Shown one piece after another: positions 1-64,000 of a DNA stretch of 64,000 bases. The number at the start of each line of letters is the position of its first letter. Position 1 is the first letter of the stretch. The translations under genes and the position numbers were made by a program. The DNA comes from Photorhabdus noenieputensis (GTDB lineage: Bacteria > Pseudomonadota > Gammaproteobacteria > Enterobacterales > Enterobacteriaceae), in contig NZ_RCWC01000002.1 in assembly GCF_018448935.1 (NCBI RefSeq), forward strand, positions 233,740 through 297,739, in the 5' to 3' direction. The notes beneath the pieces were generated by a model. The model saw nothing but the letters and a program-made list of their open reading frames with translations. It ran no database searches and was not told the origin of the DNA.

Positions 1-48
1 CAGATCATTTATTGAGATGATATGTTTGCGATATAACGGATTAGCCAT
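1..48 (-). CDS. pyrB: aspartate carbamoyltransferase catalytic chain, N-terminal fragment
   Basis: Only the first 16 codons lie in the window. They read MANPLYRKHIISINDL, which matches the start of enterobacterial PyrB as I remember it. PyrB condenses carbamoyl phosphate with aspartate in the first committed step of pyrimidine synthesis. The ATG follows a GGAGAG ribosome-binding site. Upstream on the same strand are a leader peptide and an attenuator, as in E. coli pyrLBI. The gene is cut by the window edge, not broken. Confidence 0.88.
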   Translation of the reverse strand, partial: MANPLYRKHIISINDL

Positions 49-105
49 TTTTCACTCTCCTCTAATGCTGACATCCGGGGTGGCGATCATGAATTGATTA
101 CCGGG

Positions 106-132
106 CAAAAAAAAGCCCCTCTATTGAGGGGC
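106..132 (-). terminator. pyrBI attenuator (intrinsic terminator)
   Basis: On the minus strand a GCCCCTC stem, AATA loop and GAGGGGC arm are followed by eight T residues. It lies between the pyrL leader and pyrB, and the leader reading frame runs into the stem. This is the layout of the UTP-sensitive attenuator known from E. coli pyrBI: close coupling of ribosome and polymerase at low UTP prevents the hairpin from forming. Confidence 0.88.
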
Positions 133-228
133 GTTAAATGATTGGTTTAGCAACGGGAAAACAATGACGGCTAGCTGCCCTCTTTCAGGCAGTTGTGCTT
201 GATGGCAAAAATAAGCGCTGTCTTTCAT
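121..228 (-). CDS. pyrL: pyrBI operon leader peptide
   Basis: This 35-residue ORF (MKDSAYFCHQ... ...FNAPQ) starts at an ATG preceded by GGGAG with suitable spacing. Its last codons enter the attenuator stem. The sequence is not the E. coli pyrL peptide, but position, length and overlap with the terminator match. It encodes a Phe/Pro/Leu-rich stretch near the end (VIVFPLL). Its translation probably sets the response of pyrBI to UTP. An upstream-extended frame exists but crosses the argI terminator and the promoter, so I reject it. Confidence 0.75.
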   Translation of the reverse strand: MKDSAYFCHQAQLPERGQLAVIVFPLLNQSFNAPQ

Positions 229-253
229 GATTTCTCCCGGCAAATTGTGGCGC

Positions 254-281
254 ATTATACGCATGAAAAATCTTACAGCAA
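254..281 (-). promoter_or_regulatory. pyrLBI promoter
   Basis: Minus-strand TATAAT (254-259) is preceded after 16 bp by TTGCTG (276-281). It sits just downstream of the argI terminator and 26 bp before the pyrL ATG. This is a sigma-70 prediction by eye. Confidence 0.6.
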
Positions 282-305
282 GCATTTGACCGAAGAAAAA
301 TAATA

Positions 306-343
306 TCGGCAGGATCATATCTTTAAAGACATAATCCTGCCGA
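306..343 (-). terminator. argI terminator
   Basis: A long near-perfect inverted repeat (TCGGCAGGAT arms with a short TTTAA loop) is followed on the minus strand by a T-rich run. It lies 13 bp after the argI stop codon. Confidence 0.75.
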
Positions 344-355
344 CAGTCCAACTAA

Positions 356-1372
356 CTAGATTTTAAGATCATTTGCTAATGTTGCTACCATTACCGCTTT
401 AATGGTATGCAGGCGATTTTCTCCTTGATCAAACACAATGCTGTGCTCTGATTCAAAAACTTCATTGGTAACTTCCAGCCCTCCATACATATTAAATTCA
501 GCAGCGAGTTGTTTGCCTAATGCCGTTTCTTCATCATGAAATGCTGGCAGACAGTGCAGGAATTTGACTTGTGGATTGCCTGTCATGTTCACCACATCCA
601 TATTCACTTGATAAGGTTTTAAAAGATTAATTCGTTGTTGCCAAACATCTTTTGGCTCGCCCATAGAAACCCAGACATCGGTATAAAGAAAATCAGCATT
701 TTTAACCCCTTCGGCGATATTTTCCGTCAGAGTAATTTTACCGCCTGTTTTTTCAGCCAGTTTCTGACATTCAGTAACCAGCGCGGCATTGGGCCAATAC
801 TTTTCAGGGGCAATCAAACGAACGTCCATGCCCGTTAGTGCCGCGGCTTCTAGCATGGTATTACCCATATTGTTACGGGCATCCCCCAAGTAGGCGAATT
901 TGATTTCTGACAACGGTTTTTCCGGTTGATGTTCCTGAATAGTTAGCAGATCTGCCAGTAGCTGAGTAGGGTGAAATTCATCTGTTAGCCCATTCCATAC
1001 CGGAACACCTGCATATTTTGCCAGTGATTCAACGATTGTCTGGGAATAGCCGCGATATTGAATACCGTCATACATACGGCCAAGTATACGAGCGGTATCT
1101 TTGATCGACTCTTTATGACCAATCTGGTTACCACTGGAACCGAGGTAGGTGATATTTGCTCCTTGATCGTAAGCTGCCACTTCAAATGAACAGCGGGTAC
1201 GGGTGGAATCTTTTTCAAAAATCAGCACGATGTTTTTGCCTGTTAGCAGGGCTTTTTCCGTACCAGATTTTTTAGTCGATTTTAATTCAGCAGATAGCTT
1301 TAGCAGGGCGTGAATTTCTGCCGAGGAAAAATCAAGTAACCTTAGGAAATGACGCTGATAGAACGGATTCAT
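356..1372 (-). CDS. argI: ornithine carbamoyltransferase
   Basis: This 338-residue enzyme makes citrulline from ornithine and carbamoyl phosphate in arginine synthesis (cytoplasmic trimer). The carbamoyl-phosphate loop STRTR is at about residue 56, HPTQ is near residue 134, and the ornithine-loop HCLPAFHDE is near 272. Length and sequence match enterobacterial ArgI/ArgF, and the neighbours (pyrLBI, rraB) match the argI locus of E. coli. Two ARG-box-like sites precede it, so ArgR repression is expected. No second argF copy is visible in the window. Confidence 0.95.
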
Positions 1373-1398
1373 TGTTTGTTGTCTCCGTATTTATTGTT

Positions 1399-1439
1399 TG
1401 CATTTAAATTCAATCTATATCTATAAAAATGCAATTTCA
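1399..1439 (-). promoter_or_regulatory. probable ArgR operator (two ARG-box-like sites)
   Basis: One box (1399-1412, minus strand TGAATTTAAATGCA) matches the known TGAATnnnnATTCA core well. A second, weaker one (1426-1439, TGAAATTGCATTTT) lies 13 bp further upstream. Paired ARG boxes ahead of argI are known in E. coli. The spacing here is wider than the usual 2-3 bp, so only the first box is a firm call. Confidence 0.55.
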
Positions 1440-1536
1440 ACTCCGTATTAGATTTCTTTGATGTAAACAGTGGTTAGCCCGCCTGTGGTGTGGGAGAATG
1501 GGTATTGGGACGGCCAACTGCTTGAGGATATTTGGT

Positions 1537-1944
1537 ATGGCAAATCAAAGAGACTTAGAAGAACAACGCGAAGAAACGCGCCTTATTATTGAAGAATTAC
1601 TGGAAGATGGTAGTGATCCTGATGCACTTTATGCCATTGAACATCACTTTTCCGCTGAGGACTTTGGCCTGTTGGAAAAGGCAGCGGTTGAAGCCTTTAA
1701 ACTAGGTTATGAAGTAACTGATGCGGAAGAATTGGAAGTCGAAGATGGGACTATTCTGATGTGTTGTGATGTTATCAGTGAGTGTGGATTGAATGCGGAA
1801 CTGATTGATGCCCAAGTTGAACAGTTGGTGAATCTGGCTGAAAAAATTGGCATTAATTATGACGGGTGGGGCACTTACTTCGAAGATCCTGATGAGCAAG
1901 ATGAAGATGATTTGCCGGAGCAGGGTGAGAGTAGACTTCATTAG
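1537..1944 (+). CDS. rraB: ribonuclease E inhibitor RraB
   Basis: RraB (formerly YjgD) binds the C-terminal scaffold of RNase E and lowers degradosome activity. The 135-residue acidic protein starts [14 protein letters not shown], matching E. coli RraB, and ends in an Asp/Glu-rich tail typical of the family. I place the start at 1537 (GAGGAT upstream) because the longer frame adds 13 residues not found in the family. It is divergent from argI, as in E. coli. Confidence 0.92.
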
Positions 1945-2010
1945 TATGATCGGTATGTTAAGAATCTTGTGTTAGTTCTGGTCGTAATTGATACATGTGA
2001 TTCAAAATGA

Positions 2011-2046
2011 AATAGTCCTTATCTGCTTTGGCGAATAAGGACTATT
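2011..2046 (+). terminator. rraB terminator
   Basis: A 12-bp inverted repeat (AATAGTCCTTAT and its complement) encloses an 11-nt loop and is followed by GCATTT. The T tract is weak but the position, about 65 bp after rraB, fits. Confidence 0.6.
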
Positions 2047-2263
2047 GCATTTAAAAGAATCCCAAACGGAAAAGAACGCAAGCGATAAGGCTTATTTAGG
2101 AATAAGTAACAAAGGAGGAAGTGCTATGCAATATACCACTTACATAGAAATTACAGGGGCAGATCAAGGATTGTTGTCTAGAAACCGTTCAGGCAATGAT
2201 ACCCATAAAGATAAAATACAGGTTAACTACCTTGAGTTATCAAAAGGTATTGATGAATTAAGT

Positions 2264-2390
2264 TATACCCGTCATCTTTCAAGTTGCTTCTTTGTTGGCT
2301 GCACTCACTCACCCCGGTCACATAGTTATCTATGCTCCCGAGGATTCGCTCCCTTGCCGCCGCGATGCATCTTGAAATCCATAGGGTATA
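2264..2390. repeat. ERIC element, copy 1 (127 bp)
   Basis: It begins TATACCC and ends GGGTATA, with a central palindrome matching the classical ERIC core (GAATCC..GGAGC / GTGAC.GGGGTGAG). Exactly 127 bp long, the canonical full length. It is inserted within the Hcp-like frame. Two further copies lie at 57.1-57.4 kb. Confidence 0.9.
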
Positions 2391-2602
2391 TATAGAAACA
2401 ATAATTTTAGAAAAAATTTAGATGGATCATCACTTTTATTACTTAATGCTATTGATAAAAATGAAAATTTAGAATTGACAATATTTCAATTAATTGATGA
2501 CAAAATAACACATGAATTTAAATTTAAAAATGCTTTTATAGAAAGAATAGGTACTAAATTCTCAGAAAATAATGTTAATCGAAAAGGTAATTCACCTTAT
2601 GA

Positions 2603-2639
2603 AAAAATAAAAATAAAAATAAAAATAAAAATAAAAAAA
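2603..2639. repeat. (AAAAAT)5 plus A7 tract
   Basis: Five hexamer units (2603-2632) followed by seven A residues (2633-2639). It is the point where the open frame of the Hcp-like remnant changes. Removing one A would rejoin the frames. Such tracts are prone to slippage. Confidence 0.85.
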
Positions 2640-2787
2640 CAATATTTATCTATTAAATGGAATATCACAAAAAGATATTAAATCTTTGATGGAATCATAT
2701 GAAAAAGAAAAAAACTCAATAGATGACTATGATGAGTGGCTTATTAATTTGTTTCACTGGGATATAAAAGCAATAATGACCCATTAA

Positions 2788-3124
2788 TTATATTTTACGT
2801 TTTTGCTTTTATATGCATTATAAGTATCATCTCTTTTTCCATTCTAATATCGTTAGATAAAAAATAAGTTTATCATTATATTTGAAAGCAAAGGTTATTT
2901 ACTTTCTTAGTTATTTTCATTGTTGATGAAATACTTATCTATTAACAAGTACGCTTTAGTTGATAGAGTAGTACCTTTATAAATAAGAACAGGCTTGCTA
3001 TCCACTAGTATTTTTCTTTTAAAATCAGACGTTGCGAGTCTGTACATTATTCTGTGTTAATTTTCACGACTCATATATTAAGTAGCTATTCTAAGCTATG
3101 TCATTGCTATGCAACTATTAATAG
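2788..3124. other. AT-rich intergenic region
   Basis: No credible gene is seen. It separates the Hcp-like remnant from the convergent ABC transporter operon. Confidence 0.6.
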
Positions 3125-3125
3125 A

Positions 3126-3153
3126 AAACCACCTCTTGCAAGAAGAGGCGGTT
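3126..3153 (-). terminator. terminator of ABC transporter operon
   Basis: Minus strand: CCGCCTCTT arm, short loop, AAGAGGTGG arm, then TTTTC. It lies directly after the stop codon of the last transporter gene (3160). Confidence 0.75.
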
Positions 3154-3159
3154 ATTTTC

Positions 3160-3933
3160 TCATTTGGAAACATCGGTACCAAAATATTGAGTGGAAATGC
3201 GTAGATAGGTGCCATCGGCTTTGATATCGGCTAGTGCCTTATCGATAGCGGCTTGTAGTTCTGGCTCGCCTTTACGAATTAGTACACCGACCGGATCGCC
3301 ATTGGGTTCTGTCGCGACAACTTTTACCGGTGCATTAGGTTTGTGTTTCCTAAAATCGAGATAGGACAGATTATCGTTGATAGTGGCATCAGCCCTGCCT
3401 GTAGCAACCAAATCGATGGCCTGATTAAATCCTTCGGTAGGAACGATTTCCGCACCAAAACGTTTTGCCAACTGGGCGTAATTGCTGGTTAAGCTATGGC
3501 TTGAGGTTTTACCTTTCAGATCGCTAAACGTTTTTATATTGTCATTATTTTTCCGGGTGATAAGTACGGCTTTAGATATGATATACGGCGCGGAAAAGTC
3601 ATATTTCTTTTTGCGTTCTGACGTAATAGCGACCTGATTGAGTACCGCGTCATAGCGTTTGGCATCCAGCCCGGCAATAAGCCCATCCCATTTGCCTTCG
3701 GTAAACTCAGCTTTGACATTCAGGCGTCGTGCGATTTCGCGGCCAATATCAATATCAAACCCAGTTAAGGCTCCTGAGGCATCGTGATAGGTAAATGGCG
3801 GGTAGGTTCCTTCGGTAGCGATTTTGAATACACCGGTTGATTTAATATTATCAAGGCCAGACTCTGCATGCGCAGAATATGCAATGCCGAATTGAATAAC
3901 ACCCGCTAATAATGCGGTGAACAACGCTTTCAT
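3160..3933 (-). CDS. amino-acid ABC transporter, periplasmic binding protein (copy 1)
   Basis: A 257-residue protein with a Sec signal peptide ending near AHA-ES (residues 1-24) and a type II periplasmic binding fold (SBP_bac_3 type). Family signatures include ATEGTYPPFTYHD, GFDIDIGREIARRL, KWDGLIAGLDA and KYDFSAPY. Members bind polar amino acids; the overall pattern is closest in memory to cystine-type binders (FliY/TcyJ), but the ligand cannot be fixed from sequence. It is the last gene of a binding protein-permease-ATPase-binding protein operon and is a full-length homologue of the protein at 5723-6496, mostly identical in residues outside the signal peptide. Confidence 0.88.
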   Translation of the reverse strand: MKALFTALLAGVIQFGIAYSAHAESGLDNIKSTGVFKIATEGTYPPFTYHDASGALTGFDIDIGREIARRLNVKAEFTEGKWDGLIAGLDAKRYDAVLNQVAITSERKKKYDFSAPYIISKAVLITRKNNDNIKTFSDLKGKTSSHSLTSNYAQLAKRFGAEIVPTEGFNQAIDLVATGRADATINDNLSYLDFRKHKPNAPVKVVATEPNGDPVGVLIRKGEPELQAAIDKALADIKADGTYLRISTQYFGTDVSK

Positions 3934-4019
3934 TTTCTTTCTCCAAACTGTTAAAAAATTTATTTGATGGTCATCAACTGATTCTCAGATCAATTACGGC
4001 AAGGTTATTTTAACGGTGG

Positions 4020-4784
4020 TTATATCTCCCAATCCGGTAAAGTATTGGTTAAGGTTGAAACAAATTCTACCGTACGTTGTTTAAGGGCATGGATGAAAAT
4101 CGTTTTCGACGTTCCCGATTCGACTATTTCCCCGGATTCTAAAAATATAACGTCGTGGGCAAGGTTGGCTGCCAAACGCAGGTCATGGGTAGCCATTAAC
4201 ATCGTGGTTCCTTCTTTAGCCAACTGCTTTAATACGGCAACAACTTCCTGAGATAACTCTGGATCAAGTGCGGAAGTTGGCTCGTCGCATAATAACACTT
4301 TGGGCGAAGGTGCCAGTGCCCGGGCAATGGCTACGCGCTGTTGCTGACCACCGGATAGTGTGGTTGGAAAGACATCGGCCTTATGTGACATGTCAACCTT
4401 TTCCAGTAGTTCAAGCGCTCGTTGTTTAGCTTGTTCATGTGACCATTTCTGAACCCAGATTAACCCTTCCATAATATTTTCAATGACTGTGAGATGAGGG
4501 AAAAGCTGAAAGTTTTGAAACACCATGCCGGTTTGTTGGCGAATTCGTTGTATATCCTTGTGGGCAATCCGCCCTTTGCCGGTGAAGGTCATGCTTTCAT
4601 TGCCGATTTGGAGCGTCCCGGCTTGGGGAATTTCTAATAAGTTGATGCAGCGTAATAGCGTACTTTTGCCACTTCCTGATGGGCCAATCAGTGCGGTCAG
4701 ACTGCCTTCCTCAATGGTGAGATCGATTTTTTTCAGGACTTTGTGCCCATCAAAACTTTTTTCAATGCCGGAGAGTTGGATCAT
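4020..4784 (-). CDS. amino-acid ABC transporter, ATP-binding protein
   Basis: A 254-residue ATPase of the polar amino acid transporter family. Walker A GPSGSGKST is at about residues 34-42, the Q-loop QNFQLFPHLT near 90, the signature LSGGQQQR near 143, Walker B VLLCDEPTSALD near 162, and the switch histidine in ATHD near 199. It powers import with the permease upstream, whose 3' end overlaps its start by 23 bp, indicating translational coupling. The substrate is inferred from the two flanking binding proteins. Confidence 0.92.
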   Translation of the reverse strand: MIQLSGIEKSFDGHKVLKKIDLTIEEGSLTALIGPSGSGKSTLLRCINLLEIPQAGTLQIGNESMTFTGKGRIAHKDIQRIRQQTGMVFQNFQLFPHLTVIENIMEGLIWVQKWSHEQAKQRALELLEKVDMSHKADVFPTTLSGGQQQRVAIARALAPSPKVLLCDEPTSALDPELSQEVVAVLKQLAKEGTTMLMATHDLRLAANLAHDVIFLESGEIVESGTSKTIFIHALKQRTVEFVSTLTNTLPDWEI

Positions 4785-5463
4785 CTTTTAATTCCTGTGT
4801 TTCACTCTTTTGCGAAAACTTTTTTTCCAGACGGGCTTGTAGTGATGACAACACCGAACTGATGATCAGATAAAGTATTGCCGCCTCAGTATAAAGAATG
4901 AGAGGTTGATACGTCACCGCAGCAATACGTTGTGCGGCAAGGAAAAGCTCCGGTACTGTGATGACTGAGGCCAGTGAAGTGTCTTTCACTAGTGAAATAA
5001 ACGTGTTTGAAAGTGGTGGAATCGCGATTCTTGCGGCTTGAGGTAGAATAATCCGACGTAATGATTGTGTCCAGCTCATACCGATAGAGTAAGCTGCTTC
5101 CCACTGCCCTTTTGGTACAGACAATAAAGTAGCGCGAATCACCTCGGAGGTATAGGCACCAATATTTAAAGTGAAACCAATCACCGCTGAGGTGAATGCG
5201 CCTAATGTAATGCCGACGCTAGGTAAGGCATAAAAAATAAGAAACAGTTGTACCAGCAACGGTGTGCCACGGATCAGCCAGACGTAGAATTTGGCGACGG
5301 CAATAAGCGGTTTTGGCCCGTAAAGCCGGATAAGTGCCACGATAAAACCCAATATGATACCGAGAGTAAAGGTAATAAGAGTGAGTGGAATAGTGAAAGT
5401 AAAGCCCGCATAAAGCATAGGCCAAAAAGAATCGAGTACTAAATTGAACCAAGAGGGTTCCAT
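4762..5463 (-). CDS. amino-acid ABC transporter, permease
   Basis: A 233-residue inner-membrane protein of the HisM family with about five membrane spans. The EAA loop is visible as GQWEAAYSIGMSWTQSLRRIILPQAARIAIPP (positions about 116-147, EAA...G...PQA core). Only one permease gene is present, so it probably forms a homodimer with the ATPase encoded just downstream. It lies between the second binding-protein gene and the ATPase gene on the same strand. Confidence 0.9.
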   Translation of the reverse strand: MEPSWFNLVLDSFWPMLYAGFTFTIPLTLITFTLGIILGFIVALIRLYGPKPLIAVAKFYVWLIRGTPLLVQLFLIFYALPSVGITLGAFTSAVIGFTLNIGAYTSEVIRATLLSVPKGQWEAAYSIGMSWTQSLRRIILPQAARIAIPPLSNTFISLVKDTSLASVITVPELFLAAQRIAAVTYQPLILYTEAAILYLIISSVLSSLQARLEKKFSQKSETQELKDDPTLRH

Positions 5464-5722
5464 ATATTTTCCCTATCGTGAGTAATATAGCAATATATTT
5501 ATATGTGATTTTTTTAAATATCATATGGCAAGCCGTCAATTTATATATATAAAATATAGTTATATCATATTGTCATTTTTGATATATAAATTAATATATG
5601 TAATATTTGATTAAAATATTTTCTGATTTATTTAATCCAACAAGGTTAATGATGTTAATGATAACGTTCCCTGGATAGAATTTGTCTTTAACCTCCAGGG
5701 AACTGTTAAGGAAATATTGCAC
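5464..5722. other. AT-rich spacer between binding-protein and permease genes
   Basis: About 260 bp with a weak CCTGG inverted repeat near 5667-5702. That repeat may let the upstream binding-protein transcript partly terminate or be stabilised. No ORF is seen. Confidence 0.4.
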
Positions 5723-6496
5723 TTATTCGGAAGGATTATCGCCAAAATAGTGAGACCAGATCTTCTGATAGGTACCATCGGCTTTGATGTCAGTTATTGC
5801 TTTATCAATAGCAACTTTTAGTTCTGACTCTCCCTGACGAAGTAAAACGGCTGTCTGCCCTGCATTGGGGCTCGTTGCGACAATTTTTACCGGTGCATTT
5901 GGTTTGTGCTTCTTATAGTCCAGATAAGATAGATTATCATTAATCGTGGCATCGGCTCTGCCGGTACTAACCAGTTCGATTTCCTGACTAAATCCATTCG
6001 TGCCGATAATTTCTGCACCGTTATCTCTTGCTATTTGGGCGAAGTTGTTGGTCAGAGTATGTGCTGAGGTTTTACCTTGTAAATCGCTGAATGTTCTTAT
6101 GTTATTGTTATCTTTGTTAATGATAAGTACCGCTTGCGATGTGATATAGGGGATAGAGAAGTCATATTTTTTCTTGCGCTCAGGTGTAATTGCAATTTGA
6201 TTGATTACCGCATCAGAACGTCCAGCATCCAGCCCGGCAATCAGTCCGTCCCATTTTCCTTCAATAAATGTTGGTTTGACATTCAATCGGCGTGCAATTT
6301 CACGGCCAATGTCAACGTCGAAGCCAGTTAAAGTACCGGAGGCATCGTGATAAGTGAAGGGTGGATAAGCTCCTTCCGTCGCTATTTTGAATGTGCCGGT
6401 GGATTTAATCTTATCAAGGGTTGATTCTGCATTAGCGGAATGTACGAGGCCAAATTGGATAGTACTTGCCAATAATAGGGTAAGAATTGTTTTCAT
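5723..6496 (-). CDS. amino-acid ABC transporter, periplasmic binding protein (copy 2)
   Basis: A 257-residue protein with a signal peptide (cleavage near ANA-ES) and the same fold and motifs as the binding protein at 3160-3933: ATEGAYPPFTYHD, GFDVDIGREIARRL, TINDNLSYLD. Identical length and strong similarity along the whole chain point to a duplication within the operon. Substitutions such as AVINQIAITPERK versus AVLNQVAITSERK are mostly conservative. The difference lies mainly in the second lobe, so the two could differ in ligand preference or regulation. Confidence 0.88.
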   Translation of the reverse strand: MKTILTLLLASTIQFGLVHSANAESTLDKIKSTGTFKIATEGAYPPFTYHDASGTLTGFDVDIGREIARRLNVKPTFIEGKWDGLIAGLDAGRSDAVINQIAITPERKKKYDFSIPYITSQAVLIINKDNNNIRTFSDLQGKTSAHTLTNNFAQIARDNGAEIIGTNGFSQEIELVSTGRADATINDNLSYLDYKKHKPNAPVKIVATSPNAGQTAVLLRQGESELKVAIDKAITDIKADGTYQKIWSHYFGDNPSE

Positions 6497-6866
6497 TCTA
6501 TTTCTCCGGGTTGTTATAAATTAATAAATTAATTTACTGCTACCTTGATAGTGCTTAATGAAATAAATTATTCATAATAATAAATAATTGAATGTTAAGT
6601 TTGACTAAAATTGCATTATTATTTTCCTTTTCACTTGTAATAATGTGTTTATATGATCTTACTCTCTCTATAATATGCTAAATGTAATGATTTATATATA
6701 AAATAAAATTATATTATATGGTCGTTTAAGATATGTAAATTTAAAAATTAATATTCACTTGTGTTAAGGAAATAGGTGTTGTTATTTTCAATATTCTTGA
6801 TGATATTTATATGGAATAGATTGAATTTACACTTTGTTATTAATTTCATCGTTTACTATTTGAATT
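6497..6866. other. AT-rich promoter-containing intergenic region
   Basis: About 370 bp upstream of the transporter operon and downstream of valS. It is very AT-rich, and I saw no gene and no convincing operator. Confidence 0.5.
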
Positions 6867-6899
6867 AAAAAGCCACTGACAATAAATTGCAGTGGCTTT
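6867..6899 (-). terminator. valS terminator
   Basis: Minus strand: AAGCCACTG arm, 13-nt loop, CAGTGGCTT arm followed by TTTTAA. It begins 26 bp beyond the valS stop. Confidence 0.8.
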
Positions 6900-6924
6900 G
6901 GTGAGAATTTACTTTTTGAGCATA

Positions 6925-9822
6925 TTACAATGCGGCAATTGTTTCTTTCTGAGCCAGCAGCTTCTCTTTTGATGTATTGCAGCTTGCCAGACGTTCACGT
7001 TCTTTGGCTACAACAGCTTCTGGCGCACGGCTGACGAAACCTTCATTTGACAGCTTGCCTTCAATGCTGCCAATCTCTTTATCCAGTTTCTCAATCTCTT
7101 TATCCAAACGGCTTAGTTCCGCCTCTTTATCCACTAAGCCAGCCATTGGGATTAATACTTCTGCACCATTAATCAGTTTAGTGACAGAAATCGGTGCTTC
7201 TTCACCCGCAGATAAAAGCGTAACAGAAGATAAGCGGCCCATTGCCTGAATGAAATTCAGGTTTTCCGCTACACGGCGTTGTGCATCAGCATCGGCATTA
7301 CGTAGTAGAACTTCCAGTGGTTTGCCTGGTGCGATATTCATTTCAGCACGGATATTACGTACCGCAACAATCGCTTCCTTAATCCATTCCAGATCGTTCA
7401 GCGCCAACTCATCCGTTTTCGCTAGATCAAATTCAGGGAACGGTTGCAGCATAATGGTATCTGCTTTAATTCCTTTAACCACTTTCACCCGTTGCCAGAT
7501 GGTTTCGGTGATAAATGGAATAATTGGGTGAGCCAGGCGCAATAACCCTTCCAGAACCTCGATCAGAGTATGACGAGTACCACGAACTTCTGCCTCTGAA
7601 CCTTTGTTAATTGCCGGTTTAGAGAGCTCCAGATACCAGTCGCAGAACTGATTCCAGGTGAATTCATAAAGAATATTGGCTGCCATATCAAAACGATATG
7701 TATCCAGTGCTTCACGGTAAGCTTTTACTGTCTGGTTAAATTCAGCCAGAATCCAACGATCAGCCAGTGATAGCGCCATTTCACCGCCATGTTGGCCGCA
7801 ATCCTGACCTTCTGTATTCATTAGCACAAAGCGGCTGGCATTCCACAATTTGTTACAGAAATTACGGTAACCTTGCAGACGTTTCATATCCCAGTTGATA
7901 TCACGACCAGTTGAGGCCAGTGCTGCTAACGTAAAGCGTAGAGCATCGGTACCATGCGCTTCAATACCTGCCGGGAACTGCTTCTCGGTACGTTTGCGGA
8001 TTTTTTCAGCCAACTGTGGCTGCATCATATTGCCGGTGCGTTTTTCTAGCAGATCTTCCAGAGAAATACCGTCAACCATGTCCAGCGGGTCAATAACATT
8101 CCCTTTGGATTTGGACATCTTCTGGCCTTCGTCATCCCGGATAAGACCGGTCATGTAGACAGTCTTAAAGGGAACTTGAGGCTTGCCATTTTCATCTTTG
8201 ATGAAATGCATGGTCATCATGATCATACGGGCAATCCAGAAAAAGATGATATCAAAACCGCTCACCAACACATCGGTTGGGTGGAAAGTTTTCAGCGCCT
8301 CAGTTTGTTCAGGCCAGCCAAGGGTAGAGAAAGTCCATAAACCGGAAGAGAACCAGGTATCCAGTACATCTTCATCTTGGTTCAAAGAGATGTCTGCGCC
8401 CAGATTGTTTTCACGACGGACTTCTTCTTCACTGCGACCAACATAAACATTACCGTTGGCGTCATACCATGCCGGAATGCGGTGGCCCCACCATAATTGG
8501 CGAGAGATACACCAATCCTGAATATCGCGCATCCAGGAGTAATACATATTTTCATACTGCTTAGGTACAAACTGGATATCGCCATTTTCAACGGCTTCGA
8601 TAGCCACTTTAGCCAGAGTCGCGGTACGGACATACCATTGATCAGTCAGCATGGGTTCAATAACCACACCGCCGCGATCGCCATAAGGAACGGTCAGATC
8701 ATGAGCTTTAATTTCAACCAATAAACCCAGTCTTTCAAACTCAGCAACCATTGCTTTACGGGCGGCAAAACGCTCTATGCCTTGATATTCAGCCGGAATA
8801 TCAGAACTGTAAACATCAGAAATTTCGCCATTGGTATCGAAAACTTCGGCTTCATGACGGATGTTGCCATCAAGTGTCATGATATTGATCATCGGCAGGG
8901 CATGGCGCTTACCAACTTCATAGTCATTGAAGTCATGGGCAGGTGTGATTTTTACGCAACCGGTACCTTTTTCCATATCCGCATGTTCATCGCCGACAAT
9001 AGGAATGCGGCGGTTAACCAATGGCAGAATAATCTCTTTGCCGATTAAGTCCTTATAGCGCGGATCTTCTGGGTTAACTGCTACGCCGGTATCGCCTAGC
9101 ATCGTTTCAGGCCGGGTAGTTGCAACGACTAGGTAATCTTTCCCCTCTGCGGTTGTGACGCCATCGGCTAATGGATAACGTAGATGCCACATAGAACCTT
9201 TAACTTCACGGTTCTCAACTTCCAGATCGGAAATTGCAGTGTGCAATTTCGGGTCCCAATTAACCAGACGCTTACCGCGATAAATGAGATTTTCTTGATA
9301 CAAACGGACAAAGGCTTCTTTTACGGCGTTGGATAGACCTTCATCCATAGTAAAACGCTCGCGCTCCCAATCAACGGAGTTACCCAGACGACGCATTTGA
9401 TTGGTGATCGTGCCGCCGGATTCTGCTTTCCACTGCCAGATCTTATCGATAAACGCATCACGGCCATAATCGTGACGGGTTTTGCCTTCTTCTGCTGCGA
9501 TCTTGCGCTCAACCACCATTTGAGTAGCAATACCTGCGTGGTCAGTACCGGACTGCCACAAAGTATTTTTACCCTGCATTCGCTGATAACGGATCATGGT
9601 ATCCATAATGGTTTGCTGAAACGCGTGGCCCATATGCAGGCTGCCGGTCACATTTGGTGGCGGGATAACAATACAGAAGCTCTCACGGCTGGTATCGCCG
9701 TTAGGCTTGAAGTAACCACTTTTCTCCCAATGGTTATAAAGAGGCTGTTCAATTTCTTTAGGATTGTACGTTTTATCGAGAGATGGCTCGGCTTGCGTTT
9801 GAGTTGCGGGTGTTTTTTCCAT
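6925..9822 (-). CDS. valS: valine--tRNA ligase
   Basis: A class I aminoacyl-tRNA synthetase of 965 residues charging tRNA-Val. The HIGH-type motif is [15 protein letters not shown] near residue 53 and KMSKS is in [14 protein letters not shown] near 560. A CP1 editing domain lies between ([15 protein letters not shown]), followed by the anticodon-binding domain and a C-terminal coiled-coil arm rich in Lys/Glu. Length is slightly above E. coli ValS because of an N-terminal extension ([20 protein letters not shown]). It follows holC by 13 bp, as in the conserved pepA-holC-valS cluster. Confidence 0.97.
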
Positions 9823-9835
9823 TTTATCTTGATAC

Positions 9836-10285
9836 TTAGTATGTTGGCGGCGTTGCCATGGTCAAATTAAAGCCGACGCTACGATAGGATTTATATCGTT
9901 CACGCGCCAACTGTTTCAAATTTTCATCTATAGGAACGAAGTCTATCACTTCATGGAAAGCGGTGGCAAAGTCTGCAAATTGCGGCAACAGATTTATTAG
10001 GATATCACGGGGGGCATTTCCCCGTTTTTGCGGCCAACATAACTCGACCGGCGCGCCATATCTTGGCCCTTCACCAGCAAGATTATGTGGGACGAACTGA
10101 TGAGGCTCCCGTTGCCATAAGGCTTCATCTAACTTTTCTGCCTGTTGCTGATTTTCACAGGCAATTAGCACCCGTTTTCCTGCTCGCCATTGGTCAGCCG
10201 CAAATTGACATGCCAGCCATTCGTGAGCTTGCAAATCTGCCTGAGGTGATGGCTGTTCCAGTAAATAAAACGTGGCACTTTTCAT
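9836..10285 (-). CDS. holC: DNA polymerase III subunit chi
   Basis: A 149-residue clamp-loader accessory protein linking DNA polymerase III to SSB with psi (HolD). The start [11 protein letters not shown] and blocks [37 protein letters not shown] and [13 protein letters not shown] match E. coli HolC. I place the start at 10285, since the longer frame adds 11 residues that the family lacks. It lies between pepA (33 bp after stop of upstream ORF region) and valS, in conserved order. Confidence 0.94.
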
Positions 10286-10351
10286 AATGTCTCTGTTACG
10301 GAGAAAGGGCATTGTCAAATGCCCTTTTGATAAACTAAGAGAGGAATCAAA

Positions 10352-11872
10352 TCAATCGTCGTTATTGATACCGGCACTTCCCGCACGATTTAACAGGAAT
10401 TGTGACAGTAGTGCAACCGGGCGACCTGTTGCGCCTTTTGCTTTACCTGAACGCCAGGCGGTACCTGCGATATCCAGATGTGCCCAGTGATATTTTGTTG
10501 CGAAGCGGGACAGGAAACAGGCTGCGGTAATCGCACCACCGCCACTGCCACCGGTATTCGCCAGATCGGCAAAGTTAGAATCGATTTGCTCAAGGAACTC
10601 GTCAGTCATTGGCAAACGCCATGCGCGATCACCGGATTGTTCTGAAGCATTGAGTAACTCATGGGCCAGTGGATTATGGTTGGATAACAATCCACTGTAA
10701 TGGTTACCAAGAGCCGTTATGCAAGCGCCGGTTAGTGTGGCGATATCAATGACCAATTCTGGATCGAAACGTTCAACGTAAGTTAACGCATCGCATAGAA
10801 CCAGACGGCCTTCGGCATCGGTGTTGAGTACTTCGACAGTCTGACCAGATAGGGTGGTTAAAATATCTCCAGGTCGGTAAGCGCGACCCCCTGGCATATT
10901 CTCGCAGCCTGCCATGACACCGATGACATTAAGTGGTAATTGTAGCTCAGAAACCACACGCATCACGCCATAAACCGTTGCAGCCCCACACATATCGTAT
11001 TTCATCTCATCCATGCCGCCAGCAGATTTGATTGAAATACCGCCGGAGTCAAAAGTCAGTCCCTTACCAACCAAGATGATGGGTTTGGCCTTTTTATCAG
11101 GACTGCCTTTATATTCCATGACTGACATCAGAGATTCATTTTGAGAACCTTGACCAACCGCCAGATAGGCATTCATGCCTAGCTCTTTCATCTGCTCTTC
11201 ACCAATCACTTTTGTTGTAATATGGCTATTGGCAGAATCTGCGAGCTGACGTGCCTGAGAAGCCAGATACGCCGCATTACAGATATTGGGTGGCATATTA
11301 CCAAGATCTTTGGCTGCTTTAATACCGGCAGCAATGGCAAGGCCGTGTTGGATTGCACGTTCACCGCTGGTTAGCTCCCGACGGGTCGGAACATTAAAAA
11401 CCATTTTACGCAGTGGGCGGCGCAACTCATTTTTATTACTTTTTAGCTGGTTGAAAACATAAAGAGATTCTTTTGCTGTTTCTACCGCTTGGCGCACTTT
11501 CCAATAATTATTGCGGCCTTTAACATGCAGTTCTGTTAAGAAGCAAACTGCTTCCATTGAACCCGTTTCATTGAGGGTATTGATAGTTTTCTGAATAATC
11601 TGTTTATACTGGCGTTCATCCAATTCGCGCTCTTTACCACAGCCGATAAGCAGAATACGTTCAGATAACACATTGGGAACATGATGCAGCAGCAGTGATT
11701 GACCAACTTTGCCTTCTAGTTCACCACGGCGTAGCAATGCACTAATGTAACCGTCACTTATTTTATCGAGTTGTTCAGCGATAGAGGAAAGGCGACGGGG
11801 TTCGAAAACGCCGACAATGATACATGCACTACGTTGTTTTTCCGGGCTACCGCTTTTTACACTAAACTCCAT
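10352..11872 (-). CDS. pepA: leucyl aminopeptidase A
   Basis: A hexameric M17 aminopeptidase of 506 residues with two metal ions. The N-terminal domain is followed by the catalytic domain with [14 protein letters not shown] near residue 270 and the signature NTDAEGRL near 353. The protein is nearly superimposable on E. coli PepA. In E. coli PepA is also a DNA-binding accessory factor in Xer recombination at cer and in carAB control. It is divergent from lptF. Confidence 0.97.
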
Positions 11873-12158
11873 GCGTTCTCCTGAATCTTAAAGACAAAGA
11901 CGGATGCTATCGCTAAAATATAGCGTTCCGCATTAATCTACCCCATAGAAAATTAACTATTTATGTTAAGCTAAACGCACCATTTGTTATTGTTTAGCTA
12001 ACTATATAAGTATGTTCTGATTGGGAACCTGAATATGGAATGCTTCGATATCATTTTAGCAGTGAGGAAGCCAAACTGATGCACATAATAAATGGTATAT
12101 ATACAATGAAGTTAGCGATTTTCCTGCAAAAAGACAAGTTTTCACAGGCGTAATAAGC

Positions 12159-13259
12159 GTGATCATCATTAGATATCTGATACGGGAAACCCTGAAAAGC
12201 CAAGTTGCGATACTCTTCATCCTTTTACTGATCTTTTTCTGTCAAAAGTTAGTAGAAATTTTGGGTGCCGCAGTGGAAGGGGACGTCCCGGCAAACTTAG
12301 TTTTATCCTTATTAGGATTAGGCGTGCCTGAAATGGCACAGTTGATTTTGCCCCTGAGTCTGTTTCTTGGGGTATTGATGACTTTCAGTAAACTCTATAC
12401 TGAAAGTGAAATTACTGTTATGCATGCGTGTGGTTTGGGTAAGCGTGTGCTAGTGGTTTCGGCACTGATTCTGGCGCTATTTACTTCTGCGCTGGCGGCA
12501 GTGAATGTCATTTGGCTCATGCCGTGGTCCTCGAAATATCAAGAACATGTGGTGGCTGATGCTAAAGCTAATCCAAGTTTAGCGGCTATCATGGAAGGGC
12601 GGTTCAAACCTTCCGACGATGGTAATCTGGTGCTCTATATTGGCAACGTGCACGGCAATGAATTTAAAAACGTATTCCTTGCCCAACTTCGTCCCGTTGA
12701 TAACCAGCGTCCTTCCGTGGTGATCTCTGATGGCGGCCATATGGTGGAGCGGCCTGATGGCAAACAGGTGGTTATTCTTAATCATGGTACCCGTTATGAA
12801 GGTACTGCAATGTTGCGTGATTTTAGGATCACTGAGTTCCATGATTATCAAGCAATTGTCGGGCATCAGGCTTCAATCGTAGATAGTAATAAAGTTGAAC
12901 AGAAGTCTATTGTTCAGTTGTGGCAGGATGATGATAAGGATTCCCGCGCCGAGTTCCATTGGCGTCTGACTCTGGTGCTCTCGGTACTGATTATGGCCAT
13001 GATGGTTGTACCCTTAAGTGTGGTAAACCCACGTCAAGGGCGGGTACTCAGTATGTTGCCGGCGATGCTGCTATATCTCATTTTCTTCTTACTGCAAAGT
13101 TCTCTGCGTTCTAACGGTAGCAAAGGCAAATTGGACCCCCTTATCTGGATGTGGCTGGCTAACGGGGCTTATTTGATGCTGGCGCTGGTTCTCAATATTT
13201 GGGATACCGTGCCGATGCGTAAGATTAGGGCTCGTTTCAAAGACAGAGGAGTAGTCTGA
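12159..13259 (+). CDS. lptF: LPS export permease LptF
   Basis: A 366-residue inner-membrane subunit of the LptB2FG extractor that moves lipopolysaccharide to the outer membrane. There are six membrane spans, three before (about 10-120) and three after (about 270-355) a periplasmic beta-jellyroll-like domain. The start is a GTG (12159) giving MIIIRYLIRETLKSQ, identical to E. coli LptF at the N-terminus. The stop overlaps lptG by one base (TGATG), indicating translational coupling. Confidence 0.95.
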   Translation: MIIIRYLIRETLKSQVAILFILLLIFFCQKLVEILGAAVEGDVPANLVLSLLGLGVPEMAQLILPLSLFLGVLMTFSKLYTESEITVMHACGLGKRVLVVSALILALFTSALAAVNVIWLMPWSSKYQEHVVADAKANPSLAAIMEGRFKPSDDGNLVLYIGNVHGNEFKNVFLAQLRPVDNQRPSVVISDGGHMVERPDGKQVVILNHGTRYEGTAMLRDFRITEFHDYQAIVGHQASIVDSNKVEQKSIVQLWQDDDKDSRAEFHWRLTLVLSVLIMAMMVVPLSVVNPRQGRVLSMLPAMLLYLIFFLLQSSLRSNGSKGKLDPLIWMWLANGAYLMLALVLNIWDTVPMRKIRARFKDRGVV

Positions 13260-14335
13260 TGTTTGGTGTATTGGATCGTTATATCGGGCGGACTATTCTA
13301 CAGACTATTCTGATGACGCTGTTTATGCTGGTATCACTTTCCGGCATTATTAAGTTTGTTGAGCAGTTAAGAAAAGTGGGGCAGGGGGAATATACCACTA
13401 TTTCCGCGGGTCTTTATGCTTTGTTAAGCGTACCGAAAGATATTCAGATATTCTTCCCGATGGCAGCTTTGCTTGGCGCTTTATTGGGGCTTGGTACGCT
13501 GGCAACCCGTAGTGAATTGGTGGTCATGCAGGCTTCTGGATTTACCCGTATGCAGATTGCTGGCTCAGTGATGAAAACGGCTATTCCGTTGGTGATCCTG
13601 ACGATGGTTATCGGTGAATGGGTCGCGCCACAAGGTGAGCAGATGGCGCGTAATTACCGGGCTCAGAAAATGCTTGGTGGTTCTCTGGTTTCAACAACTA
13701 AAGGTATGTGGGCGAAAGACGGGGACGATTTTATCTACATCCAGCGGATTGTGAGTGATACAGAGATTAAAGGCGTCAATATCTACCATTTTAGTGATGA
13801 TAAAAAACTACTCTCTGTAAAATATGCCACCAGTGCGGTTTATGATGAGGATAGCGACCTGTGGAAACTTTCTCAGGTGGAAGAATCCGATCTGACAGAC
13901 AGCAAAAAAATTACTGGTTCACAACGTATTTCTGCTGACTGGAAAATTCTCCTGACGCCAGAACAGTTGAATGTGGTAGCGCTTGAGCCTGAAGCACTTT
14001 CCATTAGTGGCCTATATCAGTACATCAAATACCTTAAGCAGAGTGAGCAGGAATCAGGACGTTATCAACTGAATATGTGGAAAAAGATATTTGCCCCACT
14101 TTCAGTTGCAGTCATGATGTTGATGGCACTCTCATTCATCTTCGGGCCACTGCGTAGCGTGCCGATGGGAGTGAGGATAGTAACAGGGATAACCTTTGGC
14201 TTCCTATTTTATGTACTTAATGAGATCTTTGGCCCACTGAGCCTGGTGTACAACATGCCAGCGGTTTTGGCGGCACTATTGCCAAGCTTATTGTTCCTTA
14301 TTGTGAGTATTTACTTACTCCTTAAGAGACAGTAG
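13259..14335 (+). CDS. lptG: LPS export permease LptG
   Basis: A 358-residue partner of LptF with the same six-span architecture and a central periplasmic domain. It starts MFGVLDRYIGRTILQTI. The ATG overlaps the lptF stop codon. The LptB ATPase is not encoded here, which is usual. Confidence 0.95.
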   Translation: MFGVLDRYIGRTILQTILMTLFMLVSLSGIIKFVEQLRKVGQGEYTTISAGLYALLSVPKDIQIFFPMAALLGALLGLGTLATRSELVVMQASGFTRMQIAGSVMKTAIPLVILTMVIGEWVAPQGEQMARNYRAQKMLGGSLVSTTKGMWAKDGDDFIYIQRIVSDTEIKGVNIYHFSDDKKLLSVKYATSAVYDEDSDLWKLSQVEESDLTDSKKITGSQRISADWKILLTPEQLNVVALEPEALSISGLYQYIKYLKQSEQESGRYQLNMWKKIFAPLSVAVMMLMALSFIFGPLRSVPMGVRIVTGITFGFLFYVLNEIFGPLSLVYNMPAVLAALLPSLLFLIVSIYLLLKRQ

Positions 14336-14342
14336 GTTTTAG

Positions 14343-14406
14343 AAATCGAGGAACTATAGGGATAGGGTTTTTGGCTAAGAAACCCTATCTCTGAGCATCT
14401 CGATTT
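14343..14406. terminator. bidirectional terminator between lptG and ampH-like gene
   Basis: A 10-bp perfect stem (GATAGGGTTT, 14361-14370, with 14380-14389) is nested in an outer stem AAATCGA/TCGATTT (14343-14349 with 14400-14406). The flanking genes converge here. Confidence 0.75.
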
Positions 14407-14422
14407 TTAGAACGTAAAAGAA

Positions 14423-15640
14423 TCAAGCTTGATGGTGATTCCTCGACAATGCAGTTACCAGTTGATTAACCCCGGTTGTTACGCTACTGAACTGGCTGTG
14501 TTGTTTACGAGTGATCACTACAAACACCCCGATATTTTGTTCGGGGATCATTGCCAGATACGTATTGAACCCCCCGCCGCCGCCGGTTTTCTGATAAGTA
14601 CCCGGCACATCGCCACGGGCGTTCATATAAACCCACCCAAGGCCAACGCCATCTGCCTGACCGGCAACATCCATCCCTTTAATTGAAGCCAGAGCGGAAC
14701 GCTTAAAATAAATACCTTGTTCGCGACTTGCAGTTTGTTTACGTAACTGACTGTCTGATGATAAAAATTGCTGCATCCAACGCTGCATATCTTTTGGCGT
14801 TGAATAGATTCCACCACTGCCTGCCGCAGCAATTGTATTAAGACACGGACTCGGCTTATAACTTTCCATCAAACGAGCACACTGAGAACGGTTTGGCGTC
14901 AGTGTAGTGTCTTTCATGTAATAAGGGCCGGTGATCTTATCGTGTAACAAACGGGTATATGGCTTACCCGTAGCCTTAGAGAGCGCATCTGCCAATAAAT
15001 CGTAAGCCAGATTGGAATAAGATGCTGTTGTGCCTGGTGCGCAGTCTAATTGGGCTGTGTTTAACCAAGTCCAGCGATTGGCTTGTGTAGGCCAGACAAA
15101 AACAGGGCGTCCCCATTTACCTCCCGGTTGCTCACGAGGTAAGCCACTGGTATGGCTTGCCAGGTGGAATAATCGGATAGGTTGAAGAGGGCTGTATTGG
15201 GGCACTTTCGCGCCATAATAGCTATAATCCTGCAATGGATCGGTGGAGCGCAGAACCTCATCCTCTTCTAGTTTGATCATAACCTCACTGGTCATCAACT
15301 TAGTTAGCGAGGCAATACGGATGATTGAATCAGGCTTGGGACGGATGCCGTTTCCCGGACGAGTTTCACCGAAACTGCGGTAAACCGTCTGATTATTATC
15401 AATCACCACCATCGCCATGCCTTGCGCATTGCTGCCGTTGAAAATATCCTGTGCATACTGATCAACCAACTGTGAAGCCAGCTTTTTAGTTCTCGCATTT
15501 CCTTCGAACACCTCCCATTTCAATGGTTGTTTCTTCGGTTGCAGAAACTTTGCCGAATATATTTTATTTGAAGAAGAGCAGGCTGTAAGAGCCAACATCA
15601 TGGTAGAAATGGAGAAGATCTTAAAAAACTGTTTATTCAT
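14423..15640 (-). CDS. ampH: AmpH-like penicillin-binding protein / serine hydrolase, lipoprotein form
   Basis: A 405-residue class C beta-lactamase-fold protein. The active-site motifs are SLTK (near residue 112), YSN (near 209) and KTGGGGG (near 352). The body closely follows E. coli AmpH, a DD-endopeptidase/carboxypeptidase in peptidoglycan recycling (for example REQPGG, RPVFVWPT, GLGWVYMN). Unlike the E. coli protein as I recall it, the N-terminus carries a lipobox (LTAC-SSS, Cys about residue 21), so it is probably anchored as a lipoprotein. About 50 residues separate lipobox and domain. Confidence 0.85.
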   Translation of the reverse strand: MNKQFFKIFSISTMMLALTACSSSNKIYSAKFLQPKKQPLKWEVFEGNARTKKLASQLVDQYAQDIFNGSNAQGMAMVVIDNNQTVYRSFGETRPGNGIRPKPDSIIRIASLTKLMTSEVMIKLEEDEVLRSTDPLQDYSYYGAKVPQYSPLQPIRLFHLASHTSGLPREQPGGKWGRPVFVWPTQANRWTWLNTAQLDCAPGTTASYSNLAYDLLADALSKATGKPYTRLLHDKITGPYYMKDTTLTPNRSQCARLMESYKPSPCLNTIAAAGSGGIYSTPKDMQRWMQQFLSSDSQLRKQTASREQGIYFKRSALASIKGMDVAGQADGVGLGWVYMNARGDVPGTYQKTGGGGGFNTYLAMIPEQNIGVFVVITRKQHSQFSSVTTGVNQLVTALSRNHHQA

Positions 15641-15705
15641 TTTGAATTAACCAATCAGGCAGATTTCCAGTGAATTCACAAACAGGATAAAGATAGCAAA
15701 AGCGG

Positions 15706-15798
15706 CTATTTATTCTTTTTAAACAATGCCATCAACGCACCAATGACAATGCCTAAAAAGATTCCGGCACCAATCCAGCTAATAATCGTCATAACCAT
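15706..15798 (-). CDS. small single-span membrane protein, 30 or 28 residues
   Basis: Reads MVMTIISWIGAGIFLGIVIG then ALMALFKKNK. It has a single hydrophobic helix with glycine spacing and a positively charged tail, a common plan for small membrane proteins. A GAGG sequence fits best with the second ATG (15792), giving 28 residues. It lies 66 bp upstream of the ampH-like gene on the same strand. I do not recognise the family. An unbroken frame of this composition with a ribosome-binding site is unlikely to be chance, but expression is unproven. Confidence 0.5.
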   Translation of the reverse strand: MVMTIISWIGAGIFLGIVIGALMALFKKNK

Positions 15799-16073
15799 TT
15801 ACCTCATCGCGAATTATCATGCTGAGATTATATAAGGTGATTATAGGTTGTCTATCAGCGTCAGGTGGTTCGGCTACTATGATTGTAAAATTATTGCTCC
15901 GGGGAGAGTCGTTTTTGCTCTGGTATTGTAGAGAAGGCGTTATTTCAGGTGGAAAAGACATTGCTAGGTGTACTTTTTAGGGTTTTGATGTTCAGTAATT
16001 GAACGTACATTTGTGTTGAGAGATGGGTTTGATCTTTTTTTCAACACTTAAACCGAAGTTAGAAGGATAACAG
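15799..16073. other. intergenic region upstream of tRNA-Leu
   Basis: No credible gene is seen here. It separates the small membrane ORF from the tRNA promoter. Confidence 0.5.
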
Positions 16074-16101
16074 TTGCTAACAGATCGCTGACAGGTATAA
16101 T
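16074..16101 (+). promoter_or_regulatory. tRNA-Leu promoter
   Basis: TTGCTA (16074-16079), 16-bp spacer, TATAAT (16096-16101), followed by a GC-rich discriminator (GGCCC) typical of stable-RNA promoters and located 29 bp before the tRNA. Confidence 0.7.
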
Positions 16102-16130
16102 GGCCCTCGTTTTCCGCATACTACTTCAGT

Positions 16131-16215
16131 GCCGAAGTGGCGAAATCGGTAGACGCAGTTGATTCAAAATCAACCGCCTTCGGGTGTGCCGGTTCGAGTC
16201 CGGCCTTCGGCACCA
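16131..16215 (+). tRNA. leuX: tRNA-Leu(CAA)
   Basis: An 85-nt class II tRNA starting GCCGAAGTGGCGAAA and ending GCCTTCGGCACCA with encoded CCA. The anticodon arm is GTTGA-TTCAAAA-TCAAC, giving anticodon CAA, followed by a long variable arm and the TTCGAGTC T-loop. It corresponds to E. coli leuX, a classic integration site for islands and P4-like elements. An integrase gene follows 165 bp downstream. Confidence 0.95.
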
Positions 16216-16379
16216 TTCGTTAGTTTACTAACGTCTACCTAAGTCTAAAAATTACCTAAAAATCCCAATAAATCAACAAGCTTCGTTATTTCGGCGTTTG
16301 TTATAGTCTGTTGCAATCAATATGTAGCAAGGGGAATAATCCGGGGCACCTACACTTCGATTTTAAATATGCCCCAAAA

Positions 16380-17627
16380 ATGAAACTAAATGCCCGACAA
16401 ATCGAGGCTGAGAAACCCAAAGAGAAATCCTATAAATTAGCGGATGGCGCTGGCTTATATCTCGAAATCACGCCGCGCGGTTCTAAATACTGGCGCATGA
16501 AGTACCACCGCCCCACCGATAGAAAAGAAGATCGGCTGGCCTTTGGTGTTTACCCTATTGTCTCATTAGCTGATGCACGCGCTAAACGGGACGAAGCCAA
16601 AAAATTGCTTGCTCAAGGTATTGATCCCAAAGCAGAGAAAAAAGATGCACAAGCCGAATCAAAGGGTGCATATACCTTTGAACGGATCGCCTGTGAATGG
16701 CACGCCAGCAATAAGCGGTGGAGCGAAGACCATCGAGACCGAATTATGCGAGGTTTCGAACAGTACATTTTCCCCTATATTGGTACTCTCGATATTCGCA
16801 CTTTGCGAACCAGCCAACTGTTAGCACCGATCCAATCCGTTGATATTGATGGTAAACACGATATAGCACAGAGATTACAACAACGTGTAGCTGCCATCAT
16901 GCGTTATGCCGTCCAAAATGATATTCTTGAATATAGTCCTGCCAATGATATGGCGGGCACTCTCACCATAGTAAAACCCAAACATCACCCTGCATTGCCT
17001 CATGAACGCCTACCTGAATTTTTGGCTCGTCTTTCCTGCTACCGTAGGCGCTTGCTTACTAAAATCGCGGTAGAACTGACTTTATTAACGTTTGTTCGTT
17101 CCAGTGAAATGAGATTCGCCCGTTGGGAAGAAATCGATCTTGAAAGGGCTGTTTGGCATATACCAGCGACACGAAAACCCATTGATGGTGTTAAGCATTC
17201 TCAACGTGGTGTGAAAATGAAAACTGAACATATTGTACCGTTGAGCCGTCAGGCGGTTTCGCTTATCGAAACCTTACACAGCCTGAGCGGAGAGTGTGAG
17301 GTAATGTTCCCCGGTGACCACGATCCAAAAAAAGTGATGAGTGAAAACACCGTTAATAATGCGTTGCGAGCGATGGGCTATGACACCAAAACAGAAGGTT
17401 GCGGGCACGGATTCCGCACGATGGCACGCGGTGCAATGGGTGAATCTGGCCTGTGGAGTGATGACGCTATCGAGCGCCAGTTAAGCCATATCGAAAGAAA
17501 CAATGTCCGGGCGGCGTATATTCACACATCCAAACATTTGGATGAACGGCGGCTGATGGTGCAGTGGTGGGCGGATTATTTGGATGCGAACAAGGAGCAT
17601 AATGTTTATGAATTCTCATCAGGATAG
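16380..17627 (+). CDS. P4-type tyrosine integrase
   Basis: A 415-residue site-specific recombinase with an N-terminal arm-binding domain (LADGAGLYLEITPRGSKYW), a core-binding domain and a C-terminal catalytic domain. Catalytic residues are visible: Arg in LTFVRSSEMRFARWEEID, His-x-x-Arg in GHGFRTMARG, and the Tyr in NNVRAAYIHTSKHLDERR. I start it at 16380 (MKLNARQIEAEKPKEK) because the 23 upstream residues do not fit the family; there is no clear Shine-Dalgarno. It sits immediately downstream of tRNA-Leu in the standard island arrangement and appears intact, so the island might still be excisable if a second att site exists. Confidence 0.92.
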   Translation: MKLNARQIEAEKPKEKSYKLADGAGLYLEITPRGSKYWRMKYHRPTDRKEDRLAFGVYPIVSLADARAKRDEAKKLLAQGIDPKAEKKDAQAESKGAYTFERIACEWHASNKRWSEDHRDRIMRGFEQYIFPYIGTLDIRTLRTSQLLAPIQSVDIDGKHDIAQRLQQRVAAIMRYAVQNDILEYSPANDMAGTLTIVKPKHHPALPHERLPEFLARLSCYRRRLLTKIAVELTLLTFVRSSEMRFARWEEIDLERAVWHIPATRKPIDGVKHSQRGVKMKTEHIVPLSRQAVSLIETLHSLSGECEVMFPGDHDPKKVMSENTVNNALRAMGYDTKTEGCGHGFRTMARGAMGESGLWSDDAIERQLSHIERNNVRAAYIHTSKHLDERRLMVQWWADYLDANKEHNVYEFSSG

Positions 17628-17789
17628 GGCAGCATCTTGAACCGAGTTGCTTTATATATCATTCAATTTATGAAAAAAATGCAAGAGTAGACATATGCAT
17701 AAAAGTAAGTGTAAGTTTACTTTGGATATGAGCATATCGTACATTTTTGTATTTAATAATAATCGGTTGAGCAAATTAAGGAGCATTTT

Positions 17790-18794
17790 ATGGCTGGTGG
17801 TGAAACAGCAGCAATCCAACGGGTAGCTAACCTAATAACACAAAAAATATTTACAGTCTTCAAATGGAAAAGGGCACTACGAGAAGACATGAATTGGCCT
17901 TGTGAAACCGAAGCGCACGGAAAAGATACACATCCAAGCGATGTAGTATTTTACTATACGAATCCCTATGAAGAAGAAGTTGTATATCTAAACACGGACT
18001 TAAAAAGTTATGGTAAAAACTCAATCAAAAAAGGTACTGTTGAGTCAGCTTTAAGCTCTCTCTCACTAGCTGTTGAATGTGCTAATTCTAACGAAGAATG
18101 GCGTAAAAAATATCTTGAAGACGATTCATTAGGCTTTGATGTAAGAGGATTGCTTTTTCTTTACAATCATGATCAACTTTACGATTCTGATTTTTATAAT
18201 GTAATAATGAAGCAAATAGATATGTCCAAATTAATGTTACCAAATGGGCAAAAAATATATTTACTGGATCCTTTTAAAATATATGACATAATTAATATTG
18301 CGTTTGATATTAAATATCTAACTGGCGAGGGAAACCTACCTTACTCAGATAAATACTATTTCTACTATCCTGATATGTCATTAACTCGATTAAAGCATCC
18401 ACTAACCAAATCAACACCTGCTACAATTGAGGCTCTCACATCGCCATATCTCATTATAAAACATGAAGAATTTAATTATGGCGATGAACATAGTGATGAG
18501 GGGTATGTTATATATTATAATCAAGAAGGTAGCAGTGTTGATGAGTTCGTTTATTTCTTTGATATGCTGTCCAACTTCCAGATATTAACTGAAAATAAAA
18601 ATATAAAAATCAGATTAATTCATACGCATCCTCACTACGAATCACCACAGAATTTTATTAATGCAAAAAAGAAATATAGTTCTTGCTGGTTGCTTGGTGA
18701 ACAAAAGCGTTTTTTTGATAAAATTACAATGGAAATTAGTGAAAAAACTATTGTTAATTTTAATCTAGAAGAAATTGGAATGGGAATTAGATAA
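17790..18794 (+). CDS. PD-(D/E)xK-like nuclease-related protein, first gene of a three-gene island module
   Basis: A 334-residue protein I cannot name. Near the N-terminus an amphipathic helix (residues 5-26) is followed by PSDVVFYY (Asp51) and VVYLNTDLKSYG (Asp70-x-Lys72), the spacing and strand pattern of a PD-(D/E)xK nuclease core. A conserved-looking HTHPHYES lies near 274. AAGGAG precedes the ATG. The stop codon overlaps the start of the next gene, so the two are coupled. Base composition is far more AT-rich than the adjacent integrase, a sign of separate origin. A role in phage or plasmid defence is inferred from location and nuclease-like motif. Confidence 0.6.
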   Translation: MAGGETAAIQRVANLITQKIFTVFKWKRALREDMNWPCETEAHGKDTHPSDVVFYYTNPYEEEVVYLNTDLKSYGKNSIKKGTVESALSSLSLAVECANSNEEWRKKYLEDDSLGFDVRGLLFLYNHDQLYDSDFYNVIMKQIDMSKLMLPNGQKIYLLDPFKIYDIINIAFDIKYLTGEGNLPYSDKYYFYYPDMSLTRLKHPLTKSTPATIEALTSPYLIIKHEEFNYGDEHSDEGYVIYYNQEGSSVDEFVYFFDMLSNFQILTENKNIKIRLIHTHPHYESPQNFINAKKKYSSCWLLGEQKRFFDKITMEISEKTIVNFNLEEIGMGIR

Positions 18795-19907
18795 TGAAAG
18801 GTAATAACAATCTATACTTTGCTACTGAAAAAAATATTTATGATGCATTGCACCATAAACGTATTACTACCGCTATGTTACAAGATATTCTTTTGAGAAA
18901 AGGAATTATCGTTTCTGAACATCTTGATAAAGAGGAATTAATTGAAGAAGTATGTAAATTACCTCATGGATTTATTGATTTGCAGGAAATAAAAAAGAAA
19001 GTACAAACATACGATCCTAAAGAAAGCGTTACTAAAGTATCTCTTACCACCTCAACGAATCAGCAGGAAATAAAGGATGCTATAAATAAAATGAAAGATC
19101 TTTATCCAAAGACTAAATCAGAAGTATTTAAAGTAACTACAAAGAAAGATGGTGGACTCTCTGTTGAATTACATTATGATGATATCGATTTATCACGTAC
19201 AGCACTCAGACAAATTGATAAAAAAAGTGTAAAGCTTGAATTCTCTATAAGTGAAGAAAAAATAGATATAAGAATGCCACAAAATTCAAAATCAAAAGAA
19301 TTAGTAAAATTAATAGAGACACAACTGGCAGGAATTAAGAATGTAGAAATTCCTCGATTTGAAATAAGTTTAGAAGTAGTGACAAGCCCTAACTTACGTA
19401 GCCAGTTTTTTCATGATTTAATGCATGGGCTTGAAGGTTACGAAGTTGAAGATGTGAATCCAAGAAGTTAATAGATTTATAAATAAAATTGCTAATAATG
19501 ATGAGGACGATGATGATGAAAAAATTGATGCAGGATATGTTAGAAAAGCTGTTTTAAAAGGAGAGTCGGTTAACTCATCTTCAATTTTTTCTGATCTTCA
19601 CAACAAAGGTTACTATATAAGTAAGGTTTCATGGGCTAGCATTCCCTCGTCTGGTAATGGAGATAAAATTATATTGGAGGCATTTTTTAAAAATTCAGAA
19701 TCATGTATGGACTTTGCTTATAATATAAAAGGTATAAACAATTTTAACAAAGGTAAATTTAATGTAACAACCAGAAGTGTTAATGAAATAGAAAAGAAAC
19801 AGATTGGAAAATTAATTGAAAATTCTGCTGAAAAAGCATACAATTCAATAAAAAATATTATGTCTGGAGGAAGCGAAAATGAAAAAAATAAAGTGGATGT
19901 TGCTTAA
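18794..19907 (+). pseudogene. second gene of the three-gene island module, split by a +1 frameshift
   Basis: Overlaps the preceding stop. The first frame encodes 225 residues (18794-19471), Lys/Glu-rich with beta-strand patterning (GGLSVELHYDDIDLSRTALRQI), ending VEDVNPRS. A different frame, open from just after a stop at 19455-19457 to 19907, continues with plausible coding sequence (QEVNRFINKIANND, SIFSDLHNKGYYISKVSW) but has no start codon or ribosome-binding site. Deleting one base near 19456 joins them into about 370 residues. It is therefore either a frameshift mutation, a sequencing error or a programmed shift. I see no slippery heptamer, which argues against programmed shifting. Function unknown. 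Confidence 0.6.
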
Positions 19908-20565
19908 TGTTTCCTTATCAATTACAGACATGGTTGATAAATTGAAATCATCTTCTTATACTGATGAAAAAGGAAAAGGTTTTATTTTTAATAAGGTTCG
20001 ACATAATGAATTGGTTGGTAGATTTGTTGAAAAATTAACATTCGAAGAAGTTATTCCATCATTGTATGGAGAGGCAACAACTTTTGAACGAGTTGAATAC
20101 AGAATTGTAGAATTCTATATTAATGAAAATACTCTTCCTGTGATTGCTATAATTAATCCACCAAGAACTTTAAAACCATTTGCACTAAATTTAGTGAAAA
20201 TTTTAGGTTTAGGGGTGAGTTTGGATGAGATTAATATTGAACCTATGGTTTGGGTTGAATCAATATCAAAGTTAACGCCTCTAGAGTTAACTCAAATCGA
20301 ATTATCTCAAATAAAGATTAATGAATGCGCATTAGCTAAAATGCAGGTCTCAAGCAGTAAAGACTTACGTTCATATTATGAAAAGACATTTTCAGACAAA
20401 AGTACATCAAGAGTAGATAAAGTTCACCTTTTTATGATAAGTCCTAATTATCCTGGGAAAGTAAAAATATCTCGAACAGGATTAGTGGTGATAGACACTA
20501 AACACGAAAAGGATATGACAGATTTACTTTTTAGATCATTATTAGAAACATATGTGAAAATATAG
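19879..20565 (+). CDS. third gene of the three-gene island module, unknown function
   Basis: A 228-residue protein beginning MKKIKWMLLNVSLSITDMVD. GGAGG sits 8 bp before the ATG and supports this start, which overlaps the end of the preceding frame by 29 bp. It has no membrane segment and no motif I recognise. Features include PPRTLKPFALNLVKILGLG in the middle and an acidic/basic mixed C-terminus. The overlap chain with the two upstream genes indicates one transcript and joint function. Confidence 0.6.
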   Translation: MKKIKWMLLNVSLSITDMVDKLKSSSYTDEKGKGFIFNKVRHNELVGRFVEKLTFEEVIPSLYGEATTFERVEYRIVEFYINENTLPVIAIINPPRTLKPFALNLVKILGLGVSLDEINIEPMVWVESISKLTPLELTQIELSQIKINECALAKMQVSSSKDLRSYYEKTFSDKSTSRVDKVHLFMISPNYPGKVKISRTGLVVIDTKHEKDMTDLLFRSLLETYVKI

Positions 20566-20783
20566 ATAATTTCTTTAGGCAACATTAGCGGCACCTTAAT
20601 TGGTAGCCGTTAATGGGATAATCCTAAAAGGGTCGTTAGCTATTGTAAACTTTTCCCTTTATCAGGTAGTTGCCTTTCCTGCAAACAACACTGATAGAAT
20701 AAATTTATGATTCTTATTTTAAATAAGATCAACATTAGTTATATCAAATCAACAATAAAAAATAAGGAGTTTACTGCCATATA

Positions 20784-20789
20784 TAATTA
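20784..20789. repeat. target-site duplication, left (TAATTA)
   Basis: The hexamer TAATTA abuts the left inverted repeat and recurs at 21780-21785 next to the right one. It is self-complementary, so some coincidence is possible. Confidence 0.6.
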
Positions 20790-21779
20790 ACCCGAATTCT
20801 GCTTAAGCCATCATTGAAAAATCTTCTTCTGAGTAGAAAACTTTCAGTGATAGTTTCTTCAATTTAAGGCAGTAAGCAATCAATCCACCTAAAACGCACA
20901 ACATAAAACCTTTTATACTTCGGTGGCGGGAATGCTCTATTTGAGAAATAGTTTTTAATTGCCCATTAATCGTTTCAATGATAAAACGCTTTGATAACAT
21001 TATCTTATCCCACTCAGCTTGCAGGTGAGCTTTCATATTTCGGCGCTTTTGGGTGATGAAAGTGAGCCCCGCTTTGGCTAAGTCGTCAGCCAATTCCTGA
21101 CTGAGATAACCTTTATCGCCGTACAGAGAACCCGTTAATTCTGTTGTTAATTCGCGAACAGGCTCCCGATCATCTACATTACCGGCAGTGACTTTAAGCG
21201 CCAAAATTTCCCCCTGATGATTGACAACCAGGTGTAATTTGAAACCGTAAAACCACCCCATTGAATTTTTTCCGCGCCTGGCTATCCCGGCAAAGACCTT
21301 ATGCCGAGGAATGCGAATGTTATGGCAGACACTCAAACGGGTGGAATTAATAAAAGCAATGCCTGTGGGTTTTCCTTTTAATTGCGTCAGATAGCTGCAT
21401 AGTGGCACCAAAACGGAAGGGGCCACACTGACAAAACGGGGATAGCTGAGTAAGGTGGGAAAATCGTTATGGTGATATTTCCAAATATGTTCTCAATAAA
21501 AATGTTTAAAATCCCGGTAATGCGACCGATGAAAAAGGATCAAAATGGCCATGATTTCACTGGGAGACATGTGACCTTGTCGGCGACGTAAACGATGCCC
21601 GCTATCGAGACAAAATTGTTCCCATTGAGGGATGAAAAAACGGCAAAAATCATCGACATCACAGAAAATTTCAACTAAGTTGTCCATAGCTTGTTCCCCC
21701 TCGGAGCTGGTTTTGAGTCTGCACCAAAACTTTGCTCCTGGAACAGGCTTCTCGTCAATTTCTTATCCAGAATTCGGGT
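20790..21779 (-). mobile_element. IS982-family insertion sequence (990 bp)
   Basis: Terminal inverted repeats ACCCGAATTCTG..TAAG match at 16 of 18 positions (20790-20807 and 21762-21779). They enclose one transposase frame on the minus strand and are flanked by TAATTA duplications. The transposase carries a premature stop, so this copy is probably not autonomous. It separates the three-gene module from the decayed integrase. Confidence 0.85.
20803..21687 (-). pseudogene. IS982-type transposase interrupted by an in-frame TGA
   Basis: The N-terminal part (MDNLVEIFCDVDDFCRFFIP to FKHFY) stops at TGA 21493-21495. The same frame then continues with EHIWKYHHNDFPTLLSYPRF and on to the C-terminal part with catalytic-domain signatures: INSTRLSVCHN, GWFYGFKLHLVVNHQG, LYGDKGYLS and an RFIIETINGQLK block. 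No base is lost or gained, so a single nonsense change (a Leu TTA would fit) inactivated it. DDE chemistry is known for the family. The stop codon lies inside the left inverted repeat. Confidence 0.85.
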
Positions 21780-21786
21780 TAATTAT

Positions 21787-22010
21787 GCTTTTAACAGACA
21801 TGGAAGCTTGTGAGGCAAAGTCCCGTGAAAAAGAATACAAACTTACTGATGTATAAGGTTTGTATCTTCTCATCAAACCCAGTTGTTCGAAATGGTGGTA
21901 TCTGAAATATCGGTTTGCAGGTAGGGAAAGCTAGGGAGCAACGCGATAGTATTAAGATAATGATCCGTAATGGCATCAATCTCAGTAAAAAAAGAAGTAG
22001 AAAAACAAGA
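21787..22010 (+). pseudogene. decayed tyrosine integrase, N-terminal remnant
   Basis: The frame begins near MLLTDMEACEAKSREKEYKL and, after a stop at KLTDV, continues as GLYLLIKPSCSKWWYLKYRF then AGRES, the arm-binding domain hallmark of P4-type integrases. After a stop and frame change, AREQRDSIKIMIRNGINLSK is recognisable as the helix that follows in intact members. The intervening ALGVYP segment and the entire catalytic part are gone. It has the same strand as the intact integrase at 16.4 kb but is clearly a different family member. Confidence 0.7.
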
Positions 22011-22015
22011 AAATG

Positions 22016-22396
22016 TCAGACTGGGGCTGAATTATTAGCCCCTTAATAACCCCAAGTATTATTTGATATTGGCAAAGGTGCACAGCAATTTAGCTGCACA
22101 CTAATACAGTGCCAGGCGCAACGCCTCTTTCTCCGCTAGCTATAAAGCACTAAGTCAAAGCTCGGTTTGTGCTGGTGAATAACCAGAGGATCGCAATTTT
22201 AGCTATTTGACATATAGTGAAGTTATCAGGTAAGGCATTTCTGAAGCTACCCTTAAGCTTGGTGTGAATCATATTCCTTACCCAACCGCTCATACATGCT
22301 CATAACAGATTCCATCCAACTGTAATCTATTCAGCAAGTAAACCGTCGTTACCTCTTGAACATTGGTTTTTTTGTCATAGTCACAACAACAATCAT
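22016..22396. other. intergenic region between decayed integrase and dprA-like gene
   Basis: It holds an inverted repeat GTGCA...TGCAC near 22078-22102 and a possible 20-residue minus-strand frame (22253-22315) that I do not believe. No clear gene is seen. Confidence 0.4.
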
Positions 22397-23797
22397 TTAA
22401 ACAACTTTTTGATTTTTCTTTTCTATTTGATAACGAACAGGACGACCGAGTTTTTTCACTTGTCCCTCATCAATAGCTCGTTTTAACCATTCCTTCAATT
22501 GAGATTTATGCAGACCAGTGTTCTCGATAAGGGTATCAAGTGTAATAGGGCTTACTGTCAATCGATGGAGCTCAGTAATAAACAATTGATAAAAATCCAC
22601 AGCCTGCATTACAGTTTTTTCTGCTTCTGCTTCTGCTTCTGCTTCTGCTTCTGCTTCTGCTTCTGCTTCTGCTTCTGCTTCTGCTTCTGCTTCTGCTTCG
22701 TGATCGATTGAACCCTGGATTTCATCTTGTTCGATTGAATGAGTAGCAATTGTTCGATTTTCTGCTACCTCTAGATCAAATTCCGATGCAGGTTTCGCAA
22801 ATAATTCTGACTGTGCTGGCATGAAAAATAGATCAACCTGTTCAGCTTCTTTCTGCGAAGCAGTAGAGTTTTCTACGGAGAACAAATCAGAAACCTTAAG
22901 GTTGTGAACATCTGCCTCACACCAATGCCCCCCCTTCGCAACTAAATCAGTATTTGCCGCGCTACTGTCATTCGTTGGTTTTACCCATAATGGCACCCAG
23001 CACTTTTTCAGGTTTTCTTCTGCCCCGCTTAGTGTGCCGCCTTTTTTCCCCGAGTGAATTACCAGCGAGCTGTCTGCCAAGCAATAGATATATTTGTTTC
23101 GGGCCATAGCGTTTCCAGTGCTGAAGCCAGCCTCGGGGTAAAAGGGCGAAATCAGCATTACGCTGCCATTCATCAAACCTTTGCGCCATTTTGCGCTGGT
23201 AGCGGCTTTCAGTAGGCTATCTGCCAGTACCCCAATAACGTTGCCACCACCAAGCATTGCTCCCACCATAGCCGTCTCATCCACACCGCGGGCACCACCG
23301 GATACAATCGCAATGCCCTCTGATGCCGCTCTTGAACCGACCAGCTCGGTATAAGACAAGTCCGCATTGTTGGCCTCACGTGAGCCAATAACCGCTAAAC
23401 CACCAACATTCAGTAAGGCTTTATTACCGCAACCAAATAGCACAGGCGGTGAGTCGGTTTTCAATTGCTGTTTTAAGCGCTTGGGATATTCAGGGTCAGA
23501 GCGGGTAACTACCCAAAGACCTGCTCGATACCATTTTTCAACGGCCAATGCCAGGCTGTGACCACGATTCAGTAACTGTATAATTCGTTCTGTGCTGATG
23601 CGAGAATCCTGCCAGTTGCTTAATATTGATTTAGGCTCAGATACCAACAAATCTGCTGGTGTTGTGGATTTTTCTTTCAGCCATAACGCAAACCTACCCC
23701 ATTCAGCATTAGTGAGGGGTTTGATATCATCACTGCTCGCCTTGGAAAAATAACTAGTGAGCAATAATGTGGCTTGTGCTGTTGGCGATAAATTCAT
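22397..23797 (-). CDS. DprA-like protein with Glu-Ala repeat linker and winged-helix C-terminus
   Basis: 466 residues. The Rossmann core of the DprA/Smf family spans about 90-310: AVIGSREANN (137), IVSGGARGVDETAM (164), GFSTGNAMARNKYI (224) and IHSGKKGGTLSGAEENL (247). DprA binds single-stranded DNA and loads RecA in transformation. This is not the housekeeping copy, since it is longer and lies in an island. A (Glu-Ala)n stretch at about 367-393 comes from a 13-unit hexanucleotide repeat. A winged-helix-like domain (TLDTLIENTGLHKSQLKEWL) ends the protein. The ATG overlaps the stop of the RecQ-like gene (ATGA), so the two are coupled. Role in defence is inferred. Confidence 0.82.
   Translation of the reverse strand: MNLSPTAQATLLLTSYFSKASSDDIKPLTNAEWGRFALWLKEKSTTPADLLVSEPKSILSNWQDSRISTERIIQLLNRGHSLALAVEKWYRAGLWVVTRSDPEYPKRLKQQLKTDSPPVLFGCGNKALLNVGGLAVIGSREANNADLSYTELVGSRAASEGIAIVSGGARGVDETAMVGAMLGGGNVIGVLADSLLKAATSAKWRKGLMNGSVMLISPFYPEAGFSTGNAMARNKYIYCLADSSLVIHSGKKGGTLSGAEENLKKCWVPLWVKPTNDSSAANTDLVAKGGHWCEADVHNLKVSDLFSVENSTASQKEAEQVDLFFMPAQSELFAKPASEFDLEVAENRTIATHSIEQDEIQGSIDHEAEAEAEAEAEAEAEAEAEAEAEAEAEKTVMQAVDFYQLFITELHRLTVSPITLDTLIENTGLHKSQLKEWLKRAIDEGQVKKLGRPVRYQIEKKNQKVV
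22621..22698. repeat. hexanucleotide microsatellite (CTGCTT)13
   Basis: Thirteen perfect CTGCTT units inside the dprA-like gene encode alternating Glu-Ala. Because the unit is six bases, slippage would lengthen or shorten the linker without breaking the frame. Confidence 0.95.
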
Positions 23798-25896
23798 GAG
23801 TCTTTCACCGAAGAAGAGGCAAGTGCTGCGGGATACACAATACCACTACCCGCTTGCTGTAACAAAGCTGCAATAACGGTAAGAGTCCAACCAGAGTCAA
23901 CGATGTCGTCGATAAGGAGTACTGGTTGATTTTGTACAATTTGTATTATCTCAAAAACACCGTCAAGGTTGTGGCATTGATGAAAACTATTTTGCTGTTC
24001 CTTTTGGGGCTGGTTATCTTGAACTTTTGCTACCGCATCAACAAATGTCAGGTTCAACCTTTGTGCTAGCCGACGTGCAAATGCAGGGACTAAATGCGGA
24101 TGTCTTAAGGAAGGAACACAACATACCCAAGTTGGACTAGGATGAGGCTGCCAACGCTGTGAGATCATTTCAGCCATAGCATCAACTAGTTCATCAGAAA
24201 AATAACCCGAATGTTTATTTTCAATAACAATTTTCCCCCAACCAGCATCTCCCCATCGAGAGAGAACCCTACCTGGCTGAGCAACTAAGCAACCTAACTG
24301 CCGTGGAAAACAATATGTAGGAAAGGCTCGATTAGAAGTTGCTACCTGTTTTCTTGGTTGGATGAGCATTTCGGCATGTTTAAGAAAAGTGCCTGCCTGA
24401 TGAACTAACACTGGATCAATAGTCTGATTAACAATAGGCTGGCCGATGCATGACGAGCATTTGCCACAAGGTGTAGGGTCGTGATCATCCAGTACACGGC
24501 GCAAGAAAGTCATCTTACATCCGGTATCTGACAGATAAGCCTGTACTTCAGCCCACTCTTGCTTACGCTGGTTGGTGAGGTGAGCGATACGGGTGCGATC
24601 CATCGCATAAGGCACGGGTATTCTGCGCCATAAGTTTCCGACTTTAATCACAGGAGCGGTGTTCTCTGTACTTAGCAGTTTTAATACCTTTTCAATCTGG
24701 CCATAGCGTAGATTGGTTTGCTCTTCAATGCTACGAAGCGATAAACCATCACTATTAGCTAGTACTTGCAAAATTTCGTTTACCTGAGTTTCTGATGGGA
24801 ATGCCGAATTCCTGAAAAACTCATGAATATCTTGATCTTCTATACCAGATATCAACACACCAATAGCGTTGTCGATACCACGCCCTGCGCGGCCGACCTG
24901 CTGGTAGTAAGCCACGATAGAACCTGGTGCTTGATAGTGAATCACAAAGCTTAAATCCGGCTTGTCGTACCCCATACCCAATGCAGTAGTTGCCACCAGC
25001 ACCTTAAGTTGATTGGTTAGCAATAACTCTTCAAGATATTGTCGGTAATCGTTACTGTTTTCAAAACCATCAGCCGCAATACTGCTATGGTAGGCTCTGG
25101 CATTTATGCCATTGACGTTCAACCAATTTGCTACCTGTTCGGCATCACGCACTGTTAAGGTGTACACAATGCCAGTACCATGCAAGGTGGGAATCACTTG
25201 CGCCAACCAAGCTAGGCGAGAGGATTGATCAGGTAGAACCATCGCTTGTAGCGAGAGGCTTTCACGGATCAGTGGACCACGCTGGATCTGGATATTACCC
25301 AGTTGTGTTTGGATATCAGCCACCACGCGGTTATTGGCAGTGGCCGTTGTGCCTAATACCGGTGTATTAGGTGGCAACTGGCGCAAAATATTTACTATAC
25401 GCCGATAGTCTGGGCGGAAGTCATGGCCCCAGTCGGAAATGCAGTGGGCTTCGTCGATCACCATCAGAGCAATACGGTCAGCAATAGGATGAAGCACGGT
25501 TTCAATGAAGTTATCGTTGGCGAGCCGCTCAGGAGAAATCAGCAGGCAATCTATTTGATTATTTATAATCCTTTGTGTCACCGTCTGCCAGTCCGCTGTA
25601 TTGGTGGAATTCATAGTCTCGGCTACGATGTGCAGGCGCTGGGCGGACTCAATCTGGTTACGCATCAGGGCCAGCAAAGGAGAAACAATAATCGTCGGCC
25701 CCATGCCGCGATCACGGAAAATTTTGGTGCTGATAAAGTAAACTGAGCTTTTACCCCAGCCAGTACGCTGTACTACCAACAGTTTCTGCCGTTGGTTAAC
25801 CAAAGCATCAATAGCCTCCCACTGACCATCGCGAAACTCAGCATTTGGATTGGCTAGCGCAGTTTGTAGTAGTTGTTGGGCCTGAGCTCGATTCAT
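23794..25896 (-). CDS. RecQ-family helicase fused to a phosphoribosyltransferase domain
   Basis: 700 residues from an ATG with AAGGAG upstream (a TTG 21 bp earlier is less likely). RecQ motifs in order: FRDGQWEAI (motif 0, about 21), TGWGKS (Walker A, 46), DEAHCISDWGHDFRPDY (148), GTTATAN (about 188) and YYQQVGRAGRG (motif VI, about 335). A four-Cys zinc site follows (TGCKM...CGKCSSC, 455-480). The C-terminal about 180 residues form a PRTase-like domain, with VLLIDDIVDSGWTL matching the PRPP loop of ComFC-type and orotate PRTases. The HRDC domain of housekeeping RecQ is absent. It is the middle gene of a helicase-RecQ/PRTase-DprA set. Confidence 0.85.
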   Translation of the reverse strand: MNRAQAQQLLQTALANPNAEFRDGQWEAIDALVNQRQKLLVVQRTGWGKSSVYFISTKIFRDRGMGPTIIVSPLLALMRNQIESAQRLHIVAETMNSTNTADWQTVTQRIINNQIDCLLISPERLANDNFIETVLHPIADRIALMVIDEAHCISDWGHDFRPDYRRIVNILRQLPPNTPVLGTTATANNRVVADIQTQLGNIQIQRGPLIRESLSLQAMVLPDQSSRLAWLAQVIPTLHGTGIVYTLTVRDAEQVANWLNVNGINARAYHSSIAADGFENSNDYRQYLEELLLTNQLKVLVATTALGMGYDKPDLSFVIHYQAPGSIVAYYQQVGRAGRGIDNAIGVLISGIEDQDIHEFFRNSAFPSETQVNEILQVLANSDGLSLRSIEEQTNLRYGQIEKVLKLLSTENTAPVIKVGNLWRRIPVPYAMDRTRIAHLTNQRKQEWAEVQAYLSDTGCKMTFLRRVLDDHDPTPCGKCSSCIGQPIVNQTIDPVLVHQAGTFLKHAEMLIQPRKQVATSNRAFPTYCFPRQLGCLVAQPGRVLSRWGDAGWGKIVIENKHSGYFSDELVDAMAEMISQRWQPHPSPTWVCCVPSLRHPHLVPAFARRLAQRLNLTFVDAVAKVQDNQPQKEQQNSFHQCHNLDGVFEIIQIVQNQPVLLIDDIVDSGWTLTVIAALLQQAGSGIVYPAALASSSVKDS

Positions 25897-26063
25897 TATC
25901 ACTCCTTGTTTATACAATTAGCTCGCCATTCATTGGCTTAGATAACCCTAATCACCTTCAGGTTCATGTTACGAATAATGCAATCTATGAGGCAGTATTA
26001 CCTAACGGCATAAGGACTGTTTACTCATTTCGTTACTCGTTTTTTGATAATTCCACCTTGGGG

Positions 26064-29000
26064 TTATTGTAAATGATGATATGTCCCCACTGGCAACTCC
26101 TTGGCTACATCACGAAACCAAGGCAAACCATGCCATACCGCTGGATCGCCAATTATGAAAATGTGTTTTTTTGCTCGGGTGAGCGCAACGTTTAACAAAT
26201 TAGGCTTGCTGGCAGCCCATTTTGCGCCGCCATCATTATTTTCGTCGCAGCCTAGGACAAAAATGACAATATCGTTTTCTTTGCCCTGAAAAGTATGCAC
26301 TGTACCAATACAATTTTTTTGCCATACGTTGAGTTCTTTTCGTGTCATCAATGGCATAGATTGCCGCCAGGTAGCCAGATCACGCTTTCCTAATAATTCA
26401 CACAATGCTGACTTAACTGCTTTGAACGGTGTAATAACATAAATCGAATGAAGAGAAACATTTGCAACAAGCAGTTGGTCCAATAACTTGAGCAAATCTT
26501 TACCGTGGCTGTCACGATATTGTTTTTCACCTGTCCCTCCAACCGATGCCAGCCAATGGTTTTCCAGAATGTTGTTCACAGGTTGGCAGCGAATCTTGTC
26601 AGCATCAAGCCCATGAATCATGCGGCCATTGTAGGCCATCTTATTAGCCAAACTGAACATTGGTTCAATACAACGACGGTGTACCCACAATGGAATACCT
26701 AGCCAGATCAGGTTGTTCATGACTTCTAATTCACATCCCCAATGATTGACGCGATCAGCAACCTGCTGCACTGAAAGTAATCCCGGATTCCAGTCTTTAG
26801 CCTTTTCATTCAGAGCATCTAGGCAAAGACGTTCAACCAACGGCGGAGGGGTCGTAAATACCGGTTCAATCTGCAAAGGGTCTCCAACAACCAGTACCCG
26901 TTTTGCACGCCAGAGTCCCCCGACAGCTTGTTGTGGAGGTGCCTGGCCGGCTTCATCGATCATTAACCAGCCAAGTTCTTCGCTTCCCACTCCGTGGAAC
27001 ATGCGTCCCATAGATGCGAAAGTTGTGGATAATACGGGCACAAACATAAACAGCGTTTGCCACCAGCGTATAGGCGTGATTTTGGAATGAGGTTGTGCTA
27101 AAAAAGCCGTGAGATTAAATATGAAGTCTCTAAAACGAGATACTCCTAGTGCTTCATAAAGCCAAGCCTGATGAAGTTCCATCGCTGTGATAAATAATGC
27201 GGAACGTTGACGATTTATCTGTGCGTTCTGCCAAAGGGCCGTTCGTTGTAATGTTGCATCAGTGATAGGTTGGTTGATATCTGGCAATGTGATATCGGAA
27301 AACTGCTGCTTCAAAGTTTGTAGAGAACGATGGTCATTCTCCCGTTGTTGGATAATTTTTTCGATATCCTGTTGTAAGGTTCGCTTTTTTTCAGCTATGT
27401 CATTAATTAACTTGCGTTGTTCCGCAACACGCTGGGCTTGTTCGGCTTGCAATCTCATCAGTCTTAATACTTCGTGTTGTGCACACTGCAACGTTTCTTT
27501 ATACACATGCACTCGCTTGCGATTCATCAGACGCATTAGCCATCCTGGTGCATCACTTTCGATAATTTTTTGTTGCTGTTCCGCATGTTGGAGCTGTTTT
27601 CCTAATACATCCTGTTCTGTTTTCACCTGTTCCAGCCTGTTAAGCTGTGTTTCGTACAGTCCTTCTGTTTGCTTCAACTTCAGTGATAACGTGTCGAATG
27701 AATCGTTATGCTGTTTTTCTATCAGATGCACAAACATTTCTAGTTGCTGTTGAAGTTTTTTTGTCTTTTCCAGGCATACGAGGAAACGTTTTTTAGCGGT
27801 GGCGAAAGAGATGGGGTTGTGATAATGCCTCCAGCGCCAAAGACTGAGAAAGTTCTCTTCAGCGGGACGAGAGGCTTCAGTTGGGGTGTCACGTAAAAAA
27901 TGTTCATCAAAAAATAAGCGATCAGAAAATTTAGTCCGGTTTGGTTTGTTGCCCAAAGCAGCGGAAATGATCCCCCAGCATTGTTTCTCTTCCTTCAATG
28001 GACGATAGAGGTGATAGGTTCTAACTTTTCCCTGACTATTTTTATTTTTTTTATGTTCGCGCTTTGGGCGGTTCTCGGCAGCTATCTGGTTTGCGGTTGG
28101 TGCTAAATAGTCAAGCGATTGGAATTCTTCAGACAATGATTTCTTTTGCGGCAATTCTTTTGATATGTTTTCTGCTGCGGCGTTGTTGGATGACGCAATG
28201 ACCATTTCGAAACCAGTGAGCGCATTCACAATAAAACCGGAATTGTCCAGCGTGTCATCAACTTTTTGATAACGCGTAAGTATCTTCGCTCGTTCAACAA
28301 TGTTATGTGCTATTAGATCGCGCAGAAGCGTCGTTTTTCCAGTTCCCGGAGGGCCGTTGACGGAAAGCAGCCCACCGTCAGCGAGCTCTTCTATCGCCGT
28401 ATTAATAGCAAATTGCTGCATTAGCGACATGGCATGTTTGGGATCGGAAGGCCAGCGTCCATGAGGCATCTTCGCTGGATGGAGTTTACTGATGATGGAG
28501 GCAAGCCCGTCTTGTGAATAAAGGTCTGGATTCCTGGGGACACTATGATGAGAAAGATATGCTCTGAGAGCTTTGCATCTATCTCCTCGTTTTAGGGCCG
28601 TAATAGCGTATTCAATGTCCTCAAAGAAAAAACTATTTAAAATAGGAAGTGCAAAGGTTTTATCATTAGCGCTGACTTCTTCTTCAATTTCATCGCTATT
28701 TTCTTGTGATGCTTCTGTATCGTCGCCTTTTCCCTCCATCCAGTCTATTTGTAAAGCATATTGCCATTGGGGTTCAAAATCTGCCCAATTCACCAGATGT
28801 GTCGTCAACAGTGTTAAAATATCATTTGCTTTTAAAATACCGGGGCCATTTTCTCGTATTGGCTTCAGAGAGACGCTAAAGTTGCCGAGGGTATTTTTAA
28901 GATGCTCGCAACTGGCTGAAAATACCTTCGTATTAAGCTGCTCAAAACGTTCATCACGCAGGTGCCCTAAAGCCCAGGGAAGAGAACTCACTGAAAATTT

Positions 29001-29375
29001 ATCCAGAGCAGGGTTTCCTTCCGCGCCTAGTGGAATTTTGGCAAAGCAGGTTGTTCCTTCTTTATCCAGCCGTTGCTCAAATTCTTCTGCATAATACCCT
29101 TCATCTGGACCAAACACCGCTTGGCTGATCGCGTTAGCGATAGCTTTATCAAACAAACCGACGTACAAGCTGTATAAGACTTTTTGATCGGGAATATCAT
29201 GTTGTTGACGGAGTTCTGATGAAAGCCAGGGGAGTGCCTTATCTCCTAGTTGATAGAGTGTTTTAAGCGGAATTAGTAAACTTTTATCTTTTTTTTCAAG
29301 TGCATAAGGTTGGAAGAATTCTATACGTTGCCAGGTACGGAGAATATCATTCGAAAGGGAAGTTGCGGCCATCAT
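26064..29375 (-). CDS. large UPF1/DNA2-like SF1 helicase
   Basis: 1103 residues. About 330 N-terminal residues have no recognised domain (an acidic stretch near 215-240). The helicase core starts with Walker A GPPGTGKTTL (341-350). A long coiled coil rich in Gln/Glu/Lys (about 545-690) is inserted before Walker B MIDEAGQAPPQQ, VVGDPLQIEPV, TVHTFQGKENDIVIF and NVALTRAKKHIFIIGD. This split-core arrangement is known in Dna2/UPF1-like ATPases (AAA_11/AAA_12). It is the first gene of the set; the RecQ/PRTase gene follows after 167 bp on the same strand. Role in the module, probably nucleic-acid unwinding or sensing, is inferred. Confidence 0.85.
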   Translation of the reverse strand: MMAATSLSNDILRTWQRIEFFQPYALEKKDKSLLIPLKTLYQLGDKALPWLSSELRQQHDIPDQKVLYSLYVGLFDKAIANAISQAVFGPDEGYYAEEFEQRLDKEGTTCFAKIPLGAEGNPALDKFSVSSLPWALGHLRDERFEQLNTKVFSASCEHLKNTLGNFSVSLKPIRENGPGILKANDILTLLTTHLVNWADFEPQWQYALQIDWMEGKGDDTEASQENSDEIEEEVSANDKTFALPILNSFFFEDIEYAITALKRGDRCKALRAYLSHHSVPRNPDLYSQDGLASIISKLHPAKMPHGRWPSDPKHAMSLMQQFAINTAIEELADGGLLSVNGPPGTGKTTLLRDLIAHNIVERAKILTRYQKVDDTLDNSGFIVNALTGFEMVIASSNNAAAENISKELPQKKSLSEEFQSLDYLAPTANQIAAENRPKREHKKNKNSQGKVRTYHLYRPLKEEKQCWGIISAALGNKPNRTKFSDRLFFDEHFLRDTPTEASRPAEENFLSLWRWRHYHNPISFATAKKRFLVCLEKTKKLQQQLEMFVHLIEKQHNDSFDTLSLKLKQTEGLYETQLNRLEQVKTEQDVLGKQLQHAEQQQKIIESDAPGWLMRLMNRKRVHVYKETLQCAQHEVLRLMRLQAEQAQRVAEQRKLINDIAEKKRTLQQDIEKIIQQRENDHRSLQTLKQQFSDITLPDINQPITDATLQRTALWQNAQINRQRSALFITAMELHQAWLYEALGVSRFRDFIFNLTAFLAQPHSKITPIRWWQTLFMFVPVLSTTFASMGRMFHGVGSEELGWLMIDEAGQAPPQQAVGGLWRAKRVLVVGDPLQIEPVFTTPPPLVERLCLDALNEKAKDWNPGLLSVQQVADRVNHWGCELEVMNNLIWLGIPLWVHRRCIEPMFSLANKMAYNGRMIHGLDADKIRCQPVNNILENHWLASVGGTGEKQYRDSHGKDLLKLLDQLLVANVSLHSIYVITPFKAVKSALCELLGKRDLATWRQSMPLMTRKELNVWQKNCIGTVHTFQGKENDIVIFVLGCDENNDGGAKWAASKPNLLNVALTRAKKHIFIIGDPAVWHGLPWFRDVAKELPVGTYHHLQ

Positions 29376-29612
29376 AGCTCTTTGAATTATCTAATAAATG
29401 CCTTGAATGATAAGAGTACAGCAATCAATATGGGTTTTGTAGTCGTTTGGCTTAAGCGTTATGACATACGTCACAGTCTGGTAACAAAGCCCCTTATACT
29501 TTATTCATCTTCCTTATCACGAAGCACTATTCGGGAATGCTAGCTACAAGATGGGTTAAGTGTCGTATGTTTGCTATGATGAAGAAATAGCCAGAGGAGA
29601 ACAGCAAATTAA
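29376..29612. other. intergenic region upstream of the helicase gene
   Basis: It probably contains the promoter of the helicase-RecQ/PRTase-dprA set. I found no convincing -35/-10 pair and no other gene. Confidence 0.4.
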
Positions 29613-29693
29613 ATGGATGATTTAACAAAATTATTCCCTGATGTTGCGGATGCGTTGGGGATTGAATCTGTCGCAATTGTAGAGAAAGATTAA
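29613..29693 (+). CDS. 26-residue ORF or gene remnant
   Basis: Reads MDDLTKLFPDVADALGIESV then AIVEKD, preceded by GAGGAG at 14 bp, which is long spacing. It ends 3 bp before the integrase remnant. The sequence looks like real protein, but I do not recognise it and it may be the leftover of a longer gene. Confidence 0.25.
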   Translation: MDDLTKLFPDVADALGIESVAIVEKD

Positions 29694-29696
29694 GAC

Positions 29697-29753
29697 ATGA
29701 GCCCCAAAATGAAGCCCAATGTCCGTCAAATCGAGACCGTAAAGCCTAAATAA
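29697..29753 (+). pseudogene. integrase N-terminal remnant
   Basis: Reads MSPKMKPNVRQIETVKPK then TAA. It aligns with the start of the intact integrase at 16380 (MKLNARQIEAEKPK), and the DNA just before it (GCCCCAAAA) matches as well. Nothing recognisable follows. It marks a likely boundary of a further element that now contains the fec genes. Confidence 0.65.
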
Positions 29754-29807
29754 CATCAGCTTTACTTAAGAACAGCAATCTCACCATCACATAAATTCAA
29801 GCTCGGC

Positions 29808-29873
29808 TTTTTGGGTTGGGTGGTATAAATAATGAATCCCGACACAACCTCTAACAAAAAACCGAGCATATTA
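29808..29873. repeat. inverted repeat (AGCTCGGCTTTTT / AAAAAACCGAGC)
   Basis: Two 12-bp arms with one mismatch are separated by about 43 bp, just downstream of fecE (which reads leftwards). The right-hand arm read on the minus strand gives GCTCGG followed by T6, so this could end the fec transcript. It could also be an element end. Confidence 0.4.
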
Positions 29874-29918
29874 AGCCGTACTGGAGAAGAGAACCAACAC
29901 GTTACATTAGATTCCCGC

Positions 29919-30686
29919 TTAACACACCACACACATTGGTTTACCTGAAACGGGTTCGGGATGAATTTCCGCTTCGATGCTGAATACCCGCTGTAATAAT
30001 TTCGGTGTCATAACCTCTTCGGGTGAGCCTTGGGCGACAATCTGCCCTTGGGAAAGCAGCACCAAGTGGTCACAGTACCGGCTAGCCTGATTGAGGTCAT
30101 GAAGTACGGTCACGACCGTTTTTCCTTCATTGTTCAGTTCACGCAGCAGCTTCATCAATTCCACCTGATGGTTGATGTCCAGGTATGTCGTGGGTTCGTC
30201 GAGCAGCACCACCGGCGTATCTTGGGCCAGAACCATCGCCAGAAAAGCGCGCTGGCGCTGCCCACCAGAAAGGTCGGCAACGCGTTTATTGGCAAGATGG
30301 CTAATCTGCGTTTTTTCCATTGCTTGTTGTACAAGATGACGATCATGAGGTGCTAAACGCCCCCAGAACGTCAGCCAAGGGCTGCGTCCGTATGCAACCA
30401 GTTCATGGACGGCGATCCCTTCTGGTGTGAGAGGATGTTGCGGTAAAAGCGCCAGATGTCTGGCGAGCTTGCGTGAGGAAAAGTGCGCTAAAGGTTCACT
30501 ATCTATTGTTATCTTTCCAGATAATGGCGTTAATAGCCGTGAAAAGCATTTCAGTAATGTCGATTTTCCGCAGCCGTTGGGGCCGAGCAGAGCCGTGATT
30601 TTTCCGGTCGGGAGGGTGAGCGACAGGTCATTTAGAATACGTTTCTCCCCGTAGCCCGCAGATAACTTTTCCGTAGCCAGTTGCAT
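29919..30686 (-). CDS. fecE: ferric citrate ABC transporter, ATP-binding protein
   Basis: 255 residues. Walker A is GPNGCGKST (about 34-42), signature LSGGQRQRAFLAM and Walker B VVLLDEPTTYLD, ending EIHPEPVSGKPMCVVC, the same ending block as E. coli FecE. It energises FecCD in the inner membrane. It starts on the base next to the fecD stop and is the last gene of fecABCDE. Confidence 0.95.
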   Translation of the reverse strand: MQLATEKLSAGYGEKRILNDLSLTLPTGKITALLGPNGCGKSTLLKCFSRLLTPLSGKITIDSEPLAHFSSRKLARHLALLPQHPLTPEGIAVHELVAYGRSPWLTFWGRLAPHDRHLVQQAMEKTQISHLANKRVADLSGGQRQRAFLAMVLAQDTPVVLLDEPTTYLDINHQVELMKLLRELNNEGKTVVTVLHDLNQASRYCDHLVLLSQGQIVAQGSPEEVMTPKLLQRVFSIEAEIHPEPVSGKPMCVVC

Positions 30687-31643
30687 TTAACGTGTCCTCA
30701 CTAAAAGCCAGAAGAAATAAGGGGCGCCAATGATGGCGGTCAGTACGCCAGCAGGCAATTCCATTGGTGGGGCTATGGTCCTTGCCAGCAAATCGGCTAG
30801 TAGTAGAACCAGAGCACCCATAAGCATGGATGTTGGTATAAGCCAGCGATGCCGTCCTCCCACAAGTTTGCGAACGAGATGGGGTACCACGAGGCTGATA
30901 AAACCAATCGGCCCGCAAACGGCAACGCCTGTTGCGGCGAGCGCTACTGCCAGCATTAATCCCCAGGATTGTACCTGTAGGAGCGAGACGCCCAGTGTGC
31001 TGGCGCTGTCATCACCAAGTGCCAGCAAATCTAAATCGCGACAAAAACGCAGGCTGAGCGGTATCAGTATTATCAATACTGGCAAGGCTATAGCCACAAA
31101 CTGCCAGTCGCGTCCCCACAGGCTGCCGGTCAGCCACAACAGCGCGTTATTGATATCTTGTGGGCGTGAGAGCATGAGGTAGTCGGTGATGCTTGTCCAG
31201 GTAGCTGAAAGTGCGACGCCAACCAGTGCAAGGCGCAGTGGCGAAGAGGGTCCGGCAATTGCCCGCAGCAGGATTAGCGCAGCCATTCCACCGCCAAAAG
31301 CGAGTAGCGGAAGCCACTGCACTGGCAGAGAAGGGAAAAGGAGCAGCGCACTTACCGACGCCAGGCTTGCTGCATGATTTACCCCTAGTACATCGGGGGA
31401 GGCCAATGGATTACGAACAATACCCTGAACCAGAACGCCGGAAAGCGCCAGCGCAGCGCCTACAGTGATGGCGAGTAAAATACGCGGCAGGCGGTACTGC
31501 GTTAGCACAAAGTGGTGTTTGTCACTGGGTTGCCAGCCGCTTATTAACGCTTCCCAAGGAAGTGGTTGTGCGCCCATGCGTAGTGCTAGCACCAGCGTAA
31601 CAGCCAGCAACACTACTAAAAGTAAGATAACCTGACGATTCAT
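30687..31643 (-). CDS. fecD: ferric citrate ABC transporter, permease FecD
   Basis: 318 residues, the length of E. coli FecD, with about ten membrane spans of the FecCD family. The start MNRQVILLLVVLLAV at 31643 overlaps the fecC stop (ATGA); the longer frame upstream is a read-back into fecC and is rejected. The motif RNPLASPDVLGVNHAASLAS is typical. It forms the channel with FecC. Confidence 0.93.
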   Translation of the reverse strand: MNRQVILLLVVLLAVTLVLALRMGAQPLPWEALISGWQPSDKHHFVLTQYRLPRILLAITVGAALALSGVLVQGIVRNPLASPDVLGVNHAASLASVSALLLFPSLPVQWLPLLAFGGGMAALILLRAIAGPSSPLRLALVGVALSATWTSITDYLMLSRPQDINNALLWLTGSLWGRDWQFVAIALPVLIILIPLSLRFCRDLDLLALGDDSASTLGVSLLQVQSWGLMLAVALAATGVAVCGPIGFISLVVPHLVRKLVGGRHRWLIPTSMLMGALVLLLADLLARTIAPPMELPAGVLTAIIGAPYFFWLLVRTR

Positions 31644-32638
31644 GTTCGCCTCCTTGCCAGCCAGACAAAGCAGGGTGCGCCAATCAGCGCCAGTACCGCG
31701 CCTGCCGGGAGTTCTCCTGGCCAGGCTAGTGCACGGGCCAGTAAATCCGCAAGTAGCATAAACACCGCTCCCAGCAACATGCACATTGGCAGTGTGCGGC
31801 GTAGATCATAGCCAACCCAGAAACGCGCCAGATGCGGCATTAGCAGGCCAATAAACACGATTGGCCCAGCCACACTGACGCAGGCTCCCACCAGAATCAG
31901 TACCGCCAGACTGACGAAGATACGCAGTCGCGTCAGGTTCACACCAAGCGTATGGGCACTGACATCGCCAGCGTTGAGCAGATTAAGCGATTTCGCCAAC
32001 AATAAAACCACAGGTACAGTGACCACCACGAAAGGGAATAGTTGCCAGAATTCAGGCCAGCGAACATGGGAGACTCCCCCCGCCAGCCAGTAAAAAATGC
32101 CATAAGCATGATCTTCGGCAAGCAGTAGCGTAATACGTGTTAGTGCCATACATAAGGCAGATAAGGCAATGCCTGCCAGAATTAGCTGGTTGCGATCGTA
32201 TTTTTGTTGCCAGCCACCACTTGCGGCCATCACCATCATCCAGCTAATGCCGCCGCCGCAGGCCGCCACCAAAGAAATGGAATATCCGGCCAGCAGTGCC
32301 GGGTTGCAAGCGCTAACCAGCGCCATAGCCAGTGCAGCGCCACTGTTAATGCCTAGTAAGGAGGGGGAGGCCAGCGGATTATGCGTGAGCGTCTGGAGTA
32401 GTGCGCCGGATAATGCCAGAGCTGCGCCGAGCAGAATAGCAACCAGACTGCGTGGTAGCCGCAGGTTGATAACCAGCGCTTCAGGTAGCGTCGGTGTATG
32501 GCCTGGCACCAGTGCCTTGAGTGCGCTGATGGCGGGAATGGGAATCGCAGAATAACAAAACAGGCTGAGCCAGAATGCACTAAACAGTGCTACCAGCGGC
32601 AATCCCCAAAGCCAGACTGGATGATGGCGGCACCTCAT
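31640..32638 (-). CDS. fecC: ferric citrate ABC transporter, permease FecC
   Basis: 332 residues, the length of E. coli FecC, with the FecCD-family multi-span pattern and HNPLASPSLLGINSGAALA. Both ends overlap neighbours by four bases (ATGA with fecB and fecD), showing a tightly coupled operon. It pairs with FecD. Confidence 0.93.
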   Translation of the reverse strand: MRCRHHPVWLWGLPLVALFSAFWLSLFCYSAIPIPAISALKALVPGHTPTLPEALVINLRLPRSLVAILLGAALALSGALLQTLTHNPLASPSLLGINSGAALAMALVSACNPALLAGYSISLVAACGGGISWMMVMAASGGWQQKYDRNQLILAGIALSALCMALTRITLLLAEDHAYGIFYWLAGGVSHVRWPEFWQLFPFVVVTVPVVLLLAKSLNLLNAGDVSAHTLGVNLTRLRIFVSLAVLILVGACVSVAGPIVFIGLLMPHLARFWVGYDLRRTLPMCMLLGAVFMLLADLLARALAWPGELPAGAVLALIGAPCFVWLARRRT

Positions 32639-33543
32639 GGTGTTTCATTAACTGGCTGATGATGGAAGATTTTTATTGCATCACTGCCAATGCGTTCTGC
32701 GGCAAATATCCCGCGCATGCGAGCCCATGTGTTGCTGTCTACCGCCGCTATCTGACGTTTTTGCTGTGCTGTCATCATCTGCCACAGCGCATCTTGTTGC
32801 CAGCGTTTGACGATGCTTTCCTGACGATAGTGGGCCACGATAAGCCAGTCAGGATTGAAAGCCAGTAACTGTTCAAGGCTGAGAGAAGCCATTGCTGAAT
32901 GGTTAACTGGAGTGGGAACTTTCAGCCCTAATGCCGCTAAGACGCTGCCGGTATAGGTATCGCTGGAGTGCAGATTAAATTGCTGTTCGCGCGAGGTACC
33001 AAAAACCACGCTGACGCCTTGTGGCAACTGGCTAGCATAGCCTTTCATGCGTTCACGGTGCTCTGCCAGCCGTTTCTGCATCTCACTATCTTTCCCCATG
33101 ACTTTGCCGATGATCGCGGCAGATTGCAGGTTTTCTTCGTAAGTTTCGTTACGGGACTTGAGTAGCAGAACGGGAGCGATGCCCTTGAGTGACCGATAAA
33201 TCCCCGTGTGGCGTTGACTGTCTGCAATGATGAGATCTGGTTTTAGCGCACTGATGGCTTCAAGGCTTGGCTGGGCGCGAGTGCCCGTTGATTGCCAGGG
33301 TTTAATACGCTGTCGAACATCGGTGAGGATGCGCTGCGGATCATTATCATCGGCAACACCCACCGGGCTGATATTGATGGCGGCCAATGCATCAGCAAAC
33401 GACAACTCCAGCACGACCACGCGTTGGGGAACGGTATTGATGGTAAAACTGCCCTGCTCATCCTGTACTGTGACCGCAATGGCGTGGGGCAGACTGGTGA
33501 AGAAGAGCAAAACGATAAACATAACGTGAATCGGTGTAAGCAT
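32635..33543 (-). CDS. fecB: ferric citrate-binding periplasmic protein
   Basis: 302 residues with a Sec signal peptide (about 1-23, ending AIA). The binding-protein body is close to E. coli FecB: RVVVLELSFADALAA, WQSTGTRAQPSLEAISALKPDLIIADS, SRNETYEENLQSAAIIG and WARMRGIFAAERI. It delivers iron (or ferric dicitrate) from the periplasm to FecCDE. Confidence 0.95.
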   Translation of the reverse strand: MLTPIHVMFIVLLFFTSLPHAIAVTVQDEQGSFTINTVPQRVVVLELSFADALAAINISPVGVADDNDPQRILTDVRQRIKPWQSTGTRAQPSLEAISALKPDLIIADSQRHTGIYRSLKGIAPVLLLKSRNETYEENLQSAAIIGKVMGKDSEMQKRLAEHRERMKGYASQLPQGVSVVFGTSREQQFNLHSSDTYTGSVLAALGLKVPTPVNHSAMASLSLEQLLAFNPDWLIVAHYRQESIVKRWQQDALWQMMTAQQKRQIAAVDSNTWARMRGIFAAERIGSDAIKIFHHQPVNETP

Positions 33544-33566
33544 AACTTAGCTCCAGAAATAGCAAA

Positions 33567-33584
33567 GCCGGGCGATAGCCCGGC
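33567..33584 (-). terminator. fecA-fecB intergenic hairpin
   Basis: A perfect GCCGGGC-GATA-GCCCGGC hairpin in the 59-bp gap between fecA and fecB, without a T tract. It probably stabilises the fecA message or attenuates, giving more receptor than transporter, as is thought for the E. coli operon. Confidence 0.6.
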
Positions 33585-33602
33585 GAACGGATTAATGTAA
33601 CG

Positions 33603-35963
33603 TTAGAATTTTACAGAACCCAGCATATAGAACGTACGTGGCTGCCCGGCGTAGATGCCTTTGTTATTATCATCATAGGAACGGGTGTAATACTCGTGGT
33701 CGAAAATGTTTTTCACCCCCAAGGCCACACTCAGATTAGCCATGCGTGGACCGAAGTCATACGCCACGCGCGTATCCCACAGCATAAAGCCTGGAATGCG
33801 ACCGGTGCTGCCATTGGCGCTTTCCTGCACGGTATTAGCGTTATCAGCAAATTGGCTGGATTGGGATGTACTGTTGAGGTTGAAGGTCCAGTTACCCGGT
33901 TTGTAATCTATGCCAAATGCACCTTTGTGTTTCGGTGAGAACGGCACTTGATTCCCGTAGGTGTTGCCCTCTTCACGAATTTCCGCGCTCACATATGTGT
34001 AGCTGGCGTAAACCGAAACGTTCTCCAATTTGGGCGTAAGTTCGGAAAGATCGTAACGTGCCTGAGTTTCCAGCCCAGTGTGTCGGGTTTTTCCACGTGC
34101 CGTAACAGTATCGTTAGTTTGGTTGGAGTCGTACTGGTTGTTGAAGTTAATCAGGAACAGCCCCATTTCCGCAGCCAATGCGCCGTCGTCGTAGCGAGTT
34201 CCGACTTCCCAGGTTCGCGCCTTTTCCGGTTCTACATTGCCGCTTTTCACCGCCTTGCCAATTTGGCTGTACTGTACGGTACCGAATGAACCTTCCGTAT
34301 TGGCGTAAAGATTCCAGCTATCAGTAACGTGATAAAGAACATTGAGTGCTGGCAGCGGCGCATCGTAACTGACTTCTTGGCGGGTGCCTTTCACATTGTT
34401 GTTTTGGAAGGATTTGATATGTTCGAATCGTATCCCCGGCGTGATGGTCCAGTTGCCGATGTCAATGCGGTCATCAATATACCAAGCATGTGCCTGGGTG
34501 CCGGAACGGGTATTACGGTCATAAGGGCTTGACGTGCTAGGTAATTCGCCGCTGCTGGTGGCGGTGTAGTAACGCATTTCGTGACTGGATTCATTCACAT
34601 AACGGTAGCCAATCCCTACTTCGTGGGCCGAAGGACCTAAATTGAAGAGCTGACTATAACGTGGTTCGATGCTGCGCACCCAGTATTCGCGTGGGGAAAG
34701 GGTAATGCGCTTGCCCTGTTCAAGATAGCCGCTGCGCAAGGTATGAGTATATAAGCCCTGAATATTGAATTTATGCTGTTGGTCAGGTTGATACTGATAG
34801 CTGAGACTTGCAAGCTGACGGCGGCCCCAGAAGCGGTCATATGGGCGAGTGGATTGCCAGCGATTGGCATCGTAATCGGCGCGTGAAAGGCCCCCGGGCA
34901 TATCCGCGCGGCCATCATAATATTGCAGTAGGCTGTTGAAAGTGTGCACTTCATTGGGTGCATAGCGGCTTTTGAGCATCACATCGTCAATGTGCGTGGC
35001 GCTGTGTTCGCGCCAGTCGCTGCCGCGTGTGCCGGAGTAGAGAAGAGCCGTGCCGAAACCGTTATCTGCCGTACCGCCGATCATGAAATTATGGGTTTCT
35101 TTTGGATTATTTTGTGAGGATGTGGGGCTGAGTTGTCCTTCCACACTTGCGTCAATACCAAAATTCTGCGGGATAGCGCGGGTCACGAAATTCACCACAC
35201 CACCGACGCTTTGTGGCCCGTAGCGTACAGCGCCGCCGCCGCGTACCACGTCTATTGCGTCCATGTTGCCGAGAGATACTGGCGCTAACGATAGTTGTGG
35301 CTGTCCATAAGGCGCGAAGGGTACTGGAACGCCATCCATCAGAACCGTAGAGCGGCTAGCGAGACGTGGGTTCAGGCCACGAATGCCAAAGTTCATCGCT
35401 AAGTCGTGGCTGCCGGTACCATTGTTTTCTGGTGCGTTGACGCCGGGAATGCGGTTCAGCACTTCACGCATTGTGGTTGCGCCTGTTTTAGCAAAATCTT
35501 CCCGGCGGACGACATCACGTGCGCCTGCATGTTCAAACACGTCAGCTTCACGTGCACTACCTAGCCAGTCTCCTACCACGGTCAGCACGTCTTTTTGCGC
35601 AACAGGGGCGGGTTCGAGTGTGAACGTGTTATTGTCCAATGTTTTCACCTGCAAATCAGTGCCGACCAGCAAGGTATTCAGTCCATCGGTGATGGAGTAA
35701 TTGCCGTGTAGACCGCGACTCTGTTTGCCGTGGGTTAAGCTGGCATCTACTGAAAGGGTAATACCGGCGTGGATGGAGTATTGATTCAGAACTTTATCCA
35801 GTTCGCCTGCATTAATGTCATAGTGTACGCTAGCTGGCTCTACCGCAGCATACGTTATCCCTGAGGTTAGGCAAGCCACCGGTAGCAGGCTCAAACGAAT
35901 CGCCATTACCAGCGGTGTTGCTTTGTGAAGCGCGCGCAGTGGCTGTGCACGTAAAGGCATCAT
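33603..35963 (-). CDS. fecA: TonB-dependent ferric citrate outer-membrane transducer
   Basis: 786 residues. Signal peptide to about residue 39 (TYA), an STN signalling domain (about 42-120: [23 protein letters not shown]), TonB box DVLTVVG, a plug domain with the [15 protein letters not shown] and [20 protein letters not shown] blocks, and a 22-strand barrel ending in GSVKF with the C-terminal Phe. Loss of substrate signal is passed from the STN domain to FecR in the periplasm. Very close to E. coli FecA. It is GC-richer than its surroundings. Confidence 0.95.
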
Positions 35964-36047
35964 AACGTCTCCATAATCATTTTGTTGCTGTATTCACTTA
36001 TGAAGTCGAACGAGGAAACAAAAAGGACAATTGAAAATGATAATTTT
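35964..36047 (-). promoter_or_regulatory. fecA promoter region (expected FecI target)
   Basis: An 84-bp gap between fecR and fecA. In E. coli the FecI sigma factor reads the fecA promoter from this position. I cannot fix -35/-10 elements by eye. A Fur-box-like sequence overlaps its upstream edge. Confidence 0.5.
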
Positions 36048-36051
36048 TTAC
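36033..36051. promoter_or_regulatory. Fur-box-like site upstream of fecA
   Basis: GAAAATGATAATTTTTTAC agrees with the 19-bp Fur consensus at about 15 positions by hand count. It overlaps the fecR stop codon and faces fecA. Confidence 0.5.
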
Positions 36052-37025
36052 GTTAACGATTTTTCTACGGGCAGAACATTCACCCAATAACGGGTAATGT
36101 ATTGAATCTTAACGGGAAGTGTTTTCTCTATGACGGTTAATATCGTATCGGTATTTTTTATCGGGAAAGTGCCGCTTAACCGCAGCGAGGCAACGGCCGG
36201 GTCGCAGCGTAATATACCGCTTCGATAGCGGGAGAGGGTTGCTATTACTTCATTCAGTGGCTTATCGCTGAAGCTTAGTACACCCTGCGTCCATGCGTTG
36301 TCTTCGGCGGTTGCCGCAGTCAGTTCACCAAAATCTGTGGCGCTGAATCTTAGGCTTTCGCCCTGACGCACAATGCATTTATGATCGGCACCGGTCAGTA
36401 TCACCTCTACGGCATGTTGCTGAACGCTAAGTAGTGTGGCGTTGGCTTCCTGGCGAACCGTAAATTTGGTACCTAGCGCAGTCAGTTGTGCATGACGGGT
36501 TTGTACACGAAACAGCTTTGCTTCGGTATCATGCCCGGTAGTGATGGCAATTTCGCCGTACCGGAGATGTACCAGACGTTGTTGAGGAGTAAAATGGACA
36601 TCTGCGGCACTGTCGGTATTGAGTGTAAGAAGTGTGCCATCGCTCAGTCGATAATGCTGAATATCTCCTTTAGCAGTATGGTAATCGGCCCGCAGACCTT
36701 CTCCCACTTCCGAACACCACAGTTGCCAGCCACCGCCAGCCCCTAGTAGTAACAGTATGCCTTTCATCACCCTGCGTCGTGACAGGTAAGTTTCCTGAAG
36801 TGTGTGGCTTGCCACATTACCTGGCACGACAAGCATCTGGTTGCGCAGATTTTCCACTTGCTGCCACGCCCATTGATGATCTGGATGCTGTTCGTACCAG
36901 CGTTGCCATTTTTCAGTTTGCAGCGGACTGACCTGATCGCTACTCAGTATCGCATACCAGTGTGATGCTGATTTTAATGCCTGGCGGCGAGAATGGGTTA
37001 ACATGGTATCCATATCAGAGTCCAT
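36048..37025 (-). CDS. fecR: FecR anti-sigma / sigma-activating membrane regulator
   Basis: 325 residues. A cytoplasmic N-terminal domain ([28 protein letters not shown]) precedes one membrane span (about 89-105, [15 protein letters not shown]) and a periplasmic C-terminal domain that contacts FecA. The N-terminal segment is needed for FecI activity in E. coli. The start is uncertain: ATGs at residues 1, 5 and 8 are all possible, and the E. coli protein would align best with the later ones. It overlaps fecI by 11 bp. Confidence 0.92.
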
Positions 37026-37536
37026 GCTCCAGGCGAAACAGCAGGCAGTGCTCGGTGGCTTTGGCCATATATTTTTTCACGGAACTGACGGACACATTGA
37101 GGCGTGAAGCAATGTCGCTGTAGGTCAAATTTTCAAGCTGAGACAATAAAAACGCTTGACGTGTTTTGTTGCTCAGACCATCGATCATCTGGTCGATTTG
37201 CTGGAGTGTTTCAAGTTGACACTGACGGATTTCCGGCGAGGGCATAAGCGCCTCGGGCCGTTGCGCCAGTAGTTCCAGATAGGCTTTTTCCAGCGCGTTG
37301 CGGCGAAATAGATCGATCATTATCCTTTTGGCGATCGTACAGAGGAAGGATTTTTGGTCGCGAATGGCTTGTAGCGAGTCGCCGGTCATCACACGCAGGA
37401 AGGTATCCTGCGCTACGTCATCGGCGTCGAAGGACGATTGCAGTTTGCGCGTGAGCCAGTTTTTCAGCCAGCCATGATGCTCGCCGTAAAGCGATTCAAA
37501 CGTTAGCTCAGCAGAAACAACAATGCGGTCAGACAT
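37015..37536 (-). CDS. fecI: RNA polymerase sigma factor FecI (ECF)
   Basis: 173 residues, same length as E. coli FecI. Region 2 ([15 protein letters not shown]) and region 4 ([30 protein letters not shown]) are clear. It directs transcription of fecABCDE when FecA/FecR signal ferric citrate. A Fur-box-like site lies upstream, so iron would repress it. Confidence 0.95.
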
Positions 37537-37581
37537 ACCCTATAACATCAAAAGTCAATAATCACGGTATCATCTTAATGT

Positions 37582-37600
37582 GAGAATAGTTATCGTTACA
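37582..37600. promoter_or_regulatory. Fur-box-like site upstream of fecI
   Basis: GAGAATAGTTATCGTTACA agrees with the 19-bp Fur consensus at about 12 positions, located about 45 bp before fecI. Fur control of fecIR is established in E. coli. Confidence 0.55.
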
Positions 37601-38232
37601 ATCATTACGAAGGTTTTTTATTTCATATTGATGTAACTTAAGTCTCCATAGTCTGGAGACCTATCTCTGTTTCGTTAAAATGTTGGAGAAAGCGGTTAAT
37701 GAAGATTGAGCTACGGTTGGAAAAAAACTGAAGCCTGTCATAAAAGAGCGGTAAAGAAAGGTGAAAGTCGATATGACCGACCAGAAAGTGGATTTATACA
37801 CCGAGCCAATTAACCTAAAGAGCGCTTTTTACTTACTCCATAAGATCCCGATTTGTTCAGGTTAGACCGTATGGTTTATCGTTTTTCGTGCTATCTGAAA
37901 GCAAAGGGTTACAGAAACTTTCACTCATTCGAGTAAAAGTAAATATGCCTTATCCTGAACGTGATAAAACAGGTATTTAAGAAAAGCCGTTTTTGTCTAT
38001 CAGTGTGGTTTTAGAATCAGGGAAAAGAGGCAAGTGTACTATGAGTAAATAGGTAAAAACTTAAATCATCAAAGGTAAAAAGAAGTGATTAAGGATTTTT
38101 AAAGGCGGGTAAAAAATCTGATGTTATATTGACATTAAAAGAGGAAACATCGGAGAAAACAGGTTTTAAATTGATTAACCAAAGTGTAAAATAACAGTGT
38201 TAACCCAATAATATGATGTTATATCAAAACAT

Positions 38233-38259
38233 TTAACGGGATTAACGGGATTAACGGGA
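38233..38259. repeat. (TTAACGGGA)3 tandem repeat
   Basis: Three perfect 9-bp units, followed by a partial TTAA. In one frame it reads as repeated Leu-Thr-Gly, so it may be part of the decayed gene. It is also iteron-sized. Confidence 0.85.
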
Positions 38260-39097
38260 TTAAAATTTATTAAAGAAATGGGCGTTGATTTTAATACCAT
38301 TAATATACCTTTTACCCTTTCTGGTTTTAAGCCGCGTTAGGGGATGAAAAAAACTATTATATTTGCATAAACTATCTAATGAAAACCATTTGTTAAATGA
38401 ATTTTTATTTAAAAATATGAAAAACCTCGGAATGGGAATTGTTTTACAGATTTATTATCTTCATTAACGTGGTTTACTATCTTTTTTTACCTGCGTATTC
38501 TTTTTTTGTGTGTGTGATTATACGCTTATTTTTAACAGTGATTAATCAGCTAAGAGTAAAAAAACAGGTGCTCCATTAATGCGAGGTTTTTAAAAGGTGA
38601 AGGGTGACTAAAAACGGCCTATTTACTACCATGTTTAATGTATTTATCAGTAATGGTGTTATTCGATTTTTTTTATATTTAACTATAACCAGCAATGGCT
38701 ATTTAAAAATATAAATGCAGGGGTGGTGTTTTTTATGTAATTGATTTAAATAAATTAGCTTTTAATGAGAATAGTTAATTGAATCTAAATTTATTAACAG
38801 ATAATTTAAAATAAACCAGCGCGTAAAATAATATTATTGAAACAGAAGGATATGAAAGTATTTTACTACCGTTATTTTATGAAAAAAAACCGTAAAAAAT
38901 AATGAAATAAAAAAGGATAAAATGGTTGATTTGGTAGGATTTAATCTCTTAAAGATAGGTTGTTATCCGAAAAAACATAAGGGTAGTGACCTATAAAAAC
39001 TGATTAAAGTTCCTGATAAGATAGTGTCAGTAAATATAAAAAGTAGGCGTCAAAAGTAATAAAAAACTGTTAAATCTTTATACTGATTAAATAACTT

Positions 39098-39179
39098 TCC
39101 AAAATAGTGCTACACCTTACACACGTTACGTAACATAACATATAACTCTATATAAATAAAATCCCAAAATAGTGCTACA
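39098..39179. repeat. 16-bp direct repeat CCAAAATAGTGCTACA
   Basis: Perfect copies at 39098-39113 and 39164-39179, 66 bp apart. Confidence 0.85.
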
Positions 39180-39204
39180 TTTTATACCACTCATAATTCT
39201 ATGT

Positions 39205-39308
39205 ATAACAATGAGTTGAAGAGGGCTATGTGTATCATAATTACGAAATGTTATTTATAACAATTGGTTGAATAAAACCACGTATAGCGTAATTATGAAA
39301 CCTTATTT
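39205..39308. repeat. imperfect 52-bp tandem duplication
   Basis: Units 39205-39256 and 39257-39308 both start ATAACAAT and end TTATTT, share GTTGAA and TAATTA.GAAA blocks at equal positions, and are exactly 52 bp. Partial degenerate units seem to flank them on both sides (CACTCATAATTCTATG before; CAGTGGTTGAAAAA after). Confidence 0.75.
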
Positions 39309-39743
39309 AAAATCAGTGGTTGAAAAAATTACTTTTAACAATAGTTTAAAGCCTACCCATCATAAAGCTGTCAATGAAAACTGAGAAATAAAAATGGGTT
39401 TAATTAATGCTTATATTTACAGGAAAAAAGATAAATAAGAATATGAATCTGCTAATTCGATAATCTATTTTTCAAAATGAGTCGCTTTAATAGTGTTTTC
39501 AATCGGAGAATAAACCATGTCATAAACCAGTTAAATAATTGATGATAAAAATCGGCATAACAAAATCCCTAGATAAATGATTTAACCGAATGCAAATTGG
39601 GTTACTTGCAGCGTTATTATATTGCATTTGTTGTACAATTCTGTGATGCCTTAAATACGTCAGTTTAAATTACAGTCTCAAAAAAGAGGTCAGATATTTT
39701 TAGATAGTATAGAGGGGAGGTAAATTTAGTTTGTGAAATATGC

Positions 39744-39749
39744 TATAAT
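39744..39749 (+). promoter_or_regulatory. probable -10 element of vsr
   Basis: TATAAT preceded by TGC, 37 bp before the vsr ATG. No good -35 is seen. Confidence 0.4.
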
Positions 39750-39780
39750 TCTATTTGTTTTTGTTAAGGAGGAAAATGGA

Positions 39781-40257
39781 ATGAAAGCGATATCAAAAAT
39801 TAAACGCTCGCATATCATGAGATCTATACACTCAAAAAGCACAAAGCCAGAAATCATTGTCGAAAAAATCCTAAATAATCTTGAGATTAATCACATATCC
39901 CAATGTGAAAAAATATATGGCAAACCAGATTTTGTGTGTGTCGAGCATAAAGCAGCCATACTTGTTAATGGCTGTTTTTGGCACAGTCATTCGTGCCACA
40001 TGTTTAGACCGCCAAAATCTACAAGTGAATATTGGACCAAAAAGCTCAAAAATAATATAGAAAGAGATATGCGTGTTATATCTAATTTGAGCAATCTTGG
40101 TTATAGGGTTCTGGTTGTATGGGAGTGTGCATTGTTAGGGAAGAAAAAACTGGATAGCATTATTTTGCAGGATTGTATTGAAGAGTGGATTTTTACAGGT
40201 ATTAGAAATTGCGAGATAGACTATCAAGGGATTAAACTTATGCAGTCGTTGTGCTAG
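39781..40257 (+). CDS. vsr: very short patch repair (Vsr) endonuclease
   Basis: 158 residues. Vsr enzymes nick next to T:G mismatches that arise by deamination of 5-methylcytosine. The signatures are RSHIMRSIHSKSTKPE (10-25), YGKPDFV (Asp50), the zinc/active-site block VNGCFWHSHSCHMF (62-75) and LGYRVLVVWECAL (about 110-122). I start at 39781, since AAGGAGG lies 8 bp upstream and the longer frame runs over the promoter. It precedes a cytosine-5 methyltransferase on the same strand, the expected partner. Confidence 0.93.
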   Translation: MKAISKIKRSHIMRSIHSKSTKPEIIVEKILNNLEINHISQCEKIYGKPDFVCVEHKAAILVNGCFWHSHSCHMFRPPKSTSEYWTKKLKNNIERDMRVISNLSNLGYRVLVVWECALLGKKKLDSIILQDCIEEWIFTGIRNCEIDYQGIKLMQSLC

Positions 40258-40503
40258 TAAGCTTAAACAGTGAAGATCGAGAAATCATCCCTCTCTCCTT
40301 TCTTTGACTCATTAAGCTCTCACTCCATCCTTCATTATGGCGTTTTTTATACGGTTTTGCGCACATTTAAAAAAATAAAAAATCAATAAAAACAACAAGA
40401 TAAAAATAATTAAATTATTTGCAACTTATGTTGTGCACACATCAGGTTTTGTTTATCATGTATAAAAGATCAGGTTAAGGCCGATGAGAACGAGAGTGAA
40501 GAA
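40258..40503. promoter_or_regulatory. vsr-methyltransferase intergenic region with near-palindrome
   Basis: ATGTTGTGCACACAT (40428-40442) is an almost perfect inverted repeat and lies about 20 bp before TATAAA (40461-40466). It is a candidate operator for the methyltransferase's own N-terminal DNA-binding domain. The rest is AT-rich. Confidence 0.45.
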
Positions 40504-41604
40504 ATGACAACAAGCATTACATCAGAAATTAAAAGCGAGAAAATCCATTTACGGATTACTCCATCTCAAAAGGAAATATGGAAAGCTTTAGCTGAGGCGC
40601 AAGGTGTAAGTTTAGCAGCATGGATTGAAAATAAAATATCGATGGCATTAGCATCGAATAGTGATATCTTTCAAAAAGAAAAGTATAAATTGGTTTCGCT
40701 TTTTGCTGGTTGTGGCGGAATGGATTTAGGCTTCTGTGGCGGTTTTTCTGTCTTGAATAAAGAATATAAAAAAACAAAATTTGAAATTATTTGGGCTAAT
40801 GAATTCAACCCCAATGCAGTAAAAACATATAAAAAAAACTTTTCTCATGATATCGTTGAAGGCGACATATGGGAACTTATCGATTCAACCCCTACAGAAT
40901 GTGATGTACTGATAGGAGGCTTCCCCTGCCAAGATATATCTATCAATGGTAAAAGAGCTGGCGTAGACGGAAAGCGCAGCGGTTTATATCTTGCTATGGT
41001 CGAAGCTGTTAAACGCTCACGACCAAAGATTTTTATTGCTGAAAATGTCAAAGGGCTACTCATGAAGTATAATGAAGAGTCTTTAGCCCGTGTTATAAAG
41101 GATTTCAGTGAATTGGGTTATAATGTTAGTTATAAACTATATAATTCAGCCAATTTTGGTGTACCCCAAACGAGAGAGCGAGTTTTTATTGTTGGAACAT
41201 TACATGGAAATCCTTTATTCAAAGAACCTGTTGATATTCTCCATAAAAACGAATGGTTGACTTGTTATGATGCGATTCATGATTTAGAAACCGTTGATGA
41301 AGATCGCAATCTTAATCATATTTGGAGTAAGGCTAAAAAAAGCCCAGACCAAGGAAGTAGACGTTTAAAGAAAGATAAGCCATCTCAGACTATAAGAGCG
41401 GAATGTCATGGTAATATTCAGTTCCATTATAAATTAGATCGTCGTATTTCGATGCGAGAGGCTGCACGTTTCCAGTCATTTCCTGATAATTTTGTTTTCG
41501 AATCGAACTTGAGGGAAACCGAAAGACAGGTTGGAAACGCTGTTCCACCGGTTTTAGCTTGGCATTTAGCGCAATCCGTTGAAGAATATCTCGATAAATT
41601 ATAA
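40504..41604 (+). CDS. DNA (cytosine-5) methyltransferase with N-terminal ribbon-helix-helix domain
   Basis: 366 residues. About 50 N-terminal residues (HLRITPSQKEIWKALAEAQG, LAAWIENKI) look like a ribbon-helix-helix/DUF1778-type DNA-binding domain. The m5C catalytic fold follows: motif I LFAGCGGMDLGF (66), motif IV GGFPCQDIS with catalytic Cys142, motif VI ENVKGL (180), motif VIII QTRERVFIVG (about 220) and motif X EAARFQSFP...RQVGNAVPP. It protects host DNA from the convergent endonuclease. The N-terminal domain suggests it represses its own promoter, as some m5C enzymes do. Recognition site unknown; association with vsr hints at a site where methyl-C deamination yields a Vsr substrate. Confidence 0.9.
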   Translation: MTTSITSEIKSEKIHLRITPSQKEIWKALAEAQGVSLAAWIENKISMALASNSDIFQKEKYKLVSLFAGCGGMDLGFCGGFSVLNKEYKKTKFEIIWANEFNPNAVKTYKKNFSHDIVEGDIWELIDSTPTECDVLIGGFPCQDISINGKRAGVDGKRSGLYLAMVEAVKRSRPKIFIAENVKGLLMKYNEESLARVIKDFSELGYNVSYKLYNSANFGVPQTRERVFIVGTLHGNPLFKEPVDILHKNEWLTCYDAIHDLETVDEDRNLNHIWSKAKKSPDQGSRRLKKDKPSQTIRAECHGNIQFHYKLDRRISMREAARFQSFPDNFVFESNLRETERQVGNAVPPVLAWHLAQSVEEYLDKL

Positions 41605-41617
41605 ACAATATATTTAG

Positions 41618-41654
41618 AATACCATGACTGTTATTTGTTATCAGTCATGGTATT
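41618..41654. terminator. bidirectional terminator between methyltransferase and endonuclease
   Basis: A 13-bp perfect inverted repeat AATACCATGACTG with an 11-nt loop between the two convergent genes. Confidence 0.85.
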
Positions 41655-41665
41655 GTTGCAAAGAC

Positions 41666-42673
41666 TTAATATTTAGCGGTTATAAATAGAGTTTCTGATG
41701 GTTTCCATCCTACAGCATAGGTATCTGCCAGTTTTAACCAGTACTTAATTCTTTCTTCTTTGGGAAGAACTACTCTCCAATACTCTTCAAATAAGGCATC
41801 TTCTAATTCATAAAACGCTCTAAGCATTTCGATCTCTATATCTTTTAATGCCCTTTCTATATAATTGCCACCTCTTTCTGGCGACGATCTCATTGCGACA
41901 CTTCCAGCAGAAAATAAATCTCTAGCTTGATTACATAATATGCCATAATATGTTAGAAGGAACATTGTCACATCATCGTATTTTCCTGATACTCGGCTAG
42001 ATTTAACAATCTGTGGACAAAGTACTGCTGATTCTGCTCGATACTTTCGCTTCTCCGGCTGAGAAAGTTTTGTATATAGCCTTACTTCCAATGGTAGAGT
42101 TCTTTCATCAGGTTGATCATCAATCCACCAAAGCCTTTCACCGGGCTTTAACCTATTTTTTGCATACTTTCTAATGAAGGGCATTTTTTCTTCCGGACTT
42201 AAAATCCTGAAGTCGTTATAGCTTATATTGAGCTTATCGAATAATGGTTCTTTGGCATTAATTTCCACTTCAAATCTTGGAACATGAGACGTTCTTACGT
42301 GCATGATACATTCTTCATAACGCCCCCATTTAACTTCTGGTTCTCCGCCAATTTTTCCAAAAAGTAGATATACATAATCTACTCCCTGCTTACGACTCCC
42401 TTCGAAAATGCTATTTGCTATTGATCTCCATGTATTATTATCTGAATATTTTACTTCTACACCAAAGTTTCCAATAATTATGTCTGGAAACTCTTGTGCA
42501 GGAGGATTCATATCTACAGATAACCTCATGTCCGTTAATATCTCTCCTAAAACCTCTCTGACTCTTTGCTCGAATTTTTTTGAGTTATGATGCTCGTTTG
42601 ATGATCTCAAGTCTTGAGTGAGTTTTTCTGTTGTCTTAGTTAATAAGGTCTCAAAAATTTGGCGCTCTATCAT
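41666..42673 (-). CDS. probable type II restriction endonuclease
   Basis: 335 residues. The PD-(D/E)xK core is explicit: EFPDIIIGNFGVEVKYSDNN with Asp64, Glu73 and Lys75. The C-terminal half is helical and charged, with no named domain. It is convergent with the m5C methyltransferase and 61 bp away, the classic restriction-modification pairing. The family is not one I can name, so the target sequence is unknown. Confidence 0.8.
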   Translation of the reverse strand: MIERQIFETLLTKTTEKLTQDLRSSNEHHNSKKFEQRVREVLGEILTDMRLSVDMNPPAQEFPDIIIGNFGVEVKYSDNNTWRSIANSIFEGSRKQGVDYVYLLFGKIGGEPEVKWGRYEECIMHVRTSHVPRFEVEINAKEPLFDKLNISYNDFRILSPEEKMPFIRKYAKNRLKPGERLWWIDDQPDERTLPLEVRLYTKLSQPEKRKYRAESAVLCPQIVKSSRVSGKYDDVTMFLLTYYGILCNQARDLFSAGSVAMRSSPERGGNYIERALKDIEIEMLRAFYELEDALFEEYWRVVLPKEERIKYWLKLADTYAVGWKPSETLFITAKY

Positions 42674-43475
42674 TTTTTATCTAACATCTTTTCTATCCAT
42701 ATATGCCATTAGATTACAACGACATGTACCGTGGTCACAAGTTATAATAAAGTTCTTAAAAATCAATTAAATAGGGAAAGATACCAAAGAAAAGACTCGG
42801 CATTAAGATAATTTAAAACAATGATAGCTGGCAGATTCCCCTTAACATACCGACAATTGTGTGATGTACCTACAAAACTTCGTAGCTCATGAGTTTTACT
42901 GCCTATGTTTCTAGTTGTTTCGTATAGAAAACATCTGATAAAATAGTAGCCGATTTATAATTAGCACTGTATTTTTCAGTAAATTAAACCATTCTTCTTT
43001 TATGCTTTTAATACGTTAAAATAATTTCATATTGTTGTTTTTAAAAACTATTTTCTCGCTCGATTAACGCTTAAATACCTGTTAAACCGTTATAATCTTG
43101 CCTGGTTAATCCGTCAGAGCTTTCTACATCGTTGTATGAATGGTATTAATGACAATATCAATCTAATCTAACGAAATACCATTCTTTTTAAGATCGCCTT
43201 CTGGTTTGTTGGTGGTATCGTTTTTATCTTGCCAATGCTCTTACTATGATCTCAATATATGGTAGATCATTTATTGTTTAGTAAATATTTGCAATTAACT
43301 ATAATTTTAACATGTTATCTTTCCATTAGAACCATACCATCGCCATGTGTGCATAAGGACATCTTTAACTGGTGTATCCCATTTTTTGCAGATTGGCCTG
43401 ACAAGTGATAGTAAAAACTATTAGTATTGAGAAAACAAACACTCTGGTTTAGAAGCTATTTTCAGGGAAATAGAA
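42674..43475. other. AT-rich intergenic region, right edge of accessory block
   Basis: About 800 bp without a credible gene. A 10-bp stem with T-tract near 43138-43189 resembles a terminator. No tRNA or att repeat was found here by eye. Confidence 0.5.
43138..43189 (+). terminator. terminator-like hairpin
   Basis: Arms GAATGGTATT and AATACCATTC enclose about 27 nt and are followed by TTTTT. There is no gene directly upstream, so it may be a relic. Confidence 0.4.
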
Positions 43476-44228
43476 ATGTTACATCTACTTGCATGGCCTG
43501 ATCTGCTTATTTGCATTTTTGTCGTTTTCTTTGCTTATCTGGTTTTTGGTATGGCCGGGTTTGGCTCTGCGCTTATTGCCAGTCCAATTCTGGCATTTTA
43601 TATTCCTGTAGCGAAAATTGTGCCTATGCTCGCGTTGGTAGATTTAACCGCCGCAGTGATTAATATTACCAGAGAGGGTAAAAAATCAGAGTTTAGTGAG
43701 ATTAAGTTAATTATTCCATTAATGATTGCTGGTAGTTTGATTGGCGCCGCCATTTTATTGATGGCCCGACCTGATGTTTTAGTTCTGGTGTTGGGGTTAT
43801 TTGTTGTTTTCTATTCAATTTATTCGTTATTTTTCAGTAAAACCTATCGCCAATTCCCTGTTAAGGCCGCCATTCCGTTTGGGCTGAGTGGAGGTATTTT
43901 CAGTGCGTTATTTGGTAGTGGAGGGTTTCTTTATGCAATTTATCTAACCGGGCGTATATCTGATAAGGAAATTTTCAGGATCACTCAGACAACTTTAATT
44001 GGTTTCAGTACTCTGACGAGAGTGATTATTTTTGTTGTCATGGGTATCTATCTGGACACCTCATTTTTGTTATTGATACTGGTATTTATTCCAGCCATGT
44101 TGTTGGGAATCTATTTTGGCCGCCAGGTGACACTAAAAATCTCCAGAGAAACATTCTTGAAGTTTATCAATATTATCGTGCTAGCTTCGGGCTTAATGCT
44201 GATATATCGCTATATATTTACTATTTGA
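43476..44228 (+). CDS. TauE/SafE (TSUP) family membrane permease
   Basis: 250 residues with about seven or eight hydrophobic spans. FGMAGFGSALIASPILAFYIPV near residue 23 and the second repeat GLSGGIFSALFGSGGFLYAIYL near 136 are the duplicated TSUP signature. Members export or import sulfite, sulfoacetate and related anions; the substrate is not inferable. It is followed after 108 bp by an MFS gene on the same strand, possibly co-transcribed. Confidence 0.88.
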   Translation: MLHLLAWPDLLICIFVVFFAYLVFGMAGFGSALIASPILAFYIPVAKIVPMLALVDLTAAVINITREGKKSEFSEIKLIIPLMIAGSLIGAAILLMARPDVLVLVLGLFVVFYSIYSLFFSKTYRQFPVKAAIPFGLSGGIFSALFGSGGFLYAIYLTGRISDKEIFRITQTTLIGFSTLTRVIIFVVMGIYLDTSFLLLILVFIPAMLLGIYFGRQVTLKISRETFLKFINIIVLASGLMLIYRYIFTI

Positions 44229-44336
44229 AATAGTAACCAATCAGAATTAATATATTCAATATAATATTATTAATTTGTTGTTTTCAGTTCATTTCATATT
44301 TATGCTCTTTATTTTTGCTGGATAAACATAAATAAA

Positions 44337-45533
44337 ATGAACCGTCGTGATTATAGAAATAGTAATTTTTTTGCCATCTTTACTATTACCACGAGTGTCG
44401 CGGTTATTGGCATTGTTATTGGTTTGACTATCCCAATGATAGCGTTACGCTTGCATAGCCAAGGTATTGATGAGTTGTACATTGGTTTAATTTCTGCGGC
44501 TCCGGCATTGGGGGTTCTTTTGAGTGCTCCGGTAGTCCAGAAAATTGCAGCTCTGGTAGGTAAGAAACACGCCATGATGATTGCAACAGGAGTTTCTGCT
44601 GGCAGTTTGCTTCCACTTTTGGGTTCGTTGCCGATGGAGGTGCTTTTTCCTCTGCGGCTAATGACTGGTGCTGCTAACGGCTTAATGATCTGTCTAGGTG
44701 AAACTTGGATTAATGAACTCTGTGAAGAGAATAAACGAGGCAGGATACTAGCTGTTTATACGACGGTTTTTACTATCAGTCAGTTGCTTGGCCCTTCTAT
44801 CATTGCTTTTTATGGTATTGCAGATAAAACGCCGATACTAATTTGTACTCTGATCCATATCTTCTCTCTGGTGCTTTTTGTCATGGTAGATCAGAAGAAA
44901 GGTGATATGTTGCCGCGACACAGTAAGCAATCCAATTTCTCTATTGTTCAATTTGTGAAAGTTGCACCGGCGATCTGTGGTGGTGTGCTGTTTTTTTCCT
45001 TTTTCGACGGCACCATTCTTTCTATGTTACCCATCTACGGAATGAGTTGTGGATATGTCGAAGCGGTAGCTGCACTAATGATAAGTGTTGTTCTTGCTGG
45101 CGATGCATTGATGCAGTTACCGTTTGGTTGGCTGGCGGATCATATGAATCGTATGCGTTTGTACCAGATTTGCGGTGTAGTAACGCTCGGAGCAAGTATG
45201 TTATTGCCATTTGCTATGGCGCATCAATATCTTATCTGGCCTCTGTTGATTGTTTTAGGGGCAACTGCGGGGGCTATTTACACCGTTGCATTAGTCCAAA
45301 TTGGTCAGTATTTTTCAGGAAATGATCTGATAGTGGCTAATGCCGCGGCGGCTATGTTGTGGGGTATTGGCAGTTTGTTTGGGCCACTGCTTGCCGGTAT
45401 AGCGAGTTCAGTGACGCCATCAGGTTTACCTATTCTACTTGTCATCATTGCAGCGCTATTTCTGATTTCAACAATGGATCGGTTTAATCCACAAAGTAAT
45501 AAAAGTGATAAAAGTGAAGTGTTCAGTCGATAG
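44337..45533 (+). CDS. MFS transporter (YcaD-like)
   Basis: 398 residues, about twelve membrane spans. The N-half has LHSQGIDELYIGLISAAPALG and a GETWINELCEENKRGRILAVYTT block reminiscent of the YcaD group, and the middle loop is short. No substrate motif. The start ATG at 44337 is chosen as first in frame. A hairpin at 45550-45572 may terminate it. Confidence 0.85.
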   Translation: MNRRDYRNSNFFAIFTITTSVAVIGIVIGLTIPMIALRLHSQGIDELYIGLISAAPALGVLLSAPVVQKIAALVGKKHAMMIATGVSAGSLLPLLGSLPMEVLFPLRLMTGAANGLMICLGETWINELCEENKRGRILAVYTTVFTISQLLGPSIIAFYGIADKTPILICTLIHIFSLVLFVMVDQKKGDMLPRHSKQSNFSIVQFVKVAPAICGGVLFFSFFDGTILSMLPIYGMSCGYVEAVAALMISVVLAGDALMQLPFGWLADHMNRMRLYQICGVVTLGASMLLPFAMAHQYLIWPLLIVLGATAGAIYTVALVQIGQYFSGNDLIVANAAAAMLWGIGSLFGPLLAGIASSVTPSGLPILLVIIAALFLISTMDRFNPQSNKSDKSEVFSR

Positions 45534-45849
45534 TTGTACCGGTGTAAAAGCTGGCTGTGAATAGCAGTCAGCACTGTATAAATCTTTTTGTTTTTCAAAT
45601 GGATAGTAAGCGGAATCCTAAGTTTGAAACATTGCGATTAATTATTGTAAAAAGTTTAATCTCCGAAAGTCATTTTTCTGATACTTAGCCAAATAAAACT
45701 GTTAGCTATTGATTTCAGCACTATGATCACTGGATAATCTTTCGCCTCAAATTTTCTCACTGCTTTCTATTCTAAAAACCAAACGATTGCTTTTGTGATT
45801 TGTTGAACCGATTGGTGCAATGTTCATTAAGTTGTTGTGTTATTAAGCG
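45534..45849. other. intergenic region between MFS gene and ghxP
   Basis: About 316 bp. The left end holds a GCTGGCTG/CAGTCAGC hairpin (45550-45572) that may terminate the MFS transcript. No other signal is seen. Confidence 0.4.
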
Positions 45850-45865
45850 AGGTAATCGTTTTCGT
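45850..45865. promoter_or_regulatory. PurR-box-like operator of ghxP
   Basis: AGGTAATCGTTTTCGT agrees with the 16-bp PurR consensus at all but one of the fixed positions. It lies about 50 bp before the chosen ghxP start. E. coli yjcD (ghxP) is a known PurR-regulon member. Confidence 0.65.
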
Positions 45866-45914
45866 TTGATGGGGAAGTGGAAGAAGTACCATGAACATAA
45901 TGCAGGGGAACGAC

Positions 45915-47261
45915 ATGTCAGGCATTCAGGCACCAGTTAAATGCAAACTGGATAAGTATTTTAAATTGACCGAACGTGGCACAACGGTACGCCGTGAAAT
46001 TCTGGCAGGGATCACCACTTTCTTGGCGATGGTTTATTCAGTCATCGTTGTACCGGGAATGTTAGGGCAGGCAGGGTTTCCCCATACTGCTGTCTTTATT
46101 GCCACTTGTTTGGTTGCCGGTTTTGGTTCTTTGTTAATGGGGTTGTGGGTTAACTTGCCTATGGCAATTGGTTGTGCAATTTCGTTGACTGCATTTACCG
46201 CTTTTAGCTTGGTTTTAGGGCAGCAAATCACTATTCCGGTTGCACTCGGTGCGGTATTTCTGATGGGGTGCTTGTTTACGGTGATTTCTGTTACCGGTAT
46301 TCGTTCTTGGATTTTACGCAATATTCCAATGGGCATTGCGCATGGCGCAGGGATTGGTATTGGGCTGTTTTTGTTACTGATTGCGTCAAATGGTGTTGGT
46401 CTGGTCATTAAGAATCCACTGGAAGGTCTGCCTGTTGCTCTGGGAGCGTTCACCTCTTTTCCGGTTGTGATGACTCTGCTTGGGCTGGCTGTTATTTTTG
46501 GCCTGGAAAAATTGAAAGTTCCCGGTGGTGTGTTGTTAGTGATCGTGATGATTTCTGTTATTGGGCTGATTTTTGATCCGGCAGTGAGATATCAAGGGTT
46601 TTTTAAGGTACCAAGTCTGGGAGATGACGGTCTGTCCTTGATTTTTAGTATGGATATTATTGGGGCTTTGCAGCCAATTGTGTTACCTAGTGTGTTGGCG
46701 CTGGTAATGACTGCGGTGTTTGATGCGACCGGTACCATCCGTGCGGTAGCAGGGCAAGGGAATCTGTTGGATAAAGGTGGACAGATTATTAATGGCAGTA
46801 AAGCGCTCACTGCTGATTCTGTTAGTAGTATTTTTGCCGGTGCTATCGGTGCTTCCCCGGCTGCGGTATATATCGAATCAGCCGCGGGTACCGCCGCAGG
46901 CGGTAAAACAGGTTTAACCGCAACAGTTGTCGGTATCCTGTTCCTGTTAATTTTGTTCTTTTCTCCACTTTCCTATCTTGTACCGGCGTATGCCACGGCA
47001 CCAGCGTTGATGTATGTTGGTTTGTTGATGCTGAGTAATGTTAGAAAGCTGGATTTCGATGATTTTGTTGGGGCGATGTCCGGTATGCTCTGTGCGGTCT
47101 TTATTGTTCTGACCTGCAATATTGTAACTGGTATTATGTTGGGTTTCAGTTCGCTGGTTGTTGGTCGTATTTGTTCAGGTGAATGGCGCAAATTGAATAT
47201 CGGTACAGTGGTAATTACGATCGCTTTAGTAGCATTTTATGCTGGTGATTGGGCTATTTGA
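45915..47261 (+). CDS. ghxP: guanine/hypoxanthine permease (NCS2 family)
   Basis: 448 residues, about 14 spans, closely matching E. coli GhxP (YjcD): [49 protein letters not shown] and [16 protein letters not shown]. It takes up guanine and hypoxanthine by proton symport. I choose the ATG at 45915 because AGGGG lies 6 bp upstream and this yields the same N-terminal length as E. coli. An in-frame ATG at 45891 adds eight residues. yjcE follows, as in E. coli. Confidence 0.92.
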
Positions 47262-47268
47262 TTGATTA

Positions 47269-47304
47269 AAAAGTGCGTAAGGTCTGTTCATCCCTGCGCA
47301 CTTT
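47269..47304 (+). terminator. ghxP terminator
   Basis: An AAAGTGCG / CGCACTTT inverted repeat with a 19-nt loop directly after the stop codon. Confidence 0.6.
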
Positions 47305-47531
47305 GCCATTTCTTGCGATTACTTTTAAATTCTCAATTATTTCCCCTCTATTTATCTGATTAGTTTACAATATTCCTGCAATTCTTTCGGATACGGCTCC
47401 GCGTGTATCTACCTTTTTCGATTGATTCAGTTACTTTAGTATTAAGATTTATTCTCACTGTTTTGTGTTAACGGGAAGAAAAAGAGTTTCAATCTGTATA
47501 CCAACGGTTCTTAGTAAATTGTAAGGGCAAC

Positions 47532-49181
47532 ATGGAAATATTCTTTACTATTCTGATCTTGATTTTGGTGGTTTCAGTTTCTGGCGTTTTGACTAAAGTG
47601 ATTCCGTTCCGCATACCTCTGCCGTTAATGCAGATTGCAATGGGAGCATTGCTGGCTTGGCCACACTTTGGCTTACATGTTACTTTTAATCCTGAGCTAT
47701 TTCTCGTTCTGCTAATTCCTCCTTTGTTATTCGTTGATGGCTGGAAAATGCCAACCAGAGAGTTTTTCCAGTACGGACGGGAAATTTTCATACTGATGCT
47801 GGTATTGGTGCTGGTTACTGTTATCGGTATTGGTTATCTGATTTACTGGTTAATGCCTGGCATTCCGTTAATTGCTGCTTTTGCCCTTGCTGCTGTGCTA
47901 TCGCCAACAGATGCAGTGGCTTTATCGTCCATTGTTGGAAAAAGGCGCATGCCTAAGCGCATGATGAATGTGATGGAAGGGGAAGCGTTAATGAACGATG
48001 CTTCCGGCCTGGTAGCCTTAAAGTTCGCTGTCGCGATAGCAATGGGAACGATGGCATTTTCTGTTACTGACATGACCATAGAATTCTTCAAGGTTGCTAT
48101 TGGCGGTTTGTTATCCGGTATTGCAGTAACCTGGCTGTACAGTAAATCCCTGCGTTTAATGAACCGTTGGAGCGGTGGCGATCCAGCAACCCAAATTGTT
48201 TTCATGTTGCTGTTGCCGTTTGCTTCTTATTTGATTGCGGAACATATTGGCGTTTCCGGTATCTTGGCTGCGGTTGCTGCGGGTATGACTATCAGTAAAT
48301 CTGGGGTTATCCGTAATGCGCCATTAGCGATGCGTTTACGCGCTGATAGTGTCTGGTCGATGCTGGCGTTTGTGTTTAACGGTCTGGTGTTTATTATGTT
48401 GGGCCTGCAACTACCGAGGATCTGGGAAACTTCCGTTGTACAGGCAGAACTTGATCCAACCGTTGAAATCTGGATGCTGTTCGCCGCGGTCGCAGTGATT
48501 TATGGAGCCCTTCTATTACTGCGTTTCTGCTGGTTGTGGCTGATGAAGAATATCAGCAAAGTTTTTATGAAAAAAAATCCACTGAATTTTGCGACTTATA
48601 CCACTCGTGAGTTATGGCTGGCATCTTTTGCCGGAGTTCGTGGAGCAATCACTCTTGCTGGTGCACTGTCTGTTCCTCTGTTTTTGGCGGATGGTACGCC
48701 ATTCCCGGCCCGTTATCAGCTTATCTTTATTGCCGCGGGGGTCATTCTGTTCTCGTTGTTAATTGGTGTCCTCTCTTTGCCATTCCTGTTACGGGGAATG
48801 CAAACTTCCGATAAGGAGGCAGATCTCAGTGAGGTACGAATGGCGCGGGCCGCTATGGCGGAAGTGGCGATTGTTAGTATGAATAAGATGGAAGAACGTC
48901 TTTCTGCTAGTCCCGAAGAGCAATTGGATGCTGAAGTGATTACTGAAGTTGCTTCGAGGGTGATTGGCTATTTGCGTCGCCGTACTGTGGGGCAGGATGA
49001 GATCGAACATAACCTGCTAGTGGAAGACTTGGAACGTCGTTTTCGTCTGACCGCATTAAGGGCGGAGCGCGGTGAGTTGTATCACCTGCGTGCAACCAGA
49101 AAAATCAGTAATGAGACACTGCAAACCTTGCTGCATGATTTGGATTTACTGGAAGCTCTATTGGTAGAGAAAGAGCACTGA
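47532..49181 (+). CDS. yjcE: Na+(K+)/H+ antiporter, CPA1 family
   Basis: 549 residues like E. coli YjcE. It has about twelve membrane spans with the conserved ion-binding region VLSPTDAVALSSIV (about 120) and GEALMNDASGLVALKFA (about 150), plus ASFAGVRGAITLAGALS near 360. A cytoplasmic tail of about 130 residues ends LLHDLDLLEALLVEKEH. It exchanges monovalent cations for protons. It follows ghxP with about 270 bp spacing, probably its own promoter. Confidence 0.92.
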   Translation: MEIFFTILILILVVSVSGVLTKVIPFRIPLPLMQIAMGALLAWPHFGLHVTFNPELFLVLLIPPLLFVDGWKMPTREFFQYGREIFILMLVLVLVTVIGIGYLIYWLMPGIPLIAAFALAAVLSPTDAVALSSIVGKRRMPKRMMNVMEGEALMNDASGLVALKFAVAIAMGTMAFSVTDMTIEFFKVAIGGLLSGIAVTWLYSKSLRLMNRWSGGDPATQIVFMLLLPFASYLIAEHIGVSGILAAVAAGMTISKSGVIRNAPLAMRLRADSVWSMLAFVFNGLVFIMLGLQLPRIWETSVVQAELDPTVEIWMLFAAVAVIYGALLLLRFCWLWLMKNISKVFMKKNPLNFATYTTRELWLASFAGVRGAITLAGALSVPLFLADGTPFPARYQLIFIAAGVILFSLLIGVLSLPFLLRGMQTSDKEADLSEVRMARAAMAEVAIVSMNKMEERLSASPEEQLDAEVITEVASRVIGYLRRRTVGQDEIEHNLLVEDLERRFRLTALRAERGELYHLRATRKISNETLQTLLHDLDLLEALLVEKEH

Positions 49182-49384
49182 TATCCTGTAATTTGTTGGT
49201 TGTCACGACAACCTTGTGAGTCACTTTATTCAGCCTGATCGGTGAGTATCTCGCCGTCAGGTTGATAGCTGATTTGTGGCGTTTACTCGTGTCTGGCTGA
49301 TGGTACTCGTTTTTCCGCCATAGATACCGGAACCCCTGGCAATGATGAATAATACGTTGGTTCCGGTGGAGTGGCGGGTAAAAT
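49182..49384. other. intergenic region with hairpins, yjcE-metR
   Basis: Two stem-loops: CCTGATCGG.. around 49234-49261 and ACCGGAACC/GGTTCCGGT at 49325-49333 with 49359-49367. The genes converge, so both are terminator candidates, though neither has a strong T tract. Confidence 0.45.
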
Positions 49385-50341
49385 TTACCATTGGAGGGGA
49401 TTTGGTTGCTGCGTTGTTCTGGGGGCATCAACGTTTAGTTTTGCAATTCCTTTTACGAATGGCAGATTATCCATCGCATGTTGGCGTGCGGAATGGATAA
49501 ATGCGTCAGTCTCAGGCTGATACTGTTCGCCTTCACGAACGGCAGCGTACAGCCTGCTCCATAAACCTTCTCCCAGTGTTTTAGTTACCACTAACCCTTG
49601 TCTTTCAAATGTCTCAACAACCCAATGTGGCAGGGCTGCGATTCCCATGCGGGCAGCGACCATTTGGATCAGTAACAGGGTGTTATCCACATTTTTCAAC
49701 GTAGGGGCAACCCCCGCAGGTTGCAAGAAACGCCGCCAGATATCGAATCGCTGACGCTGAACGGGGTAGATCATCAATGTTTCATCAATTAAATCTGTTG
49801 GCTGGATGTGCAATTTATTTGCCAGAGGATGATCCGGAGCGACAACCAGTTTGACCTCATAATCAAATAGTGGTGTGTAGTGCAGATGACTCTCCGGGAG
49901 AATATCTGATGTCAAAACGACATCCAGTTCCCGTTGCAGTAGTGCAGGCTGTGGATCAAAAGTGACACCGGATTTGAAATCCACATTGACTTGGGGCCAG
50001 GTTTCTCGGAAATGCTTGAGTGCAGGTGTCAGCCATTGAATACAACTATGGCATTCAATAGCGATACGCAGATTTGTTTGTCCCGGCTCTTTACATTCGC
50101 GGAGGGCATTTTGAACCAGAGGGAGCACTTGTTCTGCTAGCCGTAATAAAATTTCACCCTGTGGCGTGAAGCGAAGCGGTTGACTTTTACGAATGAACAA
50201 CCGGAAGCCAAGGCGATGTTCAAGATCGCTGAACTGATGAGACAAAGCGGATTGTGTTTGATGCAGATGATTGGCTGCCGCCGCTAATGAACCGCAATGA
50301 CTCAATGATTGTAATGTTTTTAAATGTTTTATTTCGATCAT
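49385..50341 (-). CDS. metR: LysR-type regulator MetR
   Basis: 318 residues. N-terminal HTH ([36 protein letters not shown], positions 1-36) and an effector domain that binds homocysteine. It activates metE and metH. It is divergent from metE with a 108-bp gap, the conserved arrangement, and is close to E. coli MetR over its length. Confidence 0.95.
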
Positions 50342-50353
50342 GAGAAACCTTCA
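50341..50353. promoter_or_regulatory. MetR-binding-like site
   Basis: TGAGAAACCTTCA fits TGAANNNNNTTCA with one mismatch. It touches the metR start codon; in E. coli MetR sites lie in the metR-metE gap. Confidence 0.45.
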
Positions 50354-50413
50354 GGATGATAATGAATAAATTGCGCTTGTGGTTTATACCTTACCTGTTG
50401 ATTATGGATGTGT

Positions 50414-50429
50414 AAACATCTAGACGGCT
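50414..50429. promoter_or_regulatory. MetJ operator (two met boxes)
   Basis: AAACATCTAGACGGCT matches tandem AGACGTCT at 13 of 16 positions and lies about 20 bp before the metE ATG. It predicts repression by MetJ-SAM. Confidence 0.7.
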
Positions 50430-50449
50430 AAAAATGACGGGATAATGAA

Positions 50450-52726
50450 ATGACGATTATTAATCACACACTTGGCTTTCCACGTATCGGTTTGAAAAGA
50501 GAACTCAAAAAGGCTCAGGAGAACTATTGGGCAGGGAAAATTTCTCAGCAAGAATTATTGGAAACTGGCCGTGAGTTACGTGCCCGTCACTGGGAGCAAC
50601 AGAAGCAGGCTGGTGTTGATTTAGTGCCGGTTGGTGATTTCGCTTGGTATGATCATGTTCTAACCACCAGTTTACTACTCGGTAATGTGCCGCCACGTCA
50701 CCAAAATTCAGATGGCACGATTGATCTAGATACCTTGTTCCGTATTGCTCGCGGTCGTGCACCGACGGGTGAACCTGCCGCCGCCGCAGAAATGACTAAA
50801 TGGTTTAATACTAATTACCATTATATTGTGCCAGAGTTTCAGCAAGGGCAGGAATTTAAACTGAGTTGGACTCAGTTACTAGAAGAAGTAGATGAAGCGT
50901 TGGCTCTGGGGCATCAAGTAAAACCAGTTTTACTGGGGCCGGTGACTTACCTGTGGTTAGGTAAAGTGAAAGGTCAGGTATTTGATCGTCTCTCTTTATT
51001 GAAAGATATTCTTCCTGTTTATCAGCAAATATTAGCTGAGTTAGCCAGACGTGGTATCGAGTGGGTTCAGATTGATGAACCTGCGTTGGTACTGGAACTG
51101 CCAGCAGAGTGGTTGGCAGCTTATCCGGTTGCTTATCAGGCGCTTCAAGGGCAGGTTAAATTATTGCTAACTACCTATTTCGATAGCGTTGGCCACAATC
51201 TAGAAACGATTAAATCCTTACCGGTACAAGGGTTACATGTGGATCTGGTTGCAGGTCAGGATGATGTCGCGCAACTGAATGAGTCATTGCCAAAAGAGTG
51301 GGTGCTTTCCCTTGGTGTGATTAATGGTCGTAATGTATGGCGTGCTGATTTAACGACCAAACATCAGTTGATCAAGCCATTGGTAGGTAGCCGTACACTG
51401 TGGATCGGTTCTTCCTGTTCTCTTCTGCATAGCCCTATTGATCTGAATGATGAGACTGCGCTTGATGCAGAGGTGAAAAGCTGGTTTGCGTTCGCATTGC
51501 AGAAATGCGAAGAGTTAGCCTTGCTGGCTGCGGCATTGAATCAGCCGGAAGGCGGTAAACAAGCGGAATTGGATGCCTACAGTACGCCAATCCGTGCCCG
51601 TCGTGAATCTAAACGGGTGAATAATCAGGCTGTGACTGACCGCCTTGCGGCAATTAATCCACAGGACAGTGAGCGTAATCAACCATATCCACAGCGTGCA
51701 GAAATACAGCGTCAGCGCTATAACTTGCCATTGTGGCCGACAACAACCATTGGATCATTCCCGCAAACAACGGAAATCCGCGGCTTGCGTTTGGATTTCA
51801 AAAAAGGTCGGGTAGATGGTGCCAGTTATCGTACCAATATCTGTGAACATATTAAGCAGGCAATTAACGAACAAGAACGTTTAGGATTAGATGTATTGGT
51901 TCATGGCGAAGCTGAACGTAACGACATGGTGGAGTACTTCGGTGAACACCTCGACGGTTTTGTCTTTACGCAGAATGGTTGGGTTCAGAGCTATGGCTCC
52001 CGCTGTGTTAAGCCACCAGTGATTATTGGTGACGTCAGCCGTCCAGAAGCTATCACTGTAGAATGGGCTAAATATGCTCAATCGTTGACGGAAAAACCTG
52101 TCAAAGGGATGTTAACCGGGCCGGTGACAATTCTTTGTTGGTCATTCCCAAGGGAAGATGTCAGCCGTGAGACGATTGCTAAGCAGATTGCATTGGCACT
52201 GCGTGATGAAGTGGACGATTTGCAAAAAGCCGGTATTGGTATCATCCAGATTGATGAGCCAGCATTGCGTGAAGGTTTACCACTGCGCCGGGAAGAGTGG
52301 CAGTCCTATCTTGATTGGGCGGTAGAAGCATTTAAATTGAATGCGGCAATTGCTAAAGATGACACACAGATTCACACTCATATGTGTTATTGCGAGTTCA
52401 ATGACATCATGCCTTCCATCGCAGCATTAGATGCGGACGTGATTACCATTGAAACTTCCCGCTCAGATATGGAGCTGTTGGATTCATTCGAAAACTTCTC
52501 TTATCCGAATGAGATCGGGCCGGGTGTTTATGACATTCATTCACCTAATGTACCGAGTGTTGAATGGATTGAAGCACTGTTACGTAAGGCGGCTGATCGT
52601 ATTCCGGTTGAGCGCTTGTGGGTTAACCCGGATTGTGGCCTGAAAACCCGTGGTTGGACTGAAACTCGGCAGTCACTGGCAAATATGGTGCAAGCGGCGA
52701 AACGTCTGCGTGAATCAGTGAAATAA
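50450..52726 (+). CDS. metE: cobalamin-independent methionine synthase
   Basis: 758 residues. Transfers methyl from 5-methyl-tetrahydropteroyl-triglutamate to homocysteine. Two TIM barrels; zinc ligands appear as His and Cys in [11 protein letters not shown] (about 644-654), the downstream Glu in [13 protein letters not shown], and Cys in [12 protein letters not shown] (about 728). It starts [21 protein letters not shown] as in E. coli. MetJ- and MetR-like sites lie upstream. Confidence 0.97.
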
Positions 52727-52741
52727 CTCATCCAACAATTT

Positions 52742-52773
52742 GCCTGTCACCTTTAATTGGTGATGGGCATTTT
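52742..52773 (+). terminator. metE terminator
   Basis: GCCTGTCACC stem with one mismatch, 7-nt loop and GGTGATGGGC arm followed by ATTTTT, 16 bp after the stop. Confidence 0.8.
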
Positions 52774-52970
52774 TCAAAAAATAATCTTTCTTTATTGTAA
52801 GTAGCGCATGGTGATGCGGCTTCGCATGAGTCTTTTCTATTACCAAACTTTTAGTAACTTATATATGCCATATTGGTATTTGAAAAAACGCATTTTATTA
52901 ACAAAATAACTCGGGTAGTAACAAGATGGAAGCATTTTAATAGAAATTTAATAATTAAAGAGAGGATTAT

Positions 52971-53804
52971 ATGGATGTTAATAAGTTGAAAGGTAAGAAA
53001 AGTAGCTCTCGAAGAAATTTTTTAAAAAGTAGTGCAGCTATTACAGCGACTGCTGCACTTGCTCCGATTGCTTTAGCTCGTACGGAAACAACGTTATCCC
53101 CACAACATGGAATAGGCGTATGTACGCTTGCGCCAGAGCAGATATCAGGGCCGTATTTCCGGAATGACAAAATTATAAGAAGGGATATTACCGATTCAGA
53201 AGTAGGAATACCTTTTTTATTGAAAATTACTATTATGGATAATAAAACATGTAAACCGGTTGAGAATTTATTTGTTGATATCTGGCATTGTAATAGTCGG
53301 GGAAAATATTCTGGCTGGAGTCATATCAGCCCCGATGTAGTACCTCACGTTGATGGAATAGCTTCGGTCAATAGAACTGATGAGCAAAATTTTCTGAGGG
53401 GCGCTCAATCATCAAATAAAAATGGAATAGTTAATTTTACGACTATTTACCCTGGGTTTTATGCTGGTAGGGCGACTCATATTCATATTGCAATCAGAAA
53501 ATTGAGCGCAAATGTGACTGACAAAGAGCATTTTGCTTTTGTTGGTCAAATGTATTTTCCAGAAGAAATCAATACAGAGGTTTATAAATATGACATGTAT
53601 TCAGAACGGAAGATAACCAGAATTAAAAATTATGAGGATGTATATTTTAAAAATATGAATGGTCATCTTTCAGAAATAAAAGTAACAAAAATAGATGAAT
53701 CTGATATTAACCGTGGGATACTGGGTGAAATAGTTTTATCGATAGACTTGGAAAATATATCTAAATATATCACTAAGAGTGAACTCTATTCTCATACCGT
53801 ATAA
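52971..53804 (+). CDS. intradiol ring-cleavage dioxygenase-like protein, Tat-exported
   Basis: 277 residues. The twin-arginine signal SRRNFLKSSAAI (about 13-24) is followed by a hydrophobic stretch ending ALA, so it is probably folded and exported by TatABC (encoded at 62.6-64 kb). The body has the intradiol fold markers GPYFR, IWHCNSRGKYSGW, FTTIYPGFYAGRATHIHIAI with Tyr/Tyr/His/His iron-ligand candidates. Typical members cleave catechol or protocatechuate in the cytoplasm, so an exported one with AT-rich sequence is unusual. No aromatic-catabolism genes flank it, so the substrate is unknown. Confidence 0.82.
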   Translation: MDVNKLKGKKSSSRRNFLKSSAAITATAALAPIALARTETTLSPQHGIGVCTLAPEQISGPYFRNDKIIRRDITDSEVGIPFLLKITIMDNKTCKPVENLFVDIWHCNSRGKYSGWSHISPDVVPHVDGIASVNRTDEQNFLRGAQSSNKNGIVNFTTIYPGFYAGRATHIHIAIRKLSANVTDKEHFAFVGQMYFPEEINTEVYKYDMYSERKITRIKNYEDVYFKNMNGHLSEIKVTKIDESDINRGILGEIVLSIDLENISKYITKSELYSHTV

Positions 53805-53936
53805 TTTTCTTTTTTGAATAAATCGGGTTTTGGTGTAATAGCAGTTAACTTTATGAAGCAATTTGTTTAAATATCATTTTGATTAACTCTTTAAAGAGAG
53901 TATTATTATTCATAATAATCATATAATGATACTATG

Positions 53937-54003
53937 CAGGCACAGAGAGAATTATCTTTACTGTTTGATTAATATTATCAGTAGAACATATTTTCTGTGC
54001 CTG
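53937..54003. terminator. large stem-loop between dioxygenase-like gene and pcp
   Basis: An outer CAGGCACAGA/TCTGTGCCTG stem with an inner TACTG/CAGTA stem between convergent genes; T-rich on both sides. Confidence 0.6.
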
Positions 54004-54050
54004 TCATTTTCCCAGAGAAAAACTTTTAGTTCCGCGAGCAGAATATCAAA

Positions 54051-54707
54051 TTAATGAGTTGTGCCTCCATTAATAGTGATATCTTCACTGTTTTTTAATG
54101 CTTCATCGATAGCAATTTCCAGCGCTGTTATAACTGTTTCTAGGGCCATACTTGGCGTTCCTGAATACCGAGCTGCTTGCTCAGGCAGATAAGGGATATG
54201 GATAAATCCACCGCGTATTTCAGGATAGGTGCATGCCAAATGATGCAATAAGCCGTACATGACGTGATTACAGACAAAAGTGCCTGCGGTTTGTGAAATG
54301 GAGGCAGGGATTCCTGCATCACGCAACCCCTTGACTATCGCATTGATCGGTAACGTGGCGAAGTAGGCGGCAGGGCCTGTTGCGACTATGGGGGTATTGA
54401 TAGGCTGATTACCTTGATTATCAGGAATGCTAGCATCATTGATATTAATTGCCACGTGTTCCACAGTAATATTTGGCCTGCCGCCTGCCTGCCCTACGGC
54501 AATGACCAGATCAGGCTGTACATCATCAATAGCGGCATACAGACAAGCCAGAGAGACGTCGAACACACATGGAAGCTGACGCGCTTCAATACGGACCCCG
54601 CATAATTCTCGTCCCTGTAATTGCTTAGCAGCTTCCCAAGATGGATTAATCGTTTCTTGGTCGAAAGGCTCGAAACCTGTAATTAAAACTGTTTTTTGTG
54701 TCGTCAT
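54051..54707 (-). CDS. pcp: pyrrolidone-carboxylate peptidase (pyroglutamyl peptidase I)
   Basis: 218 residues, C15 cysteine peptidase removing N-terminal pyroglutamate. [14 protein letters not shown] near residue 11, the catalytic Glu near [17 protein letters not shown], Cys in [16 protein letters not shown] and His in [11 protein letters not shown]. Cytoplasmic. Convergent with the upstream dioxygenase-like gene. Confidence 0.93.
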
Positions 54708-55282
54708 AGTAATAGTGCCCTTAGTATAGTGGAAAGAGTCTAATATATCTAAACAATATGCATCCTATAAAAAGATAACTGTGATATTTATATTTGGTAA
54801 TTGTTTTATTTTTGTTGAAAATATAATTGTAATATATTGGTAAATAAGCAATAAAATTTATTTATTAGTCGAATCCGCCTTAGTTATAGAAATGGAATGC
54901 AGTTGATTTTTTAATATATTCATCATAAGAAAAAATTATTTTAAAAATAGTCCAGTTTATTGCCTTGTTGATTTATAAATGTTAGGTGAATATTTTAATG
55001 ACGACAGTGATTTATATTTGGTTAAGTTGATAGTTTATTGGAAATATTTTTTATGGCCGGGTTGTGAAACGATAATTTTTTCTTTTTGACGGGATGGATA
55101 TTAACCTCTATTAACTCTCAAGGAGAAAATATTTCGATGAGATAATCCGTGATATATTTTTCTCGATACGTTATGAAACATAAATATAGCTAAACAATGA
55201 GTTGTTTTTCCATAATATGAACTCATTTAAGTTAGTTTATGGATGGAGTAAAACGCCCTGTTTTTTGTCCATTTTATGGTTA
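54708..55282. other. AT-rich region between pcp and udp
   Basis: No credible gene. Its left end holds the pcp promoter and its right end the udp regulatory sites. Confidence 0.5.
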
Positions 55283-55304
55283 TTTTGTGATTTATGTCTC
55301 AAAA
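55283..55304. promoter_or_regulatory. CRP-like site 1 upstream of udp
   Basis: TTTTGTGATTTATGTCTCAAAA carries a perfect TGTGA half and a degenerate second half. Confidence 0.5.
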
Positions 55305-55332
55305 TAATGTACGTTTTTCTTTTTTATATTAC

Positions 55333-55358
55333 TTTGAAGTGACATTTATCACTAAAAG
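55333..55358. promoter_or_regulatory. CRP-like site 2 upstream of udp
   Basis: GTGA-N6-TCAC (55339-55352) is a perfect inverted core in an AT-rich setting. E. coli udp is controlled by two CRP sites with CytR between them, and the spacing of about 50 bp here is compatible. Confidence 0.6.
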
Positions 55359-55428
55359 ATGTCTAAATGCTCAATACAGTAGATCTCAACTAATTTTATT
55401 ATAAATTCTTCTTGCTGAGGAGTCTGAT

Positions 55429-56184
55429 ATGTCTGATGTATTTCACTTAGGTCTGACCAAAAGCGACCTGCAAGGCGCAACTTTAGCTATTGTTCCGGGT
55501 GATCCGAAACGTGTGGAAAAAATTGCAAGATTGATGGATAACCCAGTTCATCTTGCTTCTTTACGTGAATTTACGTCATGGCGGGCAGAGATTGATGGTA
55601 AAGCTGTCATTGTGTGTTCTACGGGTATCGGTGGCCCATCAACCTCTATTGCTGTTGAAGAATTAGCGCAATTAGGGGTACGTACTTTTTTACGTATCGG
55701 CACAACAGGTGCAATTCAGGAACATATCAATGTTGGTGATGTGCTGGTGACTACCGCGGCTGTTCGTTTGGATGGTGCCAGCCTGCATTTTGCTCCGATG
55801 GAATTCCCGGCGGTTGCTGATTTTGAATGTACGACGGCTCTGTACCAAGCAGCAAAAGATTTGGGTGCAATGGTACATGTGGGGGTAACGGCCTCTTCCG
55901 ATACTTTTTATCCCGGTCAGGAGCGTTACGATACCTATTCTGGCCGTGTTGTGAGCCGTTTCAAAGGTTCAATGACTGAATGGCAGGCGATGGGGGTCAT
56001 GAATTATGAAATGGAATCGGCAACTTTATTAACAATGTGTGCAAGCCAAGGGCTGCGAGCGGGTATGGTTGCCGGTGTTATTGTTAACCGTACTCAGCAG
56101 GAGATTCCTAATGTTGAATTACTTGAGAAAACAGAAAGTAATGCATTGGGGATTGTAGTAGAAGCTGCTCGCCGTTTGTTGTAA
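55429..56184 (+). CDS. udp: uridine phosphorylase
   Basis: 251 residues, hexameric NP-I family enzyme, phosphorolysing uridine to uracil and ribose-1-phosphate. [16 protein letters not shown] (22-37), [21 protein letters not shown] (about 91-111) and the NYEMESATL block (about 192-200) match E. coli Udp. The ATG follows GAGGAG. In E. coli rmuC follows directly; here a phosphatase, ERICs and a DedA gene intervene. Confidence 0.97.
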
Positions 56185-56198
56185 ATCATACTTTTTGG

Positions 56199-56214
56199 GC
56201 CGGAGTATTCCGGC
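56199..56214 (+). terminator. udp hairpin
   Basis: GCCGGA-GTAT-TCCGGC hairpin 15 bp after udp, without a real T tract. Possibly a weak terminator. Confidence 0.4.
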
Positions 56215-56278
56215 TCACTCTTATTTTAAAGAGAAATCTGTTAATGTCTTAACACCTAACAATGGATTAAGAGTCATC

Positions 56279-57061
56279 ATGATCACAACATCTTTATTGC
56301 ATCCATCAGTGCTTCCCCTCAATGGAGGAATTAATTTTCGTGATTTAGGTGGTAAAAGAGTAGCGAGTGGTGGAAAAATCAAATCAGGTTTACTTTTCCG
56401 TTCTGGTTCTCTGGATCGCTTAACAGAAAAAGACCAATCTTTCTTGGCAAATAAAAATCTCTTTCAAATCATAGATTATCGTGATATCAGTGAAATAGCG
56501 GATAAGCCAGATTTGGTATGGAATGGCGCTAATTATCATCATGCTCCAGCCAATCCATTATCTGATGAAGTGAATGCGAATCTGGAAAAATTGACGTCAG
56601 ACATGTTAGAACAATTTAATCCGCAGACGTTTATGTTCCGTCTTTATGAATTACTGCCCCTGAAAAATTCAGCCTATAAGACATTAGTTAACTTACTACA
56701 ACAACCGGAAAAAGGTGGGATAGTTCAGCATTGTGCGGTAGGTAAAGACAGAACCGGTGTAGGTTCTGCTCTGGTATTGTTTGCTTTGGGGGCTGATTTG
56801 GATACGGTAATGGACGATTATTTAGTGACTCACTCTACTTTGGCTCCTTACCGTGAATATTTGTTAAATGAGCATGCGAAAACCATGAGTGATGATGTAG
56901 TTGATAAATTCGCTTATGTTTATTCAGTGAGAGAAGAGTTTTTAATGACGGCATTAAACAGTATTAATCAGCATTATGGCAGTGTAGATATATGGCTGGA
57001 GAAAGATCTTGGCCTTGATTTCTCTGCTCGTAAGAAATTACAAGGTTATTTCCTTGAATAA
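56279..57061 (+). CDS. protein tyrosine/phosphoinositide-type phosphatase (CX5R)
   Basis: 260 residues. NFRDLGGKRVASGGKIKSGLLFRSGSL near residue 18 is the N-terminal hallmark of the IphP/LipA phosphatase group, and HCAVGKDRTG (about 155-164) is the CX5R P-loop with the Lys-Asp found in LipA-like enzymes. No signal peptide, so probably cytoplasmic. I start at 56279 because the 28 upstream residues are not family-like and cross the udp hairpin. The substrate could be phosphotyrosine or phosphoinositides; not decidable here. Confidence 0.87.
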   Translation: MITTSLLHPSVLPLNGGINFRDLGGKRVASGGKIKSGLLFRSGSLDRLTEKDQSFLANKNLFQIIDYRDISEIADKPDLVWNGANYHHAPANPLSDEVNANLEKLTSDMLEQFNPQTFMFRLYELLPLKNSAYKTLVNLLQQPEKGGIVQHCAVGKDRTGVGSALVLFALGADLDTVMDDYLVTHSTLAPYREYLLNEHAKTMSDDVVDKFAYVYSVREEFLMTALNSINQHYGSVDIWLEKDLGLDFSARKKLQGYFLE

Positions 57062-57110
57062 AAAGTTGGTTTAATTCTGGTTAATACAGCGGTGGTTAAA
57101 TTGAATGTGG

Positions 57111-57237
57111 TATACCCGTTATCTTTCAAGTTGCCTCTTTGTTGGCTGCACTCGCTCACCCCGGTCACATAGTTACCTATGCTCCCGGGGATTCACTCCC
57201 TTGCCGTCGCGATGCATCTTGAAATCCATAGGGTATA
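57111..57237. repeat. ERIC element, copy 2 (127 bp)
   Basis: TATACCC...GGGTATA, same orientation and nearly the same sequence as copy 1. Its end overlaps the start of copy 3 by the TA dinucleotide. Confidence 0.9.
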
Positions 57238-57364
57238 TACCCGTTATTTTTCAAGTTGCCTCTTTGTTGGCTGCGCGCGCTCACCCCAGTCACATATAGT
57301 TAGCTATGCTCCCGAGGATTCATTCCCTTGTCGTCGCGATGCATCTTGAAATCCATAGGGGATA
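57236..57364. repeat. ERIC element, copy 3 (129 bp, slightly diverged)
   Basis: A direct tandem of copy 2, with a few substitutions, CATATAGTTAGC instead of CATAGTTACC in the centre and an altered end (GGGGATAT). It ends 17 bp before the DedA start. Confidence 0.88.
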
Positions 57365-57381
57365 TTAATCAATATAGGAAT

Positions 57382-57918
57382 ATGAATTTGAGTCTTCATG
57401 AAATAGTTGATTTGGTAATCGCTTTTGTTAAAGCTCATGATACCTGGATCATGCCGATTGTTTTCTTGCTCGCTTTTGGTGAATCTCTGGCTTTTTTCTC
57501 CTTGTTATTACCTGCAACAATTATATTGCTTGGATTGGGTGCATTAATAGGTGAAAGTGGCCTTAATTTCTGGCCAATTTGGTTGGCAGCCGCAGCAGGG
57601 GCTTTTTTGGGCGATTGGGTATCTTATATTGTAGGTGCCCATTTTAAAGGTGATGTTGGTAAAATTTGGCCGATTTCCCGTAAACCACAATTACTGACAC
57701 GAGTACACCATTTCTTTGAACGTTGGGGTATCTGGAGCATTTTCTTCGGTCGATTCTTTGGGCCATTTCGGGCAATTGTGCCATTAGTCGCGGGTATTTG
57801 TGCCATGCCATTGCGTTATTTCCAGATAGCGAATATCTGTTCCGCACTTATCTGGTCTTTTGGCGTATTAGCGCCAGGAACGTTTGGTTTGCAATGGTTA
57901 GTGAAATGGGTGAGTTAA
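57382..57918 (+). CDS. DedA family membrane protein
   Basis: 178 residues. SNARE-associated/DedA fold with FGESLAFFSLLLPATIILLGLGALIG (about 30-55), GAFLGDWVSYIVGAHF and FFGRFFGPFRAIVPLVAGICAMP (about 121-143, the FxGRxxGPxRxxxP motif). DedA proteins support proton motive force, lipid recycling (undecaprenyl phosphate translocation in some) and drug tolerance. I start at 57382; the longer frame reads into the ERIC. The ERIC next to its ribosome-binding region could affect expression. Confidence 0.88.
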   Translation: MNLSLHEIVDLVIAFVKAHDTWIMPIVFLLAFGESLAFFSLLLPATIILLGLGALIGESGLNFWPIWLAAAAGAFLGDWVSYIVGAHFKGDVGKIWPISRKPQLLTRVHHFFERWGIWSIFFGRFFGPFRAIVPLVAGICAMPLRYFQIANICSALIWSFGVLAPGTFGLQWLVKWVS

Positions 57919-58023
57919 TTGGGAGCGGCTTCGCAGACTGAACTATCTGTGTAAATCATTCTGGACATCTATACAGTGGCAATTTAGTTTATCTGGTCTA
58001 AGCATTAGATAGAGGAAGTACCG

Positions 58024-59379
58024 GTGGGTATCCAGTTGTTATATACGTTGATAGGTACACTTGGTGGCCTGTTGGGCGGTGGTATTCTCGTTTGGTTCTC
58101 CGTCCATCAACGTATTCAACAGCAAGAGTTGGAATTACGGAAATTGGACAGCCAACTTGCCGTTGCCAATGAGAAACTTGAACAATCCACTTATTGGCGG
58201 GTTGAATGTGAACAGTTGAACCAGGAATTGCGAGCTCAGAGAGAAATCAATAGCGTGCAAGAATCTGAACTGCGGGAAGTGACGACACGTCTGGAAGAGA
58301 GTCGCCTTGCGGCTGAAGAGAAACAGCGGTTGCTGATCAACAGTGAACTACGTTTGAATACTCAATTTGAGAATTTGGCTAATCGTATTTTTGAGCAAAC
58401 GGGTCGTCGTACTGATGAACAAAATCGGCAGAGTCTCAATACGCTTTTAGCGCCATTTCGCGAACAGCTTGATGGCTTTCATCGGCAGGTACAGGAGAGT
58501 TTTGGTCAGGAAGCCCGTGAACGTCATACACTTGCACATGAAATCCGTAACTTACAGCAACTGAATGCCCAGATGGCTCAGGAAGCTATCAATCTGACAA
58601 ATGCCCTTAAAGGTAATAATAAAATTCAGGGAGATTGGGGAGAAGTTGTGTTATCCCGTATTCTGGAAGCTTCTGGTTTACGAGAAGGGCATGAGTTTTG
58701 CACTCAGGTAAGCATCAAGGTAGAGGATAACCGCCGTTTCCAACCTGATGTAATTGTTCATTTACCGCAAGGGAAAGATGTGGTCATTGATGCCAAAATG
58801 TCGCTGGTTGCTTATGAGCGTTATTTTAACAGTGGCGAGCGGCGTCAGCAGGAGTTAGCCCTTCAAGAACATATCGATTCAATTAAAGGTCATATTCGTG
58901 GTTTGAGCCGCAAAGATTACCAACAGTTGCCTGGGCTGAAATCGTTGGACTATGTATTGATGTTTATTCCGGTTGAAGCAGCTTATCTGGTTGCGCTTAA
59001 CAAGGCACCTGAGCTGCTTGATGAAGCACTTAAACACAATATTATGCTAGTTAGTCCATCAACATTGTTAGTTGCTGTACGTACTATTAATAACTTATGG
59101 CGCTATGAGTATCAAAGCCAGAATGCGCGTTTAATCGCCGATAAGGCCGCCCGTATGTACGATAAAATGCGCTTGTTTGTCGAGGATATGCAAGGTTTAG
59201 GGCAAAGCCTGGATAAGGCCCAACTTAATTACCGACAGGCAATGAAAAAGTTGACTGAGGGGCGCGGCAACCTGATAAGCCAGGCGGAGAGTTTTCGTAA
59301 TTTAGGTGTTGAGGTGAAACGTCCGATTGATCCCGAATTGGTTGATAAGGCTAGCCAACCATTCTGTGCTAATGATTAA
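58024..59379 (+). CDS. rmuC: DNA recombination protein RmuC
   Basis: 451 residues from a GTG start (58024). An N-terminal membrane span (about 4-22) is followed by a long coiled coil (30-130) and the RmuC nuclease-like domain with QGDWGEVVLSRILEASGLREGHEF (about 206) and VVIDAKMSLVAYERYF. It limits inversions at short inverted repeats. The N-terminal hydrophobic segment replaces a longer one in E. coli, and the C-terminal tail is shorter. Upstream of ubiE as in E. coli. Confidence 0.94.
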   Translation: MGIQLLYTLIGTLGGLLGGGILVWFSVHQRIQQQELELRKLDSQLAVANEKLEQSTYWRVECEQLNQELRAQREINSVQESELREVTTRLEESRLAAEEKQRLLINSELRLNTQFENLANRIFEQTGRRTDEQNRQSLNTLLAPFREQLDGFHRQVQESFGQEARERHTLAHEIRNLQQLNAQMAQEAINLTNALKGNNKIQGDWGEVVLSRILEASGLREGHEFCTQVSIKVEDNRRFQPDVIVHLPQGKDVVIDAKMSLVAYERYFNSGERRQQELALQEHIDSIKGHIRGLSRKDYQQLPGLKSLDYVLMFIPVEAAYLVALNKAPELLDEALKHNIMLVSPSTLLVAVRTINNLWRYEYQSQNARLIADKAARMYDKMRLFVEDMQGLGQSLDKAQLNYRQAMKKLTEGRGNLISQAESFRNLGVEVKRPIDPELVDKASQPFCAND

Positions 59380-59451
59380 TACCAGGATAGGGTTTTATCT
59401 GAAAGGCTGATACACTTTTATAACGCTTTGAATAAAAAATGGGCAAATAAC

Positions 59452-60207
59452 ATGGTAGACCAAACGAAACAAACCACACATTTTGGTTTCCGTACGGTAG
59501 CAAAGGATGAAAAAGCAGGCATGGTGGCTGATGTGTTTCATTCTGTTGCGACAAAATACGATTTAATGAATGATTTAATGTCGTTTGGCATCCATCGTAT
59601 TTGGAAGCGTGTGACTATTGATGCCAGTGGGGTGCGCCGAGGTCAGAGGATACTTGATTTAGCTGGTGGTACTGGCGATCTGACTGCCAAATTTTCTCGT
59701 ATAGTCGGTGAAAAAGGTGAAGTTGTTCTTGCTGATATCAATGAATCTATGCTGAAGGTTGGGCGTGAGAAATTACGTGACGCTGGTATTATTGGTAATG
59801 TCAGCTATGTACAGGCCAATGCGGAAGCGTTGCCTTTCCCTGATAATTATTTTAATTGCATCACTATCTCTTTTGGTTTACGCAATGTTACCGAAAAAGA
59901 AAAAGCCCTGCGTTCTATGTTTCGGGTGTTGAAGCCGGGTGGACGTTTATTGGTGCTTGAATTTTCTAAACCTTTGTTCGCACCGTTAAGCAAAGCGTAT
60001 GATGCTTATTCTTTCCATGTGCTGCCAAAAATTGGTCAGGTTTTTGTGCGGGATGCTGATAGTTATCGTTATCTGGCGGAATCCATCCGTATGCATCCTG
60101 ATCAGGAAACACTTAAAACGATGATGGAAGAGGCTGGTTTTGAACAGGTGACTTTTACCAATATGACTGGCGGCATTGTTGCACTACATAGAGGTTTTAA
60201 ATTCTGA
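59452..60207 (+). CDS. ubiE: ubiquinone/menaquinone biosynthesis C-methyltransferase
   Basis: 251 residues, SAM-dependent, methylating 2-polyprenyl-6-methoxy-1,4-benzoquinol and demethylmenaquinol. Motif [16 protein letters not shown] (about 66-80), motif DIN and [10 protein letters not shown] start at 59452 ([13 protein letters not shown]), where E. coli begins; the longer frame adds eight residues. First gene of ubiE-ubiJ-ubiB. Confidence 0.97.
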
Positions 60208-60208
60208 G

Positions 60209-60859
60209 ATGGAAAGACCATCACTGAGTATAGCTATTAATTCCACACTTACGCCGGTTTTAACCGCAGTGATGGAAACATCGTTGAATTACCTGTTATA
60301 TCGTGAACCCGTGTTAAGGCCAGCCCGTATGCGGCTGGTAGACAAAGTTTTGTCGATCGAATTAAAAGAAATGAGCACACCACTCACATTGGTGTTTAGT
60401 GAGAAACAGGTGGACGTATTAAGCCAATGGAGCGAATCTGCTGATTGCACGGTTAAAACTCACTTTTCTGCTTTGCTTAAATTACGGGATCGCCAACAAA
60501 TTTCCAAATTGCTCAGTAGCGGTGAAATGGTTATTGAAGGGGATATGCAGGTTGTTCAGCAATGGTCTGCTTTGTTAGATATGGTTGAATGGGATTTGGC
60601 CCATTATCTTTCTCCTTATTTCGGGGATATTGCTGCCGAAAGTATTAGTCAAGTCCTTAAAAAAGGATTTCAGTTTGTTTCCGGTTCAGTGGAATGCCAG
60701 AAAAATTATCTGGCGGAAGCGTTAACAGAAGAATGGAAACTAGCCCCAAATCAGCTTGAAGTGGCTTATTTCAGTGAAGAAGTTAGTATGTTAGCCAAAG
60801 ATATCGAGCAAATAGAACAACGATTGGCAGCATTAGAGGGAAAATATGACTCCAGGTGA
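60209..60859 (+). CDS. ubiJ: ubiquinone biosynthesis accessory factor UbiJ
   Basis: 216 residues, SCP2-like lipid-binding domain, part of the Ubi metabolon with UbiK. Blocks [37 protein letters not shown] and [20 protein letters not shown] match E. coli UbiJ (YigP). The start at 60209 is two bases after the ubiE stop; the longer frame lies inside ubiE and is rejected. The 3' end overlaps ubiB by 14 bp. Confidence 0.93.
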
Positions 60860-62486
60860 ATTAAGGCGCCTTTATTTGATCATTCGGGTTTTTCTTTCTT
60901 ACGGATTGGATGAGCTCATTCCTCGAATTCGCTTAACTTGGCCTCTTCGTTTTGGTCGTTATTTATTGTTCTGGCTCCCGAATAGACATAAAGGTAAATC
61001 ACTTGGAGAGAGGCTGCGACTTGCCTTACAGGAATTAGGGCCTGTCTGGATTAAATTTGGACAGATGCTTTCAACGCGGCGTGATCTGTTTCCTCCCGCG
61101 ATAGCGGATCAACTAGCATTGTTGCAAGACCGAGTTGCCTCTTTTGATGGTGCTTTGGCGCGTCAATATATTGAAACTGCTTTAGGGGGACCACTGGAAA
61201 CCTGGTTTGATGATTTTGAACCTATTGCTCTGGCCTCTGCTTCAATTGCTCAGGTCCATACTGCTCGGCTAAAAGAGAATGGACAGGAAATTGTTATCAA
61301 AGTCATTCGTCCTGATATTCTACCGATTATCAAAGCGGATATCCGGTTAATGTACCGCCTAGCTAATTGGGTACCGATGTTATTACCCGATGGACGCCGT
61401 TTACGTCCTCGTGAAGTTGTGCGGGAATATGAGAAGACGTTAATTGATGAACTGAATTTGCTGCGTGAAGCGGCGAATGCAATTCAACTCCGCCGTAATT
61501 TCGAAAATAGTTCAACGCTTTATGTACCAGAAATTTATCCTGATTATTGCCGTGAAAATGTTCTGGTAATGGAGCGGGTTTATGGTATCCCTGTTTCTGA
61601 TATTGAAGCATTGGAAGCGCAGAATACCAATATGAAATTGTTGGCTGAACGGGGAGTACAGGTCTTTTTTACGCAGGTTTTTCGCGATAGCTTCTTCCAT
61701 GCGGATATGCATCCGGGAAATATTTTTGTCAGCTATGAACACCCTGAAGATCCGTTTTATATTGGTATTGATTACGGTATTGTTGGTTCTCTTAATAAAG
61801 ATGATAAACGTTATCTGGCTGAGAATTTTATTGCTTTCTTTAATCGTGATTACCGGAAAGTTGCTGAGCTTCATGTGGATTCAGGCTGGGTTCCTGGTGA
61901 TACCAATGTTGAAGATTTTGAATTTGCAATCCGTACGGTTTGTGAGCCAATATTTGAGAAGCCACTTGCTGAAATTTCATTTGGTCATGTACTTCTGAAT
62001 CTATTTAATACTGCACGTCGTTTTAATATGGCAGTGCAGCCTCAATTAGTTCTTCTACAAAAGACGCTTTTGTATGTAGAAGGATTAGGACGGCAGCTTT
62101 ATCCACAGCTTGATTTGTGGAAAACAGCAAAACCTTTTCTGGAGGAATGGCTACATAGCCAGGTTGGATTGCCTGCTGTTATCCGAGCGTTGAAAGAAAA
62201 GGCACCTTATTGGGCCGAAAAGTTGCCAGAACTACCTGAATTAGTGTATGACAGTCTTCAGCAGCATAAACATTTGCAAGTGAGTATTGAGAAGTTATCA
62301 GGTCATTTAAAAGGGCAACAGATAAAACAGCGACAGTCGCAGTACTTGCTTGGTGTTGGTGCGACATTGTTTCTCTGTGGTAGCTTATTTTTGTTGTCTG
62401 GCTTGGCAAATATTCCTTGGTTGTTTATAGGCGCGGGTACGGTTTCATGGTTTTTTGGCTGGTGTCGTCTGAGTAAAATTGAGTAA
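60846..62486 (+). CDS. ubiB: ubiquinone biosynthesis protein kinase-like UbiB
   Basis: 546 residues, same length as E. coli. ADCK/ABC1-type atypical kinase: KxGQ motif [14 protein letters not shown] (about 72), the Ala-rich loop ASASIAQVH, catalytic [10 protein letters not shown] and DYG in YIGIDYGIV, two C-terminal membrane spans (about 497-540). It overlaps ubiJ by 14 bp, so it is translationally coupled. Confidence 0.97.
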
Positions 62487-62585
62487 AATTTGTTTTAGGG
62501 CAGATTTTTTTTGAAGGTCGGTTATAGTTCGTCTTATGTATAATGAGCTATTAAAATAATCCCTGTTAAATAGAGGTAAATCAGA

Positions 62586-62846
62586 ATGGGCGGTATAAGC
62601 ATTTGGCAATTACTCATTATTGCGGTCATTGTGGTGCTGTTGTTCGGCACGAATAAACTCCGTACTTTGGGTTCTGATCTTGGGGCATCTATTAAAGGTT
62701 TTAAAAAGGCAATAGGGGATGATAATCAGCCTCAACAGGCTCAGAAAACCAGTAGTGATGCCGATTTTGAGACTAAAAACATTACTGAAAAACAATCTGT
62801 AGCTCAATCTGCAACATCTGAGAGCAAAAACAAAGAGCAGGTATAA
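62586..62846 (+). CDS. tatA: Sec-independent protein translocase TatA
   Basis: 86 residues. An N-terminal membrane helix (about 5-20, [18 protein letters not shown]) is followed by an amphipathic helix ([21 protein letters not shown]) and a polar tail. It oligomerises to form the transport pore for folded Tat substrates. It precedes tatB by 3 bp, the conserved order after ubiB. Confidence 0.96.
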
Positions 62847-62849
62847 ACC

Positions 62850-63293
62850 GTGTTTGACATTGGTTTTAGTGAGCTACTGCTGGTTATGGTTATTGGCTTG
62901 GTGGTTTTGGGGCCAGAACGGCTACCGGTGGCAGTAAAAACAGTTGCTGGTTGGATCAGGGCGCTGCGCTCTTTAGCGACTAACGTCCAAAATGAGCTGG
63001 CACAAGAACTGAAATTGCAGGAGCTTCAGGAAAGCCTGAAAAAAGTTCAAGAAGAAGCGGGGTTGCAGAATTTATCCCCAGAACTAAAAGCGTCGATGGA
63101 TGAGCTAAAAGAAGCTGCTGAGTCTTTGAAAAAAGCATACCAAAATGAACCTGATGCAGAGAGTATGAAAGCATCAGAAATAAATGAGGTGGCACAAAAG
63201 TCGGCAGCGTCTCAGGTTGAGGCTTCATCTAAGCCTTCTGCTCCAGTGAATGATCAAACGGCTTCTGCAACGAAGAAGAAAACTTCTGATTAA
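62850..63293 (+). CDS. tatB: Sec-independent protein translocase TatB
   Basis: 147 residues from [33 protein letters not shown] is diagnostic (positions 1-30). A long helical, charged segment and a Ser/Ala-rich tail follow. With TatC it forms the twin-arginine receptor. Confidence 0.96.
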
Positions 63294-63314
63294 GTTAATG
63301 GTGAACACTAAAAC

Positions 63315-64000
63315 ATGGCTGTTGATGATACCCAACCACTTATCAGTCACCTTATTGAACTGCGTAAGAGAATTCTAAACAGTTTACTTACTGTATTAGT
63401 GGTTTTTTTAGCATTGGTTTATTTTTCTAACGACATCTATCAAATGATTTCTGCGCCTTTGATTAAGCAATTGCCTCAAGGTGCCAGTATGATAGCGACA
63501 GATGTTGCTTCTCCCTTTTTTACGCCAATAAAACTGACCATTATGGTGTCGATATTCGTATCTGCACCTATGGTTCTCTATCAAGTATGGGCATTTATTG
63601 CACCTGCGTTATATAAACATGAACGCCGCTTGATGATCCCTCTGCTTGTTTCCAGTAGCCTGTTGTTTTATTTGGGGATGGCATTTGCTTATTTTGTTGT
63701 ATTTCCGATTGCTTTTGGATTCTTTGCTAAAACGGCACCTGAAGGGGTGCTGATTGCAACGGATATCAGCAACTACTTAAGCTTTGTTATGGCACTGTTT
63801 ATGGCCTTTGGCGTCTCTTTTGAAGTGCCCGTTGCCATTATTTTATTATGCTGGAGTGGGGTAGTTACCCCTGAGTCCTTGAAGAAAAAGCGTCCGTATA
63901 TTCTGGTCGGTGCTTTTGTTGTTGGCATGTTGTTAACGCCGCCGGATGTTTTCTCGCAAACCTTGTTGGCTATTCCTATGTATCTGTTGTTTGAACTGGG
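63315..64000 (+). CDS. tatC: Sec-independent protein translocase TatC (3' end cut by window)
   Basis: The first 228 residues ([20 protein letters not shown]...) are present and open to the end. The LIELRKRI N-terminus and several membrane spans (about 20-40, 75-95, 115-140, 155-180, 195-215) match TatC, with a conserved PFFTPIKL segment. It recognises the twin-arginine signal. Starts 21 bp after tatB. The frame is truncated only by the window edge. Confidence 0.96.

Follow-up and report, generated by a model that had tools for sequence, protein, structure and literature searches.

A probable PsyrTA (RqlHI) defence pair beside a mobile SF1 helicase gene in a tRNA-Leu-linked island of Photorhabdus

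The last two genes of a three-gene cluster in Photorhabdus noenieputensis are, very probably, psyrT and psyrA (alias rqlHI), a known toxin–antitoxin anti-phage pair, and on the strength of its sequence the locus is best read as a Photorhabdus copy of this pair in a tRNA-Leu-linked island, next to an SF1 helicase gene that is mobile independently of it (Table 1). The cluster is part of a stretch of 64,000 nucleotides (contig NZ_RCWC01000002.1, positions 233,740 to 297,739), referred to here as the window. A preliminary description of this DNA had recognised the three genes on one strand and proposed them as an undescribed system, a proposal that does not survive for the pair, as both of its proteins match the PADLOC models of a described system over nearly their full length. 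What is already known at this locus is the PsyrTA pair, and what is uncharacterised is the helicase family; the analysis extends a known toxin–antitoxin defence pair to a Photorhabdus island and sets it apart from that family, and a new kind of system is not established.

Table 1. Features of the locus, in window coordinates
Feature	Position	Strand	Basis and remarks
SF1 helicase gene	26064-29375	-	ORF list; 1103 aa, intact
psyrT / rqlH	23794-25896	-	RecQ-like core, zinc cysteines and C-terminal PRTase domain; intact
psyrA / rqlI	22397-23797	-	DprA-like, 466 aa, intact
Gap from helicase stop to psyrT ATG	25897-26063	-	167 bp
tRNA-Leu (CAA), island anchor	16131-16215	+	ARAGORN
Phage-type tyrosine integrase adjoining the tRNA	16311-17627	+	Pfam Arm-DNA-bind_3, Phage_int_M, Phage_integrase

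The product of the middle gene matches the PsyrT model PDLC03928 (E = 0, 1033.5 bits; residues 9–706 against profile positions 2–688 of 689) and that of the last gene the PsyrA model PDLC03927 (8e-174, 576.4 bits; residues 1–459 against positions 1–397 of 398); model matches of 231–1033 bits are not chance. Since these PADLOC matches are nearly full length, and the helicase neighbour is seen only in close relatives, the locus is better taken as a further copy of a system already described than as an undescribed machine. Pfam finds DEAD, Helicase_C and Pribosyltran (1.4e-8) in PsyrT and lists no HRDC domain at E <= 0.01, which bears out the RecQ core with a C-terminal PRTase-like domain and no HRDC of the preliminary description; RecQ_Zn_bind stays below threshold (18.1 bits against a cut-off of 25), the cysteines of a CGKCSSC motif being present nonetheless. 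The other motifs of the protein are GWGKS, DEAH and DDIVDSG. As first listed, the open reading frame runs from a TTG start over 23794–25917 (707 aa), but with GGAG immediately 5' of it the ATG at 25896 (700 aa) is the more likely start; the psyrT stop overlaps the psyrA start (ATGA), as had been noted before. Counted from this ATG, the Walker lysine (K56 in the listed frame) becomes K49 and the DEAH aspartate (D155) becomes D148, numbers equal to those of the E. coli RqlH mutants K49A and D148A, while the DIVD sequence (671–674 in the listed frame, 664–667 from the ATG) is one off the number 663 given for the DIVD motif mutated in the same E. coli work (PMC4670107).

PsyrA carries a DNA_processg_A domain by Pfam (2e-40), in agreement with the DprA-like protein originally reported, and consists of a SLOG/Rossmann core, an unbroken (EA)13 run spanning residues 367–392 and a C-terminal extension; the Glu–Ala run measures 22–30 residues across four Photorhabdus copies. 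Against the NCBIfam dprA model it scores about 87–89 bits, under the cut-off of 191.15, and by that test it is not a canonical DprA; the genome does encode a canonical DprA, but on another contig (267.5 bits, which exceeds the cut-off). PsyrA lies just downstream of PsyrT in all ten of the other PsyrT-bearing genomes in a sample of 295 genomes of the family, and the two are adjacent also in two annotated E. coli loci.

Considering whether the genes could instead form a competence-derived module for DNA uptake or repair, which would process incoming single strands for recombination and not for defence, the DprA and ComFC-like domains are those such a module would have, and the parallel of the pair to ComF and DprA has already been drawn and discussed (PMC4670107, PMC5512222). 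Even so, this reading is highly improbable, as the genome has its canonical DprA elsewhere, the pair matches a toxin–antitoxin model in PADLOC, and its occurrence is patchy (11 of the 295 family genomes have PsyrT). Its surroundings, too, are of another kind, namely an integrase-bearing island here, the inside of a type I restriction operon at two other loci (L069 and L089) and the vicinity of an hsdS-like fragment at a third (L064); at L067 and L072 the sequence is cut near PsyrT and the flanks are incomplete. The preliminary description, which saw in the three genes a repurposed competence-type machine plausibly with a role in defence, was right in kind about the defence role and the competence-like parts; its three-gene module finds no support. 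No PsyrT was found in phage records at 1e-50.

The E. coli paper equates the RqlI orthologue with PsyrA, so that PsyrTA and RqlHI are one system, and describes RqlH as genotoxic via its PRTase domain unless restrained by RqlI (PMC4670107). According to the same paper, in which Russell and Mulvey consider that RqlHI would be a non-canonical toxin–antitoxin system, RqlH orthologues without RqlI occur in other taxa. A pair of DprA and PRTase proteins from P2-like phages has been described as protecting against T7 and lambda, and shosTA, syrTA and rqlHI are cited in support by the authors of that study (PMC9122126). PMC10121019 and PMC12278908 both count PsyrTA among the defence systems already described. 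In one study in which PsyrTA was expressed, protection was not detectable and a growth defect was reported, a combination which fits toxicity and not broad protection; the higher plating of three phages with PsyrTA was ascribed there to bacterial density (PMC12409345).

In the mechanism that we propose, which for the roles of toxin, active PRTase domain and restraining partner follows the published reading, PsyrT would load on DNA through its RecQ-like helicase, and the PRTase domain would be the harmful part of the protein, damaging or modifying what are presumed to be DNA or nucleotides. PsyrA, as a relative of DprA, would restrain PsyrT and is probably also a sensor, for which single-stranded or replicating DNA is the putative signal by analogy with the binding of single-stranded DNA by DprA. 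Phage replication would then disturb PsyrA, the toxin would be released and the infection aborted, and the Photorhabdus copy is presumed to be active in this way. The SF1 helicase gene would stand apart from the pair, perhaps with a defence role of its own, and would travel with it only in Photorhabdus.

The placing of the trio in a tRNA-linked island is upheld by the tRNA-Leu gene and the phage-type integrase next to it, both of which lie to the left; to the right is an iron-dicitrate transport (fec) operon, in which the fecD and fecE models score above their cut-offs. No 14-mer from 16131–16240, the stretch with the tRNA, was found to recur exactly elsewhere within the window. Three adjacent genes of the island also match the three PADLOC models Hp1–Hp3 (8e-145, 4.1e-79 and 1.4e-64, the Hp2 match covering profile positions 4–220 of 359). 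We take these models to stand for the published 3HP system, and the three genes are probably that known system. In the slot next to the island, the four genomes compared carry genes that differ from one to another and are for the most part defence-like. A promoter scan returned 8 sites against 15.0 in shuffles, i.e. fewer than in shuffled sequence, and a near-identity search with the whole stretch gave no match in E. coli.

The survey of co-occurrence argues against the helicase as a third component. Among the 295 family genomes PsyrT is found in 11 (E <= 1e-120) and the helicase in 12 (E <= 1e-30), and among 369 genomes of the class in seven (E <= 1e-100) and five (E <= 1e-60), respectively. 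Only the window's own genome has both in either sample (1/295 and 1/369), and at the limits used the helicase was not detected in the other PsyrT-bearing genomes (0/10 in the family sample, 0/6 in the class sample); both samples scored only the best one to three candidates per genome under strict E-value limits, by which distant copies may be missed. By chance about 0.4 overlaps would be expected in the remaining 294 family genomes, so that the zero seen there shows only a lack of association and not avoidance. PsyrT and PsyrA gave no match around 14 other helicase loci within the stretches scanned, nor beside members of the helicase family in eight viral-contig and two plasmid stretches. Among the 40 listed of 624 helicase-bearing plasmid records, at least one, Sinorhizobium meliloti CP090106.1, bears relatives of both helicase and PsyrT (35.6% and 48.6% identity, respectively), separated by some 2.25 million bases. 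PsyrTA does not have the helicase as a fixed partner, and on the single co-occurrence in each of the two large samples we reject a three-gene module as a general system.

The 14 other helicase loci counted (L007, L009, L040–L046, L056–L059 and L063) come from 13 genomes, L056 and L063 being in one genome; L062 duplicates L009, so the two entered the count as one locus, and L010 (a 26-residue match), G184, G274 and a second G057 copy (1.5-kb flanks only) were left out. L007 is a 9.5-kb contig with incomplete flanks, and at L057 and L063 the helicase is fragmented.

Within Photorhabdus the picture is different, as PsyrT is present in four of the 12 genomes sampled and in all four a close helicase (94–100% identical to that of the window) stands directly upstream, in the same order and on the same strand; among the genomes surveyed, the trio is confined to this genus. 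The gap between helicase and psyrT is 167 bp in all four, with 92.7–95.8% identity between the window and its three relatives. By a simple pairwise method, dN/dS in the four genomes is 0.10–0.31 for the three genes and 0.06–0.22 for fecA and fecD. The same method gives a dS of 0.03–0.06 for the three genes against L006 and L060, where fecA and fecD show 0.10–0.24, and of 0.15–0.18 against L008, where fecA and fecD show 0.19–0.25. Because against two of the three relatives the trio has a lower dS than fecA and fecD, and the length of the gap is constant, the three genes look as if they had spread, or recombined, as one block. Joint transfer of this sort could also be produced by a functional link, and in this genus the helicase might then be a working third component, i.e. 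a sensor or processing helicase that feeds single strands to PsyrT and PsyrA, a reading favoured by the constant order, strand and spacing, by the purifying selection on all three genes and by their apparently joint exchange. We nevertheless consider it improbable: beyond the wider samples and the 14 loci given above, a divergent helicase (best E 1.3e-268 to 2.1e-96) occurs in four further Photorhabdus genomes, in which PsyrT was not found, and nothing beyond common position and transmission points to a functional link. The four trio genomes, moreover, come from a single genus and have the fec side in common, so that they may represent one event, and we read the trio in Photorhabdus as one acquisition followed by joint transmission of a PsyrTA pair and a separate helicase gene.

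The helicase itself is, as first described, a 1103-residue SF1 protein of the UPF1/Dna2-like kind, confirmed by the open reading frames and by Pfam (AAA_12, 1.1e-15; AAA_11, 6e-10), with the motifs GPPGTGKTT, DEAGQA, GDPLQI, TVHTFQGKE and NVALTRAK and a long insert between motifs I and II, before motif II. Profile comparison gives UPF1/NAM7, SMUBP-2, Sen1, NFX1-type zinc finger protein 1, an RNA helicase-like protein and Dna2 as solved relatives, these matches covering only the C-terminal part of the helicase core. The first ~310 residues, N-terminal to the core, have no Pfam match and yet contain residues that are invariant across 14 members, W15, E19-F20-F21 and W134-A135-L136-G137 being conserved. 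The best PADLOC match of the helicase is a partial one, to MkoC (231 bits), over residues 311–1080 only.

The helicase is a mobile gene with no fixed partner seen. At E <= 1e-20 relatives are present on 624 plasmid records out of 72,556, and 53 of these match over at least 80% of the query. Klebsiella accounts for 537 of the 624, and 567 are predicted to be conjugative; the Klebsiella plasmid helicases are 27–28% identical to it among the matches listed. Phage records hold four matches, all partial, and in viral contigs single-protein queries with the helicase and PsyrT found no match, whereas a query with the 14-member alignment found eight helicase-family loci. Helicases of the family are also recorded in Photorhabdus caribbeanensis HG29 (98% identical) and P. 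luminescens DSM 3368.

These data bear on a further reading, in which the helicase would act by itself against phage and belong to a family so far undescribed, with a Mokosh-like helicase core and different ends. MkoC is matched by all 14 family members scanned, and type I restriction genes adjoin the helicase in four of the 14 other loci (L044, L057, L058 and L059) and an HNH nuclease gene in three (L007, L040 and L056), the assignments at L057, L059, L007 and L056 resting on similarity to a scanned relative. No constant partner gene was seen across the 14 loci, in keeping with a gene that acts singly, and the spread over plasmids and viral contigs suits it as well. Between the helicase of the window and fecE no remnant was matched of the HNH gene that lies upstream of some helicases. 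Elsewhere the neighbours of the helicase include efflux genes (at L043) and genes for type VI secretion (at L087), which indicate that its context is mobile and not purely defensive. The helicase is possibly defensive, and we hold the stand-alone reading as a tentative one, a little short of an even chance. That such a single-gene mobile family, marked by its Mokosh-like core and conserved N-terminal region, was also recruited upstream of PsyrTA in Photorhabdus and now travels with it as a block as a cooperating layer of defence seems unlikely.

Among known systems, Mokosh type II shares with the helicase of the window the SF1 core recognised by the MkoC profile. MkoC carries a PLD nuclease in its C-terminal region; the window helicase matches positions 244–946 of the 1136-position profile and leaves the last 190 unmatched, and Pfam finds no PLD domain in it at E <= 0.01. 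ShosTA and the pair from P2-like phages resemble PsyrTA in joining a DprA-like partner to a PRTase effector, and the PsyrA of the window scores 85 bits against the ShosA model, compared to 576 against that of PsyrA, and E 1.1e-9 against the solved ShosA structure 9vzo; the description of the P2-like pair names no RecQ helicase for it (PMC9122126). The competence proteins ComFA, ComFC and DprA have the same domain types, but here the PRTase forms one protein with a RecQ-type helicase and the canonical DprA stands apart in the genome. The closest likeness is to psyrTA of Pseudomonas syringae and rqlHI of ExPEC, which have the same order of overlapping genes, RecQ-like and then DprA-like, the same RecQ-like core with PRTase domain, the same helicase residues 49 and 148 and the DIVD motif, whereas the Photorhabdus copy differs in being preceded by an SF1 helicase gene and in the long uninterrupted Glu–Ala run of its PsyrA.

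What lies beyond PsyrA, the DprA-like partner of the RecQ-like helicase–phosphoribosyltransferase PsyrT, differs among all four Photorhabdus compared, i.e. the window and the related PsyrTA loci L006, L008 and L061. The contents are Hp1–Hp3 in the window and, among the others, a methyltransferase with an SMC/Lamassu-like ATPase, a C5 methyltransferase with a HATPase-domain protein, and IetAS, and the slot has the look of a hotspot for defence genes whose cargo can be exchanged. The PADLOC models matched in the window are presumably those of the published 3HP system, and the three genes are probably 3HP. According to PMC9122126, the 3HP genes, three in number, lack clear domains and confer protection against P1. 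At the junction of 3HP and PsyrA, the IS982 transposase is probably a remnant; DNA 88.6% like it adjoins the helicase of L057, a locus with another member of the window's SF1 helicase family.

Coordinates of the features compared, each numbered within its own locus
Feature	Locus	Coordinates	Strand	Remark
Hp1, Hp2, Hp3 matches (region past PsyrA)	window	17790-20565	+	PADLOC models, E 8e-145, 4.1e-79, 1.4e-64
Region past PsyrA	L006	17999-23057
Region past PsyrA	L008	18490-21380
Region past PsyrA	L061	3980-7349
IS982 transposase, 207 aa	window	20803-21426	-	NCBIfam model matched only from position 50
IS982-like DNA	L057	6928-7399
PsyrA	window	22397-23797	-
tRNA-Leu-like match	L045 (G240)	13975-14097
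Short PsyrT	L072 (G012)	8886-10199
PsyrTA, hsd operon	L089 (E. coli strain 2/0)	5732-15811
PsyrTA, hsd operon	L069 (G277)	5548-15627

In L045, 126 bp matching the window's tRNA-Leu stretch (86.5%) are found some 2.5 kb away from a divergent member of the helicase family, so that integration sites of this kind may serve the family in other places too.

Window PsyrA carries an uninterrupted Glu-Ala run of 26 residues (367-392), which measures 30, 26 and 22 residues in L006, L008 and L061, respectively, and the reading frame is kept in all four genes (lengths divisible by three). The L072 PsyrT, of 437 residues, retains the helicase core and lacks the phosphoribosyltransferase loop and zinc cysteines, with PsyrA still coming next; natural loss of the toxic domain is possible, as is an assembly artefact. 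The full-length PsyrT of L073 (48% identity) is also without simple PRPP-loop and zinc patterns.

In L089 and L069, PsyrTA is part of a type I restriction operon, flanked by hsdS on one side and hsdR on the other. At least 80% of the 4.6-kb hsdS–psyrTA–hsdR stretch is present in 53 of 5426 E. coli genomes, at an identity of at least 99% in every one. In a literature search on PsyrTA at hsd loci, the word PsyrTA was absent from the 10 papers listed out of 24; the same hsdS/hsdR slot is reported in PMC12255303 to hold darTG2.
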